Assembly: GCF_019112525.1 (NCBI RefSeq)
Contig: NZ_CP077800.1
Location: 2,542,001-2,606,000 of the forward strand
Length of the DNA stretch: 64,000 nucleotides
Reading direction: 5' to 3'
Source: Modestobacter sp. L9-4
GTDB taxonomy: Bacteria; Actinomycetota; Actinomycetes; Mycobacteriales; Geodermatophilaceae
This document shows, one piece after another, positions 1 through 64,000 of this stretch. Position numbers and translations under genes: made by a program. The notes beneath the pieces were generated by a model. It searched no databases and was not told the DNA's origin. It saw nothing but the letters and a program-made list of their open reading frames with translations. How positions within the stretch are numbered: the first letter of the stretch is position 1; each line of letters begins with the position of its first letter.

Positions 1-850
1 GGACGGCGTAGAAGATGCCCTCCCCGGTCAGCGGGTTGATCAGCGACTGCGCGTCGCCGGCCAGCAGCACGCGGCCGTCGGGCAGCCGCGGGCGCCCGGT
101 GGACAGCGGCAGCCGGTGCGCGCGCAGGCCCTCCGGCTCGACCCCGGGGAGCATCCGGTGCAGCCCGGCGACCAGCTCGGCGCGGGTCACGCGTGAGGAC
201 ACCAGCTCGCCGTAGCCGACGTTGGCGCGGCCGTCGCCGAGCGGGAACGACCAGGCGTACGCCGGCCAGCGCTGCTCCGTCGTGGTCACCACCTGCACGC
301 CCTCGCTGCCCGGCAGCACCGGCGCGTAGCCGCGGATGGCGATGGCCAGCCGGTCCGGCGGGTTACCGGCCAGCCCGAGTGACCGGCGCACGACGGACTC
401 GGCGCCGTCCGCGCCGACCAGCACCCCGGCCCTGATCCGGCCGTCGACCTCGACGTGGTCGGCGTGCACGGTCACCTCGCGCACGGTGTGCTGCCGGAGC
501 CGGACGCCGGTGGCCAGCACCTGGTCCAGCAGCCGGCCGTCGAACACCGCCCGGGGCACCACCGACGACGGGCGGTGCAGCGTGCGCTCGACCGTCGTCC
601 CGTCCGGGGCGTGCAGCCGCAGCCGCGGCACGGTCGGGTACCCGGCGGTCAGCGCCGCGACGTCGATCCCGAGGCCGGCCAGCACGTCGAGCGCCTCGGG
701 GGCGATGCCGTCACCGCACACCTTGTCCCGCGGGAACGCCGCCCGGTCGAGCACCAGCACGTCGGCGTCCGGGCGGACCCGGCGCACCGCCGCGGCGCAC
801 GCGGCACCGGCCGGACCACCCCCGACGACGACGACGTCGACGTGCTCCAC
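1..850 (-). CDS. FAD-dependent oxidoreductase, geranylgeranyl reductase family (partial)
   Basis: The reading frame starts at a GTG at 850 and runs off the left edge, so the C-terminus is missing. The N-terminus is a Rossmann FAD-binding motif (VVVGGGPAGAACA) preceded by only four residues, which supports this start. It is followed by the family block FPRDKVCGDGI near residues 40-50. A second FAD-contact motif (LLAGDAQSLINPLTGEGI) lies near the truncation. This order is typical of the geranylgeranyl reductase and aromatic-hydroxylase-like flavoproteins that reduce isoprenoid chains of lipids or menaquinone. Substrate cannot be assigned from this fragment. It lies just downstream of a small lipoprotein gene on the same strand. 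Family is certain, specific reaction is inference. Confidence 0.85.
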   Translation of the reverse strand, partial: MEHVDVVVVGGGPAGAACAAAVRRVRPDADVLVLDRAAFPRDKVCGDGIAPEALDVLAGLGIDVAALTAGYPTVPRLRLHAPDGTTVERTLHRPSSVVPRAVFDGRLLDQVLATGVRLRQHTVREVTVHADHVEVDGRIRAGVLVGADGAESVVRRSLGLAGNPPDRLAIAIRGYAPVLPGSEGVQVVTTTEQRWPAYAWSFPLGDGRANVGYGELVSSRVTRAELVAGLHRMLPGVEPEGLRAHRLPLSTGRPRLPDGRVLLAGDAQSLINPLTGEGIFYAV

Positions 851-861
851 CGGGGACGGGG

Positions 862-1041
862 TCAGGTGTTGTTCGCCGGCGTCGACGTGCCGGGGTTGCA
901 GTTCGCGTCCTGGCTGTTGCTGTTGTTCCCGGCGTCGCAGTTCGTCTCGCCGCGGGTGAGGTCGGTGTTGGAGCCGCCGCACCCGGTGAGCACGGTGCTG
1001 CCGACGATGGCCAGTGCCACCAGGGTCCCCTTGAGTCGCAT
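862..1041 (-). CDS. Small secreted lipoprotein
   Basis: A 59-residue protein starting MRLKGTLVALAIVGS. It has a short basic n-region, a hydrophobic core and a clear lipobox (TVLTGCGGS), with the lipidated cysteine near residue 20. The mature part is only about 40 residues, rich in Asn, Thr and Ser, with two further cysteines that could form a disulfide. An upstream ATG at 1074 would add 11 residues but puts the basic n-region too far in, so the inner ATG is preferred. It is probably anchored on the outer face of the membrane. No known family was recognised, so the function is unknown. Confidence 0.6.
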   Translation of the reverse strand: MRLKGTLVALAIVGSTVLTGCGGSNTDLTRGETNCDAGNNSNSQDANCNPGTSTPANNT

Positions 1042-1080
1042 GACACCCCGTTGCCCACGACACACCGGCGTCAACCGGCG

Positions 1081-1650
1081 TCACGACCGCGGAGCGGTCC
1101 ACTTCCGCGCGGGGTGCACGTAGCCGTGCACGAACTCCAGCAGCCCGGCGGCGTCCTGCACCACGCCGAGGGCGTCGAGCCGGGCGGCGTCGAGGTAGCC
1201 GTCGTCGACCATCCGCCGCAGCTGGGCCAGCTGCGGCTGCCAGAAGCCGTCGACGTCCAGGAGGGCGACCGGCTTGGCGTGCAGGCCGAGCATCCCCCAG
1301 GTCCAGGCCTCGAAGAGCTCCTCCAGGGTCCCGGCCGCGCCCGGCAGCGCGACGAAGGCGTCGGAGAGGTCGGCCATGACCGCCTTGCGCTCGTGCATCG
1401 TCCCGACGACCTCCAGCCGGGGCAGGCCGCGGTGGGCGACCTCGTCGTCGACGAGGTGCTGCGGGATCACCCCGACCACCTCGCCACCGGCGGCGAGCGC
1501 GGCGTCGGCCACCACGCCCATCAGCCCGACGTCGCCGCCGCCGTAGACGATGCCGACGCCGGCCCGGGCCAGGTCGGTGGCGAACGTCGCGGCGGCCTGC
1601 TGGTGGGCCGGGGGGCCGGCGTGCGACCCGGTGAAGACGGCGATGCGCAT
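1081..1650 (-). CDS. LOG-family protein (cytokinin riboside 5'-monophosphate phosphoribohydrolase-like)
   Basis: A protein of 189 residues, the normal size for the family once misnamed lysine decarboxylase. Visible landmarks are the nucleotide-fold start (IAVFTGSHAG), the glycine-rich loop VYGGGDVGLMG near residues 35-45, and the MHERKA block near 85-90. The catalytic-site region PGAAGTLEE lies at about 103-111. The family signature is PGGxGTxxE, and here the second glycine is alanine. Characterised members release adenine-type bases from nucleoside 5'-monophosphates. The gene stands alone, with no cytokinin-type genes nearby. Confidence 0.88.
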   Translation of the reverse strand: MRIAVFTGSHAGPPAHQQAAATFATDLARAGVGIVYGGGDVGLMGVVADAALAAGGEVVGVIPQHLVDDEVAHRGLPRLEVVGTMHERKAVMADLSDAFVALPGAAGTLEELFEAWTWGMLGLHAKPVALLDVDGFWQPQLAQLRRMVDDGYLDAARLDALGVVQDAAGLLEFVHGYVHPARKWTAPRS

Positions 1651-1827
1651 CCCCCGACCCTAGGTGGGGTGCCGGCACCCGGCGTGGGCCCGTCCGGGGC
1701 GTGGGCGACGGCGAGCTGTGCCCACCCGGGTGTTCGCCTGAAGGTCTCCTGAGGGTCACCCGTTCGTGGGACCCGCACCGCAGAGTCGCCTCGACAGATG
1801 CACGGACGACGATGCGGGAGCGAGTCG

Positions 1828-3537
1828 ATGAGCCACGACCACGAGCACGACCACCACCACCACGGCGAGCACGACCACGGTCACTCCCACCACCACGGCG
1901 ACACCGCCGGCGTCGAGGGCACCTGGGCCGACCCCCACGCCGACGACCCGCTGTCGGTCTCGCGCCGTGGCTTCCTCGCCACCGCGGCCGTCGTCGCGGG
2001 CGCCGCAGCCGGTCTGGGTGCCGCCGTCTCCGGCGTCGGCCAGGGCGTCGCCGCCGCCGCCGGGACCGCCGCCGCCGGCACGACCGTGAACCCCTGGACC
2101 GGCCGCACGCAGGGCCTGTCCGGTGACCACCACATCCACACCCGGTTCTCCCCGGACGCGCAGTACGACGTCATCACCCAGGTGCAGAAGGGCCGTCAGT
2201 TCGGCCTCGACTGGCTGGTGATCACCGACCACGGTGGCGTCGCCCACCAGAAGCTCTCGATCGACAAGATCACGCCCGAGATCGCCCAGGCGCGCCGGCA
2301 GTACTCCGACACCCTGATCTACCAGGGCCTGGAGTGGAACATCCCCGGCGCCGAGCACGCCACGGTCATGCTGCCCCCGGGGCCGGCCAACATCGACATC
2401 CTCAAGGCCTTCGAGGCCGGCTACGACGGCAGTGTGCTGGCCGCCAACGGCGTCACCGGCAACGTCGAGCCCTACGCGCTCGAGGCCCTCCGGTACCTGG
2501 ACAACCAGGTCCGCAACCGGCGCACCGAGATCGCGCTGATGTTCGCCAACCACCCGAGCCGGCAGGGCATCGACAGCCCGCACGAGATCCGCAACTGGCG
2601 CGACTCCGCCCCCTCGGTCGCGGTCGGCATGGAGGGCGCCCCCGGGCACCAGGCCTCCGGCATCCCCAAGGCCCAGGGCGGCCCCGGCGGCGGCCGCGGC
2701 TACTACGACCGCTCCCCGGGTGCGGCCAGCTTCCCCGGCTACCCGCTGGAGTCCTACCGCACCTTCGGTGGCTTCGACTGGATGACCGCGACCGTCGGCG
2801 GGCTCTGGGACTCCCTGCTCGCCGAGGGCAAGCCGTGGTGGGTCACCTCCACCTCCGACTCCCACCAGGTCTTCCGCGACACCCGCGTCCCCGGCCCGCT
2901 GGCCCACGCCCAGACCGGTGACCGTGGCGCCCCCGTCGACACCGGCCGGCCGATCACCTCCTACGGCGACTTCTGGCCCGGCCAGTACGGCAACACGCTG
3001 GTGCTGAGCGAGAACCGCACCTACGTCGGCGTCATGCAGGCCCTCCAGGCCGGCAAGGTCGCGGCGGTCCACGGCCGGCTCGTCGAGAACCTCGACATCC
3101 GCGTCCGTTCCGCCGAGCAGGGCGACCCGCAGGGCGCCACCCTGGGCGGTCGCACCTGGGTGCGCCGCGGTGGCGACGTGCAGGTGACCATCACGGTCAA
3201 GGTCGCCGGCGGCGTCAACGGCGGGGGCTTCGTGCCCAAGCTGGCCAAGGTCGACCTCATCAGCGGCCCCGTCACCGGTGAGCAGTCCGACCGCGACCAC
3301 TTCCTCGCCCCCGAGACCAAGGTCGTCAAGACCTTCGAGGTGGGCACCGGCCGCGCGCAGTACACCTTCGACCACACCTTCAAGAACGTGGACCGCTCGT
3401 TCTACGTCCGCTTCCGCGGCAGCGACGGCAAGCAGCTCGACGCCAACGGCAACCCGCCGATCGACGTCATCGGCGACGCCAACCCGTGGGACGACCTCTG
3501 GTTCTACGCGAACCCGGTCTTCGTCGACGCCATCTGA
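1828..3537 (+). CDS. Tat-exported PHP-domain metal-dependent phosphoesterase-like protein
   Basis: A 569-residue protein starting at the ATG at 1828, which has GGGAG upstream; an ATG 10 codons earlier lacks support. Residues 1-25 hold 13 histidines. A twin-arginine motif SRRGFLA follows at 45-51, then an Ala-rich hydrophobic stretch, so the protein is probably exported folded by Tat. The mature part opens with a PHP-type metal site (GDHHIHTRFSPDAQ) and then ITDHGG, as in histidinol-phosphatase-like phosphoesterases. Further His and Asp residues occur at FANHPSR and STSDSHQ. The next gene overlaps its stop codon. The fold and export are well supported; the substrate is unknown. Confidence 0.85.
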   Translation: MSHDHEHDHHHHGEHDHGHSHHHGDTAGVEGTWADPHADDPLSVSRRGFLATAAVVAGAAAGLGAAVSGVGQGVAAAAGTAAAGTTVNPWTGRTQGLSGDHHIHTRFSPDAQYDVITQVQKGRQFGLDWLVITDHGGVAHQKLSIDKITPEIAQARRQYSDTLIYQGLEWNIPGAEHATVMLPPGPANIDILKAFEAGYDGSVLAANGVTGNVEPYALEALRYLDNQVRNRRTEIALMFANHPSRQGIDSPHEIRNWRDSAPSVAVGMEGAPGHQASGIPKAQGGPGGGRGYYDRSPGAASFPGYPLESYRTFGGFDWMTATVGGLWDSLLAEGKPWWVTSTSDSHQVFRDTRVPGPLAHAQTGDRGAPVDTGRPITSYGDFWPGQYGNTLVLSENRTYVGVMQALQAGKVAAVHGRLVENLDIRVRSAEQGDPQGATLGGRTWVRRGGDVQVTITVKVAGGVNGGGFVPKLAKVDLISGPVTGEQSDRDHFLAPETKVVKTFEVGTGRAQYTFDHTFKNVDRSFYVRFRGSDGKQLDANGNPPIDVIGDANPWDDLWFYANPVFVDAI

Positions 3538-4187
3538 TGACCACGTCCGCGAGGCAGGTGTCGCCGGCCGGGACCGTGCTGTGGGGCGGGGCGCTGGCGG
3601 TCGACGTCATTGCCCAGGCCCACGCGCTGTCCTCGGCCTCCGACGCACACCTGCTGGCGGCGGTCGACGAGGCACTCGCCGGCTCGGGGGCGGTGGCCGA
3701 GCTGGTCTGCACCCACGTGGACCGCTCGGCCGCCGTCCCCCGGGCCGGGGTCTCCCTGCGCCTGGACGGCGAACCGGCCGATCCGGCGGCGACCCGGGCC
3801 GCGCTGGCCCGGGCGCTGTCCGGCCCGGTCGTCACAGGCGAGCAGGACGGCGAGCAGGACGGCGAGGAGTCCGCGCCGGCGCGCACGGCGGTGGCCGAGG
3901 CCGCCGCCGGCAGCGCCGGGCGGGCCGTCCGCTTCCCGGGTCAGACCGGGGTCAGCGGGCTGGTCCCGGTGGCGCGGCTGCTGGCCGAGACCGCGATCGA
4001 CCGGGTCGCCGGGCTGGGCGGCGCGGTGGCCGACACCGACGTCGTCGACACCGGCGACCACGGCTTCCTCCGCCCCACCTGGAGCGGTGGGGAGCTGACC
4101 CTGCTGGTCGAGCCGACCGTCGGCGGGGTCCTGCGCCCGTTCGAGATCGAGGACCCGCACGAGTGCTGCGGCGGGGCCGGGCACTGA
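3537..4187 (+). CDS. Hypothetical protein coupled to the PHP-domain gene
   Basis: The start ATG at 3537 overlaps the stop of the PHP gene (ATGA arrangement), which suggests translational coupling and decides the start. The product is 216 residues with no signal peptide or membrane segment. It contains a short acidic repeat (EQDGEQDGEE) in the middle. It ends DPHECCGGAGH, a Cys- and His-bearing tail that could bind metal. I do not recognise a family. Context points to a partner or accessory of the exported phosphoesterase, but that is inference only. Confidence 0.7.
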   Translation: MTTSARQVSPAGTVLWGGALAVDVIAQAHALSSASDAHLLAAVDEALAGSGAVAELVCTHVDRSAAVPRAGVSLRLDGEPADPAATRAALARALSGPVVTGEQDGEQDGEESAPARTAVAEAAAGSAGRAVRFPGQTGVSGLVPVARLLAETAIDRVAGLGGAVADTDVVDTGDHGFLRPTWSGGELTLLVEPTVGGVLRPFEIEDPHECCGGAGH

Positions 4188-4193
4188 ACTGCA

Positions 4194-4229
4194 CCTGAGG
4201 GGCCGGCGTCGAGACGCCGGCCCCTCAGG
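4194..4229. terminator. Bidirectional intrinsic-type hairpin
   Basis: A perfect 17-bp inverted repeat (4194-4210 with 4213-4229) with a 2-nt centre. It sits exactly between two convergent genes ending at 4187 and 4237. It has no T-tract, as is common in high-GC actinobacteria. Confidence 0.85.
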
Positions 4230-4236
4230 CGTGCGG

Positions 4237-4530
4237 TCAGACCACGGACCGGGCGAAGCCGATCTCCTTGCCCGCGACGCAGTCCGGGAACGTCTCGAAC
4301 ACCCGCGCCCGCTCGGGGGAGGCGGTGTACCGCTCCTCCACCTCACGGAAGGCGGCCTCGTCGCCGTCGAGGGACACCGCCCAGGTGAAGGTGGAGTGCT
4401 CCTCCTCGGCCAGGGCGAACAGCACCTGGAAGCCGAAGTGCTCACGCACGGGGAGCAGGGTGGGGAACCACTCCAGGAAGTCGGCCATCCGGCCCGGTTC
4501 GATCTCGTAACGACGCAGCTGCACGGTCAT
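4237..4530 (-). CDS. NIPSNAP-family protein
   Basis: A 97-residue protein starting MTVQLRRYEIEPGRMADFLEWF, the typical opening of a NIPSNAP domain (ferredoxin-like alpha/beta barrel fold). Longer in-frame starts up to 4584 lie inside an inverted repeat and are unlikely. Such small proteins usually form dimers; a biochemical role is not established for bacterial members. It lies downstream of the VOC-family gene on the same strand, separated by the hairpin at 4540-4587. Confidence 0.78.
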   Translation of the reverse strand: MTVQLRRYEIEPGRMADFLEWFPTLLPVREHFGFQVLFALAEEEHSTFTWAVSLDGDEAAFREVEERYTASPERARVFETFPDCVAGKEIGFARSVV

Positions 4531-4539
4531 GCGCCCAGT

Positions 4540-4587
4540 CTGATGGAGTCCCAGGGGTGCGGGGACCGTGCCCTGGGACTCCATCAG
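4540..4587 (-). terminator. Long inverted repeat between the VOC and NIPSNAP genes
   Basis: A perfect 17-bp stem (4540-4556 with 4571-4587) with a 14-nt loop. It lies 8 nt past the stop of the VOC gene and ends about 10 nt before the NIPSNAP start. It can end VOC transcription, but its position over the expected leader of the next gene means it could also act on that gene. Confidence 0.7.
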
Positions 4588-4594
4588 CGGGGGG

Positions 4595-4948
4595 TCAGGA
4601 CGCCGGCGGGACGTAGAACTGCAGGTTGTTCCCCTCGGTGTCCTTGAACGGCGCGATCCGGCCCCACGGGAAGTCCGCGATGCCGCCGGTCACCTCGACG
4701 CCCTTGCTCTTCAGCTCCTCGACCTCGGCCTCGATGTCGCCGTCGGGCTGGAAGGTGATCACGGCGCCGCCGTGGGAGTGGCCGGTGCCCTCCCGCGCGT
4801 TCAGCCCGATCATCAGGCCGTTGGCGTCGAACTCGCTCCAGTCCTCGGTGACCTTGCCCTCGCTCAGCCCCAGGACGTCCCGGTAGAAGGCCCGGGCCCG
4901 GTCCATGTCGTCGACCGGCACCCACACGCTCGCCACACCACTCGCCAC
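4595..4948 (-). CDS. VOC-family (glyoxalase/bleomycin-resistance-like) protein
   Basis: A 117-residue single vicinal-oxygen-chelate domain. It opens SVWVPVDDMDRARAFYRDVL, the characteristic first beta-alpha unit, and closes with FKDTEGNNLQFYVPP, where the family places a metal-ligand Glu-containing strand (DTEGN). Members are dimeric metalloenzymes or ligand-binding proteins. The substrate cannot be inferred, and neighbours do not define a pathway. Confidence 0.88.
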   Translation of the reverse strand: MASGVASVWVPVDDMDRARAFYRDVLGLSEGKVTEDWSEFDANGLMIGLNAREGTGHSHGGAVITFQPDGDIEAEVEELKSKGVEVTGGIADFPWGRIAPFKDTEGNNLQFYVPPAS

Positions 4949-5037
4949 GTCAGTTCTCCTCAGTCAGTAGGTCGTGCACGACCCCTGCCCACCCGGGCGG
5001 CCCGGCAACCCCGCGCGCGCCACGGCAGACTGGGGGC

Positions 5038-5499
5038 GTGCGCTCCTCGACCGACGGCTGGACGACGTGCGCGCTGGGGCACCGGCACTGGGGGCTGGCC
5101 GGCGCGGCCGGGCTGCTGCTGCACCGCCCCGGTCCGGCCGGCACCGAGGTGCTGCTGCACCTGCGGGTGGACTGGTCGCACCACGGCGGCACCTGGGGCA
5201 CGCCCGGTGGCGCGCTGCACGCGGGGGAGTCCGCACCCGACGGCGCGCTGCGCGAGGCGGGGGAGGAGCTCGGCCTGCGCCGCTCCGACGTCGTCCTCGG
5301 GACGTCGTCGGTCGACGACCACGGTGGCTGGAGCTACACGACCGTGCTGGCCGCCCCGGCCGTCCCGATGGAGCCCGCCGACCTGGTGCTCAACGAGGAG
5401 AGCACCGACGTCGGCTGGTTCGCCCTGGACGCGCTGCCGCTGCTGCACCCGGGGTTCGCCGCCTCGCTGCCGGGCCTCCTGCCGCTGCTCACGGCCTGA
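5038..5499 (+). CDS. Nudix hydrolase
   Basis: A 153-residue protein from a GTG at 5038. The Nudix box is easily read from GGALHAGES through REAGEELGL, near residues 60-82, with the Gly, Glu and REAGEE residues that bind Mg in place. It therefore hydrolyses a nucleoside diphosphate linked to another moiety; the substrate is not evident. It is convergent with the EEP-family gene and overlaps its 3' end by about 11 nt. Confidence 0.9.
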   Translation: MRSSTDGWTTCALGHRHWGLAGAAGLLLHRPGPAGTEVLLHLRVDWSHHGGTWGTPGGALHAGESAPDGALREAGEELGLRRSDVVLGTSSVDDHGGWSYTTVLAAPAVPMEPADLVLNEESTDVGWFALDALPLLHPGFAASLPGLLPLLTA

Positions 5500-6304
5500 C
5501 CGGCGCGTCCCCGGGCAGGGTCACCGGGACGACGACCAGCCGGTGGTCGCCGAACGCCAGCGCGCGCACCTCCGCCGGCCCGGCGGTGACCGGGTCCAGG
5601 GCCAGCACGTGGTCGAACTGCACCCGGGGTGCGGGCGCGGGGTAGGTCGGGGCGGTCACCAGCCGCTGGGCGCGGGCCAGCGTCGCCGGCAGCGGGCCGA
5701 TCAGGTTGAGGTCACCGGCCACGAGCACCGGACCCGGCAGCGTGCGCGCCCAGCTGCGCAGCCGGAACAGCTGGCGGGCCGCGGTGTGCGGCGCGAACGA
5801 CAGGTGGGTGCCGATCACGGTGACCCCGTCGAGCTCGGCGGCCACGGCCAGCCGCGGCTCGTCTGGGAACCACCAGGTGCGGACCTCCCCGGTGCGCGGG
5901 TCGGGGGCACGGATCGGCAGCTTGGCCCGGCCGGCGCCCAGCGCCTGCACCGACCAGCGCCGCACCGGCAGTCGGCTGAACAGCGCGATGCCGTACAGCG
6001 GGTCGGCCGGGGTCTCCCACGACGCGCGCAGCACCGGCGGGTCGACCGGCGTCCAGCTGCGGAACGGGTCGGGGGTGCCGGCGACCGCCGCGGCGAACCG
6101 CCACTCGGAGACGCCCAGCGCGGCGGCGACCTCGGCCGGCTGGTCGACCTGCTGCGACCGCGGCTGGGCCACGTCGATCTCCTGGACGGCGAGGACGTCG
6201 ACGTCCAGGTCGGCGAGGGCGGTCCGCAGCCCGGCGGCGTCGAGCGAGCGGCCGCGGGAGTCCCGGGCCGAGGCGAGGTTCAGCGTGCCGACCCGGATGT
6301 CCAC
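5489..6304 (-). CDS. Endonuclease/exonuclease/phosphatase (EEP) family protein
   Basis: A 271-residue protein. A GTG at 6304 (VDIRVGTLNLASARD) is chosen because the EEP fold begins with this strand; the open frame extends upstream but encodes low-complexity sequence. Landmarks are VLAVQEID (the catalytic Glu), VIGTHLSF, LVAGDLNLI (the GDxN motif) and the terminal QFDHVL and FGDHRLVVV (the DH motif). It is thus a Mg-dependent phosphodiesterase of the DNase I superfamily. There is no signal peptide. DNA, RNA or lipid headgroups could be substrates. Confidence 0.88.
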   Translation of the reverse strand: MDIRVGTLNLASARDSRGRSLDAAGLRTALADLDVDVLAVQEIDVAQPRSQQVDQPAEVAAALGVSEWRFAAAVAGTPDPFRSWTPVDPPVLRASWETPADPLYGIALFSRLPVRRWSVQALGAGRAKLPIRAPDPRTGEVRTWWFPDEPRLAVAAELDGVTVIGTHLSFAPHTAARQLFRLRSWARTLPGPVLVAGDLNLIGPLPATLARAQRLVTAPTYPAPAPRVQFDHVLALDPVTAGPAEVRALAFGDHRLVVVPVTLPGDAPVRP

Positions 6305-6330
6305 CCGCCCATCAGACCAGGGTCGGGCGG

Positions 6331-7233
6331 TCACCACCCGTTGCGGCCGTCGGACCAGGCTGCGGCCCGGGGCAGGACCTCGGTGATCCAGGTGCTCTTG
6401 GCCCGTGTGTAGTCGTCGGGGTCGGCGTCCTGCTCGTGGGCGGCGGCCACCGCGGCCTTCAGCTGCGCGTAGTGGTCGCGCTCGGCCGGGTGGGCGCGCA
6501 GCCAGTCGCGGAACTGCACCGTCGAGCGGCCCCAGGGTGAGGCCGCCAGCCGCACGTGCAGGACCGCCGGGACCGCGGGGTCGGGCGACACGAAGAGCCG
6601 CTTCCGCCAGACGTCGTCCGACGCTCCCGCACCGCCGAGGGGCACGTCCCGGTGCACGCCGGGGGAGTCCGGTCGGCTGCCGGCGGCGGCGAGGAAGCCC
6701 ACCCGCGACAGGGCGGCGTCGAGCGCCCCCGGCTCCGGCAGCGCCGGCGCCCGCACCTGCAGGTCCAGGAACGCCTTGGCGGGCAGGCCCGGCACCGCGG
6801 TCGAGCCGATGTGGTCCAACGACCAGCCCGCGATCGAGCCGCCCGTCAGTGGGGCCAGTGCCGCGCGGACCCGCGCCAGCCGGCGGGCGGCCATCGCCGG
6901 CCATCCCGGGTCGGGGTCCACCAGCACCGCGGGACCGGGGGCGAACCGCCCGGACGCCAGCGCGGCTGACCAGGGGAGGAGCCGCTTGGCCACGAGTGCC
7001 GCCAGCCGGGAGCCGAGCTCACGGTCGTCGGCCAGCACGACGTCGGCCAGCACGACGTCGGCCCGGTCGGCCCCGGCCCGGTCGGCCCCGGCCGGGTCGG
7101 CTCCGGCCGGGTCGGTGCCCACGGCGAGGACGAGGGCGACGTCGTCGGCGGCGGCCACGACGAGCGCCCCGTCGCCCAGCGCCGTCACCCGGGCAGCGAC
7201 GTCGTCCGGCCCGTCGACCCGCACCCGCAGCAC
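6331..7233 (-). CDS. GrpB/UPF0157 family protein with a CoaE-like remnant N-terminus
   Basis: A 300-residue protein from a GTG at 7233. The C-terminal two thirds is a GrpB (UPF0157) domain, a nucleotidyltransferase-fold family: LVDPDPGWPAMAARR, then DHIGSTAVPGLPAKAFLDLQV near residue 150. In many actinobacteria this domain is fused behind dephospho-CoA kinase. Here about 110 residues precede it. The segment RADVVLADD through ERLLP-like KRLLPW resembles the C-terminal end of CoaE, but no P-loop exists, so kinase activity is excluded. Six 15-bp repeats lie in this part. The function of GrpB domains is poorly defined. The start is uncertain. Confidence 0.75.
   Translation of the reverse strand: MLRVRVDGPDDVAARVTALGDGALVVAAADDVALVLAVGTDPAGADPAGADRAGADRADVVLADVVLADDRELGSRLAALVAKRLLPWSAALASGRFAPGPAVLVDPDPGWPAMAARRLARVRAALAPLTGGSIAGWSLDHIGSTAVPGLPAKAFLDLQVRAPALPEPGALDAALSRVGFLAAAGSRPDSPGVHRDVPLGGAGASDDVWRKRLFVSPDPAVPAVLHVRLAASPWGRSTVQFRDWLRAHPAERDHYAQLKAAVAAAHEQDADPDDYTRAKSTWITEVLPRAAAWSDGRNGW
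7031..7120. repeat. Six in-frame 15-bp tandem repeats in the GrpB-family gene
   Basis: Six consecutive 15-bp units fall in three identical or near-identical pairs (7031-7060, 7061-7090, 7091-7120). They encode Ala/Asp/Gly-rich pentapeptides such as PAGAD and DVVLA. The 15-bp period keeps the frame, so copy-number changes would be tolerated. Confidence 0.9.
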
Positions 7234-7350
7234 GGCACCAGTGCAGCAGAACGGCACCCTGCCCGCACGCTCGTGCTCTGCTGCCGGTGTGGCAGCAGAG
7301 CACGAGCTCCGGGAAGGCACCTGTCCGCGGTGGCGGATAGGTTCCACGAC

Positions 7351-8241
<891 letters not shown>

Positions 8242-8244
8242 AGG

Positions 8245-8298
8245 ACCCCCTCGCCCCCCGTCACACGCTTCGCGCGCAACGGGCCGCTGCGAGGGGGC
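8245..8298 (+). terminator. Probable terminator after menB
   Basis: A run CCCCCTCG at 8246-8253 pairs with CGAGGGGG at 8290-8297 directly after the menB stop. The 36-nt loop is itself GC-rich. There is no T-tract. Confidence 0.5.
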
Positions 8299-8338
8299 CG
8301 TCCCGTTCGGGCCACGAGCCCATGTCCTGGAGGTAGGA

Positions 8339-8671
8339 ATGATCATCGAGGTGATCGGCGGTGCCGACGAGGTGCCCGAGGTGCGGGTGGCCGACGTCGA
8401 CGACCTGACGCGGCTGCACCTGGCCGTGGGTGCGGTGACCGACGAGGAGGCCGACGCCGCGCTGCGGGCGGCGGGGATGGGTCGGCTCACCGACGGCGAC
8501 ACCGGGGTGGTCTCCGTCGCCGCGCTCCGGGAGGCCGCGGGACCGCGGTCGAGCGCGCCCGACTGGGCCGAGCGCTTCGACGCGATGGTGATCTTCGCCG
8601 CGCAGCAGGGCTGGACCGCGGACGACGGAGCCGGTCTGCAGGTCCACGTGGAGCCCGCGGCGTCTGCCTGA
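8339..8671 (+). CDS. Conserved-looking hypothetical protein, 110 aa
   Basis: The ATG at 8339 is preceded by an almost ideal ribosome-binding site (GGAGGTAGGA), which decides the start and argues strongly for a real gene. The product has an acidic first half (DADDL- and EEADAAL-type segments) and ends VHVEPAASA. It has no signal, membrane segment or cysteine motif. I do not recognise a family. It lies about 100 nt after menB, in the same orientation. Confidence 0.75.
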   Translation: MIIEVIGGADEVPEVRVADVDDLTRLHLAVGAVTDEEADAALRAAGMGRLTDGDTGVVSVAALREAAGPRSSAPDWAERFDAMVIFAAQQGWTADDGAGLQVHVEPAASA

Positions 8672-8785
8672 CCTGCGGTTCCAGCGGGCCGGCGACACGC
8701 CGTGAGGAGCCCGCCGCGCCTGTGATCTCGATGTGTTGTGAGCCAGTTGTTGTGGTCACTCCACTTTCTTGGGCACGATTGCACG

Positions 8786-9415
8786 GTGGCGACCACTGAC
8801 CTCACCCAGCGACCTGCCGGCTCCCGTCCCCCGGGCCGGCCGCTGTCCTCGGAGCTCTCCGACCAGCTGGTCGCCGTGGCGATGGACATCCTGGCCGACG
8901 AGGGCTGGGGACGGCTCAACAGCGACCGGGTCGCGGCCCGCGCGAAGGCGGGCAAGGCGGGCATCTACCGCCGCTGGCCCACGATGGCCGCGCTCGCCCG
9001 GCACGCGCTGACGACCACCACCCTGGTGGAGGTCCCGGCCGACGCCGGCTCGCTGAGCGCGGACCTGTGCGGCCTGCTGGTCCGCTGGACCCAGCCGCTG
9101 GACCGCGCCGAGCGTGCGGCGGCCAGCCTGGTCGGTGCCGCCCGGCACGACGAGGAGCTGCGGGCCGGCCTCGACGAGGCGCTGCTGCGTCCGCTGGGCC
9201 GCGCGGTGCGCGAGATCGCCTCCCGTGAGGCGGCCCGCGGCCACGAGCTCCCGGCCGAGCGGGTCGCCCTGCTCGGTTCCGTGCTGGAGGCGCTGTGGTG
9301 GCAGCGGTACACGTCCTTCGCGGTGACCCCGCGGAGCACGACCGAGGTCGAGCAGCTGGTCGCCGACGTGCTGGTGCCGATCGTGGAGCCGGAGCGCGTC
9401 GCCGCGGGCAGCTGA
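8786..9415 (+). CDS. TetR-family transcriptional regulator
   Basis: A 209-residue regulator from a GTG at 8786 (VATTDLTQRPAG); upstream in-frame codons are hydrophobic and atypical. The N-terminal helix-turn-helix shows the usual TetR pattern: AMDILADEGWGRLNSDRVAARAKAGKAGIYRRW, with GIYRRW in the recognition helix position. The rest is a ligand-binding helical domain of the TetR_C type found with similar HTHs. The AT-richer leader (8710-8785) is the obvious place for an autoregulatory operator. It points toward a second TetR gene rather than a target. Confidence 0.9.
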   Translation: MATTDLTQRPAGSRPPGRPLSSELSDQLVAVAMDILADEGWGRLNSDRVAARAKAGKAGIYRRWPTMAALARHALTTTTLVEVPADAGSLSADLCGLLVRWTQPLDRAERAAASLVGAARHDEELRAGLDEALLRPLGRAVREIASREAARGHELPAERVALLGSVLEALWWQRYTSFAVTPRSTTEVEQLVADVLVPIVEPERVAAGS

Positions 9416-9422
9416 CCCGCGG

Positions 9423-10094
9423 TCAGTCCACCGGCACGCCCAGCCGGCCGGCCAGCTGCCGGGCGCCGTCCTCCAGCACCGCGAGGGTGGCGGTGACGGC
9501 GTCCTGGGCGGCGGCCTGGCCGGCCGCCGTCCAGCCCTCGGCCAGCCCGGTGCGGCGGTGCTCGACGGCCAGCACCCGGCTGGCGTTGAAGAACATCTCC
9601 ACGGTGAGCCGGCTGAACAGCCGCACCCGGGGCGTCGCCGGCGCACCTCCGGACAGTGCGGTGTTCAGCGCCTCGGTGGCCAGCTCGAGCGCCTCGACCA
9701 TGAGCATCCGCCCGCGCTCCTGCAGGTGCGGGGTGGCGACCATCGCCTCGACGTAGCTGCGGCGCTCCGGGGAGGCCTCCCGCGCCAGCAGCGCGCTGAT
9801 GTCCTGCTCGACCTGGCGGCGCAGCGCGGTCAGCGGGCTGGTGCCCGGCGGGCAGGAGGCGATGGCCTCCGCGGGGCCGGACAGCGAGGGGATCCGCCCG
9901 TCGAAGAAGAGCGCTTCCTTGCTCTCGAAGTGGTTGAACACCGTCTGCACCGCGACGTCGGCGGCCGCGGCCACGTCCGCGGTGGTGACGGCGTCGAAGC
10001 CGCGCTCGGCGAACAGCCGGTGCGCCGCGGCCCGGATCTCTGCCCTGGTCTGCGCCTTGCGCAGCTCCCGCCGCCCCCCGGTGACGTCTCCCAC
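9423..10094 (-). CDS. TetR-family transcriptional regulator
   Basis: A 223-residue protein with a canonical TetR HTH near residues 15-60: LRKAQTRAEIRAAAHRLFAERGFDAVTTADVAAAADVAVQTVFNHF in sequence order, with VQTVFNHF as recognition helix. A C-terminal ligand domain follows. Only 7 nt separate its end from the convergent TetR gene. The short upstream gap (10095-10136) leads to a gene on the same strand, so no divergent target gene is evident. The ligand is unknown. Confidence 0.92.
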   Translation of the reverse strand: MGDVTGGRRELRKAQTRAEIRAAAHRLFAERGFDAVTTADVAAAADVAVQTVFNHFESKEALFFDGRIPSLSGPAEAIASCPPGTSPLTALRRQVEQDISALLAREASPERRSYVEAMVATPHLQERGRMLMVEALELATEALNTALSGGAPATPRVRLFSRLTVEMFFNASRVLAVEHRRTGLAEGWTAAGQAAAQDAVTATLAVLEDGARQLAGRLGVPVD

Positions 10095-10136
10095 TCCGCT
10101 GATCCTAGGCGGCGACCGGGTCGGGCCCGCCGCGAC

Positions 10137-10664
10137 TCAGCTGGTCAGGACGACGTCCGCGGCGCGGCGGAGCTCGTCGGCGGAGGCCGCCCAGTCCGCC
10201 CAGGTGACGTCGGCCCAGGCGCCGACCAGCGCGGGCAGGTCCACCACGTCCAGGTCGGCGGCGAGGTCGGCCACCGTCGTCGTCCACCGGGCCGGCGGCT
10301 GCAGCCCCTGCGGGGCGGCGGCGTCCACCCGCTCCGGTGGCGCGGCAGCGGCCAGCGGCTCGTGCCCGCGCTCGAGCGCCAGGCACAGCCGCACCGCGGC
10401 CGACGCCGGGGCCCCGGGCAGCAGGTGCTGGGCGTCGTAGGTGTCGCGGGCCAGCTGCAGCAGCGCCGCCGTCCGTGCGTCCTGCCCGGCCTCGTCGCGC
10501 AGGCCCCGCACGGTCACCGAGAACAGCGCCCAGCAGCTGGGCGAGGCGCCGGGGTGCCGGCCGGCGGCGTCCGGCGTGGCCACCAGCACCGCGCCGCAGC
10601 CGGGGCAGACCGTCGTCCGCAGCTCGTCGGGAGTCGCGGAGGACGGGGTGTCGGCGGCGGTCAC
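10137..10664 (-). CDS. DUF5946-like protein with N-terminal zinc-binding motif
   Basis: A 175-residue protein from a GTG at 10664. Near residue 20 it has a CPGCG knuckle followed by GRHPGASPSCW, a Cys/His arrangement typical of the DUF5946 family, where the His and third Cys probably complete a zinc site. A helical body follows, including RDTYDAQH and TWADWAASADELRRAAD. There are no membrane segments. It sits just upstream of the TetR gene on the same strand and could be co-transcribed. The function is unknown. Confidence 0.72.
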   Translation of the reverse strand: MTAADTPSSATPDELRTTVCPGCGAVLVATPDAAGRHPGASPSCWALFSVTVRGLRDEAGQDARTAALLQLARDTYDAQHLLPGAPASAAVRLCLALERGHEPLAAAAPPERVDAAAPQGLQPPARWTTTVADLAADLDVVDLPALVGAWADVTWADWAASADELRRAADVVLTS

Positions 10665-10754
10665 GACGGTCGATCGTGCCGTACCGGGCGGGTGGTCGCC
10701 GACCCGGGAACGGCCACCGGGTTGACCGGGGCCCGCGCTGGGCAGGCCAGCGGC

Positions 10755-11420
10755 ATGCCCGAACCCACGATCGCCGTCCTGGACGTCGACGGCACGCTGG
10801 TCGACTCCAACTACCAGCACGCCCTGGCCTGGTACCGCGCCCTGCGGTCCCTCGACGTCATCGAGCCGGTGTGGCGCCTGCACCGGCTGATCGGCATGGG
10901 CGGTGACCAGGTCATCAAGACCATCGGCGGTGACGAGCTCGAGGAGCGCATCGGCGAGGAGGCCCGCAAGCGCCAGGGCGAGCACGTCGACGAGATGATC
11001 GGCGAGGTGTCCCCGCTGCCCGGGGCCCGCGAGCTGCTGCTGGCTATCAAGGAGCGCGGCCACCGGCTGGTGCTGGCCAGCTCCGGTCAGCCGCGGCACG
11101 TCGACATCGCCGTCGACCTGCTCGACGCCCGCGACATCGCCGACGCCATCACCTCCAGCGAGGACGCCGAGGCGACCAAGCCCGCGCCGGACCTGCTGCA
11201 GGTCGCGCTGGGGAAGCTGGGCGCGCGCGCCGAGGACGGCGCCGTGATGATCGGCGACTCGGTGTGGGACGTCGAGGCCGCGAAGAAGGCCGGGCTGTCG
11301 ACGATCACCGTCCGCTCCGGGGGCTTCGGCGACGACGAGCTGCGCGAGGCCGGCGCCATCGGGATCTACGACACCCCGGGTGACCTGGCCGCCGCACTGG
11401 ACGAGACCCCGCTGGCCTGA
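10755..11420 (+). CDS. HAD-superfamily phosphatase, phosphoglycolate-phosphatase-like
   Basis: A 221-residue HAD hydrolase. Motif I is DVDGTLVDS near residue 9, motif II is the SSG of VLASSGQP near residue 112, and the motif III lysine is in EATKPAPDLL. Motif IV is MIGDSVWDVEAAKKAG near residue 167. The alpha-helical cap lies between motifs I and II, as in the Gph/beta-phosphoglucomutase subgroup. All catalytic residues are present, so it is an active Mg-dependent phosphatase or phosphomutase. The exact substrate is not shown by context. Confidence 0.92.
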   Translation: MPEPTIAVLDVDGTLVDSNYQHALAWYRALRSLDVIEPVWRLHRLIGMGGDQVIKTIGGDELEERIGEEARKRQGEHVDEMIGEVSPLPGARELLLAIKERGHRLVLASSGQPRHVDIAVDLLDARDIADAITSSEDAEATKPAPDLLQVALGKLGARAEDGAVMIGDSVWDVEAAKKAGLSTITVRSGGFGDDELREAGAIGIYDTPGDLAAALDETPLA

Positions 11421-11461
11421 CGGAGTGGACCCGTGGGCGTCACGCCCACGGACCCACTCCG
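11421..11461. terminator. Bidirectional hairpin between HAD and antiporter genes
   Basis: A 20-nt arm pair with two central mismatches lies between convergent genes ending at 11420 and 11468. Confidence 0.8.
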
Positions 11462-11467
11462 CCGCCG

Positions 11468-13087
11468 TCACACGGGGGCACCGCGCATCTCCAGGGCGAG
11501 CTGGTCGGCGTCCAGGACGGCGAGGGCGGCGGTGAGCGCCGCCGAGCTGAACGCGCCGTCGTCGCGGGCGGTGAGCAGTGCGTCCCGCTGGGCGTCGAGG
11601 ACGGCGAGCCGGTGCCCCTTCGCCGCGGTCAGGCGCGCCCACGGGTCGTCGGACACGACGGGTGCAGTGACGGTGGCCGCGGCGTCGGACATCAGCGCCA
11701 GCAGCCGGCGGCGCTCCTCGTCGGCACCGGGCTGCTCGCCGCGGGTGGCGCCGACCGCCCGCACCACCCAGGGCAGCGTGCCGCCCTGCAGCAGCAGCGA
11801 CCCGGTGGCGACGAGGAAGGCGACGAGCACCAGCACCGAGCGTTGCGGGGTGTCCTCGGGTAGCGTCTGGGCGGCGGCGAGGGTGATGGCGCCGCGCATG
11901 CCGGCCCAGACCACCACCGCGCCGTCGCGCCAGCCCAGCGGCTCAGCGAGGAAGTGCTCGATGTCGGCGAGCCCGCGGGTGATCCGCGTCCGCATGCGGA
12001 GCACGTCGCGCGGGCTGGTGCGCCGCCGGCCGCGGCGTCCCTCGTACGGGCTCTGCCCGGCGTCGAGCCGCTGCTGCATGCCGGTCAGCCGGGGCTGCAG
12101 GTCCGCACCGCGCCGGGTGCGGCGCTGCAGCGCGAACAGCAGCAGCGCCACGTAGGCGGCGCGCACAAGCACGGTGAGCGCCAGCGCGGCGGCGGCCACC
12201 CAGGCGGCGGTGCCCAGCCCGCCGTGCACCTCGTCGACCACCGTCGACAGCTGCAGCCCCATGGTCAGGAAGACCGCGCCCTCGAGCACGAGCTCGATCG
12301 TGCGCCAGTTCGACTCGTCGGACAGCCGGTGGCGCGGGGGCAGGGCGCGGGCCGCGCCGTAGCCGGTGACCAGCCCGGCGACGACCGCCGCGACCAGCCC
12401 GGAGGCGCCCAGCTCCTCGGCGGGCACCGCCGCCAGGAAGGGCGCGGTGAAGGACAGGACCGTGCTCACGCTCGCCTCGGTCACCCGGGCGCGCACGGCC
12501 AGCACCACCTTGCCGACGACGGCGCCCAGCACCACCGCGACCGCGACGGCGTAGGCGAAGTCGCCGACGACGTCCCAGACCGAGACGCTGGCCGCCGCAC
12601 CCGCGACGGCGGCACGCAGCAGCACCAGCGCGGTCGCGTCGTTGAGCAGGCTCTCGCCCTCGAGCATGGTGACCACCCGCGGGGAGACGCCCAGCCGGGT
12701 GGCGATGGAGGTGGCGACGGCGTCCGTGGGGCTGACGATGGCCCCCAGCGCGACGCCCCAGGCCAGGCCCAGCCCGGGGACGACCAGGGAGAAGAACCAG
12801 CCGAGCGCGAAGGCGCTGAGCACCACCAGCGCCACCGACAGCCCGCGGATGGCGGTGAACTCGCGGCGGAACTCCATCGCCGGCATGGCGGCCGACGCGG
12901 CGTAGAGCAGCGGCGGGAGGACGCCGGTGAGCACCCACTCGGGCTCGATCTCGACGGTGGGCCCGAAGGGCAGCAGGCTGACCGCGATGCCCAGCACCAC
13001 CAGCAGCAGCGGCGCGGCTACGCCCAGCCGGGGCGCGGCCGCGGTGGCCGCGGCGATCGCCAGGAGCCCGATGACCAGGTAGAGCAC
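11468..13087 (-). CDS. Na+/H+ antiporter, NhaP/CPA1 family
   Basis: A 539-residue membrane protein starting MLYLVIGLLAIAA, with GAGGGAG upstream. About 12 hydrophobic segments fill residues 1-320. The ion-site motif of CPA1 exchangers, GAIVSPTDAVA, lies near residue 115, and LEGESLLNDATALVLL follows near 145. A basic cytoplasmic stretch interrupts the membrane part around 330-370. A soluble tail of about 100 residues ends the protein. It exchanges Na+ or K+ for protons across the plasma membrane. It is monocistronic. Confidence 0.93.
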   Translation of the reverse strand: MLYLVIGLLAIAAATAAAPRLGVAAPLLLVVLGIAVSLLPFGPTVEIEPEWVLTGVLPPLLYAASAAMPAMEFRREFTAIRGLSVALVVLSAFALGWFFSLVVPGLGLAWGVALGAIVSPTDAVATSIATRLGVSPRVVTMLEGESLLNDATALVLLRAAVAGAAASVSVWDVVGDFAYAVAVAVVLGAVVGKVVLAVRARVTEASVSTVLSFTAPFLAAVPAEELGASGLVAAVVAGLVTGYGAARALPPRHRLSDESNWRTIELVLEGAVFLTMGLQLSTVVDEVHGGLGTAAWVAAAALALTVLVRAAYVALLLFALQRRTRRGADLQPRLTGMQQRLDAGQSPYEGRRGRRRTSPRDVLRMRTRITRGLADIEHFLAEPLGWRDGAVVVWAGMRGAITLAAAQTLPEDTPQRSVLVLVAFLVATGSLLLQGGTLPWVVRAVGATRGEQPGADEERRRLLALMSDAAATVTAPVVSDDPWARLTAAKGHRLAVLDAQRDALLTARDDGAFSSAALTAALAVLDADQLALEMRGAPV

Positions 13088-13219
13088 GACACACTCCCTC
13101 AGCGACGACCTCGTCCCCAGATCGGCACGTGCAGCCGCCGACTGGAGCTGAGGGGAGTGTCAGCGCCGGCCCTGACCGGCCGCTGATGTCCCACTGACGA
13201 GGTGGCGCCGGCCCACCGG

Positions 13220-13270
13220 CCCCGCTGCAGGGCCCCGCCGCGAGCCTGCGAGCGGTGGGGGGCAGCGGGG
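13220..13270 (-). terminator. Probable terminator after gpgS
   Basis: CCCCGCTG at 13220-13227 pairs with CAGCGGGG at 13263-13270, with further GC-rich pairing inside. It lies 5 nt past the gpgS stop. Confidence 0.6.
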
Positions 13271-13274
13271 TCCT

Positions 13275-14285
13275 TCATCCGACGACGCCGGCCCGGGTGA
13301 CGGCGTACTCCTCGATGTCGGCCATCGGGGGACGCTCGTCGACGGCCACGGTGTGGCTGGTCGGCACGAAGCCGGTGCCGTCGTGCGCGAACTGGGTGAG
13401 CAGCCCGCCGGGCTCCAGCCGCCCACGGCCGGTGCGGCCGCGCTCCGCCCGGGACAGCACCGTCGACACGATCTGGCCGGCCATCTTGCCCAGCGCGGCC
13501 TCGGTCTGGTGGGAGTGCGTGCGGGTGCCGAGGTCGACCTGGGCCAGCCCGCTGAGCCCGCACACCCGGAGCAGGTCGACCAGCAGGCCCACCTCGACGC
13601 CGTAGCCGGAGACGAACGGCACCTGCTCGAGCACCGCACGACGGCCGGCGTACTCACCGCCCAGGGGCTGCACGAAGCCGGCGAGCTCGGGCCACAGCGC
13701 GTTGAGCAGCGGGCGGGCGGTGAGCTCGGTGACCCGGCCGCCGCCGGCCGGGCGGTGCTCGCCGTCGACGGTGAGCGGGCGGGTGTAGCAGCCCTTCACG
13801 TAGTCGACGCGCTGGTCGAGCAGCAGCGGGGTGAGCAGCCCCGGCACGTAGTGGCTGACGTCGCCGAGCAGGTCGGAGTCCATGAAGACGACGAGGTCGC
13901 CGGTGGTGGCCGCCAGCGACTTCCACAGCGCCTCGCCCTTGCCGGGGCGGTCGCCGTGGGCGGGCAGCACCTCGCCGGCCGCGACGACGTCGGCGCCGGC
14001 GGCGCGGGCGACCTCGGCGGTGGCGTCGGTGGAGTTCGAGTCGATGACGACGACCTCGTCGACCAGCGGCACGTCGGTGACCCAGCGGGCGACGAGATCT
14101 CGCACCAGGACGCCGACGGTCGTCTCCTCGTTGCGGGCCGGCAGCACGACGCTGATCCGGTGGCCGCCGCGGCGCTTGGCCAGCAGGAGGGCGTCGACGT
14201 CGAGCTGGGCCAGGGAGGTGGCGGTCGTGGTGCGGTGCTCGAACCAGGCGCGGGCGTCAGGTCGCATCAGCCCACTGTCGAGCAC
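13275..14285 (-). CDS. gpgS: Glucosyl-3-phosphoglycerate synthase
   Basis: A 336-residue GT81/GT-A enzyme that transfers glucose from an NDP-glucose to 3-phosphoglycerate. This is the first step to glucosylglycerate and, in mycobacteria, methylglucose lipopolysaccharides. It has the GpgS opening HRISVVLPARNEETTVG, VVVIDSNSTDATAEVA, the metal-binding MDSDLLG, and the acceptor-site region QPLGGEYAGRR. The GTG start at 14285 has GAGGGGAG 5 nt upstream, which decides it over an internal ATG at 14267. Glucosylglycerate is a compatible solute under nitrogen or salt stress, consistent with a stress-tolerant soil or rock dweller. Confidence 0.93.
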   Translation of the reverse strand: MLDSGLMRPDARAWFEHRTTTATSLAQLDVDALLLAKRRGGHRISVVLPARNEETTVGVLVRDLVARWVTDVPLVDEVVVIDSNSTDATAEVARAAGADVVAAGEVLPAHGDRPGKGEALWKSLAATTGDLVVFMDSDLLGDVSHYVPGLLTPLLLDQRVDYVKGCYTRPLTVDGEHRPAGGGRVTELTARPLLNALWPELAGFVQPLGGEYAGRRAVLEQVPFVSGYGVEVGLLVDLLRVCGLSGLAQVDLGTRTHSHQTEAALGKMAGQIVSTVLSRAERGRTGRGRLEPGGLLTQFAHDGTGFVPTSHTVAVDERPPMADIEEYAVTRAGVVG

Positions 14286-14563
14286 GGTCGCTCCCCTCGT
14301 CAGGTCGGCGGGGCGTCGTTCACACGATCTTCACGTTCCGATCCGCCAGTGTGACGGTTCGTCCCGACCCCGGCGACCAGTGGGCGGACGGCCGGCGAAC
14401 AGCGGCTGAACGCGGCGCCCGCCCTCCGCGGAGGACCTCCTGGGGTGCCCGGGACGGGTGGGTCGCCGGGCGTTGCCCGGGCGGCTCCGGGCCGCCTAGG
14501 GTCTGCGCGCCGGAGGCGGCCGGGCAGGCCGGTCTGGCGGGACGGCGCGGGCGGGGGCAGGTC

Positions 14564-16234
14564 GTGCGGACGGAAACCAGGGCAGGACGGCGGCAGCGCC
14601 GGAGCACCGCGCGGACGAGCGCCGCGCGGACGAGCGCCGTGCGGACGAGCGCCGTGCGGACGAGCGCCGTGCGGACGAGCGCCGTGCGGACGAGCGCCGT
14701 GCGGGCGAGCGCCGTGCGCAGGGGTGCCGCGCGGGCCGGTGTCGTGCTCGCGGTGGTCACGGCCGTGCTGTGCTCGCTGGGGCTGTCGAGCGCCTCGGCG
14801 GCCGCCTACCCCTCGCCGTCCGGTGGCACGCGGGACGTGCGCGGCGCCGTCCTCGACCGGTACCTGGCCCTGGGCGGTCCGGCCGGCCGGCTGGGCGGTC
14901 CGCTGACCGACGAGCTGGCCACCCCGAACGGCCGCGGCGCGTACAACCACTTCGCCGGCGGCTCGATCTACTGGTCCCCGCCCACCGGCGCGCACATGGT
15001 CGTCGGGGCGGTCCGCGACCGCTGGGGAGCGTGGGGCTGGGAGAACGGCCGGCTGGGCTTCCCGGTCACTGACGAGGTGGCCACCCCGAACGGCCGCGGT
15101 GCCTACAACGGGTTCGAGGGCGGCTCGGTCTACTGGTCCCCGCCCACCGGCGCGCACGTCGTGGTCGGCGCCATCCGCGACCGCTGGGCGGCGTGGGGCT
15201 GGGAGAACGGTCGGCTCGGTTTCCCGGTCACCGACGAGGTGGCCACCCCGAACGGCCGAGGTGCCTACAACGGGTTCGAGGGCGGCTCGGTCTACTGGTC
15301 GCCCGACACCGGGGCGCACATGGTCGTCGGCGCCGTCCGCGACCGCTGGGCCGCGCTGGGCTGGGAGAACGGCCGGCTGGGCTTCCCGGTCACCGACGAG
15401 GTGGGCACCCCGAACGGCCGCGGCGCGTACACCGCGTTCCAGGGCGGGGCCGTCTACTGGTCACCCGGCAGCGGCGCGCACGCCGTCGTCGGCGCGATCC
15501 GCGACCGCTGGGGGACCCTGGGCTGGGAGAACGGCAGCCTCGGGTTCCCGACGTCGGAGGAGTACGCGGTCCCCGGCGGGCAGGCCCAGGACTTCCAGGG
15601 CGGCCGGATCACCTCGACCTGGGCCACCGGTGCCGTGGTCACCACCGGGCTCCCGGCCGGCGTCGTCCCGCCGGGCAGCCAGGTGGTCACCGTGCGCGCC
15701 CCCTCGGCCGGGTCGACCACCGCGACGCTCACCGCCTGGCAGCTGGGCGCCACGGGCTGGACGCCGGTGGTCGGGCCGGTGGCGGCGCGGGTCGGGTCGG
15801 GCGGGATCGGCGCGGCCAGCGAGAGCAGCACCCGCACGCCGGCCGGCACCTTCGGGCTCAGCGAGGCCTTCGGCCGGGCCGGCAACCCGGGGACGGCGCT
15901 GCCCTACCGGGTCGTGGACCGCAACGACTGGTGGGTCTCCGACGTCGGCAGCGGCCGCTACAACACCTACGCCCGCTGCGCACCGGGCACCTGCGACTTC
16001 TCCGAGGCGGTCTCCGAGAACCTCTACGGCGCCGGCTCGGTCTACGACGAGGCGGTGGTGATCGACTACAACCGCTGGCCGGCGGTGCGCGGTGCGGGCT
16101 CGGCGTTCTTCCTGCACATCGCCAACTCCTCGCCCACGGCCGGCTGCGTCTCCACCGACCGGGGCAGCCTGGAGGCCGTCCTGCGCTGGCTGCGCCCGGA
16201 CGCCCGCCCGGTCATCAGCATCGCCGTCGGCTGA
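14564..16234 (+). CDS. Secreted LGFP-repeat protein with L,D-transpeptidase-like domain
   Basis: A 556-residue protein from a GTG at 14564 with GGGGGCAGG upstream. Residues 1-60 are very Arg-rich and include seven RTSAV-type pentapeptides. They lead into a hydrophobic signal core (GVVLAVVTAVLCSLGL) ending ASA. Next come about five LGFP repeats of 54 residues (wall- or mycolate-type anchoring in actinobacteria). The C-terminal 190 residues resemble an L,D-transpeptidase-type (YkuD-like) catalytic domain: FFLHIANSS is followed by PTAGCVSTD, where the Cys would be the nucleophile and the His its partner. A role in peptidoglycan binding and cross-linking or trimming is likely. Confidence 0.85.
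   Translation: MRTETRAGRRQRRSTARTSAARTSAVRTSAVRTSAVRTSAVRTSAVRASAVRRGAARAGVVLAVVTAVLCSLGLSSASAAAYPSPSGGTRDVRGAVLDRYLALGGPAGRLGGPLTDELATPNGRGAYNHFAGGSIYWSPPTGAHMVVGAVRDRWGAWGWENGRLGFPVTDEVATPNGRGAYNGFEGGSVYWSPPTGAHVVVGAIRDRWAAWGWENGRLGFPVTDEVATPNGRGAYNGFEGGSVYWSPDTGAHMVVGAVRDRWAALGWENGRLGFPVTDEVGTPNGRGAYTAFQGGAVYWSPGSGAHAVVGAIRDRWGTLGWENGSLGFPTSEEYAVPGGQAQDFQGGRITSTWATGAVVTTGLPAGVVPPGSQVVTVRAPSAGSTTATLTAWQLGATGWTPVVGPVAARVGSGGIGAASESSTRTPAGTFGLSEAFGRAGNPGTALPYRVVDRNDWWVSDVGSGRYNTYARCAPGTCDFSEAVSENLYGAGSVYDEAVVIDYNRWPAVRGAGSAFFLHIANSSPTAGCVSTDRGSLEAVLRWLRPDARPVISIAVG
14611..14715. repeat. Seven 15-bp tandem repeats in the signal-peptide region
   Basis: The unit gcggacgagcgccgt is repeated seven times with one or two changes, plus a decayed eighth copy to 14730. 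It encodes RTSAV pentapeptides that extend the positive n-region of the signal peptide. Confidence 0.95.
14872..15600. repeat. Near-identical 162-bp LGFP-domain repeats
   Basis: The block containing gagaacggccggctgggctt recurs every 162 bp (near 15041, 15203, 15365 and 15527). Each unit encodes one 54-residue LGFP repeat. DNA identity between the middle copies is very high, suggesting recent duplication or gene conversion. Confidence 0.92.
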
Positions 16235-16284
16235 GCATCGCCGTCGGCTGAGCACCGCCGTCGGCTGAGCACCACCGTCGGCTG
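16217..16284. repeat. Four 17-bp tandem repeats over the stop codon
   Basis: The unit agcatcgccgtcggctg occurs four times in a row with small changes. The first copy encodes the last residues and supplies the TGA of the LGFP gene. Each further copy again contains a TGA in the same relative place. Confidence 0.92.
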
Positions 16285-16300
16285 AGCGGGCGGGCCCGGG

Positions 16301-18451
16301 TCAGGCCCGGGCACCCGCCGGGACGTCGTCCACGGTGTCGGCCGGTGCCGGGTCGGCGGCCGGCTCGGGGTGGCCGAGGTCGGTGAGCCAGCCGCGCAGC
16401 ACGCGGTGCAGGTGCTCGGCACCGACGACCTCGCCGGGGTCCGCCCACGCCTTGGGCGCGAGCAGGAAGCCGTGCTGCTGCGGCCCGCCGAGCGCACCGT
16501 GCGACCCGACGTGCGGCTCGAAGGGGGACGCCTCGTCGGTGACCGGGTCGTAGGCGCTGTTGACCACGATGTCGGGGCAGTGCGCGAACCCCGAGCCGCG
16601 GGCCACCAGGGCGGCCGCGTGCGGTCCGTAGGGTGCCAGCGGGTCGGTGCCGATGACCACGCCGGTGCGCAGCCGGTGCAGCCCCTCGCGGCCGAGCACC
16701 ACCGGACCGAACTCCTCGGAGTGCACGAGCATGAAGCCGATGCCGGCGTGGTCGACCAGGCTGGGGAGCAGGTCGGGCCAGTGCCGCTCGATGGTCTCGA
16801 GCGGCACCCGGCCGGGGTGGTCGGTGAAGGACACCATCGCCATGTGGCCGGAGACGGTGACCACGACGCCGGGGGCGACCCGGGTGACCGCACCGGGCTC
16901 GCCGGGCGGGGTGGGCGCCTCGCGGGCGGCCGAGCGCTCGGCCCGGGCGCGCAGCCGGCTGGCCACCAGACCGCCGCCGGAGGCCGCCTCGGCCAGCGCG
17001 GTGGTCATCTGCCAGCCGGGCGTCGTCCGGGTGCGGGCCGGGGGCAGCAGACCGAGCAGCCGCCGGGACGGCGCCGGGGGCTCGGCCCCGGCGAGGCGGC
17101 CGACGAGCTCCTCGACGGTCTCGCCGAACCGGTCGGCGAACGACGCGCCCTGGGTCTGGCCGTGGTCGGACAGGCAGACCAGGTGGTAGGGCCGCGGCGC
17201 GAGCTGGCTGGCCCGCCACAGCCGGCCGATCTGCTGGTCGATGCGCCGCAGCACCTCCAGCGCGTCGAACCGCTCGATGCCGGAGTGGTGGGCGACCTCG
17301 TCGTAGCCGACGAAGTCCGCGTAGACGACCGGCCGCCCGGCCAGCACGTCCTCGACGATCGCGTTGACCACGACGTCGCGGGTGAGCACGGTGGTCGCCG
17401 GGCGGGCCAGCGGGTAGAGGCCGCCGCGCCGGATCCGCGGCCGGACGTCGGCGCGCCGCTGGGCCGCGGCGGCGGACAGCTCGCGGAGCACGTCCACGGC
17501 GTAGACGCCCAGGGTGCGCAGCACGTTGACCGGGTTGGCGAAGTAGCCGTAGTAGCCGGCGCCGATCCGGTCGCGGCGGCGGCGCTCCCGGCGCGAGCCG
17601 CGGCCCACGACGGCCAGCGAGCTCATGGTCAGCGACACGTGCGCGGCGTCGCCGGTGAACAGGTTGCCGCGGCCGGCGCCGTCGGGGGCGAGCAGCCCGC
17701 GCCCGTCGGAGTGCCGGCGCTCGATCTCGGCGGCGTCGCCGGGGGAGGAGACCGTGACGACCCGGTCGTGCTCCTTCTCGTACCAGCGGAACCCCAGGAC
17801 GTCGTCGTTGGAGCCCTGCAGGATGCCGCACTGGCTGGCCCCGGTCTGCGAGCTCCAGTCGGTGTGCCAGGCGCGGAGCTCGTGGCTGCCCGAGCGCAGC
17901 CAGGCGGCCAGCGTGGGCATCGAGCCGTCGCGGACGGCGCGGCGGGCGACCCCGTGGCCGAGCCCGTCGATCTGCAGGAACACCACGCCCGGCGGGCACT
18001 CCGCGGCCTCGGGGGTGCCGCTGCCGCGGCGGCGGGTGCGGCGGAAGAAGACCTCGTCCTCGTTGACCGCCAGCACGCTGCTGATGACTCCGGCGGTGCC
18101 CGCCATGGCCAGCGCCACGACGAGCGCGGTGCTGAAGCTGCGCACCTCCACCCCGGGGATGGCGTTGAGCACGGCCAGCACGCCGCCGCCGGACAGCAGG
18201 AAGCTGCCCAGCCCGAAGGTGAACACCGCGACCGGCAGCGCGATCCGCATGACCAGCGGCCAGACCAGCGCGGCGAGCAGGCCCAGCACCAGCGCGGCGA
18301 CCGGCGGCTGCCACCACGAGTCCATGGCGAACCCGGACAGCCAGGCGTCCAGGGCGACGAGCACGCCGGTGACGGTGGCCCACACCAGCAGCAGCCGGGC
18401 CAGCGTGCGGCCGCCGCGCAGCACCCGCCCCGGGTGGCTCGGCGTGCTCAC
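16301..18451 (-). CDS. Membrane-anchored alkaline-phosphatase-superfamily protein
   Basis: A 716-residue protein from a GTG at 18451 that overlaps the DedA stop (GTGA). Residues 15-130 hold four hydrophobic segments similar to the small phage-holin-family membrane domain. The remainder is an alkaline-phosphatase/phosphodiesterase fold. VVFLQIDGLGHGVA opens it, TGASQC supplies the likely nucleophile region, FVGYDEVAHHSG carries metal-binding Asp and His, and LSDHGQTQG gives the DHG metal motif. It probably cleaves phosphate esters or phosphonates at the membrane, perhaps lipid or glycopolymer headgroups. It is the last gene of a three-gene overlapping operon (MBL, DedA, this). Confidence 0.82.
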   Translation of the reverse strand: MSTPSHPGRVLRGGRTLARLLLVWATVTGVLVALDAWLSGFAMDSWWQPPVAALVLGLLAALVWPLVMRIALPVAVFTFGLGSFLLSGGGVLAVLNAIPGVEVRSFSTALVVALAMAGTAGVISSVLAVNEDEVFFRRTRRRGSGTPEAAECPPGVVFLQIDGLGHGVARRAVRDGSMPTLAAWLRSGSHELRAWHTDWSSQTGASQCGILQGSNDDVLGFRWYEKEHDRVVTVSSPGDAAEIERRHSDGRGLLAPDGAGRGNLFTGDAAHVSLTMSSLAVVGRGSRRERRRRDRIGAGYYGYFANPVNVLRTLGVYAVDVLRELSAAAAQRRADVRPRIRRGGLYPLARPATTVLTRDVVVNAIVEDVLAGRPVVYADFVGYDEVAHHSGIERFDALEVLRRIDQQIGRLWRASQLAPRPYHLVCLSDHGQTQGASFADRFGETVEELVGRLAGAEPPAPSRRLLGLLPPARTRTTPGWQMTTALAEAASGGGLVASRLRARAERSAAREAPTPPGEPGAVTRVAPGVVVTVSGHMAMVSFTDHPGRVPLETIERHWPDLLPSLVDHAGIGFMLVHSEEFGPVVLGREGLHRLRTGVVIGTDPLAPYGPHAAALVARGSGFAHCPDIVVNSAYDPVTDEASPFEPHVGSHGALGGPQQHGFLLAPKAWADPGEVVGAEHLHRVLRGWLTDLGHPEPAADPAPADTVDDVPAGARA

Positions 18452-19077
18452 GTCGTCCGGGAGCCGGTCGAGGAGGAGTCGGGGTGCCGGTGCCGCCGGC
18501 GGCGGGCGGCGACCAGGTTGAGCACCACGCCGACCAGCAGCACGAGCACGGTGGCGATGAGGGTGGCCACCAGCGGGGAGTCGAACACCCCGCCGCTGAC
18601 CACGCCGAGCAGCGCGTAGGCCACCGCCCACAGCAGCGCCGCGGCCAGCGACGCCGGCAGCAGCCGCCGCCACGGGTAGGCCAGCGCACCGGCGGCGACC
18701 AGCACCGGGATGCGGCCGGCGGGCAGCAGCCGGCCGACGACGACGATCTGCCAGCCGTGCCGGCGGAACTGCTCGCGCACCTCGTCGATGCGGTCGGCGT
18801 GCTGCCCGCGGGACACCCAGCGCACCGCCGAGGGGCCGCCGAACCGGCAGACGGTGAACGTGACGACGTCCCCGACGAAGGCGCCCAGGGTCGACAGCAG
18901 CACGACCACCGGCAGCGAGAGCTGCCCGCCGCTGACGGCCACCGCGGCGGCCGCGCCGACGACGGCGCCGGTGGGCACGACCGGGACGACCGAGCCCAGC
19001 AGCACCCCGCCGAAGACCAGCGGGTAGCCCAGCGAGCTGCCGTCGGTCCAGCTGACGGCCAGGACGTCGACCGTCAC
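18448..19077 (-). CDS. DedA-family membrane protein
   Basis: A 209-residue DedA/SNARE-associated (VTT-domain) protein. It opens with hydrophobic segments and carries the family features LGAFVGDVVTFTVCRFGG and VVVGRLLPAGRIPVLVAAGALAYPWRRLL, the latter holding the conserved Arg and Pro of the re-entrant loop. DedA proteins are linked to recycling (flipping) of undecaprenyl phosphate or phospholipids. The GTG start at 19077 overlaps the stop of the upstream MBL gene and its own stop overlaps the next start, so the three genes should be translated together. Confidence 0.9.
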   Translation of the reverse strand: MTVDVLAVSWTDGSSLGYPLVFGGVLLGSVVPVVPTGAVVGAAAAVAVSGGQLSLPVVVLLSTLGAFVGDVVTFTVCRFGGPSAVRWVSRGQHADRIDEVREQFRRHGWQIVVVGRLLPAGRIPVLVAAGALAYPWRRLLPASLAAALLWAVAYALLGVVSGGVFDSPLVATLIATVLVLLVGVVLNLVAARRRRHRHPDSSSTGSRTT

Positions 19078-19901
19078 GACCCGCCCTCGACCGGCGCGGG
19101 CAGCACGACGGGGGAGCCGGGCGCGGTGAGCGCGACCTGGGTGGGGGCACCGCCGGCGGCGGCGAGGGCCGCGACGTCGGTGGCGAAGCGGCGCGGCGGG
19201 TCGACGAGCAGGTCGCGCATCCGCGTCCGCCATGGGCTGGGCAGCGAGCACAGCCCGGCGATCGCGTACGTGCCCCAGTGCACCGGGACGGCGACCTGCG
19301 GGCGCAGCTGCTGCACCGCCGCGGCGGCCCCGGCCGGGTCGAGGTGGCCGGGGCCGAGGGAGGGGCCCCAGCCCCACACCGGCACCAGCGCCACGTCGAT
19401 GCCGTCGTCGCCCAGGTCGGTCATCCCGGGGAAGGCGTCGGTGTCGCCGGCGGCGTAGACGGTGACGCCGTCGCCGCGCAGCAGGTGGCCGACGGCCGGG
19501 GCGTGCGGGCCGTGGGTGAGCCGCGGCCCCCAGCGGTGCGCGGCGTGGTCGGCGTGGGTGGCGGTGACGGTGAGGCTGCCGTCGGTGAGGCTCTCGCCCG
19601 GGCCCAGCTCCTGCACGGCGGTGAACCCGTGCCGGGTCAGCCACCGCCCGGCCCCGCGCGGGACGACGATCGGCGTGCTGCGGCCGAGCAGCCGCAGCGA
19701 GGGCAGGTGCAGGTGGTCGTTGTGCAGGTGCGAGATCAGCACCAGGTCCACGCCGGCCCAGCTGGTCGCCGGCAGCGGGGCCACCATCCGGCGCAGCGGG
19801 CCCAGGGTCGGGGTGAGCAGCGGGTCGGTGAGGACGGTGCGGCCGGCGAGCTCGGCCCGGACGGTCGAGTGGCCGAGGAAGTGCAGCGACGGCGTGCTCA
19901 C
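19074..19901 (-). CDS. Metallo-beta-lactamase-fold hydrolase (UlaG/NAPE-PLD-like)
   Basis: A 275-residue MBL-fold protein starting VSTPSLHFLGHSTV; a GTG eight codons upstream is also possible. Metal-binding motifs are HLHNDHLH near residue 58, HADHAAH near residue 119, the Asp of YAAGDTDAF, and VPVHWGTY near residue 215. This layout matches the branch that includes UlaG and N-acyl-phosphatidylethanolamine phospholipase D. It starts the operon with DedA and the phosphatase, which suggests that all three act on membrane phospholipid or polyprenyl phosphate metabolism. That link is inference. Confidence 0.88.
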   Translation of the reverse strand: MSTPSLHFLGHSTVRAELAGRTVLTDPLLTPTLGPLRRMVAPLPATSWAGVDLVLISHLHNDHLHLPSLRLLGRSTPIVVPRGAGRWLTRHGFTAVQELGPGESLTDGSLTVTATHADHAAHRWGPRLTHGPHAPAVGHLLRGDGVTVYAAGDTDAFPGMTDLGDDGIDVALVPVWGWGPSLGPGHLDPAGAAAAVQQLRPQVAVPVHWGTYAIAGLCSLPSPWRTRMRDLLVDPPRRFATDVAALAAAGGAPTQVALTAPGSPVVLPAPVEGGS

Positions 19902-19935
19902 CGGCCCAGTATCGGTGGTGCCCACCGCCGGGTGG

Positions 19936-22551
19936 TCACGCCTGGGCGTGGGCGCGCGGCACCGGCAGCGGGGTGGGCAGCGTCGTCGAGGGGTGCCGCA
20001 GCAGGGTGGCGACCTGGCCGGCGGTGAGCCCGCTGGGCAGCACGGGCCCGGTGACCGCCATCTGGCACGCGGCGCCGATGGCGGCGAGGAGCTCGGGGCT
20101 GCCGACGCCGCTGGCGAAGGTGTAGACGTCGAAGGCGGCGGCGCTGGAGGCGATGGCGGTGAGCACCCGCATCGTCCGGTCGAGGTCGCCGGGGGCGGCG
20201 AGACCGCGCACGTCCACCTGGACGGTGTCCAGGGGGAGGCGGGCCAGCTGCGACCACAGCGTGGAGCCCATGCCGAAGTCGTTGAGGCACAGGTGCACCC
20301 CGGCGGCGCGCACGGTGTGGAGCGCGGGGATGAGCCCGGCCGACGACGTCTGCAGGACCTCCTCGTCGAAGGCCAGGGCCAGCTGGCGGGGTGCCAGACC
20401 GGCCTCGGCCAGCGCCGCGGTGATCTCCCCGGCGAGCTCGTCGGCGCGCACCTGACCGGCGGGCAGGTCGAACCCCAGCGTCAGCTCGCCGTCCAGGGCG
20501 GCGACCTCGGCGCAGGCCTGGCGGAGCAGCCACTGCTGCAGCGCCCCGTTGACCCCCTGCCGCTCGGCGGCCGCCCACAGCTCGGGGGCCGGCAGCACAC
20601 CGAGCACCGGGTGCACCCACACCGGGGTGCTGTGCAGCCCGTAGACCTCGCCGGTGTCGCTGGTGGTCACCACGTCGTAGCGCAGCTGCACCTCACCGGC
20701 GTCCATGGCGGCGGCGACGTCGCTGCTGGCGGTGGCCCGGGCCGACGGGTCGTCGGTGTGCACCCGCCAGCAGCCCTTGCCGGCCTGCTTCGCCTCGCCG
20801 AGCGCGGCGTCGGCCAGCCGGAAGGCGTGCTGACCGCCGCCGGGGTGCAGCTGGGCCAGCCCGACGCTGGCGCCGACGGTGAAGCTGCGGTTGCCGACCC
20901 GGTAGGGGTGGGCCAGGACGTCGACGACCCGCCCGGCCGCCTCGACGGCGTCCTCCTCGGCGCCGGCCACGAGGACGGCGAACTCGTCGCCGCCGAGGCG
21001 GGCGACCAGGTCGTCGGTGCGCAGCAGGCTCTGCAGCCGGCGGGCCACCTCGACCAGCAGCAGGTCGCCGGCCTCGTGCCCCGCGGAGTCGTTGACGGCC
21101 TTGAAGCCGTCGAGGTCGAGCACCAGCAGGCAGCGCTGCCCGGTGGCGGAGGTGACCGCGGCCATCTCCTGGAACAGCATCGCCCGGTTGGGCAGCCGGG
21201 TGAGGTGGTCGGTGAAGGCCATCCGCTCCAGCTCGCGCTCGCGGCGGCGGCGGGTGGTGACGTCGCGCAGGTGCAGCACCCGCCGGCCGCTGCCGGGGCG
21301 CTCGTGGTGGGTGACCTCGAGCTCGCGCGGCTCGCCACCGGCGTCCTGCACGCGCAGGTGCAGGGCGGGGGCGACCTCGCCGGTGCCGACGGCCAGCTCG
21401 AGGCGCACCCGGGCACGGTCCTCGACGTGCAGCAGGTCCAGCAGCGAAGGGTGCAGGTCCGAGTCGAGGACGCCCAGCAGAGTGCGGGCCGCGGGGGAGG
21501 TGAACTCCAGGCGGAGGTCGGCGTCGACGATGGCCACGCCGTCGGAGCTGGCCTCCACCAGCCCGCGGAAGTCCTCCTCGCTGCGGACCAGTTCGGCCTG
21601 CACGCGCCCGCTCTCCCGGATGCGCAGCACGATCCGCACCAGCAGCATCGTGATGACCACGGCGGTGCAGGCGATCGCGCCGTCGTGCAGCGGCATGTCG
21701 CGCACGATCGCGGTGAGCAGCGTGATCGGGACGCCGACCAGCGCGGCGACCTGCACGGCGACCCCGGCGGCGTTGACGCCCGGGGTGGCGTCGGCCGGTG
21801 AGCTGCTCGCCGCCGCGTCGACGGCGAGCCGGACGGCCCGGACGGAGACGACGAGCGCGGCGGCGACGGCAGCGTCGGCGGCCCAGGCCCAGGGGGCGGA
21901 GGGCACCACGATGTAGACCGCCTGCAGCGCCGAGCCGGCGCCGACCAGGGCGGTCATCGCGATGACCGCGGTGGCCGACCGGCGCACGGCCTTGGTGGAG
22001 ACCGTGCACAGGGCGCCCACGACGCCGATCGCGACCGCCGGGTAGGCGCCGTAGCCGGCCACGAGGGGGATCAGGTCGGCGCGCACGGCGCCGGGGGACA
22101 GCGCGGGGGACAGGACCAGCACGTCGGCCACGACGACGAGGGCGAAGGCGACCATCACCCCGTCGACGACCAGCAGCGGCCAGTTGGTGCCGCGGACCCG
22201 GCCGCCGAGCAGGGCCGCGCTGACCGGCGGGCCGAACGCGCTCACCAGCACCAGCAGGTCACCGGGGCCCAGGGCGCCGATGCCGCCGCCGATGCCGAGG
22301 CCGGTGGCCAGGCTCGCCACCGTGAACACCAGCGAGCTGATGCCGAGCACCTGCCAGGGCAGCCGGTCGCGGCGGCTCATCTGCCGGGTGAGCCGGCGGC
22401 AGTGCCAGGCGGCCCAGCCGCCGACGAGGGCCAGCACCAGGTTGTCCCACTCCGGCACGGAGCCGGGTGAGCTGGACGGGCCGGTGGCGGCCAGGGCCAG
22501 CAGGGTGGCCACGAGCACCGCGGTCAGCGGGGCACGACGGAAGGGGTTCAC
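19936..22551 (-). CDS. Membrane GGDEF protein with degenerate EAL domain
   Basis: An 871-residue protein. About eight hydrophobic segments occupy residues 1-290. A PAS-like domain follows near 315-430 and a GGDEF domain with intact GGDEF near 517. The C-terminal EAL-type domain has lost catalysis: EAL is replaced by HST, DDFGTG by NDFGMG, the catalytic Lys by Gln (VQVDV), and EGVET by SGVGS. It should therefore make c-di-GMP and could use the EAL fold only for binding or regulation. The GTG start overlaps the stop of the upstream EAL protein. Confidence 0.9.
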   Translation of the reverse strand: MNPFRRAPLTAVLVATLLALAATGPSSSPGSVPEWDNLVLALVGGWAAWHCRRLTRQMSRRDRLPWQVLGISSLVFTVASLATGLGIGGGIGALGPGDLLVLVSAFGPPVSAALLGGRVRGTNWPLLVVDGVMVAFALVVVADVLVLSPALSPGAVRADLIPLVAGYGAYPAVAIGVVGALCTVSTKAVRRSATAVIAMTALVGAGSALQAVYIVVPSAPWAWAADAAVAAALVVSVRAVRLAVDAAASSSPADATPGVNAAGVAVQVAALVGVPITLLTAIVRDMPLHDGAIACTAVVITMLLVRIVLRIRESGRVQAELVRSEEDFRGLVEASSDGVAIVDADLRLEFTSPAARTLLGVLDSDLHPSLLDLLHVEDRARVRLELAVGTGEVAPALHLRVQDAGGEPRELEVTHHERPGSGRRVLHLRDVTTRRRRERELERMAFTDHLTRLPNRAMLFQEMAAVTSATGQRCLLVLDLDGFKAVNDSAGHEAGDLLLVEVARRLQSLLRTDDLVARLGGDEFAVLVAGAEEDAVEAAGRVVDVLAHPYRVGNRSFTVGASVGLAQLHPGGGQHAFRLADAALGEAKQAGKGCWRVHTDDPSARATASSDVAAAMDAGEVQLRYDVVTTSDTGEVYGLHSTPVWVHPVLGVLPAPELWAAAERQGVNGALQQWLLRQACAEVAALDGELTLGFDLPAGQVRADELAGEITAALAEAGLAPRQLALAFDEEVLQTSSAGLIPALHTVRAAGVHLCLNDFGMGSTLWSQLARLPLDTVQVDVRGLAAPGDLDRTMRVLTAIASSAAAFDVYTFASGVGSPELLAAIGAACQMAVTGPVLPSGLTAGQVATLLRHPSTTLPTPLPVPRAHAQA

Positions 22552-25214
22552 GACGCCGTCCCGTCAGCCGGGCCGGCGGTACGGGTGGCGGTGCGCGGGC
22601 CGGGGATGCCGGGCAGCCCGGTGGCCAGCGCGTCGGCGTCCAGCGGGCGGGAGAGCAGGAAGCCCTGGATGAAGCGGTGGCCCATGTCGCGCAGCAGCTG
22701 CAGCTCGGGCTGGGTCTCGACGCCCTCGACGATCACCGCGAGCCCCAGGCTGGTGCCCAGGTGCAGCACCGAGGAGCACAGCGCGCGGCGCTGCGGGTCG
22801 GTCTCGACGTCGGCGAGGAAGGCGCGGTCCATCTTCAGCACGTCGATGGGCAGGCCCACGAGGTAGGCCAGCGACGACCAGCCGGTGCCGAAGTCGTCGA
22901 CGGCGATCCGGACGCCGAGCTGGCGCAGCGTGGCCAGGTCGTCGGTGACGTGGGCGTCGTCGAGCAGCACCGACTCGGTGATCTCCAGGACCAGCCGGGC
23001 GGCGGGCAGGCCGCTGGTCTCCAGCGCCTGCAGGACGTCGGCGACCAGCTCGCCGCTGCGCACGTGCCGCGCGGAGATGTTGACCGCGACGCCGAGGTCG
23101 CGGTGCGGCCCGGCGGCGAGGGTGGACATGGCCTCGGCCAGCACCCAGCGGCTGAGCTCGGTGATCAGCGCCGACTCCTCGGCCAGCGGGATGAACTCGG
23201 CGGGGGAGACCTCGCCGTAGGTGGGGTGCCGCCAGCGCAGCAGGGCCTCAACCGACACGGTGCGGTGCAGGGCCAGGTCGACGACCGGCTGGTAGACCAG
23301 CCGCAGCTGGCCGAGCTCGAGGGCGCGGTGCAGGTCGGTGCGCAGCGACTCCTGGCGGTCCTGGGTGATGCGCAGGGCGTCGGAGTGGCGGCGCACCCGG
23401 CCGGGGCCCGCGGCGCGGGCGCTGCGCAGCGCCAGGTCGCCGCGGCGCAGCCCCTCGCCGGCATCGACGTCGGAGCCGAGGGAGGCGATGCCGGCGACCG
23501 CGGTGAGCCGCAGCGTGCCGGTGCCGGTGGCGACCGGTTCGACGGCGGCGACGAGCCGGGTGGCGACCACCTCGGCGTCGGCGATGGTGCCGTCGACCAG
23601 CACGGCGAACTCGGCCCCGCCGGCGCGGGCCAGCCAGTCGTCGCCGCGCAGGGCGCGGGTGAAGCGGGTGGTCAGCTCGCGCAGCACCGGCAGGTCGTCG
23701 ACGCCGGGCAGGCCGTCGACGCCGAGCAGCACGAGTGAGGTGGCGGGCACGGCCGGGTCGCGCAGCAGGGCACCGAGCCGCGTGGTCAGCGCCGAGCGGT
23801 TGGGCAGCCCGGTGGCCGGGTCGGTGGTGGTGAAGGCGGCGAGGTCGGGCTCGGTGGGCGCCGGTGCGGTGGCGGTGACGTCGCGGCAGTAGAGCACCAG
23901 CCCGCCGACGTCGGGGTCGCTGCGCAGGTCGCGCACCTGGGCCTGGATGAGCCGCCAGCGACCGTCGGCGTGCCGGATCCGGGCGTTGCGGGTCTTGCTG
24001 TGGCCGGCCTCGGCGGACACCGCGGACAGGGCGGTGGTCACGCTCGCGGCGTCGTCGGGGTGGACGACGTCGGTCATCCGGCCGCCGACGATGAGTGCCG
24101 GGTCCAGGCCCAGCAGGTCGGTGATGGAGGGGGAGACCCAGCGGACGGTGAGCTGGTCGTCGAGGATCACGACCGGGTCGGCGCTGCTGCGCACCAGGGC
24201 GCGGAAGTAGGCCTCGCTGCGCTGCAGCTCGGTGGTCAGCTGCTGCTCGGTGCGCCAGGAGACGGCCTGGTGGGCCAGCAGGGCGCCCAGGCCGAGGATG
24301 CCCAGCGTCGTGCCGAAGACGGTCAGCCGGCCGGTCACGAGCACGCTGACCAGCAGCAGGCAGCCGCCGGCCATCGCGGTGCAGTGCGGCAGCAGGGCCC
24401 CCAGGGTGGAGCCGCCCTGGCTGTCGGCCGGGACCGGCCGGTCGTCGGGACGGTCGGCGCGGCAGGCGACGACCAGCAGGCCGAGCCCGAGGACGCTGGC
24501 CGCGCAGGCCAGGTACTGGACGGTGCCCGGGCCGTCCGCGACGGAGGAGAAGGCGCCGGCCAGTGCGGTGGCGACCTGGGCGGCGAACAGCAGCCAGCCG
24601 ATCGTGCGCTGCCGCACGGAGGCGAGGGCGACGAAGACCAGGGACAGGCCGGTGCCCAGCGCGATGCTGGCCAGGAGGGCGAACAGCGCGACCGTCTGGG
24701 GGAGGGAGAGCACCCCGGACGAGCCGATCGTCAGCCGGTAGACCGTGTGCACGGTCAGCAGGTCGGCGAGCACGAACAGGGTGAGCATCGTGGCCAGCTG
24801 TGCCCGGGCCGCCCGCAGGGGCGCCCGGTCCAGCATCCGGAACACCGCGACGACGACGAGCAGCTGGCCGGGGACGCTGCCCAGCGCCGTCTGGCCCATG
24901 GGCAGCACCGCGCCCAGGGCGAGTGCCCCCAGGGTGCTCACCGCGACGGAGACGACGTACCAGCGCCAGCCCGCGGGGTGGGCGCTGGTGCGGCCGCTGC
25001 GGGTCAGCTGGACCAGGACGACCGCGACGGCCAGGAAGTTGAGCGTGACGGCCACCGGGACCGCCAGACCGCCGGGCAGCAGACCGGCCGCGAGCGTGGC
25101 GAGGGCGGCCAGGGCGGCGAGGAGCAGGTGCCGGCTGATGGCGGGGGAGGCCGTGCCGCCATGTCGAGGGGCGGTCACGGCCCGCGCCGGTGCGGCGAGG
25201 ACTCCGGTGGTCAC
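22548..25214 (-). CDS. Membrane c-di-GMP phosphodiesterase with degenerate GGDEF domain
   Basis: An 888-residue protein from a GTG at 25214. Hydrophobic segments fill residues 20-300, then a PAS domain, then a GGDEF-like domain reading GGAEF near 533, then a complete EAL domain. EALLRWRHP lies near 657, with NISARH, EITES, DDFGTGWSSL, KMDR and EGVET all in place. It should hydrolyse c-di-GMP, with the Asp-to-Ala change abolishing cyclase activity. It is architecturally the twin of the downstream protein, whose defects are the reverse. The two overlap by 4 nt. Confidence 0.92.
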   Translation of the reverse strand: MTTGVLAAPARAVTAPRHGGTASPAISRHLLLAALAALATLAAGLLPGGLAVPVAVTLNFLAVAVVLVQLTRSGRTSAHPAGWRWYVVSVAVSTLGALALGAVLPMGQTALGSVPGQLLVVVAVFRMLDRAPLRAARAQLATMLTLFVLADLLTVHTVYRLTIGSSGVLSLPQTVALFALLASIALGTGLSLVFVALASVRQRTIGWLLFAAQVATALAGAFSSVADGPGTVQYLACAASVLGLGLLVVACRADRPDDRPVPADSQGGSTLGALLPHCTAMAGGCLLLVSVLVTGRLTVFGTTLGILGLGALLAHQAVSWRTEQQLTTELQRSEAYFRALVRSSADPVVILDDQLTVRWVSPSITDLLGLDPALIVGGRMTDVVHPDDAASVTTALSAVSAEAGHSKTRNARIRHADGRWRLIQAQVRDLRSDPDVGGLVLYCRDVTATAPAPTEPDLAAFTTTDPATGLPNRSALTTRLGALLRDPAVPATSLVLLGVDGLPGVDDLPVLRELTTRFTRALRGDDWLARAGGAEFAVLVDGTIADAEVVATRLVAAVEPVATGTGTLRLTAVAGIASLGSDVDAGEGLRRGDLALRSARAAGPGRVRRHSDALRITQDRQESLRTDLHRALELGQLRLVYQPVVDLALHRTVSVEALLRWRHPTYGEVSPAEFIPLAEESALITELSRWVLAEAMSTLAAGPHRDLGVAVNISARHVRSGELVADVLQALETSGLPAARLVLEITESVLLDDAHVTDDLATLRQLGVRIAVDDFGTGWSSLAYLVGLPIDVLKMDRAFLADVETDPQRRALCSSVLHLGTSLGLAVIVEGVETQPELQLLRDMGHRFIQGFLLSRPLDADALATGLPGIPGPRTATRTAGPADGTAS

Positions 25215-25288
25215 CCGTCAGTTGTCGGGACGCCCGCCGCCGTCCTGCACCCGCACGCGGGTGCCCTCACCCCAAGGAGGAGGTCAGG

Positions 25289-25534
25289 TCACCAGCGCAG
25301 CGGCTGGGTGGCGCGCGAGTCCGCGGTGCGGCAGGCGCGGCAGTGGCCCCAGGTGGTGATGCGGGCGGGGCTGCTGGGCTCGCCGCACTCGGGGCAGTCG
25401 ACGGTGGCGCCGGGGAGGGTCTCGGCCCGGGCGGCGTGGACCGCCGGGTCGCCGGCACAGGAGCAGCCGGGGTCGGCGTCCGTGCAGCCTGCGGGGTTGA
25501 TCGCGATGGTGCGCCTCCTGGTGTCTGTGATCAC
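25289..25534 (-). CDS. Small zinc-ribbon-like protein
   Basis: A frame of up to 81 residues with several Cys pairs: CTDADPGCSC, DCPECG and HCRACR, the last two likely forming a zinc ribbon. A GTG at 25534 is the annotated start. However, a perfect AGGAGG (25514-25519, complement) lies 6 nt before an ATC codon at 25507, which would give a 72-residue protein from a rare start codon. It sits between the c-di-GMP genes and the divergent fdh operon. The function is unknown, and the gene itself is only moderately supported. Confidence 0.5.
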   Translation of the reverse strand: MITDTRRRTIAINPAGCTDADPGCSCAGDPAVHAARAETLPGATVDCPECGEPSSPARITTWGHCRACRTADSRATQPLRW

Positions 25535-25740
25535 GGTACTGGCCCGCGCCAGCCCCTCGACCCGTTTTCTCCTGCCGACAGTCGCCGGCGACGGTGGGTG
25601 AGCGGCCGACCACGCGCGGGACGAGGCCGGTGCCGCCGGTCGTTCCGTCACCGCGCAACCGTCCGGCGGGGTGCGGACCCGACCCGCCGAGCGGTGGGGT
25701 GGACGCGCGTCGTGCGTGACCTGGTGGCAAGCTCACGAAC

Positions 25741-28700
25741 GTGAAGACGTGGCTCGACGCGTGGCCGGTGTTCCGGCAGCTCACTGGTAACGACCCGCTC
25801 GCTCGCGGTGTGGCCGCGCGCAGCAAGGCCACCGAACAGGTGGTCAGCCGCACGGCCACCGCCGACCGGGTGGTGAAGTCGGTCTGCCCGTACTGCGCTG
25901 TCGGTTGCGCGCAGCGGGTCTTCGTCAAGGACGAGAAGATCGTCCAGATCGAGGGCGACCCCGACTCCCCGATCAGCCGCGGCCGGCTCTGCCCCAAGGG
26001 CAGCGCCAGCAAGGGCCTGGTCAACAGCCCCTCCCGCGTGACGACGGTCAAGTACCGCCGTCCCTACGCGACGGACTGGGAGGACCTGGACCTCGACACG
26101 GCGATGGAGATGATCGCCGACCGCGTGCTGGAGGCCCGCGAGAAGGGCTGGCAGACCGAGGACCACGGCAAGCGGGTCAACCGCACCATGGGCTTCGCCA
26201 GCCTCGGCGGCGCGACCCTGGACAACGAAGAGAACTACCTGATGAAGAAGCTGTACAGCGCCCTGGGCGCTGTACAGATCGAGAACCAGGCCCGCATATA
26301 GCACTCTTCGACGGTTCCCGGTCTGGGAGCCTCGTTCGGCCGTGGTGGCGCAACCAACTTCCTCGAGGACCTCGCGAACAGCGACTGCATCGTCATCGAG
26401 GGCTCGAACATGGCCGAGTGCCATCCGGTCGGGTTCCAGTGGGTGTCGGAGGCGAAGGCCCGCGGCGCCAAGATCATCCACATCGACCCGCGGTTCACGC
26501 GCACGTCGGCGATCGCCGACCTGCACGTCCCGCTGCGTCTGGGCACCGACATCGCGTTCCTCGGTGGCCTGATCAAGTACGTCCTGGACAACGAGCTGTT
26601 CTTCAAGGACTACGTCGTCGCCTACACCAACGCCGCGTCGCTGGTGGGTGAGGACTTCGTCGACACGGAGGACCTCGAGGGCCTGTTCTCCGGCTTCGAC
26701 CCGGAGAAGGGCCAGTACGACGAGCGCACCTGGGCCTACGAGCCCTCCGAGGTGCCGCACGCCAGCTCCGACGACCCCGCGGGGGCCGCCGCGCAGGAGG
26801 CCGGCAAGCAGGCCGACGACGTCGAGGCCAGCGACCAGTCGCAGACCCACGGCAGCGGTGGCCCGACCATCCCGGCCAAGCCCAAGCGCGACGAGACCCT
26901 GCAGCACCCGCGCAGCGTCTTCCAGGTGCTCAAGCGGCACTTCGCCCGCTACACCCCCGAGATGGTCTCCGACGTCTGCGGCATCGAGCCCGCGGTCTTC
27001 GAGCAGGTCGCCAAGTGGGTCACCAGCAACAGCAACCGCGACCGGACGACGGCGTGGGTGTACTCGGTGGGCTGGACGCAGCACAGCGTCGGCGCGCAGT
27101 ACATCCGCTCGTGCTCGATCCTGCAGCTGCTGCTGGGCAACATCGGGCGCCCCGGCGGCGGCATCATGGCCCTGCGCGGCCACGCCAGCATCCAGGGCTC
27201 GACCGACGTCCCGACGCTGTACAACCTGCTGCCGGGCTACCTGCCCATGCCGCACGCGGGGCAGCACCAGACGCTGGCCGACTACGTCGCCGACGCCGCC
27301 GGCAAGGGCGGCTTCTGGGGCAACAAGCCCGCCTACATCACCAGCATGCTCAAGTCCTGGTGGGGCGACGCGGCGACGGCGGAGAACGACTTCGCCTTCG
27401 ACTACATCCCCAAGATCAACGGCGACCACAGCTCCTACCGGACGATCGCGGACATGATCGCCGGCAAGGTGCACGGTTACTTCCTGGTCGGGGAGAACCC
27501 CTCCGTCGGGCACCCCAACGGCAAGATGAACCGGTTCGGGCTGGCCAACCTCGACTGGCTGGTCGTCCGCGACCTGCAGATGATCGAGTCGGCGACCTTC
27601 TGGAAGGAAGGGCCCGAGATCGAGACCGGCGAGATGGCGCCGGAGACGATCGGCACCGAGGTCTTCTTCATGCCCGCGGCGACGCACACGGAGAAGGAGG
27701 GCACCTTCACCCAGACGCAGCGACTGCTGCAGTGGCGGGAGAAGGCCGTCGAGCCGCCGATGGACGCCCGCAGCGACCTGTGGTTCTACTTCCACCTGGG
27801 CCGCATCATCCGCGAGCGCCTGGCGTCCTCGACCGATCCGCGGGACCGGCCCGTCCAGCACCTGACCTGGGACTACCCGACCATCGGGGAGACCGCCGAC
27901 CCCGACGCGACCGCCGTCCTGCGGGAGATCAACGGCACCGGCCCCGACGGGCGGGCGCTGTCGACCTACATCGACATGAAGGACGACGGGTCGACCACCG
28001 GCGGCTGCTGGATCTACACCGGCGTCTACGCCGACGAGGTCAACCAGGCCGCCCGCCGCAAGCCGGCGCGCGAGCAGGGCCAGGTCGCCTCCGAGTGGGG
28101 CTGGGCGTGGCCGCTCAACCGCCGGATGCTCTACAACCGTGCCTCCGCCGACCCGGACGGCAAGCCGTGGAGCGAGCGCAAGAAGTACGTGTGGTGGGAC
28201 GAGGCCGCCGGCCGCTGGACCGGTGACGACGTCCCCGACTTCGAGGCGACCAAGCGGCCGGACTACGTGCCTCCGGAGGGCGCTCGGGCGCAGGCCGCCA
28301 TCGGCGGTGCCGACCCGTTCGTCATGCAGGGCGACGGCAAGGGGTGGCTGTACGCCCCGGCCGGGCTGGTCGACGGCCCGATGCCGACGCACTACGAGCC
28401 CTCGGAGTCCGTGGCCGAGAACCACCTGTACGCCCAGCAGTCCAGCCCGACCATCGAGCGGATCGCCGGGCCGTGGAACCGGGAGAACCCCTCGCGCAGC
28501 GAGGTCTACCCCTTCCAGGTGACCACCTACCGGCTCACCGAGCACCACACCGCCGGTGGCATGAGCCGCACCCTGCCCTACCTGTCCGAGCTCCAGCCGG
28601 AGTTCTTCGTCGAGGTCTCACCCGAGCTCGCCGAGCTCCGCGGCCTGACCAACGGCGAGTTCGCCACGCTGATCAGCGCCCGGACGGCGATCGAGGCCAA

Positions 28701-29034
28701 GGTGCTGGTGACCGAGCGGATGCGCCCGATCAAGCTCAAGGGCGGGCAGGTCGTGCACCAGATCGGCATGCCGTACCACTGGTCCTACGCGGGTCTGTCC
28801 ACCGGCGACAACGCCAACGACCTGCTCGGGATCATCCTGGACGCGAACACGCACATCCAGGAGGACAAGGTCAGCACCGCCGACATCCAGCCCGGCCGCC
28901 GGCCGCGTGGACCGGAGCTGCTGGACTACGTCGAGGCCTACCGGATGCGGGCCGGCGTGAAGTCGGGCCGGGTGGGGCTCAACGGCCGCGCCCCCGACGA
29001 GGACCCGAGCGCCATGGAGGCGTCAGGCGCATGA
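25741..29034 (+). CDS. fdhA: Selenocysteine-containing formate dehydrogenase catalytic subunit, Sec encoded by UAG
   Basis: One 1097-residue protein read through an in-frame UAG at 26299-26301 as selenocysteine, residue 187. It oxidises formate to CO2 at a bis-molybdopterin Mo/W site whose metal ligand is this Sec. The GTG at 25741 is the first possible start after an in-frame TGA at 25717. A [4Fe-4S] motif uses C49, C52, C56 and C84. The stretch IENQARI, Sec, HSSTVPGLGASFGRGG matches the active site of selenoenzyme FDHs, and AECHPVGFQW follows. The C-terminal molybdopterin-dinucleotide-binding domain ends near 1097. No Tat signal is visible, so the catalytic side may be cytoplasmic. First gene of fdhABC. 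Confidence 0.96.
26251..26277 (+). other. Perfect 12-bp hairpin 21 nt upstream of the UAG-Sec codon
   Basis: Arms 26251-26262 and 26266-26277 are exact reverse complements with a 3-nt loop, inside fdhA codons for LYSALGAVQ. The right arm uses GCT and GTA, which are unusual choices in this GC-rich gene but are needed for pairing. A ribosome with UAG in its A site would leave this hairpin just outside the mRNA exit. Function is inference. Confidence 0.75.
26299..26301 (+). other. UAG codon read as selenocysteine
   Basis: The in-frame TAG stands exactly where FDH selenoenzymes have UGA: cgc-ata-TAG-cac encodes R-I-Sec-H. Homology is continuous on both sides, and a SECIS hairpin starts 11 nt later. 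UAG still serves as an ordinary stop nearby, for example at 32450-32452. Confidence 0.95.
26309..26334 (+). promoter_or_regulatory. Bacterial SECIS element in fdhA
   Basis: A 7-bp stem (26313-26319 with 26325-26331, one G-U pair) closes a GGTCT loop (26320-26324). An outer 3-bp stem (26309-26311 with 26332-26334) is separated by one bulged C at 26312. The stem begins 11 nt after the UAG. E. coli fdhF also has 11 nt after UGA, then GGUU, three bases and a GGUCU loop, so both the register and the SelB-contact loop are the same. Confidence 0.93.
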
Positions 29035-29075
29035 CCACCGGTCCACTGATCACTGAGAACGGGGAACGGCGATGA
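29031..29075 (+). CDS. 14-codon coupling ORF between fdhA and fdhB
   Basis: An ATG at 29031 overlaps the fdhA stop (ATGA). Fourteen codons later its TGA overlaps the fdhB ATG in the same way. It has GGAGG 10 nt upstream. The peptide reads MTTGPLITENGERR. It could carry ribosomes from fdhA to fdhB or be chance. No function can be assigned to the peptide itself. Confidence 0.35.
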   Translation: MTTGPLITENGERR

Positions 29076-30160
29076 CCACGGTCAGCTCGGCCAGTCCCTC
29101 CCTGGAGGGGGCCGACTCCAGGAACCGGCTGTTCGGGCCGCTGCCCGACGTCACGGCCGATGCCGGGTACGAGGAGGAGCACCCCGCGCGGGTGGGCTTC
29201 TTCACCGACACCTCGGTGTGCATCGGCTGCAAGGCCTGCGAGGTGGCCTGCAAGGAGTGGAACACGCTCCCGATGGACGACTCGCACGGTGTGCTCGGCC
29301 AGATGGGCATGTCCGGCATGTCCTACGACAACACCGGGCAGCTGGGCGCCAACTCGTGGCGGCACGTGTCGTTCATCGAGCAGAGCCGCTCGGTCGACCT
29401 GCCGATGCCCACGATCGGGATGCCCGGCGCCGACCGGCACGACGACGCCCACGGCCACGGTCACGACCACGACGTCAGCGCGATCAGCCCGCAGGCCGAC
29501 GGCCCGCTCTCCGCACAGACGAGCGTGCTCAACGCCGAGGCGCTGAGCGAGTTCGACCCGCAGACCTCCGTCACCGGCGGCGACGGCGGCACGCAGATCC
29601 GCTGGCTGATGTCCTCCGACGTCTGCAAGCACTGCACGCACGCCGGCTGTCTCGACGTCTGCCCGACCGGTGCGCTGTTCCGTACCGAGTTCGGCACCGT
29701 CGTGGTGCAGGGCGACATCTGCAACGGTTGCGGCTACTGCGTCTCGGCCTGCCCCTACGGCGTCATCGACGTCCGCAAGGACGACGGCCGGGCCTTCAAG
29801 TGCACGATGTGCTACGACCGCCTGACCGACGGGCTGCAGCCGGCGTGCGCCACGGCGTGCCCGACGCAGTCGATCCAGTTCGGTGACCTCGACGAGCTGC
29901 AGGCCCGGGCCGACGCCCGGCTGGCGACGCTCAAGGGCCAGGGCGTGGAGACCGCGCGGCTGTACGGCCGCGACGAGAGCGACGGCGTCGGCGGCGTGGG
30001 CGCTTTCTTCCTGCTGCTCGACGAGCCCGAGGTCTACGGCCTGCCGCCGGACCCGATCGTCACCACCCGCGACCTGCCCGCCATGTGGAAGGCCGCGGCG
30101 ACGGGTGCGGCGATGATCGTCGGCGTGGTCGTGTCCTCCTTCTTCGGACGGCGGCGCTGA
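29072..30160 (+). CDS. fdhB: Formate dehydrogenase iron-sulfur subunit
   Basis: A 362-residue electron-transfer subunit with sixteen cysteines for four [4Fe-4S] clusters. CIGCKACEVAC lies at 50-60, CKHCTHAGCLDVCP near 190, CNGCGYCVSACP near 225, and CTMCYD with CATACP near 250-270. It passes electrons from FdhA to the membrane subunit. A His/Asp-rich insert (DRHDDAHGHGHDHD) lies between the first and second cluster motifs and is not part of the conserved core. A single hydrophobic segment near the C-terminus (AAMIVGVVVSSFFG) probably anchors it to the membrane. The fdhC start overlaps its stop. Confidence 0.94.
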   Translation: MTTVSSASPSLEGADSRNRLFGPLPDVTADAGYEEEHPARVGFFTDTSVCIGCKACEVACKEWNTLPMDDSHGVLGQMGMSGMSYDNTGQLGANSWRHVSFIEQSRSVDLPMPTIGMPGADRHDDAHGHGHDHDVSAISPQADGPLSAQTSVLNAEALSEFDPQTSVTGGDGGTQIRWLMSSDVCKHCTHAGCLDVCPTGALFRTEFGTVVVQGDICNGCGYCVSACPYGVIDVRKDDGRAFKCTMCYDRLTDGLQPACATACPTQSIQFGDLDELQARADARLATLKGQGVETARLYGRDESDGVGGVGAFFLLLDEPEVYGLPPDPIVTTRDLPAMWKAAATGAAMIVGVVVSSFFGRRR

Positions 30161-31371
30161 TGACCACCCCGAGCAGCACCAGCCCGGACGACGCGCACCT
30201 CAACGGCCGGTCGCTGGACAGCGGGCCCACGGGCAACGAGCCAGCCGGTGAGGCGCCGCTGGCCGCCGCGGCCGGTGGCTGGCACCGCGCCGGTGGCCAG
30301 GACCTGACCCGGCCCAAGCGCAAGCGCCGCAAGGGCGGCGGCGGGTGGGGGAGTGGCAACCGCGAGGCGGCCATGGTCCCCGAGGCGGAGTTCACCTCCT
30401 ACTACGGCCGGCAGATCGTCAAGACGCCGACGTGGAAGAACCCCGAGGTGCCGCTGTACCTGTTCCTCGGCGGTGCCGCGGGCACGTCGTCGGTGCTGGG
30501 TGCGCTGGCGGAGTTCACCGACCGGCCGACGCTGGCCCGCAACGCCGAGTACGCGGCGGCTGCGGCCGCGCTGGGCTCGGTCGTGCTGCTGATCGACGAC
30601 CTGGGCCGCCCGGAGCGCTTCCTGCACATGCTGCGGGTGTTCAAGCCGACGTCGCCGCTGTCGGTGGGCTCCTACATCCTGTCGCCGTTCAGCGCGTTCA
30701 CCTCCGCCGCGGCCGGCTTCCGGCTGCTGGAGCTGGCGCCGCTGCTGAAGCTGGGCACGAAGGTGCTGCCGTTCCTGCCCGCGCTGGCCCGGTTCTTCCC
30801 CGCCGCCCGCAAGGCGTCGGCGATCGGTGCGGCGGCGTTCGGCGGGCCGATGGCCACCTACACCGCGGTGCTGCTGGCCAACACGGCCGCGCCGAGCTGG
30901 CACGAGGCGCACACCGAGCTGCCCTACGTCTTCGCCGGGTCGGCGATGGCGGCCGGCGGTGGCATCACCATGGCGCTCACCCCGGTCGCGGAGGCCGGGC
31001 CCTCGCGCAAGACGGCGCTGACCGGTGTCGCCCTGGAGCTGTTCATGATCAACAAGGTCGAGAACGGCCACGGGTTGGTCAGCGAGCCGTACCACGAGGG
31101 CAAGGCCGGCACGCTGCTCCGCGCGGCCAAGAAGTCCACGATCACCGGTGCCGCGTTCGTCGCGCTGCTGGGCCGCACCCGCGTCGGGGCGATCGTCGGC
31201 GGCACGCTGCTGGCCGCGGGCTCGGTGATGACCCGCATGGGCGTCTTCGAGGCCGGCATCGCCAGCACGAAGGACCCGAAGTACATCGTCATCCCGCAGA
31301 AGGAGCGGATGGCGGCGCGAAAGGCCGGCGAGGCGGTCGCCGCGGACGAGGCCCGTTCCGTCGTCCGTTGA
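30160..31371 (+). CDS. fdhC: NrfD/PsrC-type membrane subunit of formate dehydrogenase
   Basis: A 403-residue protein. The ATG at 30160 overlaps the fdhB stop, which decides the start. About 75 hydrophilic residues, including a basic KRKRRK patch, precede the NrfD domain. Several hydrophobic segments follow, with the family features PLYLFLGGAAGTSSV and LGRPERFLHMLRVFKPTSPLSVGSYIL. The latter carries the conserved residues near the quinone site. It should hand electrons to menaquinone, linking formate oxidation to respiration. Downstream is a strong terminator, so the operon is fdhABC only. No maturation factor (fdhD) is present here. Confidence 0.92.
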   Translation: MTTPSSTSPDDAHLNGRSLDSGPTGNEPAGEAPLAAAAGGWHRAGGQDLTRPKRKRRKGGGGWGSGNREAAMVPEAEFTSYYGRQIVKTPTWKNPEVPLYLFLGGAAGTSSVLGALAEFTDRPTLARNAEYAAAAAALGSVVLLIDDLGRPERFLHMLRVFKPTSPLSVGSYILSPFSAFTSAAAGFRLLELAPLLKLGTKVLPFLPALARFFPAARKASAIGAAAFGGPMATYTAVLLANTAAPSWHEAHTELPYVFAGSAMAAGGGITMALTPVAEAGPSRKTALTGVALELFMINKVENGHGLVSEPYHEGKAGTLLRAAKKSTITGAAFVALLGRTRVGAIVGGTLLAAGSVMTRMGVFEAGIASTKDPKYIVIPQKERMAARKAGEAVAADEARSVVR

Positions 31372-31389
31372 TCGCCGTCTCCCGCTGAT

Positions 31390-31424
31390 CCCCGACGGGC
31401 CGGACCGAGTCCGGCCCGTCGGGG
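31390..31424 (+). terminator. Terminator of the fdhABC operon
   Basis: A perfect 16-bp stem (31390-31405 with 31409-31424) with a 3-nt loop lies 19 nt after the fdhC stop. No T-tract follows. Confidence 0.88.
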
Positions 31425-31450
31425 GGCTGGTGAGTTGCTAGCGTCAGGGC

Positions 31451-32452
31451 ATGGCCGTCAGCCCGCACCCAGACCTGCACGGACCGGTCGCGATCGTCGC
31501 CGGAGGGCTCTCGCACGAGCGGGCGGTGTCGCTGCTGTCCGGGGAGCGGATCCAGCGCGAGCTGCAGTCGGTGGGCGTGGACGCGCACGTGGTCGACGCC
31601 GACCAGTCGCTGCTGGCGTCGCTGCGCTCCGGTGGGTACGCCGCCGTGATCCCGACGATCCACGGTGACATCGGCGAGGACGGCACGCTGCAGACCGTGC
31701 TGGAGATGGCCGGCGTGCCGTTCACCGGCTCGGACTCCCGGGCCTGCCGGCTGGCGTGGGACAAGACGGTGGGCCGCACGCTCACCGAGCGCGCGGGGCT
31801 GTCCGCGCCCCCGTGGGTGGCGCTGACCAGCTCGTCGTTCAAGGAGCTGGGCAGCAGCGAGGTCGTGCGCTTCCTGGTGGAGGACATGAGCTGGCCGCTG
31901 GTGGTCAAGCCCAACCGGGGCGGCAGCGTGCTGGGCGTCAACGGCGTGGAGAGCGTCGACGCCCTGGTCGACGCGCTCATGCAGGCCTTCGCCTACGGCG
32001 ACACGGTGCTGGTGGAGAGCTTCACCGAGGGCATGGACGTCAGCGTCGCCGTGCTGGACGTCGACGGCGCCCCGCGCGCCGGGCAGCCGGTGGGCCTGGA
32101 GTACGACCGCAAGGACCGCTTCGACTTCGTCGCCCGCTACGACCCGGCCCGCGTGCAGGTGCACGCCCCCGCCGAACTGCCCGCCGAGACCCTGGCGGCG
32201 CTGCGTACGGCGGCGGAGACGGCGCACACGGCGCTGGGCATGCGAGACCTGTCCCGGGTGGACTTCCTGGTCGCCCCGGACGGCGAGTTCGTGGTGCTGG
32301 AGGTGTCGGCCGTGCCCGGGATGACCGCCACGTCGCTGTTCCCGTTCAGCGTGCAGTCCGACGGCGGTTCGTTCAGCTCGACGCTGGTGTCCCTGCTGAA
32401 GGCCGCCGTCTCCCGCACTGCGCCGTCCGAGGCGGGAGCAACAGCGCCCTAG
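31451..32452 (+). CDS. D-alanine--D-alanine ligase-like ATP-grasp protein
   Basis: A 333-residue ATP-grasp enzyme with the Ddl layout: N-terminal AIVAGGLSHERAVSLLSG, the signature HGDIGEDGTLQ near residue 73, and the ATP-binding lysine in VVKPNRGGS near 154. The metal-binding end reads LEVSAVPGMTATSLFP. Standard Ddl has EVNTxPG there, so the metal-ligand Asn is Ser. It ends with UAG used as a normal stop. A second Ddl-like gene lies at 33845-34963; either could be the housekeeping ligase or act on another dipeptide-like substrate. Confidence 0.82.
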   Translation: MAVSPHPDLHGPVAIVAGGLSHERAVSLLSGERIQRELQSVGVDAHVVDADQSLLASLRSGGYAAVIPTIHGDIGEDGTLQTVLEMAGVPFTGSDSRACRLAWDKTVGRTLTERAGLSAPPWVALTSSSFKELGSSEVVRFLVEDMSWPLVVKPNRGGSVLGVNGVESVDALVDALMQAFAYGDTVLVESFTEGMDVSVAVLDVDGAPRAGQPVGLEYDRKDRFDFVARYDPARVQVHAPAELPAETLAALRTAAETAHTALGMRDLSRVDFLVAPDGEFVVLEVSAVPGMTATSLFPFSVQSDGGSFSSTLVSLLKAAVSRTAPSEAGATAP

Positions 32453-32470
32453 GGCGCCGATCGGTGGCCT

Positions 32471-32498
32471 GCGGTGACCGACCTGTGCCGGTCACCGC
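32471..32498 (+). terminator. Probable terminator after the Ddl-like gene
   Basis: GCGGTGACCG at 32471-32480 pairs perfectly with CGGTCACCGC at 32489-32498. The loop is 8 nt. Confidence 0.7.
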
Positions 32499-32632
32499 CG
32501 CAGCGCGGCGCGCCACCCCTCGTGGTCCTGAGCTGGTCGAGTGGTCAGGAAGCTCGACGATGCGAGAACCCGATCTCCCGTCGTCTGTGGGACTCAGAGC
32601 GGCCGACGGGTGATCGATCGGAGCGCGCGCGA

Positions 32633-32995
32633 TCAGTCGGACGACGGGCGGCCGGAGTCACGGCTGAACGACTCCACGAGACGGATGCGGCCCACGATGT
32701 GCTGGTTGAAGCGATCCAGGTCATCGGCCGGGATCCAGTACTCCAGGATGGTCTGACCGCCGACCTGGTGGACGTCGTACCCGTCGAGGAAGGTGGACTC
32801 GACGTCGAACTCGGTCGGGAAGCCCGCACCGTCGTGCTGCACGTTCCAGTCGCGGGCGATACGGGTGGCGTAGTCACGGTTCAGCACCGGGTAGAAGATC
32901 GGCTGCTCCGGTAGCCGGGGCGGCCAGGCAGTCCAGCCGTTGTCCTCCAGCAGCCGCAGCTCCACGGGACCCACGGGCCGCCACAGTGTCGTCAT
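32633..32995 (-). CDS. Conserved-type hypothetical protein, 120 aa
   Basis: Starts MTTLWRPVGPVELRLLEDNGW; a GTG/ATG four codons upstream is possible. It is a compact soluble protein with many aromatic residues (FPPRLPEQ-type WPPRLPEQPIFYPVLN near 25-40) and ends in a polar tail. The pattern looks like a widespread uncharacterised family, but I cannot name a domain with confidence. It has no signal or membrane segment. It is convergent with the Ddl-like gene and has its own upstream region. Confidence 0.75.
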   Translation of the reverse strand: MTTLWRPVGPVELRLLEDNGWTAWPPRLPEQPIFYPVLNRDYATRIARDWNVQHDGAGFPTEFDVESTFLDGYDVHQVGGQTILEYWIPADDLDRFNQHIVGRIRLVESFSRDSGRPSSD

Positions 32996-33120
32996 CCGCA
33001 CCGGCACAGTGTGACGCCGCAGTCTGGTCCAACGAGTGGACCTGGACGCTCGACCCGCACGGGGCGCTCAGGACCAGGGGTGTCGGCGATGTCCACACCG
33101 ACCGAACACCTCTCATGAAA

Positions 33121-33157
33121 CTGCCCCGTGCCGCCGGGACACGGCGACACGGGGCAG
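33121..33157 (-). terminator. Terminator after the GGDEF-like orphan gene
   Basis: CTGCCCCGTG at 33121-33130 pairs perfectly with CACGGGGCAG at 33148-33157, just past the stop at 33180. Confidence 0.75.
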
Positions 33158-33179
33158 GTCTGGGGGGTCGTGCACCGCG

Positions 33180-33683
33180 TCAGCGGCGGCCACCGCTGTA
33201 GCGGATGACGCGGCCGGCACCGACGCTGCGGGCGGCGGTGAGGCAGAGGGTGGCGCGGCGGTGGACCTCGCTGGGCGAGGCGTCAGGGGCGAGCCCGGCG
33301 ATGCCGACGCAGGCGGTGACGCCCTCGACGCCGGCGGCGGCGACGGTGGCGACCAGGCGGTTGGCGGCGGTCTCGGCGTCGTGGGCGGCGCCGTCGAGCA
33401 GGACGGCGAACTCGGTGGGGCCGGAGCGGGCCAGCCAGTCGGTGCCGCGCAGGTCGGCTGACAGGGCCGCGCCCACCCGGTCGAGGTGGCTCCCGGGCAT
33501 CGGCCAGATGCTGTCCCGGCGGAGCAGACCGATGAGCACCAGGCTGGCGGGCGCCTCGGCACTGGTGCCTGCGCGCTCGGCGATCCGGTCGAGCAGGGTG
33601 ACCCGGCTGGGCAGGAGGGTGACCGCGTCCATCGCCGGGGAGCCGGCGAGCTGGTCCGCGGGGAGGTGGGCGGTGAGCTGCAT
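33180..33683 (-). CDS. Degenerate single-domain GGDEF-like protein
   Basis: A 167-residue protein that is almost entirely one GGDEF-type domain. DAVTLLPSRVTLLDRI matches the domain start (DxLTGLPNR-like), and the active-site loop is LARSGPTEFAVLLDG near residues 85-99. GGDEF is thus GPTEF and cyclase activity is very unlikely. The C-terminal part (VGIAGLAPDASPSEVHRRATLCLTAAR) follows the family pattern. It has no sensory domain or membrane segment. It is most similar in style to the degenerate GGDEF of the protein at 22548-25214 and may bind a nucleotide or a partner domain. Confidence 0.78.
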   Translation of the reverse strand: MQLTAHLPADQLAGSPAMDAVTLLPSRVTLLDRIAERAGTSAEAPASLVLIGLLRRDSIWPMPGSHLDRVGAALSADLRGTDWLARSGPTEFAVLLDGAAHDAETAANRLVATVAAAGVEGVTACVGIAGLAPDASPSEVHRRATLCLTAARSVGAGRVIRYSGGRR

Positions 33684-33770
33684 GAGGTCTTGTCGGCGCC
33701 TGCCGCAGTGGAGTTGAGCGCCGTTACCGAATCCTCATCTTCCCGGTGAACCCGACCATCCCGATCACGC

Positions 33771-33829
33771 GAGACGGCCACGTCGGCTCCGGGGTCCGCG
33801 GGGGACCTGGGAGCCGACGTGGCCGTCTC
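33771..33829 (-). terminator. Strong terminator after the Ddl-like/MurF-like operon
   Basis: A perfect 20-bp inverted repeat (33771-33790 with 33810-33829) with a 19-nt loop lies 16 nt past the stop at 33845. Confidence 0.85.
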
Positions 33830-33844
33830 AGGTGGTGCGTGGGC

Positions 33845-34963
33845 TCAGCGGGTGGGACCACCCAGGTTGGCGAGCTTGCCGGCGATGCCGCCGGCGGCGC
33901 GGAGAGCTTCACCGCGGGCGAACACGGTGGGAGCCTCGTTGGAGCTGCGACCGCGCACCGCCTGCTCGAGGGCGTTGGTCAGCAGCGCGGCGGGGGAGTC
34001 GTCGGGCCACAGGTACAGCGACATGGCGCCGGGGATGTTGTTGACCTCGTTGACGAACACCTCGGTGCCGTCGCTGAGGAAGTCCAGCCGGGCGAGGCTG
34101 CCCAGCCCGACCAGGCCGGCGACCTGCTCGGCCAGCGAGCGGATCCGGGCGGCGAGCTCGTTGGAGATCGGGGCGGGCATCTCCCGGGGTGCCTTGCTGA
34201 GCCCGGACGTGTGCAGGTACTTGTCCGAGTAGCTGTAGATCGAGTCGGAGCCGGGGCGGATCGGCTTCTCGATCAGTGAGGCGCGGAACGTCGGGTAGGT
34301 GATGACCGCGACGTTGAGGTCGTACAGGTCGGGCCGGTAGGGCTCGAGCACGGCGCCGTCGGCCAGGTGCACGTTCTGCTTGGCCAGCCCCTTGGCGGCC
34401 GCGAGGTCTTGGACGACCTCGATGCCGATGCTGGAGCCACCGAAGCGCGGCTTGACGATGTAGGGACCGTCGAAGTCGGGGTCGGCATGACCGTCACCGA
34501 CGATCAGCCGGGGGAGGGTCGGCAGCCCCGCCTGGGCGATGACCGAGCCGAAGGCGAGCTTGTCGACCGACAGGGCGCCGGCGAACAGCGAGCCGCCGGT
34601 GGAGGGCAGGCCCATCCAGTCGAACAGCGCACGGGCGCCGCCGGCTTCGGCGTAGCCACCGTGGAAACAGCTGAGCACGGCCTCGGGGCGGTAGGTCTTG
34701 GGACGCAGGCCCTTGACCGGGCGCCAGCCGCCGCTGCGACCGAGCACCGGTTCCACCTGGGTGGCCCGGGCGGGGGCGCCGTCGATGAAGTCGCGGGCCT
34801 CGCTGTCGACCGGGACGGTGTGCCAGTTGCCACCGCGGTCCCAGTAGACGGCGAGGACGTCGAGCCCGCTCTGGTTCAGCAGCCGTGCGGCCTGCAGGCC
34901 GGTCAGGATGCTGATGTCGTGCTCGGCCGAGGGACCACCGAATGCGACGGCGACCTGCTTCAT
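33845..34963 (-). CDS. Ddl-like ATP-grasp ligase of the MurF-like operon
   Basis: A 372-residue ATP-grasp protein: VAVAFGGPSAEHDISILTG at the N-terminus, YIVKPRFGGSSIGIEVV carrying the ATP lysine near 172, and the intact metal-binding end VNEVNNIPGAMSLYLW. The segment after the first domain (residues 60-110) is longer than in classical Ddl, and HGxxGEDG is replaced by HGGYAEAGG. It is the last gene of an operon with an alpha/beta hydrolase and a membrane MurF-like ligase. The trio suggests synthesis and attachment of a dipeptide- or amino-acid-like unit outside the standard peptidoglycan set. That role is inference. Confidence 0.85.
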   Translation of the reverse strand: MKQVAVAFGGPSAEHDISILTGLQAARLLNQSGLDVLAVYWDRGGNWHTVPVDSEARDFIDGAPARATQVEPVLGRSGGWRPVKGLRPKTYRPEAVLSCFHGGYAEAGGARALFDWMGLPSTGGSLFAGALSVDKLAFGSVIAQAGLPTLPRLIVGDGHADPDFDGPYIVKPRFGGSSIGIEVVQDLAAAKGLAKQNVHLADGAVLEPYRPDLYDLNVAVITYPTFRASLIEKPIRPGSDSIYSYSDKYLHTSGLSKAPREMPAPISNELAARIRSLAEQVAGLVGLGSLARLDFLSDGTEVFVNEVNNIPGAMSLYLWPDDSPAALLTNALEQAVRGRSSNEAPTVFARGEALRAAGGIAGKLANLGGPTR

Positions 34964-35018
34964 CGTTCCTCCTGCTGCCTGGGGGGCGTGGCTGACCAGC
35001 TGTCGGGGGCGCTACCGG

Positions 35019-36542
35019 TCACGGGTAGTGATCAGGCAGGTCGTTCTCGAACAGTACGACGTCCCCCGGTTCGGCCTTGCCGGAGATGTGGGCCATCGCC
35101 GCCACCCGGCTGTTGACCAGCACGGTGCGGTCGGGCGTCGACCCGGCCACCAGCGGACGGCGGTTGGTGCCGCCGACGATGACCAGCGTGGCGCCCGGGG
35201 TGGCCATGACCTGCTCGGCGAACTCACGGTTGCGCTGGTCCTGGGAGGAGCCCAGCTCGACCATGCCCGGCGTGACGACCCAGACCCGGTGGCCCTCGCC
35301 GAGCTGACGGGCCAGCGCCAGGGCCTGCGCCGCGCCGTCCGGGTTGGCGTTGTACGTGTCGTCGATGACGTGGATGCCGGCCTCGTTGACCGAGGCCTCG
35401 GCACGGTGCGCGACACCGGGGAGCTTGCGGGCCACGGTGGCCTCGATGCTGGCCCACGAGACGCCCAGGACCCGGGCGATGCCCGTGGCGATGGCCAGGT
35501 TGACCGGGTGTCCACCGCCCGGGGGCTGCGCGATCCGCGTCGTCCCACGACCCTCGTCGGTCAGCACCCACCCCTCGCCCTCGGGCACCACTCGGACATC
35601 GGCGACGGTGTCGGGGCGGGTGGAGACCCGGACGACGGTCTTGGCCGACTGCAGCCGGTCGGCGGCCTCGGCGAGCTCGGGGACGTCGATGTTGAGGACG
35701 ACGATCTCGGCGCGCTCGGTGATCTCGAGCTTGGCGGTGACGATGTTGGCCCGGCTGCCCATGCGCTCCAGGTGCGCCTCGCCGATGGTGGTGATGGCGG
35801 CGATGCGGGGCGGGAAGGTCTCCGTGAGCCGGCGGATCTCGCCGGGGCCATAGGTGCCCATCTCGGCGACGAACACCTCGGTGGAGCCGGACAGCCCGTC
35901 GTTGATGCTCCGGGACAGCCCCATCATGTTGTTGAAGCTGGCCGGGCTGGCGAAGACGTTCTTCTCCGGCGCCAGCAGGGCCTCGACGTAGGCCTTCGTG
36001 GAGGTCTTGCCGTAGGAGCCGGTGATGGCCACGACGTCGGGGGAGACGGCGGTCAGCCGGGCACGGGCGCTGGTCACGAACTTCTCGCCGAGCTTGGCCT
36101 CGACCGGCTTCAGCGCAGCCAGGACGGCGTCGGTGACCGGCGCGGTGAAGAGCACCAGCGCGGCGCTGACGGCGGGGGAGCGGAACGCGACGGCGGCGGC
36201 GACCTGGACGGCGACCGTGCCGCCGGCCAGCCGACGCAGCCGCTGGGTGAACGCCGGGCGCGGGAACGGCTTGCGGAACACCAGTCCGACCGGCGCTGCG
36301 GCGGCGGCCAGAGCGGCCGGGATGCCCAGCACCGGGTAGCGGAAGGCGCCGGCAGCGCAGACGGCGCCCACGGCATAGGGCAGCACCGACACCGGCGTGC
36401 GGGTGGCCCACATGCGCAGCATCGCGGTGTTGCGGCCGGGCTCGTAGTGCTCGCGCTGGGCGACGCGCCACCACGTGAGGTCGGCAGCAGCGGTCCCGGC
36501 GGCGACGGCCACCCACTCTGCGGCAGTGAGGCCGGCGCTCAC
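35019..36542 (-). CDS. Membrane-associated MurF-like Mur ligase
   Basis: A 507-residue protein. Residues 1-140 hold about four hydrophobic segments, a feature absent from soluble MurF. The central Mur ligase domain has the ATP loop ITGSYGKTSTK at 173-183 and EMGTYGPGEIRRL. HLERMGS follows the usual GEAHLE motif, and the C-terminal domain contains DDTYNANPDGAAQAL, typical of MurF. All catalytic landmarks are present, so it should join an amino acid or dipeptide to a carboxylated acceptor, probably at the membrane. The neighbouring Ddl-like enzyme would supply the dipeptide. Its start overlaps the alpha/beta hydrolase stop. Confidence 0.87.
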   Translation of the reverse strand: MSAGLTAAEWVAVAAGTAAADLTWWRVAQREHYEPGRNTAMLRMWATRTPVSVLPYAVGAVCAAGAFRYPVLGIPAALAAAAAPVGLVFRKPFPRPAFTQRLRRLAGGTVAVQVAAAVAFRSPAVSAALVLFTAPVTDAVLAALKPVEAKLGEKFVTSARARLTAVSPDVVAITGSYGKTSTKAYVEALLAPEKNVFASPASFNNMMGLSRSINDGLSGSTEVFVAEMGTYGPGEIRRLTETFPPRIAAITTIGEAHLERMGSRANIVTAKLEITERAEIVVLNIDVPELAEAADRLQSAKTVVRVSTRPDTVADVRVVPEGEGWVLTDEGRGTTRIAQPPGGGHPVNLAIATGIARVLGVSWASIEATVARKLPGVAHRAEASVNEAGIHVIDDTYNANPDGAAQALALARQLGEGHRVWVVTPGMVELGSSQDQRNREFAEQVMATPGATLVIVGGTNRRPLVAGSTPDRTVLVNSRVAAMAHISGKAEPGDVVLFENDLPDHYP

Positions 36543-37285
36543 GCGTCGGTCCCGGTGGCCAGCAGCGCGCGCAGCCGCTGGTCGATCGCGGCGTCGAGCG
36601 ACGGCTGGAGCAGGTGGGCGGCGTCGTCGACGACGGTCAGCGTGCCGCCGGTGCGCTCGGCGATCTGGCGGGCGGTGGACAGCGGCGCGGCCGTGTCACC
36701 GGCCCCCCAGACCAGCTCGATCGGGCCGTCGTACCGGGCGAGTGCATCGAGCACGCTGCTGTACTCCTCGTTGACGGTGCGGACCAGGACCTCGCGCATG
36801 ACGCCCTCGGCGTTGCGGTAGTCGGCGGAGCCGTACTTCCTGCGAGCAGCCTCGACCTGCTTCTCCGGCAGGATGCCGAGCTTGCCGGCCCTGCGGAGGA
36901 CCCGGTAGGCGAGGGGGGCTCTGGGTGCGGTGCCGGCGCGCAGCAGGGGCGTCCCGGTCAGCAGGAGACCGCCGACGAGCTCGGGGTGCATCGCCGTCAG
37001 CTGCGCGACGACCCGACCCCCGAACGAGTGGCCGACCAGCACAGGGCGATCGAGTGACTCGACCAGCGGCAGCAACCAGCGGGCGTAGTCATCGGAGCCC
37101 CAGGAGGTTGATGGAGGAGGCGCCGAGCCGAAGCCGGGCTGGTCGAGCGCGAGGCCGCCGACAGCAGTCAGCGCGCCGGTCCAGTCTTGACGGGTGCGGC
37201 CCCAGCCGTGTAGAGCGATCACGCGGTCGGGCTCAGCTCCGAATCGTTCAGCCAGGAACTGACCATCCAGGAGGCTCACGAGCAC
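36539..37285 (-). CDS. Alpha/beta-fold hydrolase
   Basis: A 248-residue protein with the oxyanion motif ALHGWGRTRQDW, the nucleophile elbow GHSFGG near residue 93, the acid in WGAGDTAAP near 198, and the catalytic His in DAAHLLQPSL near 222. The triad is complete. There is no signal peptide, so it works in the cytoplasm. It is the first gene of the operon with the MurF-like and Ddl-like enzymes (4-nt overlap). It may be an esterase or amidase on the same intermediate; the substrate is unknown. Confidence 0.88.
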   Translation of the reverse strand: MLVSLLDGQFLAERFGAEPDRVIALHGWGRTRQDWTGALTAVGGLALDQPGFGSAPPPSTSWGSDDYARWLLPLVESLDRPVLVGHSFGGRVVAQLTAMHPELVGGLLLTGTPLLRAGTAPRAPLAYRVLRRAGKLGILPEKQVEAARRKYGSADYRNAEGVMREVLVRTVNEEYSSVLDALARYDGPIELVWGAGDTAAPLSTARQIAERTGGTLTVVDDAAHLLQPSLDAAIDQRLRALLATGTDA

Positions 37286-37587
37286 TCGAGAAGCCTAGCC
37301 CAGCGCCAGCAGTCAGTCCGTGCGCGCATGGGTGCCGATTCCAACTGAGCGTCGTTCCCGTGTCCTGGTCCCGGGAGCCAGTCGTGGTCCTGACTCAAGG
37401 AGCCAGTCGTGCGCCGCATGTGTTGACAAGCGGCAAGCGATTTGCGCCCGCAACGCTCAACGAAGACAGCTCGAGTCAACTCGGTTTTTAGTGGGCTGGC
37501 TTTTCCGGTCGTTGCTTCATGTGCTGGCTGGACAGATGTGACTGCTAGCCTTCCGATAAACGCCCAGCCTGGATGAGGGGATAGGTC
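37286..37587. other. Intergenic boundary of the lower-GC polysaccharide region
   Basis: No gene was found in these 302 nt. They hold a 13-bp direct repeat GGAGCCAGTCGTG at 37374-37386 and 37399-37411, and base composition falls within this stretch. The promoter of the following glycosyltransferase must lie here, but I cannot identify a paired -35/-10 box. GAGGGG near 37573 is its ribosome-binding site. Confidence 0.6.
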
Positions 37588-38346
37588 GTGCGACCCATAT
37601 CGGTCACCATTGTGACGCTGAATGAGGCGGAGACACTGCCCGACTGTCTCGCCAGCGTCTCTTGGGCTGATGAAGTAATCATCGTTGACTCAGGGTCCAC
37701 GGACGACACGGTCAGCGTGGCAACCCGGATGGGGGCAACAGTGCACGCCCATCCGTGGATGGGCTTCGCGGCGCAGAAGAATCTGGCAGCCCAGTTGGCC
37801 AAAAACGACATGATCTTGAACTTGGATGCGGACGAACGCGTCACGACGGAACTTCGACGTGCTATCCAGGACTGTCAGACCGTGGCGGCTCGGTATGAGA
37901 TCAGTCGGACATCCCAATTCATGGGCAAGTTTCACCGTCCAGTTCACCGCCCGACGCGGGAGTACCTGGTGCGGCTCTATGACCGGACGCAGGCGCGTTT
38001 CGGCGATGTGTTGGTGCATGAAAAGGTCGAAGCTTCCGCGGGGGGGAGTCCTGTAAGACTTGAAGGCGATCTTCAGCACTACGGCTACAGGGGTATGAAA
38101 GACTTTGTACGTCGACTCAACGACTACAGCTCGCTGTTAGCTGCAGAGCAGGTCCAGGCGGGTAAGACTAAAGCCCGGCCGGTTCTGCGTCCCACCGCCA
38201 GATTCCTGTGGGCTTACGTCCGACACCGCAACATCCTGGACGGTCGACGCGGACTTCTCTTATCGCTGTTGTGGGCGTTTCATGACTTCCTCGTAGAAGC
38301 CAAGGTCATTGACGCGCAGATGAATGCTCGCTCGCGCACTCATTGA
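37588..38346 (+). CDS. Glycosyltransferase family 2 (WaaE/KdtX-like)
   Basis: A 252-residue GT-A enzyme. It opens PISVTIVTLNEAETLPDCL, then WADEVIIVDSGSTDDT, WMGFAAQKN and the metal-binding LNLDADERV. This block order is that of the WaaE/KdtX-like GT2 group, which adds a sugar to lipopolysaccharide core or similar glycans. The GTG start has GAGGGG upstream. It lacks a membrane anchor. It is the first gene of the lower-GC locus, and its stop overlaps the convergent GT2 gene by 7 nt. Confidence 0.9.
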   Translation: MRPISVTIVTLNEAETLPDCLASVSWADEVIIVDSGSTDDTVSVATRMGATVHAHPWMGFAAQKNLAAQLAKNDMILNLDADERVTTELRRAIQDCQTVAARYEISRTSQFMGKFHRPVHRPTREYLVRLYDRTQARFGDVLVHEKVEASAGGSPVRLEGDLQHYGYRGMKDFVRRLNDYSSLLAAEQVQAGKTKARPVLRPTARFLWAYVRHRNILDGRRGLLLSLLWAFHDFLVEAKVIDAQMNARSRTH

Positions 38347-39248
38347 CCGAACGGTTTCCGTCGAGCGCTCTCTCGAACCAGCAGTCGAGACCTCCGCAAC
38401 TCATTGAGCGCCGGACCGCGCAACGCGGGGACGACTGAGGCGAGGCTCCACGTAGGCACGTTGAGTGTGCTTGCAAGGAGCCATCCGAGACGCAAGCGCA
38501 AGATGCCAAGGCGACCTCCGTGCTTCCGGAAATAGCGAACGCGCGCACGCCAGACAGCAAAGAATCGGCGCTCAGTAGCGGCTGTGTATCGTCCCGCACC
38601 CTGTGACTCATCATGGACGACAAAGACGTCCGGAACATAGACTCTCTGGACACCCCGAGCCGCCGCGCGCACCTGCCAGTCCACTTCTTCGGAGTACATC
38701 CCGTACCCCTCATCCAGTTCTCCAACGAGTGACCAAACGTTCCTGTGGAATGCGAGGAAGGATCCGACCATCCAGTCCTTCCGACTTACACTTGCTACGC
38801 CTGCCCGGCGTAGCAGCCGGAACAGCACGTGCAGTTCGAGCGTTTGTCGAAAAGGCGTCGGAAAACGATGCGCGATTTGGATGGGCTCTCCGTTCACGCG
38901 ATGGGTCGCGGGCGCAAAAATGGCCAGGGGATGTTTTTCCGCCAGCGCGGTGAGCTTCTCGAGAACGTCACCGTCTACCTCGATGTCGCTGTTGCTCAGC
39001 AGAACAACATCGCCCGTGCTCGCATTTACACCTGTATTGACAGCGGCTGCAAAGCCCCCGTTTTGGTCATGTCGAATGCCTCGTACTGAGGGAAACTCTC
39101 GGAGGAGTGCGTCCAGTCCCGGCTCCGTGCTGGCGTCATCGACAACGACAACATCGAGCGCTGAGAGGGATGTCGTGTCGATGCCCCCCAGGAGTCTGTG
39201 GACATAGTGCCAGTTGTTGTAGACAGGTATAACCAGTGACGCGTCCAA
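38340..39248 (-). CDS. Glycosyltransferase family 2 (rhamnosyltransferase-like)
   Basis: A 302-residue GT2: ASLVIPVYNNWHYVHRLL, then VVVVDDASTEPGLDAL, NGGFAAAVNTG and LLSNSDIEVDGDVL, where the DxD-type motif lies. A long C-terminal extension contains DEGYGMYSEEVDWQVRAAARG, matching the acceptor-side region of N-acetylglucosaminyl-diphospho-decaprenol rhamnosyltransferase-like enzymes. It is on the opposite strand from the rest of the locus and has a divergent promoter region shared with the Wzz-type gene (39249-39340). Confidence 0.88.
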   Translation of the reverse strand: MDASLVIPVYNNWHYVHRLLGGIDTTSLSALDVVVVDDASTEPGLDALLREFPSVRGIRHDQNGGFAAAVNTGVNASTGDVVLLSNSDIEVDGDVLEKLTALAEKHPLAIFAPATHRVNGEPIQIAHRFPTPFRQTLELHVLFRLLRRAGVASVSRKDWMVGSFLAFHRNVWSLVGELDEGYGMYSEEVDWQVRAAARGVQRVYVPDVFVVHDESQGAGRYTAATERRFFAVWRARVRYFRKHGGRLGILRLRLGWLLASTLNVPTWSLASVVPALRGPALNELRRSRLLVRESARRKPFGQ

Positions 39249-39340
39249 CAGGTCCAGCCTCCTTGAGTTCTAGTAAGTAGCCGTGCCGACAGGTAACCTC
39301 ACGTGCCTATGTCCAACTGGTCTGACAGGAGCTTGACCGC

Positions 39341-40678
39341 ATGCAAGGTGAGCAAACGCTGAGTTGGTCGCCTGGTGCTGCGGTTGAGTGGTTGCGACGG
39401 TTCTGGCCAACGCTGGTCGCGGGGATTCTACTCGGCTGTGCGCTGGGTTTCGTCCACCACGAGCTCTCATCTGAGAGTTACCGCGCCACTACACAGCTGG
39501 TGGTGGGGCCCTCCTCTGTCGACGCTGTCCTGCCGTCCGCAACCAATGCGGGCGGCGATGCACGACTCGCACAAGCGACCCAAGCTGGGGTTCTTCGCAG
39601 CGAGCAGGTTCGTCAAGCGGCGGAGCAGACGCTCGGGACCCCCGTCGAGGTGTCTGTCACCGTTGTGAAGGACAGTCAGCTCATCGAGGTGAGTGCCGTG
39701 TCGACGACTCCCGAGCGAGCGGTCGCTGTGGCGGACACATATGTCGATGGTTACCTGCAACTTTCGCGACAGCAGGCGGCCGAAGCCTTCAGCCAGCTGG
39801 AAGTGCAGCTCAGGGCGTCGGCAGACTCGATAGGTCAACAGCTAGCGACGCTTGACGCTCAGACTTCAAGCGATCAGGTCGCCGGTGGCTCGTCGACGTC
39901 AGCTCAATCCGTGGCACGCCTCAACCTCCAGACACGAGCCTTCCAAATAAATGGGGCTCTGGCTAACGTCGAGGTCCTGTCCCAGTCCCCCCCGGCCGCC
40001 GCGACCGTTACGACCACGGCAGCTACGCCTGAGACTCCAATCGGGCTGAGCGCATCTGCGGCGACCGTCCTGGGAGGCTTGTTGGGCCTCATGCTGGCGA
40101 CTGTTCTCTCCGCGGCGTGGAATGTCTTCGCCGCCAAGTTGCAGACGCAGCGCCAAGTCGAGGAGCTCACCGGGCTCTCCTTCGTAGCCGTAGTCGCACA
40201 GAACGGCAATCGCTACACGGTTGAAGAAGGTGGACTGTTGGCCGGTCTCCTAGCTCGAACCAGTGGCGCGGTGAACGGTGGACGATTGGCCCTGGTAATG
40301 TCGCCTGAGCGTGCAAGTACGCCAGTGGCAGAGGCACTGGCCGCATTCGTGAGCGAGAGAACGGCTGATAATCACCCCCCGGTGCTCAACGACGTTGGTC
40401 CTGAACAGCCCGTGGGTTCCTTCGGTCTTGACCACTCCCAGGGGGCCGCCACACCGCAGTGGCGCTTCGACGCCGTTGTAGCACCCGATCGGAGTCCGAG
40501 TGCCGCGTCGAGTCTTGTGCGCGACTACGACGCTGCCGTCTTGGTAGTGGATGCCAGACGGTCGACGCGTCGCGGAGTCACCCGTGCCGTCAAGTTGCTG
40601 GACGAACTCGACATCCCGACCCTGGGCATGCTGTGGTCGACCAGCGATGAAAAGGCGGCTCGCGGGTCGGAACAGTGA
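39341..40678 (+). CDS. Wzz-type polysaccharide co-polymerase with pseudo-BY-kinase domain
   Basis: A 445-residue protein. A first membrane helix lies near residues 22-40, a long external coiled region follows, and a second helix near 230-255 (AATVLGGLLGLMLATVLSA) closes the Wzz module that controls chain length. The cytoplasmic remainder follows the course of a bacterial tyrosine kinase. Where Walker A should be it reads VMSPERASTPVAEAL, and the later strand is AAVLVVDARRS. No GK[ST] is present, so kinase activity is not expected. The next gene overlaps its stop. Confidence 0.82.
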   Translation: MQGEQTLSWSPGAAVEWLRRFWPTLVAGILLGCALGFVHHELSSESYRATTQLVVGPSSVDAVLPSATNAGGDARLAQATQAGVLRSEQVRQAAEQTLGTPVEVSVTVVKDSQLIEVSAVSTTPERAVAVADTYVDGYLQLSRQQAAEAFSQLEVQLRASADSIGQQLATLDAQTSSDQVAGGSSTSAQSVARLNLQTRAFQINGALANVEVLSQSPPAAATVTTTAATPETPIGLSASAATVLGGLLGLMLATVLSAAWNVFAAKLQTQRQVEELTGLSFVAVVAQNGNRYTVEEGGLLAGLLARTSGAVNGGRLALVMSPERASTPVAEALAAFVSERTADNHPPVLNDVGPEQPVGSFGLDHSQGAATPQWRFDAVVAPDRSPSAASSLVRDYDAAVLVVDARRSTRRGVTRAVKLLDELDIPTLGMLWSTSDEKAARGSEQ

Positions 40679-42156
40679 CGCACATCCGCCCGCTGGCCGC
40701 GGTGAACGATGAGCGGGCCCTCACCGACATCCCTAAGGCAGTACCTGCGGGAGTCATTGCGCTCAGCGTTGCATTGGCATTTCTGATACCAAATATCGCA
40801 ACCCTAGCGGTCCCGGCACTACACGGCATCGCGGGGATCTACCTGATCCGCCGTCGCGCCCCTGCTCAACTCGTGCAACTGACATTAGCCAGTTACGCGT
40901 TTATGCCCCTGGTGCGCCGCGTAGTCGACTGGCAGGACGGTTTCACCGACCCGAGTCCGATATTGATTGCACCGACCATCCCTTGCCTGGCCTGTGCGCT
41001 GATTCTCTTGAGACCTTTTCGCATGGATAGAGCTGCCGCCGCGCCAGTATGGACTTTTCTTGTTATCAGCCTATTCGGATGTGCAGTTGGTCTCCTGCTC
41101 AATGGTTCAGTGGCAGTCATCACAAGCTTCCTCAAGCTGATCGCTCCCGCATTACTGGCTTTGGTCGTCCTCGCCAATGCGAAGAAGGCCGCCGAATCCG
41201 TGCTTGCAGGGTTGGTGCCACTGGCTCGCTGGCTGGCCCTCGGGATGGGTGCTTATGGATTGGTTCAATTTTTGGTCCTCCCGCCCTGGGACGCAGCTTG
41301 GATGCGATCGGTTGAGGACATCGTCTATTCAATCGGTGCGGCGGAGCCGCTGAGTGTGCGCGTTTACTCGACGGGCAGCAGCCCTGGGCCAACGGCTGGC
41401 CTTATAACTTTTGCTCTTTTGATCCTCATGACGACCGGTGCACCTCTTCGGCGGCCCGTACTCGACGCCGCAGCGATCGGCGCCGGCGTCACGACTCTGG
41501 GTTTGACGCAAGTGCGGGCGAGTTGGCTCGTCCTGCTCCTGTGCATCCTGCTTATCGGTTCGAGGCGGCCCAGAGTACTGAGGGGCGTGTTAGTCCTAGC
41601 GGCAGTGGTCACCCCGTTGGGCATGTTGGCGGCTGGCCCGGTGATCGATACGATCTCGGGTCGACTGACCGATACGGTTGCTGCTGGTTCCCAAGACACC
41701 AGTCTGCAAGCGCGCCTCAGTTTTCAGGCCGCTCAGCTGCCAGTGGCCATTTCACAGCCCCTAGGTCAAGGCGTCGGATCTTCAGGAGCCGCAGCCCGCA
41801 TCGCTGGAGGAGACGCCGCCTTCACGGATGTCGACTCTGGATACCTAGAGCTGTTCAGAGTGTTCGGGGCTGTAGGCGCAAGTGTTCTCATCGGTGTTTT
41901 CGGTCTGATGTCATGGCGCGCTTGGCAGGTCGCCGGGCGGCCGCCCAACCATCTGATTCAGCTTCCCCTTCTAGGCGCAGCCGCCACAGTCGTCATCACG
42001 CCGGCGAACTTGCTGTTCGCTGCACCCCAGGACGCCAATGCCGCTCTGCTGTGGGTCCTGTGGGCCAGTCTCGCGGTGGTGCGTTCTAACGACAAGCCTC
42101 GGGCGCCGCGACATGCAGTCACGCGGATGGCTCGAACTTCGACGAGGACGAAATGA
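40675..42156 (+). CDS. O-antigen ligase/polymerase-like membrane protein
   Basis: A 493-residue polytopic protein with about 12 hydrophobic segments and a large loop near 320-390. In that loop sit TLGLTQVRASWLVLLLCI and QARLSFQAAQ, followed by QPLGQGVGSSG and DSGYLELFRVFG. This is the pattern of Wzy/WaaL-type proteins, where the loop Arg contacts the polyprenyl-linked substrate. In this locus it most likely polymerises the repeat unit. It starts with a GTG overlapping the Wzz-type gene. Confidence 0.85.
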   Translation: MTHIRPLAAVNDERALTDIPKAVPAGVIALSVALAFLIPNIATLAVPALHGIAGIYLIRRRAPAQLVQLTLASYAFMPLVRRVVDWQDGFTDPSPILIAPTIPCLACALILLRPFRMDRAAAAPVWTFLVISLFGCAVGLLLNGSVAVITSFLKLIAPALLALVVLANAKKAAESVLAGLVPLARWLALGMGAYGLVQFLVLPPWDAAWMRSVEDIVYSIGAAEPLSVRVYSTGSSPGPTAGLITFALLILMTTGAPLRRPVLDAAAIGAGVTTLGLTQVRASWLVLLLCILLIGSRRPRVLRGVLVLAAVVTPLGMLAAGPVIDTISGRLTDTVAAGSQDTSLQARLSFQAAQLPVAISQPLGQGVGSSGAAARIAGGDAAFTDVDSGYLELFRVFGAVGASVLIGVFGLMSWRAWQVAGRPPNHLIQLPLLGAAATVVITPANLLFAAPQDANAALLWVLWASLAVVRSNDKPRAPRHAVTRMARTSTRTK

Positions 42157-43652
42157 CGGACAGCGAGAAGCATCAACGTCGGAGTCCGAGGCTTGCGGGG
42201 CAGGTCATGTGGAGCGGCGGCGCGTTGGCTCTCCCGACGGTCGTCCTCCTAGGTTTGACGCCTTACCTGCTCCAGCAGCTCGGACCCGAACGTTTTGGCC
42301 TGTGGTCACTACTGGCTACGCTCCTCCTGTTCGGTGTGAGCTTGGACGGCGGCTTGTCGGCGTCCGTTTTGAGATGGGCAGGGATTTACAAGGGCGTGGA
42401 TGAGCGTGCCTTTGTAACTCGCATCGTGACAACGGTTCTTCTTACGGTGTCAGCCGTTGCTGGCCTGATAGCCGCCGCAATCTGGCTCTGTATCAAGCCA
42501 CTGAGCGGGTTGGTTAATGCCTCAGACGACTTGCGCGCCGACACTGAGTTGATTCTTCGCTCAGCACCGGCCCTGGTGTGCCTCGCCATCCTGAGTTCAG
42601 TGTTCGCCGCATTCGCGCAGGCACACGGACGGTTCACCGCGCAGTTCATTAGGGCGCTGGTCAGTCAGGCGGCCTTTGTGGTAGCCGCGGTCACGCTCGT
42701 TCCGGCGCACGGACTGACCGGTGTAGTCGGGGCGGCGTTCATCCAACAAGGCGTCGGCTTGGTCGTCGCCGCAGCGATCAGCGCTCGCTACCTGCGACTC
42801 AGGTCGGTGGCTGTCATGCGGCGATCCGAACTTGGGCCATTTGCTCGACACGCTGGTCAAGTACAGCTAGGCGGACTTTCAACGCTTTTGATCCTAGAGG
42901 GTGACCTCCTCGTCGTGACCCTACTTCGGCCGATCGACGAGGTCGGCGTCTACGCATTGGGTGCGGCGGTTGCTGGCGGGCTCCGCAGCATTCCACTCTT
43001 CGCCGTCCCCCCTGTCTACAGCCGGCAAGTGGACCGATTTCGCCGCGAGGGGTTGAGAGGCTCCCTCGAGGCGGCGCGGTCACAGCAGATGGCGTGGTCC
43101 GCTTTGACTGTCCCTTGGAGCTTCTTCACAGTTGCGGTCAGCTTCGCGGCAGTGACAGCATGGGTAGGGCCGCAAGCCGGGCTGGCTGGCCTGGTCGCCC
43201 TGATACTTTCCGTCTCTTATGCGCTCAATACGGCGACGGCGGTCATGAGTACCTTTTGTCGGGCGATTGGCCGACCAGGTCTTGAAACTACCTACAGCGC
43301 TATCGCCGCTGTTGTGAACATTGCATTGATCTTTCCCCTGACGCTCTGGTTGGGGGTGGTCGGTGCGTCCATCGCCGGCGCCTTCGCGTATGCGGTAGGG
43401 ATTGTGACGCTGCTTCGTCTCGTACGCCGAAAGATTGATACCCAGTTTCCAGCGCCCATTCGGGTGCGAGACTTACCGCAGCCAGTTGCGGCGGCTGTCG
43501 TAGCAGGAGTCTCGGCGACTTTTGCCGTCACACTGCTGCCTCAGGGGGTCATCGGGCTTGCGATAACCGGGGCCGTGGCAGCCGTGCCGTTCGTCCCGGT
43601 GGTCGTTAGGGCCGTGCGGTTGAATACTCACCATATCAAGGCACTGTCTTGA
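42153..43652 (+). CDS. Polysaccharide flippase (Wzx/MATE-like)
   Basis: A 499-residue protein with about 14 hydrophobic segments and no large soluble domain. The layout is typical of the polysaccharide transporter branch of the MOP superfamily: GPERFGLWSLLATLLLFGVSLDGGLSASV at the start and paired helices throughout. It should flip the undecaprenyl-linked repeat unit to the outside for the polymerase encoded just upstream. Start and stop overlap both neighbours by 4 nt, so it is in one operon with 39341-45921. Confidence 0.88.
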   Translation: MTDSEKHQRRSPRLAGQVMWSGGALALPTVVLLGLTPYLLQQLGPERFGLWSLLATLLLFGVSLDGGLSASVLRWAGIYKGVDERAFVTRIVTTVLLTVSAVAGLIAAAIWLCIKPLSGLVNASDDLRADTELILRSAPALVCLAILSSVFAAFAQAHGRFTAQFIRALVSQAAFVVAAVTLVPAHGLTGVVGAAFIQQGVGLVVAAAISARYLRLRSVAVMRRSELGPFARHAGQVQLGGLSTLLILEGDLLVVTLLRPIDEVGVYALGAAVAGGLRSIPLFAVPPVYSRQVDRFRREGLRGSLEAARSQQMAWSALTVPWSFFTVAVSFAAVTAWVGPQAGLAGLVALILSVSYALNTATAVMSTFCRAIGRPGLETTYSAIAAVVNIALIFPLTLWLGVVGASIAGAFAYAVGIVTLLRLVRRKIDTQFPAPIRVRDLPQPVAAAVVAGVSATFAVTLLPQGVIGLAITGAVAAVPFVPVVVRAVRLNTHHIKALS

Positions 43653-43666
43653 GGAGGTCTGGCGTT

Positions 43667-44857
43667 GTGAACGTCATGTACGTAGGCCATACTGCGAAAT
43701 TGTCTGGCGGGGAGATCGCGCTACTGCGCCTTCTCCCGGCGCTGCTCGGAGACGTGCGGCCGCTAGTGGTCTTGGCGGAGGATGGGCCGTTGGTGTCGCG
43801 ATTGCGAGAGCTGCACATCGACGTCGTCGTACTGCCCATGCCGGGACAGACGAGGGAATTGCGGAAAGAACGCCTTGCCAACCCCCTCGTGGCCTTATCG
43901 CGAGTACGGGGAATCTTGCGCTACTCGCTCTCTCTGCGGAAGCTTATCCTGGAGAGGCGTGTAGACATCGTTCATACCAACACCCTCAAAGCAGGCTTCT
44001 ACGGCTGCTTGGCGGCACGTCTGGCGCATGTTCCCAGCGTATGGCACCTGCGAGACCGCCTGGCGCCCGACTATCTTCCCCGATTTGCGATCTTGGCTAC
44101 GCGGCTCGCCATATCGGTCCTGCCGGCCAAGGTAATTTGCAATAGTCAGGCAACGCTCAAGACGCTGTCGCACCCTAGGTTGTCTCGTCTGCGACGGCGC
44201 TCGGCGGTGGTACTAGCGAGCCCCATGCCTGATGTGCTCGACAGTGGACTTGCAAACGTGCCGAAGGCCCGAGATGTGGCCTCATCGGAATACACGATCG
44301 GGATTTTGGGGCGCATCTCCCCGTGGAAGGGTCAGCACGTCGTGATTCGCGCGTTCTCGCAAGCTGACTTACCGGTCACTGCTCGGCTGCGCATCTTGGG
44401 TTCTGTCATGTTCGCGGAGGATGCCTATGAGGCGTCGCTTCATGCAGAGGTGGCGGTCCAAGGGTTGGAGGACCGTGTCGAGTTTGTCGGCTTTGTGGAC
44501 AACGTCTTCGAGGCCCTCGCGACGCTAGACGTGCTTGTTCATGCGTCCGTGGTGCCCGAACCCTTCGGTCAGGTTATCGTCGAAGGATTGGCCGCGGGCC
44601 TACCTGTCATTGCTACTCGAGGCGGTGGACCGAGCGAGATCCTGACGGACGGTGTTGACGGGTTGCTGTATGACGCAGGTGACGTCGAGCAGTTGGCTGG
44701 CCTCATCGGTCGGCTTTACACCGACTCGAGTCTGGTCCAGCGTTTGCAGACCAATGGTCGAGCCCGTGCGCGAGACTTCTCGCCTGAGGTCATCGGTCCG
44801 AGTGTCATCTCGCTGTATCGAGAGATGCTCAGCTCACGCCGGCGCACCGCGTCATGA
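43667..44857 (+). CDS. Glycosyltransferase family 4
   Basis: A 396-residue GT-B enzyme. The GTG at 43667 is chosen because GAGGAGG lies 9 nt upstream and the protein then opens directly on VNVMYVGHTAKLSGGE, the first Rossmann strand with the donor-side GGxE. The C-terminal half has ILGRISPWKGQHVVI and the E(x7)E region EPFGQVIVEGLAAGLPVIATRGGGPSEIL. It therefore retains its donor anomeric configuration and uses a nucleotide-sugar. It is co-transcribed with the flippase and the next GT4. Confidence 0.92.
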   Translation: MNVMYVGHTAKLSGGEIALLRLLPALLGDVRPLVVLAEDGPLVSRLRELHIDVVVLPMPGQTRELRKERLANPLVALSRVRGILRYSLSLRKLILERRVDIVHTNTLKAGFYGCLAARLAHVPSVWHLRDRLAPDYLPRFAILATRLAISVLPAKVICNSQATLKTLSHPRLSRLRRRSAVVLASPMPDVLDSGLANVPKARDVASSEYTIGILGRISPWKGQHVVIRAFSQADLPVTARLRILGSVMFAEDAYEASLHAEVAVQGLEDRVEFVGFVDNVFEALATLDVLVHASVVPEPFGQVIVEGLAAGLPVIATRGGGPSEILTDGVDGLLYDAGDVEQLAGLIGRLYTDSSLVQRLQTNGRARARDFSPEVIGPSVISLYREMLSSRRRTAS

Positions 44858-45921
44858 GAGTTGTCGTCGTTCATGACTACGTAACTCAACGGGGAGGTGC
44901 CGAGCGGGTGACCTTAGAACTGCTCCGCGCTTTCCCGGACAGCAGACTGACTACATCGTTTTACCGGCCTTCGTCCACGTTCCCCGAGTTCGCGGATATA
45001 GATGTGGAAACCTCGACCTGGAATCACATCCCGTTCTTGGCGTCCGATCCGCGTCGGGCGCTCCCGCTGCTGAGTGGCGTCTTCCGACGCAAACAATTAC
45101 TTGATGCGGACGTTGTCGTGTGTTCGTCTGCAGGTTTCGCGCACGAGGTCCAGTCGACGGCTCCTAAGGTGGTGTATTGCCACAACCCCCCTCGTTGGCT
45201 TCACCAGCCCGAGGACTACGCGATGGGACTCAGCAGTTCGGGGCAATTTGCGCTTCGCCGGATGCGCTCGCACCTTGAGCGGCGTGACCGTGACGGTGCT
45301 CTTACGGCAGCTGGGTACATCGCCAACTCGAAGAACGTCGCTGCCCGCATCCGGGCGGTCTATGGCCGGGATGCCACGGTCATCAATCCGCCGCGGGGAA
45401 TCTCGCCGGACGGTCCGATCGAAGCAGTGCCTGGACTAGAGCCTGGGTTCCTGCTGACTATTGGCCGACCTCGGGGCTACAAGCAGGCAGACATCATTGC
45501 AATGGCTGTGGCTGGCATGCCCGAGCAGAGGCTGGTGATGGTAGGCGGGCAGGTCGCCACGAAGATGCCTCCGAACGTCCGGCGGCTGTCAGGCGTGTCC
45601 GATGCTCAGCTCCGGTGGCTTTACCGCGAGTCGGCAGCTGTTCTCGCGTGCTCGCGGGAGGACTTCGGGTTGACTCCAGTGGAAGCGTTCGGCTTCGGGA
45701 CGCCGGTGGGGGCAACGCGCGAGGGCGGCTATCTCGAGACATGTGTAGCTGGGCTCACTGGGCAATGGCTTGATGCAAGCAGCCTTGACGCGCTTCGCGG
45801 GTCGATCACACGACTAGTCACCAGCGAGTGGGACCGTGCGGCGATTGTTGCGCATGGTGAGAGATGGGCGCCTGAGACGTTCCACGCCAGCGTGCGTGCG
45901 TACGTACGTGGTGTCGTCTGA
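44854..45921 (+). CDS. Glycosyltransferase family 4
   Basis: A 355-residue GT-B protein: MRVVVVHDYVTQRGGAERV, VVYCHNPPRWLHQPEDYA, and the donor-site EDFGLTPVEAFGFGTPVGATREGG in the C-terminal half. This is close to the mannosyl/rhamnosyl-transferase type found in many surface-polysaccharide loci. It overlaps the previous GT4 by 4 nt and ends this overlapping operon. The sugar specificity cannot be read from sequence. Confidence 0.92.
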   Translation: MRVVVVHDYVTQRGGAERVTLELLRAFPDSRLTTSFYRPSSTFPEFADIDVETSTWNHIPFLASDPRRALPLLSGVFRRKQLLDADVVVCSSAGFAHEVQSTAPKVVYCHNPPRWLHQPEDYAMGLSSSGQFALRRMRSHLERRDRDGALTAAGYIANSKNVAARIRAVYGRDATVINPPRGISPDGPIEAVPGLEPGFLLTIGRPRGYKQADIIAMAVAGMPEQRLVMVGGQVATKMPPNVRRLSGVSDAQLRWLYRESAAVLACSREDFGLTPVEAFGFGTPVGATREGGYLETCVAGLTGQWLDASSLDALRGSITRLVTSEWDRAAIVAHGERWAPETFHASVRAYVRGVV

Positions 45922-46022
45922 GCTGACAGGAACTCGACCGTAAGGTGTGCTTGTGAGCCAGTCGATCACTCTAAGCGATCGGCTGGTCGCTCGACTGTTC
46001 CTGAGCCGCGGAGGTGGCGAGC

Positions 46023-47504
46023 GTGGTTGAGCGATCTGAGCTTCCTGAGAGTTCCCTGAGTCGCGGGACGGCGTGCGAGGTGAGCCCGAGCTTCTCGCGT
46101 CGGAACTTCCTAGCGGCTGGACTCCTGGTAGGAACCGCGGTAGCACTGCCTCGCTCGTCCAGCGTGCGTGTCAGCACGTTAGACCTCGCAAGTACCTCGT
46201 CGGTGCCCGTCATCCCGACTGACGCCACCGCCTTCGTCGACTCAGTCGGTATCAACACGCACTGGGGCTACACGGATACGCCGTATGGTTTCGCATACGA
46301 CGCGGTCCGAGACAGACTGGTGGAATCCGGCATCAAGCATGTCCGCGGAGACACTATCCGCGCCGACGACCTTTATCGGTACGGTATCAAGAGCACTATT
46401 CTCGTCGACAAAGCTGTCTCAGGGCTGGGAGACCCGGGTGCACAGGTGATTGCGCTCCTCCCGGCCGCAGGGAGGGGGGCGGTCGCGGCCATAGAGGGGC
46501 CAAACGAAGCTGATCTCTTCTGGACGCGATCGCAGTGGACGTACAAGGGATTGACCTTCCCCGCCGCGCTATTGGCGTGGCAGGCGGATCTATGGGGGGC
46601 CGTAAGAGCTCAGGCTTCCTTGAAGAATGTACCCGTCATTGGTCCAGCTATGGGGAACACATACTGGAGCGGAGGGCATCCTTTGCCCGCCGGGTCCCTC
46701 CAGGGGACGTCCGACTTTGGGAATATGCATCCATACCCCCGGGACAATCCGTTCTCCATGCCGCGCAGCTACGCTGGCATTCGAGATTACTACCGGGAGA
46801 GCAACTTCCCCTCTGGCACACTCGATGAGTATCCGATCAACTTCAAGAGCTCGCGGCTGCCGTATGGAAGTAAGCCGATGATGGCTACGGAGACCGGATA
46901 CTCCACCTGGAGACTTGGGCAGTCCGAACGCGTACAGGGACTCTATCTGCCGCGAGTCTTGATGGAGAACTACCGGCTAGGAATTTCGCGGACTTACCTG
47001 TACGAGCTGCTCGACGAGTTCGAGGACGCCGGTGGTGAGAACAAGGAAGCTCACTTTGGCCTCTTGCGGCGGGATCTCACGCCAAAGCCAGCGTTCACTG
47101 CGGTGAAGAACTTGCTGAAGGCTGTTAGTCCGCGAGTCGGAGTGTCGGGTGAGCCGTTGCCGTTGCCGTTGTCTCTGCAGGTCACGCCCCCATTGGGCTA
47201 TGATGCGCAATTCCTTCATCACATCATGCTCACCCGTTCGACTAGCGAGCATGTACTCGTCTTATGGCACGAGGTCTCGTCTAACGACGTGTCCACACTC
47301 GCGCAGAATCCTCCACGGCCGCCCATCGAATTAAGGCACCCAGCCATGCGCGTCACTGTCAACCTGGGCCGGCCTTGTCAAGAGATCTCTGCGCGCCGTT
47401 TTGATGACCAGGGTGAGTTGAGGCCGCAGGGCTTAGGCCTGAGGCAACAATCGGTCGACTTGATGGTGGATGAGCGGATGACTCTTGTATTCCTTCGGGT
47501 ATGA
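46023..47504 (+). CDS. Tat-exported glycoside-hydrolase-like protein
   Basis: A 493-residue protein. The GTG at 46023 has GGAGGT 7 nt upstream, whereas a GTG at 46014 overlaps that site. A Tat signal SRRNFLAAGLLVGTAVALP lies near residue 25. The mature domain looks like a clan-A (beta/alpha)8 hydrolase: SVGINTHWGY at the start, EGPNEAD near 161 with the Asn-Glu acid/base pair, and ATETGYS near 289 with a likely nucleophile Glu. The C-terminal 90 residues form a beta-rich extension. It may trim or release the polysaccharide made by this locus. Confidence 0.82.
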   Translation: MVERSELPESSLSRGTACEVSPSFSRRNFLAAGLLVGTAVALPRSSSVRVSTLDLASTSSVPVIPTDATAFVDSVGINTHWGYTDTPYGFAYDAVRDRLVESGIKHVRGDTIRADDLYRYGIKSTILVDKAVSGLGDPGAQVIALLPAAGRGAVAAIEGPNEADLFWTRSQWTYKGLTFPAALLAWQADLWGAVRAQASLKNVPVIGPAMGNTYWSGGHPLPAGSLQGTSDFGNMHPYPRDNPFSMPRSYAGIRDYYRESNFPSGTLDEYPINFKSSRLPYGSKPMMATETGYSTWRLGQSERVQGLYLPRVLMENYRLGISRTYLYELLDEFEDAGGENKEAHFGLLRRDLTPKPAFTAVKNLLKAVSPRVGVSGEPLPLPLSLQVTPPLGYDAQFLHHIMLTRSTSEHVLVLWHEVSSNDVSTLAQNPPRPPIELRHPAMRVTVNLGRPCQEISARRFDDQGELRPQGLGLRQQSVDLMVDERMTLVFLRV

Positions 47505-47526
47505 AGCGAGCGCGCGTCTCTTGGGA

Positions 47527-48540
47527 ATGAAGAGAGTTGGCCGTGGAGTAGGCCTAGCTCTATCCGTCGGCGCCTTCATGGTGGCTGCATTGTGGACAGC
47601 CTCGCCGTCCTTGGCGGGTCCCTCTGAGGCGGCTACGCCCGTAGGTCATCAGGCGATCATGACAACGCTCGTGCAACCGTGCGCTGGTGTCGACGTCGTT
47701 CGCTCGGTCACCTTCAGGGTTTCCTCTTATGTTGGAGCATCAGAAATCAGCGCGACGGTAGACGGTAGCGTGGACGCAGTCACGCCCGTTGGACCCATGG
47801 CTGATGCGGTGCTCGAGTACCGCGTGCTTCCGGAGGATGGGCCACTGAGAATCCTAGTCGCCGACTCGGGCGGTGAAGTTCACGACCCGTCGCCCCTAGC
47901 TGACGTAACAGTCAGCGGCTGCGCGCATCAGACGGACCATGGCGGCTCTCCCTCGGGTTTGGCCTTGGAGACCTATCAGGAGTGCGTAGACGGGCAGCCG
48001 CAAGTGCGCGCGACAGCCGTCAACACGGGATCCTCGCCCCTCAGCCTGACCGTCAGATCGACTGAAGCGTCGGATGTCAGCCCGGGACTGATCGTATTGC
48101 CCGGCGCCAGGGTAAAGATGAATCAGGTCCCTGGGCAGGCAACTTACTCGGTCTTGACAGACGGAACGCTAGTCGGTAGCTCATCACTGCAGGACGTAGC
48201 GGACTGCGGGACTGAAGGTCAAGGTAAGTCCCTGCCGTCTGGCGAGTCGGATTCCTCGGCACCGGAGGCGCGTGAGTCTCCCTATCTGAGCGCAGCGCCC
48301 TCGTCTTCTGCGGTCGGCCAAGAGCAGGCGACCCAAGGACCTCAGGATGGACAGGCCGCCGCGTCGTCCTTGAGCGTAGGGGCGCCACCTGTCGCGCCCC
48401 TGGGCGGCGCAGAGCTGGCCGACACCGGCGTGGTTGCTAAAGCGCCTCTTCTGTTGGGCTCGGCATGCCTATTGTCAGGGGTACTGGCCGTTTCGGGGTC
48501 TGCAATATGGAAGCGAAAGACTTCGGCTGGGCGCGACTGA
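47527..48540 (+). CDS. Sortase-anchored surface protein (LADTG motif)
   Basis: A 337-residue protein from the ATG at 47527 (MKRVGRGVGLALSVG). It has a signal peptide of about 31 residues. Four or five cysteines lie in the extracellular part, followed by a Ser/Pro/Gln-rich stalk. The C-terminus is a cell-wall sorting signal: LADTG near residue 297, a hydrophobic segment, and a KRK tail. LAxTG is the form used by class E sortases of high-GC actinobacteria. No sortase is in the window. The domain before the stalk is not recognised. It may be an adhesin or a holder of the surface glycan. Confidence 0.78.
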   Translation: MKRVGRGVGLALSVGAFMVAALWTASPSLAGPSEAATPVGHQAIMTTLVQPCAGVDVVRSVTFRVSSYVGASEISATVDGSVDAVTPVGPMADAVLEYRVLPEDGPLRILVADSGGEVHDPSPLADVTVSGCAHQTDHGGSPSGLALETYQECVDGQPQVRATAVNTGSSPLSLTVRSTEASDVSPGLIVLPGARVKMNQVPGQATYSVLTDGTLVGSSSLQDVADCGTEGQGKSLPSGESDSSAPEARESPYLSAAPSSSAVGQEQATQGPQDGQAAASSLSVGAPPVAPLGGAELADTGVVAKAPLLLGSACLLSGVLAVSGSAIWKRKTSAGRD

Positions 48541-49017
48541 GTTGCGGTAAGTCAACAAGGGAATCGGCTCGGAGGAGTACTCGGTCCTCGTCGACGCTTG
48601 GTCTCAGTCTTGCTAGGACGAGGAATGGAACGCCTCCTGCGCGGGTCGCCGTTCCCTCCACGCGGCGCGTCACTAGTCAGCGGGTCGGACCACAAGCGGA
48701 GTAGTCTCGGAAGTTACGACTGGCGAGGTGAGGCATGATTGAGCATGCCGCCATTGGGACCTTGGTGGGGACTACCGCTTTCGATAGCGCTGCGATGTCG
48801 CGGCGATCTCATCCACGCTGCCCGCTAGAACTTTTGCTGTAAGGGTCAGGCCCGTGTCGCAGCATCCGTGAGCGCCATGACGTCCCGTGAACTGGACGCA
48901 GGTGCTTCCCGGAAGCTCGTCCAATGACGCGATGGTCATCCTTACGAGTATGCGTTGCGGCTCTGACATTGGTCGCGGGGTGCGAGCAGCGCGGTGGGGC
49001 TTGAGAGCCGCAGTGAG
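48541..49017. other. Intergenic region with no supported gene
   Basis: These 477 nt hold only short frames. A minus-strand frame at 48772-48969 (65 aa, MSEPQRILVRM...) has no convincing ribosome-binding site or recognisable motif. Composition is as AT-rich as the surrounding locus. I saw no tRNA fold, repeat or transposon end. Confidence 0.5.
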
Positions 49018-50532
49018 TCAATAAGCACCGGAGCCGCTCATGACTGCCTTTACCGTCTTCGCCAGTATCATGAAGTCGAAGCTGAGCGACCAGTTCTCGA
49101 CATACTGCACGTCCGTACGCACCGACTCATCCCATGAGAGGTCGGAACGTCCGCTCACCTGCCATAGGCCGGTCAGCCCCGGCTTGACCAAGAAGCGGCG
49201 CCGCATGTCCACGCCGTAGGCTTCGGTCTCACTGTTCAGGGGTGGGCGCGGGCCAACCAGCGACATCTCTCCACGAACGACGTTGATCAGTTGCGGTAGT
49301 TCGTCGAGGGAGTAGCGGCGCAGGACTTTCCCTACTCGGGTCACCCGTGGGTCGTCCCGCTTCTTGAACAGCACGCCGTTGCCGTCGCTGTCGTCTTCGA
49401 GTTCGGCGACCATGGTGTGCGCGCCCGGCACCATGCTACGGAATTTGATCATGAAGAAAGGCTTGCCCCGATGTCCGACCCGTTCCTGCCGAAAAAACAC
49501 CGGGCCAGGACTGCTGGCTCGTACGGCCAGTGCAATCGCCAGCAGTGCGGGGGACAGGAAGACCAAGCCGGCGAGCGCCGCGGTGCGGTCGAAACAAGCT
49601 TTTGTGAACTGGCGGAGCCCGGTCAGCTCCGGGCGTTCCATGTGCAGCAACGGCAAGCCGGCCACCGGGCGGATGTGCACCCGGGGCCCTACCACTGCAG
49701 TGATGGCGGGGGCTACAAGAAGCTCCGCTGAAGTATTTTCTAGCTCCCAACCCAAGGAGCGCAATGCTGAGCCGTCCAGCTCCTGGCTGGGGAGTACAGC
49801 GACAGTGTCGACTTCAAATCGGGCGACCACCGCTGCCACCTCGTCGACGCCACCGAGTACCGGCAGTCCGTGAAAGGCGTCAGCAGCCGATGAGTGCTGA
49901 TTAGAGGGCAGGCAGCAGCCGATCACTCGGTAGCCCTTGTCGGCGGCCCGTTGTAGCTGCTCGTCGAGGTCGGCTATCGCCCGCTGGTGACCGACCAGCA
50001 GCGTCGTCTGCTGATAACGGCCCTGTCGGCGCTGTGCGTACAACCAGTGCCGGTGCGCAAACCGCTGGAACAGTGTGAGCAGCGTTGCGCAGGGCAGGGC
50101 CAGGACGATGAAGCCCCGGGCGATCTGCAGATCCAACGCCCAAGAGAGGAAGCCGACGCCGGCGAGGAGGGCTACGGCGGAGTCGAGCACTCGGCGGTAC
50201 TCCTCGACGCCCACCCAGAGGAAGCGTTTTTCGTACGTGCGTGCAACGAGCATCATCGGCAACCACAGGAGCGGCAGCACGAGGACCTCCCACAAGGGTG
50301 CGTCGGCTGCAGCGGGCGGGTTCCACGCCGACCACAGCAGGTGCGCCAGCGCTGCGGCGACTACGGCACAGAGCAGGTCGAACGCAACGGTGCGGTGGAC
50401 ATAGCGCGACTGCCAGGCCCGCCGAGCCGTCGTCCCCTCCCCGCGGATGCCAGGGGCGAAGCGCGACCAACCGTCTTCGACGCGGTTGCGTCCCGGACGA
50501 ACCGGATCGACGGTCAGGTAGGTCGAGCCCAT
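49018..50532 (-). CDS. Undecaprenyl-phosphate sugar phosphotransferase (initiating PGT)
   Basis: A 504-residue polyisoprenyl-phosphate hexose-1-phosphate transferase that starts repeat-unit synthesis. The ATG at 50532 has GGGGGA about 7 nt upstream. Four hydrophobic segments occupy residues 45-150, then a CoA-binding-like Rossmann domain (TTLLVGHQRAIADLDEQ). The membrane-embedded catalytic domain follows: KACFDRTAALAGLVFLSP, PVFFRQERVGHRG, DELPQLINVVRGEMSLVGPRP and KPGLTGLWQVSGR. It is of the WbaP type with all catalytic blocks. It is the only initiating transferase visible, so it may serve both polysaccharide loci. Confidence 0.93.
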   Translation of the reverse strand: MGSTYLTVDPVRPGRNRVEDGWSRFAPGIRGEGTTARRAWQSRYVHRTVAFDLLCAVVAAALAHLLWSAWNPPAAADAPLWEVLVLPLLWLPMMLVARTYEKRFLWVGVEEYRRVLDSAVALLAGVGFLSWALDLQIARGFIVLALPCATLLTLFQRFAHRHWLYAQRRQGRYQQTTLLVGHQRAIADLDEQLQRAADKGYRVIGCCLPSNQHSSAADAFHGLPVLGGVDEVAAVVARFEVDTVAVLPSQELDGSALRSLGWELENTSAELLVAPAITAVVGPRVHIRPVAGLPLLHMERPELTGLRQFTKACFDRTAALAGLVFLSPALLAIALAVRASSPGPVFFRQERVGHRGKPFFMIKFRSMVPGAHTMVAELEDDSDGNGVLFKKRDDPRVTRVGKVLRRYSLDELPQLINVVRGEMSLVGPRPPLNSETEAYGVDMRRRFLVKPGLTGLWQVSGRSDLSWDESVRTDVQYVENWSLSFDFMILAKTVKAVMSGSGAY

Positions 50533-50753
50533 GCGTACGTTCCCCCGAATCGCCTGACGGTGCGGAGAGGCGGGAGGTTGCTTCGGCGCTGAAGGACCTC
50601 GGACTGCCATGCCCCCGCATTGGCACGCAAATATGACCACATCGGGGACGCTTTGATGATGTTCGTTAGGTAAAAGCTGAGCGTCCTCGCCAACCGTGAT
50701 TGACCAGATTCGTTGCGTCAGATCGCACAGTCGGCAGCAGGACGAGCGGGGGA

Positions 50754-51887
50754 CTAACGCGGGACGTCCGGCAGTGCCTCGTCCTCGAAGTCGGCTGCGT
50801 TCTGGCCGAGGGAGTCGGTCTGCAGGTAGCGCCACATCCGCTGACCGGTGTTGGCGTCCAGGTAGACGACGCTGGCCGACCCCTCGGTGCCGGTGCCGAG
50901 CACTGGGGCGGTGAAGAACTCGACATCGGCCGGGGTGAGGCCGCGCAGCGAGTACGCCATCTTCAGCAGCTCACCGTTGCCCAGCTCGTCGTCGACCGCG
51001 GTGGCGTCGGTGACCGCGCGGAGCGTCGAGTCGAGTCGGCCCGGGGAGGTGAACACGTCCTGGCTGAAGAGCTTGGTGAACATCGACCGCAGGTAGTTCT
51101 GCTGGCGCTTCACCCGGTCGAAGTCGCCACCGGGCAGGTCGTACCGCTGCCCGACGTACCAGCGGGCCTGGTCGCCGTCGAGGTGGTTGGGGCCGGCGGT
51201 GAACGTGTAGGGGCCGTTGCTGGTCGTGGTCGGCACCACCACGTCGACGCCGCCCAGGTCGTCGGTCACCTGGATGAGCCCGGCGAAGTCGATCGCCGCG
51301 TAGTGGTCGATGCGGACGCCGGTCAACTGCTCGACCGTCTGGATGAGCAGCGTCGGCCCACCGAAGGCATAGGCGGCGTTGATCTTGTTCTTCCCGTGGC
51401 CGGGGATGTCGACCCAGGAGTCACGCGGGATGGAGACGACCTGGGCGTGCGCCCGGTCGGCGGAGAACCGGGCGATCATGATCGCGTCGGAGCGGGCGTC
51501 GGGCAGGTCGCCGGGAGCCACGTCGGCGCGGGTGTCCGAACCCACCAGCAGGAAGGTGATCGGCTCGGCGCCTGCCTGGGCGGCGTCGCCGGTGGGGGAG
51601 GCCGGCGCCGGACGCGCCTGCTCGTCGAGGCCGTCGAAGACCTGGCCCACGCGCTCGATGTTGCCGCCGTACCGGCTCGTGACGAACCAGAGTCCACCAC
51701 CGACGATCACCGCCAGGACCAGAGCGAGGACTCCGACGGTGGTCAGGGTCCGGCGCAGCCACACCCGCTTGTGCGACGTGGTCGTCACCTGCTCGTCGAT
51801 GCTGTCCGCCCCTGCGTTCTGCCGGTACTGCTCCGGCGCGCCGAGCTCCTCGCGGGAGCCTGCGTCGTCCGGCGTCTGCTCGGTCAT
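50754..51887 (-). CDS. LytR-CpsA-Psr (LCP) family glycopolymer transferase
   Basis: A 377-residue protein with a cytoplasmic N-terminus of about 45 residues, one membrane helix (LTTVGVLALVLAVIVGGGL), and an extracellular LCP domain. Typical residues are seen in FLLVGSDTRAD, RSDAIMIARF, VSIPRDSWVDIPGHGKNKINAAYAFGG and WYVGQRYDLPGGDFDRVKRQQ. The Arg and Asp residues bind the polyprenyl pyrophosphate. LCP enzymes attach glycopolymers from lipid carriers to peptidoglycan, so this one probably ligates the polysaccharide made here. The gene ends in UAG used as a normal stop. Confidence 0.93.
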   Translation of the reverse strand: MTEQTPDDAGSREELGAPEQYRQNAGADSIDEQVTTTSHKRVWLRRTLTTVGVLALVLAVIVGGGLWFVTSRYGGNIERVGQVFDGLDEQARPAPASPTGDAAQAGAEPITFLLVGSDTRADVAPGDLPDARSDAIMIARFSADRAHAQVVSIPRDSWVDIPGHGKNKINAAYAFGGPTLLIQTVEQLTGVRIDHYAAIDFAGLIQVTDDLGGVDVVVPTTTSNGPYTFTAGPNHLDGDQARWYVGQRYDLPGGDFDRVKRQQNYLRSMFTKLFSQDVFTSPGRLDSTLRAVTDATAVDDELGNGELLKMAYSLRGLTPADVEFFTAPVLGTGTEGSASVVYLDANTGQRMWRYLQTDSLGQNAADFEDEALPDVPR

Positions 51888-52115
51888 GCCGGCCCCCGTG
51901 TCTGCCCTGTTCACTTGGCCGGACCCTAGTTCTGAGCGGGGGGTGCGGACAGGTCTCCGGTGGCCGTCCCACCCGTGCGGGGTGGGTCTTCGTTGCCTCG
52001 GCGGGCGACCTGCCTCCCAGGGGTGGGGTCGCTGGCGTGGCACCGTGCTGCTCTCCTACCGTGCTCCTGTGCGGTGGGCGCTCGCCCGTCAGCTGAACGG
52101 GAGAGAGTGGCGTCC

Positions 52116-53435
52116 ATGAAGATCTCGGTCATCGGTTGCGGCTACCTGGGTGCGGTCCACGCCGCCTCCATGGCCGAGCTCGGGCACGACGTGGTGGGCA
52201 TCGACGTCGACCGCGCGAAGATCGAGTCGCTGCAGAACGCCAAGGCCCCGTTCTACGAGCCCGGGTTCGAGGAGCTGCTCGGCACCTCGCTGGCCTCGGG
52301 CCGGCTGCGCTTCAGTGCCGACATGGCCGACGCGCGCGACGCCGTCGTCCACTTCCTCTGCGTGGGCACCCCGCAGAAGCGCGGCGAGTACGCCGCCGAC
52401 CTGCGCTACGTGGAGTCGGCCGTGGAGTCGCTGCTCGAGGCGCTCAAGCCCGGCGACCTGGTGGCCGGCAAGTCGACGGTCCCCGTCGGTACTGCGGCGC
52501 GGTTGGCGGAGCTGGTCGAGGGCAAGGTGCCGGGCGCGATGCTCGCCTGGAACCCGGAGTTCCTCCGCGAGGGGTTCGCCGTCGAGGACACCCTGCACCC
52601 GGACCGGCTGGTCTACGGCATCGCCGCCGGCCCCGACGGCGAGCGGGCCCGCGCGATCCTCGACGAGGTCTACAGCTCCATCGTCAGCGCCGGCACCCCG
52701 CAGGTGGTCACCGACTACGCGACCGCGGAGATGGTGAAGACCGCGGCCAACTCCTTCCTGGCCACGAAGATCTCCTTCATCAACGCGATGGCCGAGCTGT
52801 GCGAGGCCACCGGCGCCGACGTCAAGCAGCTCGCCGACGCCATCGGCCACGACGACCGGATCGGGCGGAAGTTCCTCAACGCCGGCCTCGGCTTCGGCGG
52901 CGGGTGTCTGCCCAAGGACATCCGCGCGTTCATGGCCCGCGCCGGGGAACTCGGTGCCGACCAGGCGCTGACGTTCCTGCGCGAGGTCGACAACATCAAC
53001 ATGCGCCGCCGCATCCGGATGGTCGACCTGGCCCGCGAGGTCTGCGACGGCTCGCTCCTGGGCAAGCGGGTGGCGGTGCTGGGGGCTGCGTTCAAGCCCA
53101 ACAGCGACGACATCCGCGACTCTCCCGCGCTGAACGTCGCCGCGCAGCTGCAGCTGCAGGGTGCCGTCGTGCGGGTCACCGACCCCGCCGCTGGCGAGAA
53201 CATCCGGCGCAGCTGGTCCCAGCTCGAGGTCGTGGACACCCCCGAGGAGGCCGCCGAGCGCGCCGACGCCGTCCTGCTGCTCACCGAGTGGAAGCAGTAC
53301 CGCGAGCTCGACCCGGTCGCCTTCGGCAAGATCGTGTCCCAGAAGCGGGTGCTGGACGGGCGCAACGCCCTGGACATGGACAGCTGGGTCTCCGCCGGCT
53401 GGAGCTACCGCGCCCTCGGCCGTCGCGCTGGTTGA
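52116..53435 (+). CDS. ugd: UDP-glucose 6-dehydrogenase
   Basis: A 439-residue enzyme that oxidises UDP-glucose to UDP-glucuronate with two NAD+. The NAD-binding motif VIGCGYLGAVH is at the N-terminus, WNPEFLREGFAVEDTLHPDR near 148, and KTAANSFLATKISFINAMAEL near 208. The catalytic cysteine is in FGGGCLPKDIRAFM near 264. The C-terminal domain includes GAAFKPNSDDIRDSPAL. The length is normal. GGGAGAGAG precedes the start. It supplies UDP-glucuronate (and so xylose or galacturonate) to the adjoining polysaccharide loci. Confidence 0.95.
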   Translation: MKISVIGCGYLGAVHAASMAELGHDVVGIDVDRAKIESLQNAKAPFYEPGFEELLGTSLASGRLRFSADMADARDAVVHFLCVGTPQKRGEYAADLRYVESAVESLLEALKPGDLVAGKSTVPVGTAARLAELVEGKVPGAMLAWNPEFLREGFAVEDTLHPDRLVYGIAAGPDGERARAILDEVYSSIVSAGTPQVVTDYATAEMVKTAANSFLATKISFINAMAELCEATGADVKQLADAIGHDDRIGRKFLNAGLGFGGGCLPKDIRAFMARAGELGADQALTFLREVDNINMRRRIRMVDLAREVCDGSLLGKRVAVLGAAFKPNSDDIRDSPALNVAAQLQLQGAVVRVTDPAAGENIRRSWSQLEVVDTPEEAAERADAVLLLTEWKQYRELDPVAFGKIVSQKRVLDGRNALDMDSWVSAGWSYRALGRRAG

Positions 53436-53484
53436 TCAGGAGCGCCTGCCCCAGCAGTACCCGGCGCGGCGATACGGTCCCGGG

Positions 53485-53712
53485 ATGTTCCGTTGGGCGG
53501 GTGCGCTGCTGGCGGTCGGAGCGCTGTCCGTGTTCGCCGTCCTGCTGCTGACCGGCGATTACATCCGCGAGGGGCCGGTGCTGGTGACGCTGAGCGCGAC
53601 CCACGGCATCCACCGCGGTGACCTGGGCGTCGTCGCGGTCTGGGCGCTCGGTGTGATCGGCGTGCTGGTGGGCGTCCTCAGTCCGCGCCGCGGAGCGCAC
53701 GACCCGAGCTGA
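53485..53712 (+). CDS. Small membrane protein, two helices
   Basis: A 75-residue protein starting MFRWAGALLAVGALSVFAVLLL. It has two hydrophobic helices separated by a polar stretch with TLSATHGIHRGDLG and a short basic tail. It lies 50 nt after ugd on the same strand. No family was recognised. Confidence 0.65.
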   Translation: MFRWAGALLAVGALSVFAVLLLTGDYIREGPVLVTLSATHGIHRGDLGVVAVWALGVIGVLVGVLSPRRGAHDPS

Positions 53713-53780
53713 CTGATCAGCCGCCGCCGGCCGGTCGAGGAACTGGTCGATCGCAGGGTTGACCGTCCAGTGGCCGGGAT

Positions 53781-53960
53781 ATGACCTGCGTCATGTTCCT
53801 GCTGCTGATGCTCGCCTGGTTCGTGCTCGGTGCCGCCACCATGGTCGTGGTGGCCGCCCTCGGCCGGGCCGGGCGCCTGCAGGACGAGCGGCGCGCAGCG
53901 GCGACCGGTCTCACGACCCAGACCACCGACCGCCGTCCGGTGGTCGCGCGAGCGGCCTGA
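53781..53960 (+). CDS. Small single-helix membrane protein, 59 aa
   Basis: A short frame from an ATG at 53781: MTCVMFLLLMLAWFVLGAAT gives one strong hydrophobic helix. It is followed by a basic and polar cytoplasmic tail ending VVARAA. It follows the other small membrane gene on the same strand by about 70 nt. There is no clear ribosome-binding site (GGGAT only), so support is moderate. Confidence 0.45.
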   Translation: MTCVMFLLLMLAWFVLGAATMVVVAALGRAGRLQDERRAAATGLTTQTTDRRPVVARAA

Positions 53961-54271
53961 GGCCGCAGCCCGCCGGGCAGGGTGGCGGGCGGCACACGAA
54001 CGGGTGAACTACCTCGTTGTGCTCACCAACTGTGCCATGGACTTCCTCACAACTCCGTGGTCTGCTGAGGGCGTCCGGCTGAGGGTCCCCTGACCTGAGC
54101 CGGACGAAAGCGCTGGTCGGGCCGGTCGTCTCGCCGGTATCGGCGGTGTGGTCTGCGCTCGGCCGCCGGGCCGGACGAAGATCATCTGCGACGCAGGCGC
54201 CGAGATCGGATGTCAGACTGCCTGCTGTGAGGGGCGAGCCGGTCAGCAGCGACCGGGGACCGGAGGTGCAG
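53961..54271. other. Leader region of the acyltransferase gene
   Basis: About 310 nt with no separate gene seen. The AT-richer stretch near 54000-54060 is the likely promoter area. In-frame alternative starts for the acyltransferase (54146, 54227) lie inside it. Confidence 0.4.
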
Positions 54272-55330
54272 GTGTCGGCGACCCCCGAGCTGGGCCCGGC
54301 CGACGTCATCCCCAAGCCCCGTCGTCGCTTCTTCCCGCACATCCACCGGCTGCGCGGCATCGCGATCATCGGCGTGGTCTCGATCCACGTCATCTCCGTG
54401 CTGGGCCTGCCGCTGCCCGTCTGGGCCGAGGTGCCCTACGACGTGGTGTTCGGCGAGGGCAGCCCGATCTTCCTGATGATCAGCGGCTTCCTCTTCCGCG
54501 AGGGCCTAGCCAAGTACGCCTACCCGCGGTTCATCGACCGCAAGGTCAGGAACGTCCTGATCCCGTACCTGGTGGTCTCGATCCCGGCACTCGTGATCTA
54601 CCTCGGCGGCTTCAAGACCAGCCACCCCTGGCTGTCCGAGGACTTCTTCGACCGCAACCCCGTCGTCCAGACGGTCGTGCTGCTGGTCACCGGCGCGCAC
54701 CTGGGCCCGCTGTGGTTCATCCCGATGATCCTGCTCTTCTTCATCGTCTCGCCGGTCTTCGTCTACATGGACCGGCACCCGCGCACCTACCTGGTGCTGC
54801 CGCTGCTGTTCGTCGTCACGGTGCTGGTGCCGCGCCCGTACGAGAACAGCGACCCGATCCAGTCGTTCGTGCACTTCTTGTCGCTGTTCGTGCTCGGCAT
54901 GTGGCTCGCCCGCAACCACGACCGGCTCATCGACTGGTACCAGCAGCGCCGCGCCACCGTGCTCGGTCTCGGGCTGGTCCTGGTCGTCGTGCTCGCCGTC
55001 ATCGCCCTCGACGTCCCCTCCGTCGACAGCCTCATGCGCGGGGCCTTCGGCACGCTCCTGGTGTTCGTGCTCTACACCTGGCGCGACCTCGGCCGGCCCG
55101 GCATCTGGCTGGACAAGCTGGGCGAGGCGAGCTTCCCGGTCTTCTTCCTGCACGGGTACCCCGTGGCCGTGCTCCGGGCGCTGGTGCCCGAGGACGTGGC
55201 GATCGGGCCGTGGACCTGGCTGGCCCTGTGGCTGCCGCTCACCTTCGGCATCGCCGCCGGCACCGCCGCCTTCGCCTTCGCCGTCCGGCGACTGCTGGGC
55301 AAGCGCTCGCGCTACCTCGTCGGGCTCTGA
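54272..55330 (+). CDS. Acyltransferase family 3 membrane protein
   Basis: A 352-residue polytopic acyltransferase with about 10 hydrophobic segments. It starts with the family signature HIHRLRGIAIIGVVSIHV, which carries the catalytic His and the Arg next to it, followed by FLMISGFLFREG. It should transfer acetyl or another acyl group onto a surface sugar at the membrane. The GTG at 54272 has GGAGG 5 nt upstream; a GTG at 54227 would add 15 residues. It opens the second polysaccharide locus. Confidence 0.85.
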   Translation: MSATPELGPADVIPKPRRRFFPHIHRLRGIAIIGVVSIHVISVLGLPLPVWAEVPYDVVFGEGSPIFLMISGFLFREGLAKYAYPRFIDRKVRNVLIPYLVVSIPALVIYLGGFKTSHPWLSEDFFDRNPVVQTVVLLVTGAHLGPLWFIPMILLFFIVSPVFVYMDRHPRTYLVLPLLFVVTVLVPRPYENSDPIQSFVHFLSLFVLGMWLARNHDRLIDWYQQRRATVLGLGLVLVVVLAVIALDVPSVDSLMRGAFGTLLVFVLYTWRDLGRPGIWLDKLGEASFPVFFLHGYPVAVLRALVPEDVAIGPWTWLALWLPLTFGIAAGTAAFAFAVRRLLGKRSRYLVGL

Positions 55331-55545
55331 CCGGCGGCTGAACCGCTGGCAGCGGCGGGGACGAACACCCTCCGACACGACCCGCGGAGTGCCACGACGC
55401 ACACCCGATCGGGTTACTCAGCGTGGCGTTCGTGACCTACCGTGATGCAGGACGAGGCCAGGTCACCGCCGTCCGAGCTCCACCGTCCACCTGTGCACCG
55501 CGGGTGTTGCACCGCACGCCCCCACCGATGTGCAGGAGGACCCGC

Positions 55546-57282
55546 ATGAGCACGCGCCTGGCCGTAGAGCCCCGCGTCGCCGCGTCCCGTCCCGGACGCG
55601 AGGCCACCGTGGTCGGCGCCGTCGTCGGCGTGCTCTACCTGCTCACCCTGTCGGGCAACCACATCGAGGCCGAGGACGGGCTCCGCTACGTCAACGACGT
55701 GATCAGCGGCGACCCGGCGCGCATCTCCTTCCCGTACCACATCGCCTACGGCTGGGTCGCCCACACGGTGCTCTGGCTGCTGGGCCTCGTCGGCCTGGAC
55801 GGCGACCCGCTCGTGGTCATGGAGGTGCTCAACAGCATCGCCGGCGCGGTGGGCGTCGCCCTGCTCTGGCTGCTCGTCCGCCGGGTGGTCCCCGGCCCCG
55901 GCAGCCGGCTGGCCGCCGCCGCGGCCTGCGGGCTGACCGCCTTCGCCTACGGCTACTGGTGGTACAGCGTCGAGGTCGAGGTCTACCTTCTCTCCACGCT
56001 CGTGCTCATCGCGTCGCTGATGCTCGCCCAGCGGGCCGCCCGCACCGGCACGGCCGGCGCCTTCGCCCTGCTCGGCGCCGCCCACGGGCTGGCGGTCCTC
56101 GGGCACATCACCAACGTGCTCGTGGCCTTCGTCGCCCTGGCCGCGCTGCTGGTCGTCCGCCGGCTGGTGCCCGGACGCGCCGTCGTCCGGGCCGCGCTGG
56201 CCTACGCCGCGGCCGCGCTCGCCGTCGTGGTGCCCGCCTACGCCTGGGCGATGCTCGGCGCCGGGCTCACCGGCCGGCAGGAGATCGTCGCCTGGTTCGA
56301 CGACTACCCGTCGATGGGGGAGTGGGGCAACGCCACCGCCGAGTCGCTGCCCAAGGCCGCCTTCGGCGCCGGGCGCGCCCTGGTCGGCGGCCACTTCGGC
56401 TTCTCCTTCTCCGCCGTCCAGGACCTGCTGGTCAAGGCGCTGCCCGACTCCGACCTCCGCGAGGAGGTCTACCTCGTCCGCGGTCTGTCGCCGGTGGTCG
56501 CCGTCCTGCTCTCGCTGCTGGCGCTCGTCGCCTTCGCCGGGGTCGCGGTGCTCGCGCTCCGCTGGCTGCGCCGCCCCGACCTGCCGGCCGACGCCCGCCT
56601 GCTGGCCCGGCTCTGCCTGGCCTGGTTCGTGCCGTTCGCGCTGTTCTTCACCTGGTGGGAGCCGGAGAACTCCGAGTTCTGGATCGCGACCTGGGTCCCG
56701 GTCGCGATCCTGCTGGCCCTCCCGCTCGCCGCCGCGCGCACGGCCGCGCCGGCCACGGACGAGGGGACGGACGAGGGGACGACGCCGACGCGCCGAACCG
56801 GCCGGGTCACCCTCGCCGTCACGCTGACCGCGCTGTTCGCCACCAACCTGCTCGGCAGCGTGCTGCCCCAGCACGACGACGGCGACGACTACTGGCGCGC
56901 CCGCTACACCTGGTACGAGCAGAACGCCGGGCCCCAGGACCTGATCCTGGCCGGGGACTACATCGGGGCGAACTACCTCGACTACTACACCCCGGCCCAG
57001 GTGCTGCGCACCGGCGCGGTGTTCGACGGGGCCACCGACGAGCAGGCGGTGCTCCGCCAGCTCGACCAGCTGATCCGGGACTCCGGGGCCACCCGGGTGC
57101 TGATCAGCTCCACGGTGTTCGAGCTGCCACCGGGTGCACCACAGGGCTGCCGGCCCGGGGGCGCCGAGGTCTGCCCGGTGCCGGTGCTCATGCAGGACCT
57201 GCTGCGGTCGGACACCGAGGTGGTCACCACGGCCGACCTCGGCGAGGTCGTCCGGCAGCTGGTCGGCCCGACCGCCCCCTGA
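55546..57282 (+). CDS. Polytopic glycosyltransferase-like protein (GT39/DUF2723-like)
   Basis: A 578-residue membrane protein from an ATG with GGAGG 7 nt upstream. An early external loop carries acidic residues (HIEAEDGLRYVNDV near residues 36-50), as in GT-C enzymes that use a polyprenyl-phosphate sugar. About ten helices follow, with a conserved-looking WWYSVEVEVYLL. The C-terminal 150 residues form a soluble external domain (YWRARYTWYEQNAGPQDLIL onward) with two Cys. It probably adds a sugar outside the membrane to a glycan or protein. The exact family is uncertain. Confidence 0.72.
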   Translation: MSTRLAVEPRVAASRPGREATVVGAVVGVLYLLTLSGNHIEAEDGLRYVNDVISGDPARISFPYHIAYGWVAHTVLWLLGLVGLDGDPLVVMEVLNSIAGAVGVALLWLLVRRVVPGPGSRLAAAAACGLTAFAYGYWWYSVEVEVYLLSTLVLIASLMLAQRAARTGTAGAFALLGAAHGLAVLGHITNVLVAFVALAALLVVRRLVPGRAVVRAALAYAAAALAVVVPAYAWAMLGAGLTGRQEIVAWFDDYPSMGEWGNATAESLPKAAFGAGRALVGGHFGFSFSAVQDLLVKALPDSDLREEVYLVRGLSPVVAVLLSLLALVAFAGVAVLALRWLRRPDLPADARLLARLCLAWFVPFALFFTWWEPENSEFWIATWVPVAILLALPLAAARTAAPATDEGTDEGTTPTRRTGRVTLAVTLTALFATNLLGSVLPQHDDGDDYWRARYTWYEQNAGPQDLILAGDYIGANYLDYYTPAQVLRTGAVFDGATDEQAVLRQLDQLIRDSGATRVLISSTVFELPPGAPQGCRPGGAEVCPVPVLMQDLLRSDTEVVTTADLGEVVRQLVGPTAP

Positions 57283-57481
57283 GCCCTCCCCACCGCGGAC
57301 CGGACCACCCCGGGACGGGCCGCGGGAGGGGTGCCAGGACGCACGACGCAGGGGCACACCGTGCCCATGCACACACACCCGACCGGGTGAGCGCAGGCCT
57401 TTCGGACGCCTCTGCTCACCTACCATCCAACATGTCTCATGCGGGCTCAGCCCCGCTCACGAGCGAGGAGGACGCACACGC

Positions 57482-58969
57482 ATGGACGTCAGGACGTTCG
57501 AGGACGAGGGCGTGACCGCGCCGGCCACCGGCCGCCGCAACCGCCCCACGGTGGCCGACCGGGCCGAGACGTGGCCGGGGCCGGCCGCTCCGCTGCCCTG
57601 GCTGGGCACGCTCGCCCTCACCGGTGCCGTGATCGGCGCCGTCCTGGGGTCCGTGCTGGGTGCTGGTGGTGACAAGTCCGTCGCCGTCTCCGCCTCCGTC
57701 GAGGTCGTGCCGGACGCGCAGGCCCTCAGCGGCCCGCTCACCACGGCCGCCCCGGGCACCGACAACGACGCGTTCGTCGCCCGCGAGCTCTCCTGGCTCA
57801 CCTCCCAGGTCAACCGCCAGGACGACGCCACCGACTCCCCGGCCGTGCTCGCGGTCACCCGGGTCGGCACCTCCGACGTGCTGCAGCTGAGCGCCACCGC
57901 ACCGGAGGAGGCCGACGCCACCGCCGCCGTGCAGACGCTGCTCGACAGCTACGTCACCCGCCGCCAGGACGACGCCCGCAACGCCGTCGAGGGCGAGCTC
58001 ACCGCCGTGCAGCAGCGCATCGAGGACACCGGCGTGCCGGTGGTCGCCGCGAGCGCACAGTCCCAGGAGCTCACCCGCCTGCTCGGGCAGCAGAGCGACC
58101 TGCAGGTCGCCGCCGCCCGCGTGCCCGGCGTCGTGCCGGTGCTCCAGGCACCGGCCGTCGACGAGCCCACCGGCGGCTCGAGCACCCTGCTCTACGGCAT
58201 CCTCGGTGCGGTCGTCGGCGCCGTCCTCGCGCTCGCCGCCGGTGCCATCTGGCGTGCCCTGTCCCCCCGCATGTTCGACTCCCGGCTGCTGCTGGCCGCC
58301 GGCGTCCGCGTGCTGCTGCCCCGGCTGCCCGCCGGCCGCATCCGCGCCCGCCGCGCCACGCTGCCCACCGGCCGCCCCTCCGACGACGCGCTGACCGCCG
58401 CCCGGCTGCTCCTGCCGCAGGTGGTCGACGTGAGCGCCGGCCCGCAGTCGCTGCTCGTCGTCGGCGCCGACGACCGCGCCGGTGCCCCCCAGGTCGCCGC
58501 CCAGCTCGCCTGGGCCCTCGCCGAGGACGGCGTCCCGGTCACGCTGGTCGCCTCCGCCACCGCCGGCATCCCCGAGGGGGAGGCCACCGTCAGCCCGGCC
58601 TTCGCCACCCTCGGCGTCCCGGCCGGCACCGACCCCGCCGAGCTCGTCGCGGCCGTGGGCCGGGAGCTCGGCCAGGGCCGGCACGTGCTGCTGCACGCCC
58701 CGACCTTCGGCGCCGGGCTCGCCTCCTCCGCGCTCGCCCTGCACCCCGGCGGCGTCCTCGTCGTCGTCGGTGAGGGCATCTCCACCCTGGAGCGGGCGCT
58801 GGGCGCCGTGCGCACCGTCGAGGCAGCGACCTCGACCCGGCTGGCCGGCGTAGCCGTCACCTCCACCGGCCGGGCCGGTGGCACGGGCAAGCCCGACGCC
58901 GCCCCGCAGCTCACCCCGGCCCAGGAGCGGTCGGCCAGCCGCCACGCCGCCGTCCACAGCGAGGTCTGA
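57482..58969 (+). CDS. Wzz-type co-polymerase with pseudo-BY-kinase domain (second locus)
   Basis: A 495-residue protein with GAGGAGG upstream of its ATG. The first membrane helix lies near 42-60. An extracellular region with a coiled middle (LTAVQQRIEDTG and beyond) is closed by a second helix near 240-260. The C-terminal 200 residues follow the BY-kinase fold. However, the Walker A position reads VVGADDRAGAPQVAAQLAWALAE with no GK[ST], and the Walker A' strand is VPVTLVASATAG rather than a D-containing one. It should set chain length without kinase activity. It is the counterpart of the protein at 39341-40678. Confidence 0.83.
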   Translation: MDVRTFEDEGVTAPATGRRNRPTVADRAETWPGPAAPLPWLGTLALTGAVIGAVLGSVLGAGGDKSVAVSASVEVVPDAQALSGPLTTAAPGTDNDAFVARELSWLTSQVNRQDDATDSPAVLAVTRVGTSDVLQLSATAPEEADATAAVQTLLDSYVTRRQDDARNAVEGELTAVQQRIEDTGVPVVAASAQSQELTRLLGQQSDLQVAAARVPGVVPVLQAPAVDEPTGGSSTLLYGILGAVVGAVLALAAGAIWRALSPRMFDSRLLLAAGVRVLLPRLPAGRIRARRATLPTGRPSDDALTAARLLLPQVVDVSAGPQSLLVVGADDRAGAPQVAAQLAWALAEDGVPVTLVASATAGIPEGEATVSPAFATLGVPAGTDPAELVAAVGRELGQGRHVLLHAPTFGAGLASSALALHPGGVLVVVGEGISTLERALGAVRTVEAATSTRLAGVAVTSTGRAGGTGKPDAAPQLTPAQERSASRHAAVHSEV

Positions 58970-58971
58970 TC

Positions 58972-60411
58972 TTGGGGGCCCACACGGCGGCGACGGACAA
59001 GGTGCAGCCGGAGGAGACCCAGGAGGTCCGGCGCAGCTTCGGCCTGCGGATGGTCGTCGCCGTGCTGGGCCTGGTGGCCACGCTGCTCACCTCGGTGCTC
59101 GCCGTCCGGGTGCTCGACGTCCGGTCGGCCGCCGCCTTCCTCGGCGTGCTCGCCGCGCTGATGCTCGGCCCGGCCATCGGCCGGCTCGGCCTGGGGCAGA
59201 ACGCCATCCGCGCGGTCGCCGCCGCGACCTCGCCCGCCGAGGTCGCCACCCAGGTGGTCGCCCACCTGCGCGCGGTCACCATCCTGTCGGTGCTCACCTC
59301 GCCGCTGGTGGCCTGGCTGGCCACCGCCGTGGTCACCGAGCAGCGCGTCCTGGTGGTCGCCCTGGTCTCGGCGATGATCGTGCTGGAGACCATCCGGCTC
59401 ACCGTCAGCGACGTCTACGCCGCCACCGGGCACATCCGCTGGTCGGTCGCCGGCACGCACCACAGCCGGTCGATCATCGCGCTGCTGGTGCTCGCCGTCG
59501 TCGTCCTCGTGCAGGACACCACCACGCTGGTCACCCTGCTCACCGTCTACGCGGCCGTCTCCCTCGGCCTGCTGCTGGTCGTCGCCGTGCGGCTGCCGGT
59601 GCGCGGGCAGGCCGCCCGCACCGGCCGCTGGTGGGTGCCGATGCTGGCCGCCGTCATCGCCGGCGCCCAGCTGTTCGCCGTCGAGCTCGGCGCCTTCCTG
59701 GTCGGCCGCGCCAACGTCTGGCTCGCCGGCTGGGCCTTCACCGACCAGGACGCGCTGCTCTACTCCACCGCCAGCGTGCTGGCGATGCAGGTGACCGTGC
59801 TCGAGGGCCTGGCCAACATCGCCCTCACCCCCGTCGCCGCCCGGCTGTGGGCCGAGGGGCGCCGCGACCGCGTGTTCGCCCTGCTGCGGGCCAGCGCCAC
59901 CGTCAGCACCCTGGTCACCCTCGCGCTCGTCGCCGGGGTCTGGCTGCTCGCGCCGGAGGTGCTGTCGATCTACGGCGACGGCCTCGACGGCGCCGCCGTC
60001 TACCTCTCGGTGCTGGCCACCGGCGGCCTGGGCATGTCGGTGTTCGGCTCCTGCGCCGTGCTGCTCGTGGTCACCGGCAAGGGCCGCGCCGCCGCCGCCG
60101 CGGTGGGCGTCTCCGTGCTCATCGCCACCCCGGTCGCCGTCCTGGCCGCCCTGTTCGGCGGCCCGATGCAGCTGGCGCTGGCCGGCGCCGCGGGCACGAT
60201 GCTGCTCTTCGCCTCCTACGCCGTGGCCTGCCACCTCGCGCTGGGCCGCGCCCCGCTGCCGACGCTGCGCATCAAGCAGAGCCTGCTGGTGCTGGCCGGC
60301 CGTGGCCCCGCCGAGGACGACGCCCCGGTCGAGGTGCCCGACGCCGCCCTCGCCGCGGCCGAGAGCCCCGGGGTCACCGCCGCCGGCACGATCGCCGGGG
60401 GTGCCGCCTGA
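58972..60411 (+). CDS. Polysaccharide flippase (Wzx-like), second locus
   Basis: A 479-residue protein with about 14 hydrophobic segments, typical of the MOP-superfamily polysaccharide transporters. The likely start is a TTG at 58972 with GAGGT 6 nt upstream, only 2 nt after the preceding stop; no other good start exists before the first helix. The C-terminal 40 residues are hydrophilic. It should export the lipid-linked repeat of the second locus. The next gene overlaps its stop. Confidence 0.85.
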   Translation: MGAHTAATDKVQPEETQEVRRSFGLRMVVAVLGLVATLLTSVLAVRVLDVRSAAAFLGVLAALMLGPAIGRLGLGQNAIRAVAAATSPAEVATQVVAHLRAVTILSVLTSPLVAWLATAVVTEQRVLVVALVSAMIVLETIRLTVSDVYAATGHIRWSVAGTHHSRSIIALLVLAVVVLVQDTTTLVTLLTVYAAVSLGLLLVVAVRLPVRGQAARTGRWWVPMLAAVIAGAQLFAVELGAFLVGRANVWLAGWAFTDQDALLYSTASVLAMQVTVLEGLANIALTPVAARLWAEGRRDRVFALLRASATVSTLVTLALVAGVWLLAPEVLSIYGDGLDGAAVYLSVLATGGLGMSVFGSCAVLLVVTGKGRAAAAAVGVSVLIATPVAVLAALFGGPMQLALAGAAGTMLLFASYAVACHLALGRAPLPTLRIKQSLLVLAGRGPAEDDAPVEVPDAALAAAESPGVTAAGTIAGGAA

Positions 60412-61748
60412 TGAGCAGCGGCATCAAGGCCCCCGAGATCACCTCCGTGACGCTGCGCCGCCCCACCCGGCAGGGCGCGTCCGGCGTCTGGTGGCTGTCG
60501 CCGATCGCGCTCATCGGCCTGGTGGCGCTGCCCACCACCTGGCTGGCGCTGGCCATCACCGACGACCGCTACCGCTTCCTGTGGGGCACCCCGAAGTCGG
60601 TCACCGCCGAGTGGACCGTGAAGTTCACCATCGGGCTGCTGCTCTTCATCGCCGGTGCGGCCGTGCCCCTCGCGATGTCCCGCACCCGGGCGCCGGCCGC
60701 CTGGCCGGGGCTCTCGCGGCCGGACCTGGCGCTGATGTCCCGCGCGGCCACCGTGCTGTTCTGGCTGACCGTCGTCGGGTACGTGGGCTACGCCGTCAAC
60801 GCCGCCCGCGTCGGCCTGACGCTCAACGTCTTCTACACCGCGCTCACCACGCTGAACTTCTACGACGCCAACATCCGCGGCCGGCTGGGCACGGTGCCGG
60901 GCGTCACCACCTTCACGCAGTTCGGCGTCGCGTTCACGATCCTCGCCGGCCTCCTGCTCGCCGCCGGGGAGCCCCGCGCGAAGCACGTCCGCCGGCTGTC
61001 CATCGTGCTGTTCCTGGCGCTGCTGCGCGCGTTCTTCGTCTCCGAGCGGCTCGCGCTGCTGGAGCTGCTGGTGCCGCTGCTGGTCGTCGGGGTCTCGAGC
61101 ATGAGCCGCGACTCCACCGGCGCCCGCCGCGCGTCGTTCCTGCCGGCGGTCATCCTGCCGCTGGTCGTCGCCTTCTTCGGGGCGTTCGAGTACTCGCGCA
61201 GCTGGGTGTTCTACAAGGCGCAGGGCGGCAACAGCTTCCCGGCCTTCATCATCGAGCGCTTCGCCGGCTACTACGTCACCGCCTACAACAACGGCGTCAT
61301 CCGGCTGGAGCACCAGCCGAACGCCGCGCTGCCCTACGACCTCGTGCAGGCCTTCTGGACCGCGCCCGGCATCGGCAGCGCCAACCTGTTCCGCACGCTC
61401 ACCGGGCTGGACCAGGACGTGTCCTACACCGACGCGCTCACCAACTTCGGCAACCCGGAGTTCAACAACCAGGGCGGCGTGGTCAGCCCGTTCGTCGACC
61501 TGGGCACCGCCGGCGCGCTGGTGTTCTTCCTGCTCCTCGGCCTGGCCTGCGGCCTGCTCTACCGGTCGCTGCAGCAGGGCCGCATCTGGGGCCTGGTGCT
61601 CTACCCGCTGATGGTGCTCACCCTGCTCGAGATGCCCCGCTACATCTACCTGCCCCAGGGCCGCGCCGCGCCGGGCGTGATCGCCCTGGTGGTGGTCGCC
61701 CTGCTGGTGCACCGAGGACGACGACGACGGCTGGGAGCCACCCTGTGA
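60411..61748 (+). CDS. Oligosaccharide repeat-unit polymerase-like membrane protein
   Basis: A 445-residue protein with about 11 hydrophobic segments. A large loop between residues 265 and 355 contains ERFAGYYVTAYNNG and FNNQGGVVSPFVDLG, followed by a pair of helices. This arrangement matches Wzy-type polymerases. A stretch SERLALLELLVPLL lies before the loop. It is coupled to the flippase (overlap TGATG) and to the following GT4 (GTGA), consistent with a complete Wzx/Wzy unit. Confidence 0.83.
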   Translation: MSSGIKAPEITSVTLRRPTRQGASGVWWLSPIALIGLVALPTTWLALAITDDRYRFLWGTPKSVTAEWTVKFTIGLLLFIAGAAVPLAMSRTRAPAAWPGLSRPDLALMSRAATVLFWLTVVGYVGYAVNAARVGLTLNVFYTALTTLNFYDANIRGRLGTVPGVTTFTQFGVAFTILAGLLLAAGEPRAKHVRRLSIVLFLALLRAFFVSERLALLELLVPLLVVGVSSMSRDSTGARRASFLPAVILPLVVAFFGAFEYSRSWVFYKAQGGNSFPAFIIERFAGYYVTAYNNGVIRLEHQPNAALPYDLVQAFWTAPGIGSANLFRTLTGLDQDVSYTDALTNFGNPEFNNQGGVVSPFVDLGTAGALVFFLLLGLACGLLYRSLQQGRIWGLVLYPLMVLTLLEMPRYIYLPQGRAAPGVIALVVVALLVHRGRRRRLGATL

Positions 61749-62833
61749 CACCACTGCGCTACCTGCTGGTCGCCACCCACGTGCCGGCCTCCGGCGCCGG
61801 CGGCGGGATGGTGCGCTACACGATGGAGATGGCCCGCGGCCTCGCCGCCCGGGACGACGTCGAGCTGCACGTGCTCGCCGCGCCCGGCGCCGACCCGGCC
61901 TTCGCCGAGCTGGTCGAGCCCGGCCGGGTGCACACGCTGCCCGGCCGCGGCCCCGCCGCCTCCGCCGTCGAGTGGCTGGCCGGTGCCCGGGGCGACCGTG
62001 CCGGCATGGACGTCGTGCACGGCACCAAGCAGATCCTGCCCCGCGGGCTGCCCGGCACCGGCGTGCTCACCGTCCACGACATGCTCGCGCTGGACCGGCC
62101 CTGGGACTTCGGCACGGCCAAGCGCTGGCTGCTGCGCACGCCCTACCTGGCCTCGCTGCGCCAGGCCGACGTGCTGCTGTGCGTCAGCGAGGCCACCCGC
62201 GCCCGGCTGACCAGCTACCTGCCCTCGGTCGCCGAGCGCATCCAGGTCGTGCCGCACCCCGACGCCTCCCCGCTCACCGGCGCCCCGGCCCAGCCGGTGC
62301 CCGAGCTGGCCGGCCGCACCTTCGCCCTCGTCGTCGGCGACCCCTCGCCGCGCAAGAACGTCGGCCTGGTCGTCGACGCCTGGGAGCAGGTGCACGCCCA
62401 GGACCCCGACGCCGTGCTGGCCGTCGTGGGCCCCGACAGCTGGGGCCCCACCGACCGCGGCCAGGCCTTCGCCCGGCTGGTCGACGCCGGTGCCGTCGCC
62501 GCGCTCGGGCACGTGCCCGACCCGCAGCTGCGCTGGCTGTACGAGAACGCCCGCGTGGTGCTCTGCCCCAGCCTCGCCGAGGGCTTCGGCCTCCCGGCCG
62601 CCGAGGCGCTGGCGGTGGGCGCCACCGTGCTGACCTCGGAGGACCCGGCGCTGGCCGAGGCCTCCGCCGGGCGTGCCGAGCGGCTGCCCGCCCGCCGCCC
62701 CGAGGTGTGGGCCGAGGCCGTGCTGCGGCACCTCGGCGCCCCACCCGCGCCCCGCACCCCACCGGAGCCCCGCCGTACCTGGGCCGATGTCGTCGACGAG
62801 TCACTGGAGGCGGTGCGCGGTGCCAGGCGCTGA
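61745..62833 (+). CDS. Glycosyltransferase family 4
   Basis: A 362-residue GT-B enzyme from a GTG overlapping the polymerase stop. The N-terminal half has LLVATHVPASGAGGGMVRYTMEMARGL, HGTKQILPRG and VHDMLALDRPWDF. The donor half has VVGDPSPRKNVGLVVDAWEQ, PDPQLRWLYENARVVLCPSLAEGFGLPAAEALA and ends after a helix near 350. All GT4 landmarks are present. It would build the repeat unit of the second locus; the sugar is unknown. Confidence 0.92.
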   Translation: MTPLRYLLVATHVPASGAGGGMVRYTMEMARGLAARDDVELHVLAAPGADPAFAELVEPGRVHTLPGRGPAASAVEWLAGARGDRAGMDVVHGTKQILPRGLPGTGVLTVHDMLALDRPWDFGTAKRWLLRTPYLASLRQADVLLCVSEATRARLTSYLPSVAERIQVVPHPDASPLTGAPAQPVPELAGRTFALVVGDPSPRKNVGLVVDAWEQVHAQDPDAVLAVVGPDSWGPTDRGQAFARLVDAGAVAALGHVPDPQLRWLYENARVVLCPSLAEGFGLPAAEALAVGATVLTSEDPALAEASAGRAERLPARRPEVWAEAVLRHLGAPPAPRTPPEPRRTWADVVDESLEAVRGARR

Positions 62834-63338
62834 GGGAACGCAGGACGGTCGGCTGACCGACGTCCTGTCCACGCCGGTCTACGGCGAGACGCTGACCGTG
62901 CTGCACGTGGCACCGGCCGGCGGTGCCGACCAGGTGGCCGCGGTCGCGGCCACGCAGTCCGCGGCCGGCTGGTCGAGCACCGTGGTCGACGCCGCCGCGC
63001 TGGCCGCCTCCCCGCTCGAGGGCGTCGACGTCGTCGTGCTGTGGGGGCTGACCGCCGCCGAGAGCCGGGACGCCGTGGCCGGGCGGACGCCGACCGTCGT
63101 GGTGTTCGACGAGGACGACGTCCGCCGCGTGCTGCGCCGTCCCGACCGCTGGGTGCGCGAGTTCCGCCGCACCCCGCACACCAACCTGCTGCTGGTGCCG
63201 GCCGGGCTGGCCGAGCGGTACACCCGCACCGGCCCGCCCGTGCCGCTGGCGCACCGCCCGGCGGACCTGCCGGCCGCGGCAGCGGTGGAGCTGCTGTCGG
63301 GCTGGCTGGCCCGCGCCTACGCCTACGGGAGGCGCTGA
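62820..63338 (+). CDS. Hypothetical protein at the end of the second polysaccharide operon
   Basis: A 172-residue protein from a GTG at 62820 that overlaps the GT4 by 14 nt in another frame. The middle resembles one nucleotide-binding half of a GT-B enzyme: ETLTVLHVAPAGGADQVAAV, then VDVVVLWGLTAAESRD and TPTVVVFDEDDVRRVLRR, then LLLVPAGLAERY. The donor half with its Glu motif is missing, so it is not a full glycosyltransferase. It may be a regulator, a partner of the GT4 or a remnant. Confidence 0.6.
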   Translation: MPGAEGTQDGRLTDVLSTPVYGETLTVLHVAPAGGADQVAAVAATQSAAGWSSTVVDAAALAASPLEGVDVVVLWGLTAAESRDAVAGRTPTVVVFDEDDVRRVLRRPDRWVREFRRTPHTNLLLVPAGLAERYTRTGPPVPLAHRPADLPAAAAVELLSGWLARAYAYGRR

Positions 63339-63339
63339 C

Positions 63340-64000
63340 TCACCAGCCGCGCTGGTCGGGCACCGGGACGCCGTCGCGCAGGGTGCTCAGCAGCCGGACG
63401 GCCGGGCGGGCGTTGGTCCAGGAGGTGCTCCGCGCGCCGTTGCGCACGTCGAGGCCCTGCAGGGTCACCCGCTGCACCCCGGCGCCCGTCTCGGCCAGCA
63501 CGCCGGCGTCCCAGGGTGCGGTGCCCCGGGTGCCGGAGACGGCCAGGCCGCGCACCGTGATGTCGCTGGTCATCGTGCCGGCGTTGCCGCCGTAGACCAG
63601 CACCGCGCCGTGGTCCTTGGTGGTGTTGCGGTTCGCCCCGGTCACGGTGCCGCCGTCGACGAGCACGTTGCGCGAGGGGAAGGTCCAGTACGGGTCGCCC
63701 TCGCTGCCCAGGTAGATGCCGGCCGCGTCGGTGTCCCGCACGGTCACGTTCGTGTACGTGACGTCGTTGCCGCCGACCACCGAGATGCCGCGGCCCCAGG
63801 TCGTGCCGTTGACCGTGGGGGACTCGATGCGGATCCGCGCGCAGGGCACCCCGTCCTTCATGTAGGACACCACCGCGACGCCGTCGTCCCCGGTGTTCGT
63901 GGTGACCGGGGAGACCACCCGGCCGTCGTGCGAGCCGCCGGTGATGTGGATGCCGTCGGCCCGGCTGTCGGCCACGGTCACCCGGTCGAGCAGGAACTGC
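63340..64000 (-). CDS. Right-handed parallel beta-helix protein (partial)
   Basis: The frame runs off the right edge, so the N-terminus is missing. The visible 219 residues form a series of short beta-helix coils: DGIHITGGSHDGRVVSP, TNTGDDGVAVVS, RGISVVGGNDVTYTNVTVRDTDAAGIYLG, HGAVLVYGGNAGTMTSDITVRGL, and GVLAETGAGVQRVTLQGL. This is the pectate-lyase/polysaccharide-lyase-like fold. Such proteins in polysaccharide loci are often secreted epimerases or lyases. Neither the catalytic site nor export can be judged from the fragment. It is convergent with the second operon. Confidence 0.85.
   Translation of the reverse strand, partial: QFLLDRVTVADSRADGIHITGGSHDGRVVSPVTTNTGDDGVAVVSYMKDGVPCARIRIESPTVNGTTWGRGISVVGGNDVTYTNVTVRDTDAAGIYLGSEGDPYWTFPSRNVLVDGGTVTGANRNTTKDHGAVLVYGGNAGTMTSDITVRGLAVSGTRGTAPWDAGVLAETGAGVQRVTLQGLDVRNGARSTSWTNARPAVRLLSTLRDGVPVPDQRGW

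Follow-up and report, generated by a model that had tools for sequence, protein, structure and literature searches.

An in-frame UAG codon in a Modestobacter formate dehydrogenase gene is very probably decoded as selenocysteine

The fdhA gene of a Modestobacter genome, from a soil actinobacterium, is interrupted by an in-frame TAG, and we asked whether this codon ends the protein or is read as an amino acid. The gene lies in the stretch of 64,000 nucleotides analyzed here (the window, C1:2542001-2606000), taken from a genome that consists of one contig of 4,224,113 bases. Its frame runs from a GTG at 25741 to a TGA at 29032-29034, and the sole internal stop is the TAG, in the context R-I-*-H-S-S-T; reading through it yields a protein of 1097 aa with U187. 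This protein matched NF041513, the NCBIfam model for actinobacterial formate dehydrogenase (FDH), over residues 4-1069 with 1895 bits (curated cut-off, 1400), the full-length match of a molybdopterin Sec-type formate dehydrogenase, and it contains Fe4S4, molybdopterin, and dinucleotide-binding domains. Its best match among solved structures was the FDH of Desulfovibrio gigas (1h0h, E 2e-212), where the counterpart of residue 187 is the X of QARIXHSATV, which we take to be the Sec of that enzyme. The in-frame UAG thus occupies a position known to be Sec in a family of selenoproteins. A preliminary description of this DNA had claimed that fdhA is broken once, by TAG, at the FDH Sec residue and that homology and frame run on to residue 1097, and both observations held. 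From the sequence evidence below, we consider it highly probable (about 0.96) that UAG187 is decoded as selenocysteine by the mechanism proposed here, and nothing that we found counts against it.

Table 1. Features of the fdh locus and an ordinary TAG stop (positions in the window)
Feature	Position	Strand	Evidence
fdhA, formate dehydrogenase catalytic subunit	25741..29034	+	NF041513; Molybdop_Fe4S4, Molybdopterin, and Molydop_binding domains; 1h0h match
TAG selenocysteine codon (predicted), residue 187 of fdhA	26299..26301	+	Aligned with 1h0h Sec position; conserved in family
Bacterial SECIS hairpin, 7-bp stem GGTTCCC/GGGAGCC	26313..26331	+	Fold, spacing, compensatory changes, absence in Cys orthologues
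fdhB, iron-sulfur subunit	29072..30160	+	TIGR01582 FDH-beta, 177.5 bits (below cut-off); Fer4 domains
fdhC, NrfD-type membrane anchor subunit	30160..31371	+	PF03916 NrfD, 51.8 bits
Ordinary TAG stop of D-Ala-D-Ala ligase gene 31451-32452	32450..32452	+	ORF, family match; no SECIS-like signature after

The fdhB and fdhC genes follow with intact reading frames. The three genes had been described as overlapping. This is correct for fdhB and fdhC, where the fdhC ATG and the fdhB stop share one base (30160), but not for fdhA and fdhB, which are separated by 37 bases between the end of fdhA (29034) and the first possible start of fdhB (29072). Directly upstream of the operon, on the opposite strand, are two adjacent long PAS/GGDEF/EAL-like signalling genes (19936-25214, minus). 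The window also contains two neighbouring D-Ala-D-Ala ligase family genes (31451-32452, plus; 33845-34963, minus), the second adjoined by a Mur ligase family gene (35019-36542, minus), and a gene whose product combines five LGFP repeats with a YkuD L,D-transpeptidase domain (14351-16234, plus). An ARAGORN tRNA call at 18564-18659 (minus) is false: it has no proper anticodon, lacks Rfam support, and lies within coding sequence.

An in-frame stop is also what a broken gene would look like, and fdhA could be a pseudogene, or the TAG a sequencing error, with no full-length protein made. However, the same TAG is present at the same residue in 101 genomes and in 58 named loci. Because those 101 are among 115 genomes of the family, the TAG is neither chance nor a sequencing error, and a misread TGA or sense codon at 26299, which the preliminary description had named as refuting its reading, is excluded. 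In addition, fdhA has no other stop in its 1097 codons, coding composition continues 3' of the TAG, and both fdhB and fdhC are intact. Conservation of the TAG therefore refutes this alternative, which we regard as extremely unlikely. The named records nearest to this FDH, at 94% protein identity, are from M. muralis and Modestobacter sp. VKM Ac-2986, which points to a Modestobacter or a near relative as the source of the window. Annotation that takes UGA alone as Sec will go on splitting fdhA.

The preliminary description had predicted a tRNA-Sec with anticodon CUA in this genome and had proposed a search for selA, selB, and selD. The top match to the tRNA-Sec family RF01852 (C1:3632347-3632438; 64.6 bits, cut-off 47) has a CUA anticodon, a variable arm with a stem of 7 bp, and a CCA end that is encoded in the DNA, while the second-best match in the genome is an ordinary tRNA-Ser, leaving only one clear tRNA-Sec. 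Directly after the CUA tRNA is selA (TIGR00474, 411.9 bits), next comes selB (TIGR00475, 282.8 bits), and just upstream, on the other strand, is selD (TIGR00476, 382.7 bits). All three are above cut-off, and they lie about 1.06 Mb from the FDH genes. Thus, the predicted tRNA and the three genes exist, and neither a lack of selB and selC nor a tRNA-Sec with UCA only, either of which would have spoken against the prediction, is the case.

A CUA anticodon would equally suit UAG read as pyrrolysine, and ARAGORN labels this tRNA "tRNA-Pyl" because its anticodon is CUA. However, the variable arm of tRNA-Pyl is 3 nt (PMC7609411), and the CUA tRNA does not have such a short arm; it also adjoins selA and selB, and FDH position 187 is Sec or Cys elsewhere. 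Because of the long variable arm and the above-cut-off match to the tRNA-Sec family, tRNA-Pyl is excluded, and we consider decoding as pyrrolysine extremely unlikely.

Immediately 3' of the codon, beginning 11 nt after the TAG, is a SECIS hairpin. Its loop, GGTCT (26320-26324), starts at position +22 from the first base of the codon, and both the loop and this spacing are identical to those of E. coli K-12 fdhF, which uses UGA. Across 34 distinct TAG sequences, 99.2% of the cells of the stem were paired; all seven pairs formed in 32 of the 34 and the loop was GGTCT in every one. Changes on both sides were found in 22 cells, at one pair (CG, GU, GC, UA). Shuffles fell short of both the covariation score and the percentage paired, and slid controls gave at most 63%. 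The same hairpin is kept in UGA orthologues (123/133 cells paired), whereas in Cys orthologues pairing was no better than in shuffles (108/175 cells) and none of those compared formed all seven pairs. The residue directly before the loop is Pro in Sec forms versus Ala, Ser, or Val in Cys forms, and the Pro is expected if RNA structure fixes the codon.

The hairpin bears on a further alternative, in which a 186-aa peptide ends at the UAG and a second polypeptide begins at ATG 26410, or in which an amber suppressor inserts Ser or Gln. There is indeed an 874-aa ORF with an ATG directly downstream of the TAG, and scarcity of selenium could leave Ser-tRNA unconverted, which counts in favor of Ser insertion. 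However, splitting the enzyme in two would cost it the active-site Sec/Cys together with about 36 conserved residues, and the SECIS shows compensatory changes as in UGA-FDH and is lost where the codon becomes Cys. We therefore judge this alternative very unlikely and favor selenocysteine at UAG187.

Is UAG still a stop codon in this genome? The preliminary description had listed two ordinary genes ending in UAG, the D-Ala-D-Ala ligase gene and an LCP gene at 50754, and both TAG stops are present, the second at 50756-50754 on the minus strand. A rough rule based on composition called 29 genes in the window, with TGA as the stop of 26 and TAG as that of 3, including the Sec site; with the FDH site set aside, UAG ends 2 of the 28 roughly called genes. 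The genome has two TAG triplets with S3-GGTCT-S3 at the right distance downstream, and one of them is that of FDH. The other (L149) is a chance match that lies antisense to an amidohydrolase-like coding frame and lacks a matching stem. Because signature and stem occur together only at the FDH TAG, the SECIS tells the recoded UAG from ordinary ones, which agrees with the earlier view that recoding needs context. Because UAG still terminates ordinary genes, the code is dual-use and SECIS-gated. TGA is the dominant stop here, and it is tempting to suggest that moving Sec away from UGA eased competition.

The sequence shows the codon, the tRNA anticodon, the sel genes, the SECIS, conservation, and co-distribution, and from these we infer charging, SelB binding, and selenium in the protein. 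In the mechanism that we propose, SerRS would charge the long-armed CUA tRNA-Sec with serine, and SelA would convert the Ser-tRNA to Sec-tRNA with selenophosphate from SelD. SelB would then deliver the Sec-tRNA while also binding the hairpin 11 nt past the codon. Sec-tRNA would beat RF1 only at the hairpin-bearing UAG, and UAG elsewhere would stay a stop. Such a system would be a natural genome-wide case of an amino acid changing its stop codon with the decoding machinery kept, and the CUA tRNA, together with the SelA and SelB that belong to it, would constitute a natural amber Sec tool.

We then asked how far the system extends. Among the 115 family genomes, the CUA tRNA pattern was found in 104 and the TAG-FDH pattern in 101, with both in 99. 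TAG-FDH was present in 99 of 104 CUA genomes versus 0 of 7 UCA-only genomes, although these genomes are not independent of one another and a single evolutionary switch may underlie the association. Of the five CUA genomes that lack the FDH pattern, four are incomplete assemblies and one (G081) is damaged at the site; TAG-FDH without a detected tRNA was seen in two genomes (G098 and G099), both incomplete. In G081 (L091, L102, L114), a stretch of roughly 80-105 bases that spans the Sec codon and SECIS is missing from both FDH copies. The two deletions have different break points and lengths and shift the frame; they reflect either gene decay or an artefact of assembly at the hairpin. Another genome, G110 (L071, L072), has CUA tRNA-Sec genes at C255:162092-162183 and C255:221048-221139, about 59 kb apart, each of its two sel loci having its own CUA tRNA-Sec and its own selB.

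The seven genomes with a UCA tRNA-Sec belong to three genera (g6-g8), and no TAG-FDH was found in any of the seven. Members of g8 carry a different type of FDH-like gene, which contains one TGA (RT*HAPS). By pattern search, the TGA form of the fdhA-type FDH was absent from the 115 genomes; matches to the TGA pattern in G106 (L068), upstream of an acyl-CoA dehydrogenase-like gene, and in G099, with the same 20-mer, were due to chance. In a survey of 395 genomes of the class, including two sampled members of this family, full-length FDH matches contained one TGA or no stop, and TAG was the only FDH stop solely in the two sampled Geodermatophilaceae members. One incomplete genome (G485) had both TGA and TAG inside its FDH match. 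Among named FDH records, the codon is TAG in Modestobacter, Blastococcus, Geodermatophilus, Goekera, and Trujillonella; TGA in Actinomycetospora, Paractinoplanes, Quadrisphaera, and others; and TGC in Arthrobacter, Sinomonas, and Luteipulveratus. Judged from genomes, the UAG-Sec system appears to be a general feature of the main genera of Geodermatophilaceae.

The FDH tree places its 35 TAG rows in one clade (SH-aLRT 100) nested among TGA rows, and the Cys rows in another single clade. Because each of these states is one clade, two changes explain all FDH codon states, and a single UGA-to-UAG switch of the FDH codon appears well supported. CUA users also form one clade in the SelB tree (100/100), where the UCA genera of the family were not resolved as their sisters. 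The stem branch of the CUA clade of SelB is long (0.53 changes per column), perhaps because SelB evolved faster or was replaced when the codon switched. The sel operon may have switched in place or may have been imported. At pair 31-39, the last of the anticodon stem, the CUA tRNAs have C-G and the UCA tRNAs of the family U-A. With both anticodon states in related genera, the movement of a Sec codon can be studied by comparison, and the TGA and Cys states of the same FDH serve as controls, including for SECIS loss.

One genome, G060, contains two tRNA-Sec genes. Its own tRNA-Sec is of the CUA type, and a second, divergent UCA tRNA-Sec (G060:C17:1169-1263, minus; L007/L069; 81.8 bits) sits in an IS-rich region of lower GC. 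By its identical Sec-site sequence, G060 is probably Geodermatophilus sp. LHW52908. It has one SelB above cut-off. When the 69-kb contig that carries the UCA tRNA was scanned for selenoprotein genes with UGA or UAG, only noise came up. It is doubtful that some family members such as G060 decode both UAG and UGA as Sec in one cell; if they did, a single elongation factor and a single SECIS code would have to serve tRNA-Sec with either anticodon. Among the closest relatives of the G060 UCA tRNA in a plasmid collection is the tRNA of a Tsukamurella plasmid beside fdh-selD-selA-selB. Complete fdh-selD-tRNA(Sec)-selA-selB cassettes are found on this Tsukamurella plasmid (L291) and on the conjugative Arthrobacter plasmid pYA7-1a (L292), and in actinobacteria Sec decoding thus appears to move together with its FDH as a single mobile unit. 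The cassettes share with the window genome the same genes in the same order (selD on the minus strand, tRNA-Sec, selA, selB). However, their FDH and sel genes form one cluster and their tRNA is a homologue of a UCA tRNA-Sec, whereas in the window genome the two sets of genes are far apart and the anticodon is CUA.

Mukai and colleagues, in 2016, reportedly confirmed UAG-Sec by 75Se labelling or mass spectrometry. The preliminary description cited UAG-decoding tRNA-Sec and selenoproteins from Geodermatophilus and Blastococcus, and it was right in substance: PMC5330540 reports CUA tRNA-Sec in three Geodermatophilaceae genomes, credits this to Mukai et al. 2016, gives FDH and UGSC as the selenoproteins of those genomes, and describes in addition a Sec-TAG AhpC from B. 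saxobsidens DD2. UGSC is a second protein family with TAG at the Sec site (D*GSC): such genes were present in the four CUA genomes tested (G010, G044, G060, and G108), and the UCA genome G074 has Cys at that site. At the sensitivity used, the window genome yielded neither a UGSC gene nor a TAG in AhpC/TSA genes, and among the families tested FDH is its sole UAG selenoprotein. The literature searched did not mention Modestobacter together with selenocysteine. The case described here is a further instance of the system from Mukai et al. 2016, as extended by PMC5330540. The family-wide extent, the UCA-type genera within the family, and a probable Geodermatophilus with both CUA and UCA tRNA-Sec were not found in the literature searched and are new in that respect.

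Compared with the UAG selenoproteins of Geodermatophilus and Blastococcus (Mukai et al. 2016, doi 10.1002/anie.201511657; see PMC5330540), the window genome is of the same family, with a CUA tRNA-Sec and FDH as a target, but it is a Modestobacter and differs in that UGSC and AhpC selenoproteins were not found in it at the sensitivity used. With the UGA system of E. coli (fdhF/selABCD), it has in common SelA, SelB, SelD, a long-armed tRNA-Sec, and a SECIS with a GGUCU loop at +22. The codon, however, is UAG rather than UGA, the anticodon is CUA rather than UCA, and the competitor would be RF1 rather than RF2. Thus, the change from an ordinary UGA system appears to be limited to the codon and its matching anticodon, with a SECIS and sel genes of the usual bacterial kind.

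Follow-up and report, generated by a model that had tools for sequence, protein, structure and literature searches.

The fdh locus and its in-frame UAG

The window, a 64 kb stretch of the genome of the soil bacterium Modestobacter sp. L9-4, carries a formate dehydrogenase gene cluster on its plus strand. The fdhA gene contains a single in-frame TAG (26299-26301), located where members of a known selenoprotein family have Sec or Cys. With TAG read through, the product matches NCBIfam NF041513 (formate_DH_Act) with 1895 bits over residues 4-1069. The downstream fdhB has TIGR01582 (FDH-beta) as its best match, at 177.5 bits and thus under the cut-off of 334.7. UAG-encoded selenocysteine of the Geodermatophilaceae is reportedly the subject of Mukai et al. 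2016. The features of the locus are:

25741..29034, plus strand: fdhA, formate dehydrogenase catalytic subunit, 1097 aa with Sec as residue 187, start GTG as read here
26296..26298, plus strand: AUA codon immediately preceding the Sec codon, the same in every UAG copy
26299..26301, plus strand: predicted UAG selenocysteine codon, which in alignments falls opposite Sec140 (UGA) of E. coli fdhF and the Cys codons of homologues
26302..26312, plus strand: spacer from Sec codon to hairpin, 11 nt, of equal length in UAG copies, UGA copies and E. coli fdhF
26313..26319, plus strand: 5' arm of the predicted SECIS stem, GGUUCCC, from folding and pair counts
26320..26324, plus strand: predicted SECIS apical loop, GGUCU, with GGTCT in 105 of 105 UAG copies
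26325..26331, plus strand: 3' arm of the predicted SECIS stem, GGGAGCC, from folding and pair counts
29072..30160, plus strand: fdhB, iron-sulfur subunit, same cluster

Two D-alanine--D-alanine ligase-like genes are also found near the fdh cluster (31451-32452 and 33845-34963), the second of which scores under the family cut-offs.

A hairpin that follows the selenocysteine codon

The original prediction described a hairpin 11 nt past the UAG that reads GGUU, three bases and the loop GGUCU, and precisely this order is found at 26302-26324. A count over both strands of the window gives 267 perfect 7-bp stems with a 5-nt loop. Two of them have a loop of the form RGTYT, and only the fdhA hairpin has a stop codon 11 nt upstream. 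The free energy of the 19-nt hairpin is -11.2 kcal/mol (family mean -11.7, weakest -9.6). As a single sequence its fold is unremarkable (z = -0.56), and a 7-bp stem arises in 8.5% of synonymous-codon shuffles. The case for the hairpin thus rests on comparison. A scan of the 64 kb window against Rfam returned no family at the gathering threshold.

We surveyed 112 Geodermatophilaceae genomes, in which 105 fdhA copies were readable through the codon, representing 71 distinct UAG sequences. Every readable copy has TAG and the loop GGUCU; all seven pairs are formed in 100 of them and six pairs in 5. TAG and hairpin are likewise found in 25 named loci or MAGs of Modestobacter, Blastococcus, Geodermatophilus and Klenkia. 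In G080 (genus group of Klenkia marina), both fdhA copies (L143, L144) are without the stretch of the Sec codon and hairpin and their frame is broken, which may reflect a real deletion or an assembly fault.

The inner six pairs are intact in 425 of 426 cells across the 71 distinct UAG sequences. The fourth pair (26316/26328, hereafter X-Y) is G-U in 28, C-G in 27, G-C in 13 and U-A in 3 of these sequences and is broken in none. X and Y occupy the silent third positions of a Val codon and a Gly codon, and the covariation of the stem as a whole falls mostly on silent positions. On a tree built without the pair columns, UAG copies show 11 changes at X, 19 at Y and 19 of the pair, so that the changes at X add no separate events. 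A sign test on tree-independent pairs fell short of significance, with few supported pairs available.

Two possible extensions of the stem fared less well. The original prediction included an outer 3-bp stem with a bulged C (26309-26311 with 26332-26334), whose middle pair is broken in 47 of the 71 UAG sequences and in 34 of 42 distinct UGA sequences; it is also absent from the RNAalifold consensus folds. Examined for breaks without compensation, the 7-bp stem therefore holds and the outer stem does not. An alternative lower stem, CAC/GUG, depends on a CGT at codon +14. This codon occurs in 93 of 105 UAG copies and is missing from most separately recoded copies, so we take this lower stem to be lineage-specific.

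The hairpin is found at an equal distance after TGA in 94 fdhA copies from other Actinobacteria (42 distinct sequences), with the loops GGTCT (76), AGTCT (15) and AGTTT (3). Five homologues with Cys at this position retain 3-4 of the 7 pairs and have a GGGCT loop, and the hairpin is lost. Present in UAG and UGA copies and lost in Cys copies, the hairpin thus goes with the Sec codon, be it UAG or UGA. The UGA-type element of Amycolatopsis, Streptomyces, Actinomadura and others shares the spacer, stem, loop and compensatory changes. It differs in its UGA codon, mostly preceded by ATT, in allowing the loop AGUYU, and in the covarying pair, which is U-A or C-G there and frequently G-U or G-C in UAG copies.

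A counterpart in E. coli K-12 fdhF (NC_000913) reads TGA, 11 nt, GGTT GCA GGTCT and thus stands in the same register, sharing the 11-nt spacer and GGUU followed by three bases (GCA) and the loop GGUCU. However, fdhF uses UGA, the fourth base of its stem is a bulged U in the fold and its 3' arm is 5 nt long, whereas the UAG fdhA hairpin pairs its fourth base and has two arms of 7 nt. The base at the place of the bulged U is paired in 71 of 71 UAG and 42 of 42 UGA sequences, and the E. coli-type bulge is therefore missing. We conclude that this is the actinobacterial form and does not replicate the E. coli structure, and that the detailed contacts with SelB must differ. The likeness to fdhF put forward in the original prediction is accordingly one of register and loop and does not extend to the bulged-U stem structure.

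The published bSECIS model describes an apical loop of 3-9 nt on an upper stem of 4-16 bp, a G at one or both of the first two loop positions, 16-37 nt from the Sec codon to the apical loop, a minimum free energy of -7.5 kcal/mol or lower, and UGA as Sec codon (PMC13188914). The fdhA element has a 5-nt loop on a 7-bp stem, a loop that begins with GG in all 105 UAG copies, 18 nt between codon and loop (26302-26319) and, at -11.2 kcal/mol, an energy within the stated range; its codon is UAG. It conforms to the structural parts of the model, with the codon as the only departure. The model is written for UGA (PMC13188914), to which systems that use UAG have been reported as an exception (PMC5330540).

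Decoding machinery and the reading of UAG

The 4.22 Mb genome of L9-4, a single contig, encodes one clear tRNASec, which has the anticodon CUA and scores 64.6 bits against the Rfam tRNA-Sec cut-off of 47. It is directly followed by selA and then selB, with selD (assigned by reading its translation) nearby on the opposite strand, all at 3.63 Mb. The genome thus combines a CUA tRNASec with SelA, SelB and SelD, the set expected of a UAG-Sec system. A second tRNA-Sec match barely above the cut-off is an ordinary tRNASer. A tRNA called by ARAGORN at 18564-18659 is unassigned and has a two-base anticodon, and the minus strand there reads as a DedA-like membrane protein; we take this call to be false.

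Across the family, 43 tRNASec genes read from UAG genera have the anticodon CUA, and 7 from genera that branch early have UCA. The latter (g6-g8; L038-L043, L046) place the anticodon switch inside the family. Two g8 genomes also have a different type of formate dehydrogenase with TGA. The SelB proteins of UAG and UGA users have the C-terminal winged-helix motif PFT.S.AR...T.RRV..PL.E.LD in common. In the last winged helix (L371-L393), a Trp is found in 12 of 12 UAG users (ARQAWGT) and a Leu in 10 of 10 UGA users (ARRALGT). Because the same hairpin occurs in UGA copies and the sole tRNASec of L9-4 is of the CUA type, codon and anticodon have changed around a hairpin that stayed. This agrees with the earlier proposal that the SECIS was kept through such a change, with one hairpin after TAG or TGA, CUA versus UCA in tRNASec and a SelB motif retained on both sides.

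The fdhA element is thus almost certainly a bacterial SECIS for UAG-encoded selenocysteine, served by tRNASec (CUA) and SelB and kept from an ancestral UGA-SECIS. In the mechanism that we envisage from these sequences, SelB would carry Sec-tRNASec (CUA) to the UAG of fdhA while its C-terminal winged-helix domain presumably holds the 7-bp hairpin with the loop GGUCU, 11 nt downstream. The codon would thereby be read as selenocysteine instead of being ended by release factor 1, a probable competitor. The ancestral actinobacterial UGA-SECIS of fdhA would have come unchanged through the switches from UCA to CUA and from UGA to UAG, and other fdhA copies in the family may have been acquired with UGA and then recoded.

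Two other readings of the codon were considered. ARAGORN labels the CUA tRNA as tRNA-Pyl(cta), and on this basis UAG could be read as pyrrolysine. The label arises from the CUA anticodon, whereas the 64.6 bits against Rfam tRNA-Sec and the location of the gene directly before selA and selB argue for tRNASec, and homologues have TGA or Cys at the UAG codon; a role for pyrrolysine is barely conceivable. UAG could also be a true stop. In that case fdhA would be either a pseudogene or a pair of cistrons, and the hairpin would be an incidental by-product of constraints on the protein and its codons. The frequency of the stem among synonymous shuffles (8.5%) and the weak fold score (-0.56) are compatible with such a by-product. 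However, more than 100 genomes have one TAG at exactly this codon, with an open frame before and after it, the stem covaries at silent sites, and the sequence flanking the codon, which specifies the catalytic residue, is conserved to either side. We consider a true stop very improbable and retain the reading as selenocysteine.

Selenocysteine is the clearest case of a codon meaning that is set by a local RNA signal. The Geodermatophilaceae separate the two parts of this arrangement: codon and anticodon are exchangeable, and hairpin and SelB stay.

UAG-encoded selenocysteine in this family is already published: PMC5330540, citing Mukai et al. 2016 (its ref. 56), reports a tRNASec with CUA, the selenoproteins FDH, UGSC and AhpC with Sec-TAG, and a bSECIS after the UAG. 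We describe the same system and add covariation counts across 112 genomes, comparisons with UGA and Cys copies, and a number of separate fdhA lineages. New are the four TAG fdhA lineages, the invariance of AUA (105 of 105) and a genome with two tRNASec as a possible case of a second Sec codon. We did not find repeated recoding, AUA invariance or the two-tRNA genome in the open literature; most subscription papers, including Mukai 2016, were outside this search.

TAG lineages, the preceding AUA and a second tRNASec

A protein tree of 64 FdhA rows places TAG in four positions among TGA, namely a main clade (18 rows), L302-306, L301 and L307-308. Four gains of TAG are the minimum on this tree and the starred branches force four changes, with the four groups having been named after the tree was seen and parsimony counts giving no direction. 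A tree constrained to unite all TAG rows is rejected (p-AU 6.7e-59, thinned set), as are three partial unions. Genomes of the additional lineages with a readable tRNASec (G001, G053, G033, G093, G058, G039) all have CUA. The TAG copy L137 and its tree neighbor L179, which has TGA, share an identical 19-nt hairpin but read CGTATATAG and CGCATTTGA, respectively; no other pair shows as clearly a different codon with an unchanged hairpin. TAG in four separated lineages together with the rejection of a one-clade tree suggests that acquired fdhA copies exchanged UGA for UAG on several occasions while the hairpin remained as it was.

The four TAG groups could instead stem from one ancient change from UGA to UAG, with copies later transferred to organisms outside the family and reverting to UGA there. 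The absence of direction in the parsimony counts leaves room for this, and all TAG copies are in genomes of the family, with a CUA tRNASec wherever it could be read. It would have to be reconciled with a minimum of four gains, four forced changes and the rejection of both the single TAG group and the partial unions, and we regard it as unlikely. Repeated recoding, if true, would provide a natural series of replicates of a genome imposing its code on incoming genes.

The codon ahead of the UAG is ATA in 105 of 105 family copies, the separately recoded lineages included, and in 25 of 25 named loci, the two sets partly overlapping. Nearby Ile codons are 90% ATC. The codon before TGA in the 94 UGA copies is ATT (49), ATA (27), GTT (10), ATC (7) or ATG (1), and the TGA neighbors of two recoded lineages have ATT; Cys copies have GTG or GTC. 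U or A in the position immediately ahead of the Sec codon is common, but no more than that. The original prediction attributed the rare codons ATA and TCT to constraint by the RNA structure, which neither codon bears out: ATA does not vary, but its place is upstream of the UAG and outside the hairpin, and the TCT position is TCC in 88, TCT in 14 and TCG in 3 of the 105 copies. We can only guess at the effect of AUA, which might weaken the termination context or act through the P-site tRNA. Its invariance offers a simple hypothesis on release-factor competition. AUA as a general rule for UAG was discarded since the UGSC genes of the family have GAT (13) or GAC (9) before UAG.

The Geodermatophilaceae genome G059 combines a CUA tRNASec and a UAG fdhA with a second tRNASec (81.8 bits) that has the anticodon UCA (L176:1000-5500, L037, contig C17). 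The UCA tRNASec adjoins an AhpD-like gene (Pfam CMD) with an in-frame TGA in a CFYU motif, followed by a hairpin. The stretch has a lower GC content (about 61%) and lies beside a piece of a transposase, and the contig sequence near it is 85-90% identical to other genomes of the genus and 98% to other G059 contigs. A search for the AhpD-like protein in plasmids returned distant relatives only. G059 may use both UAG and UGA for selenocysteine, to judge from its gene content. With both tRNAs in use, two Sec codons could be compared in one cell.

We propose, tentatively and with somewhat more doubt than conviction, that after the anticodon switch fdhA genes taken up from UGA users were recoded to UAG on at least three further occasions, the hairpin staying intact and AUA standing ahead of the UAG in the outcome of each, that AUA is part of the UAG signal in fdhA, and that one genome or more has taken in a UGA-Sec gene together with a UCA tRNASec. 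An imported gene that brings its own UCA tRNASec would, if this is true, give a genome two Sec codons.

The UGSC-family TAG genes (L341-L370), which are unrelated to fdhA, have the same layout of UAG, 11 nt and a 7-bp stem, with the 5-nt loop AGUGU. The L9-4 genome lacks a UGSC match. UGSC copies that have Cys (TGC) instead occur in addition in some genomes.
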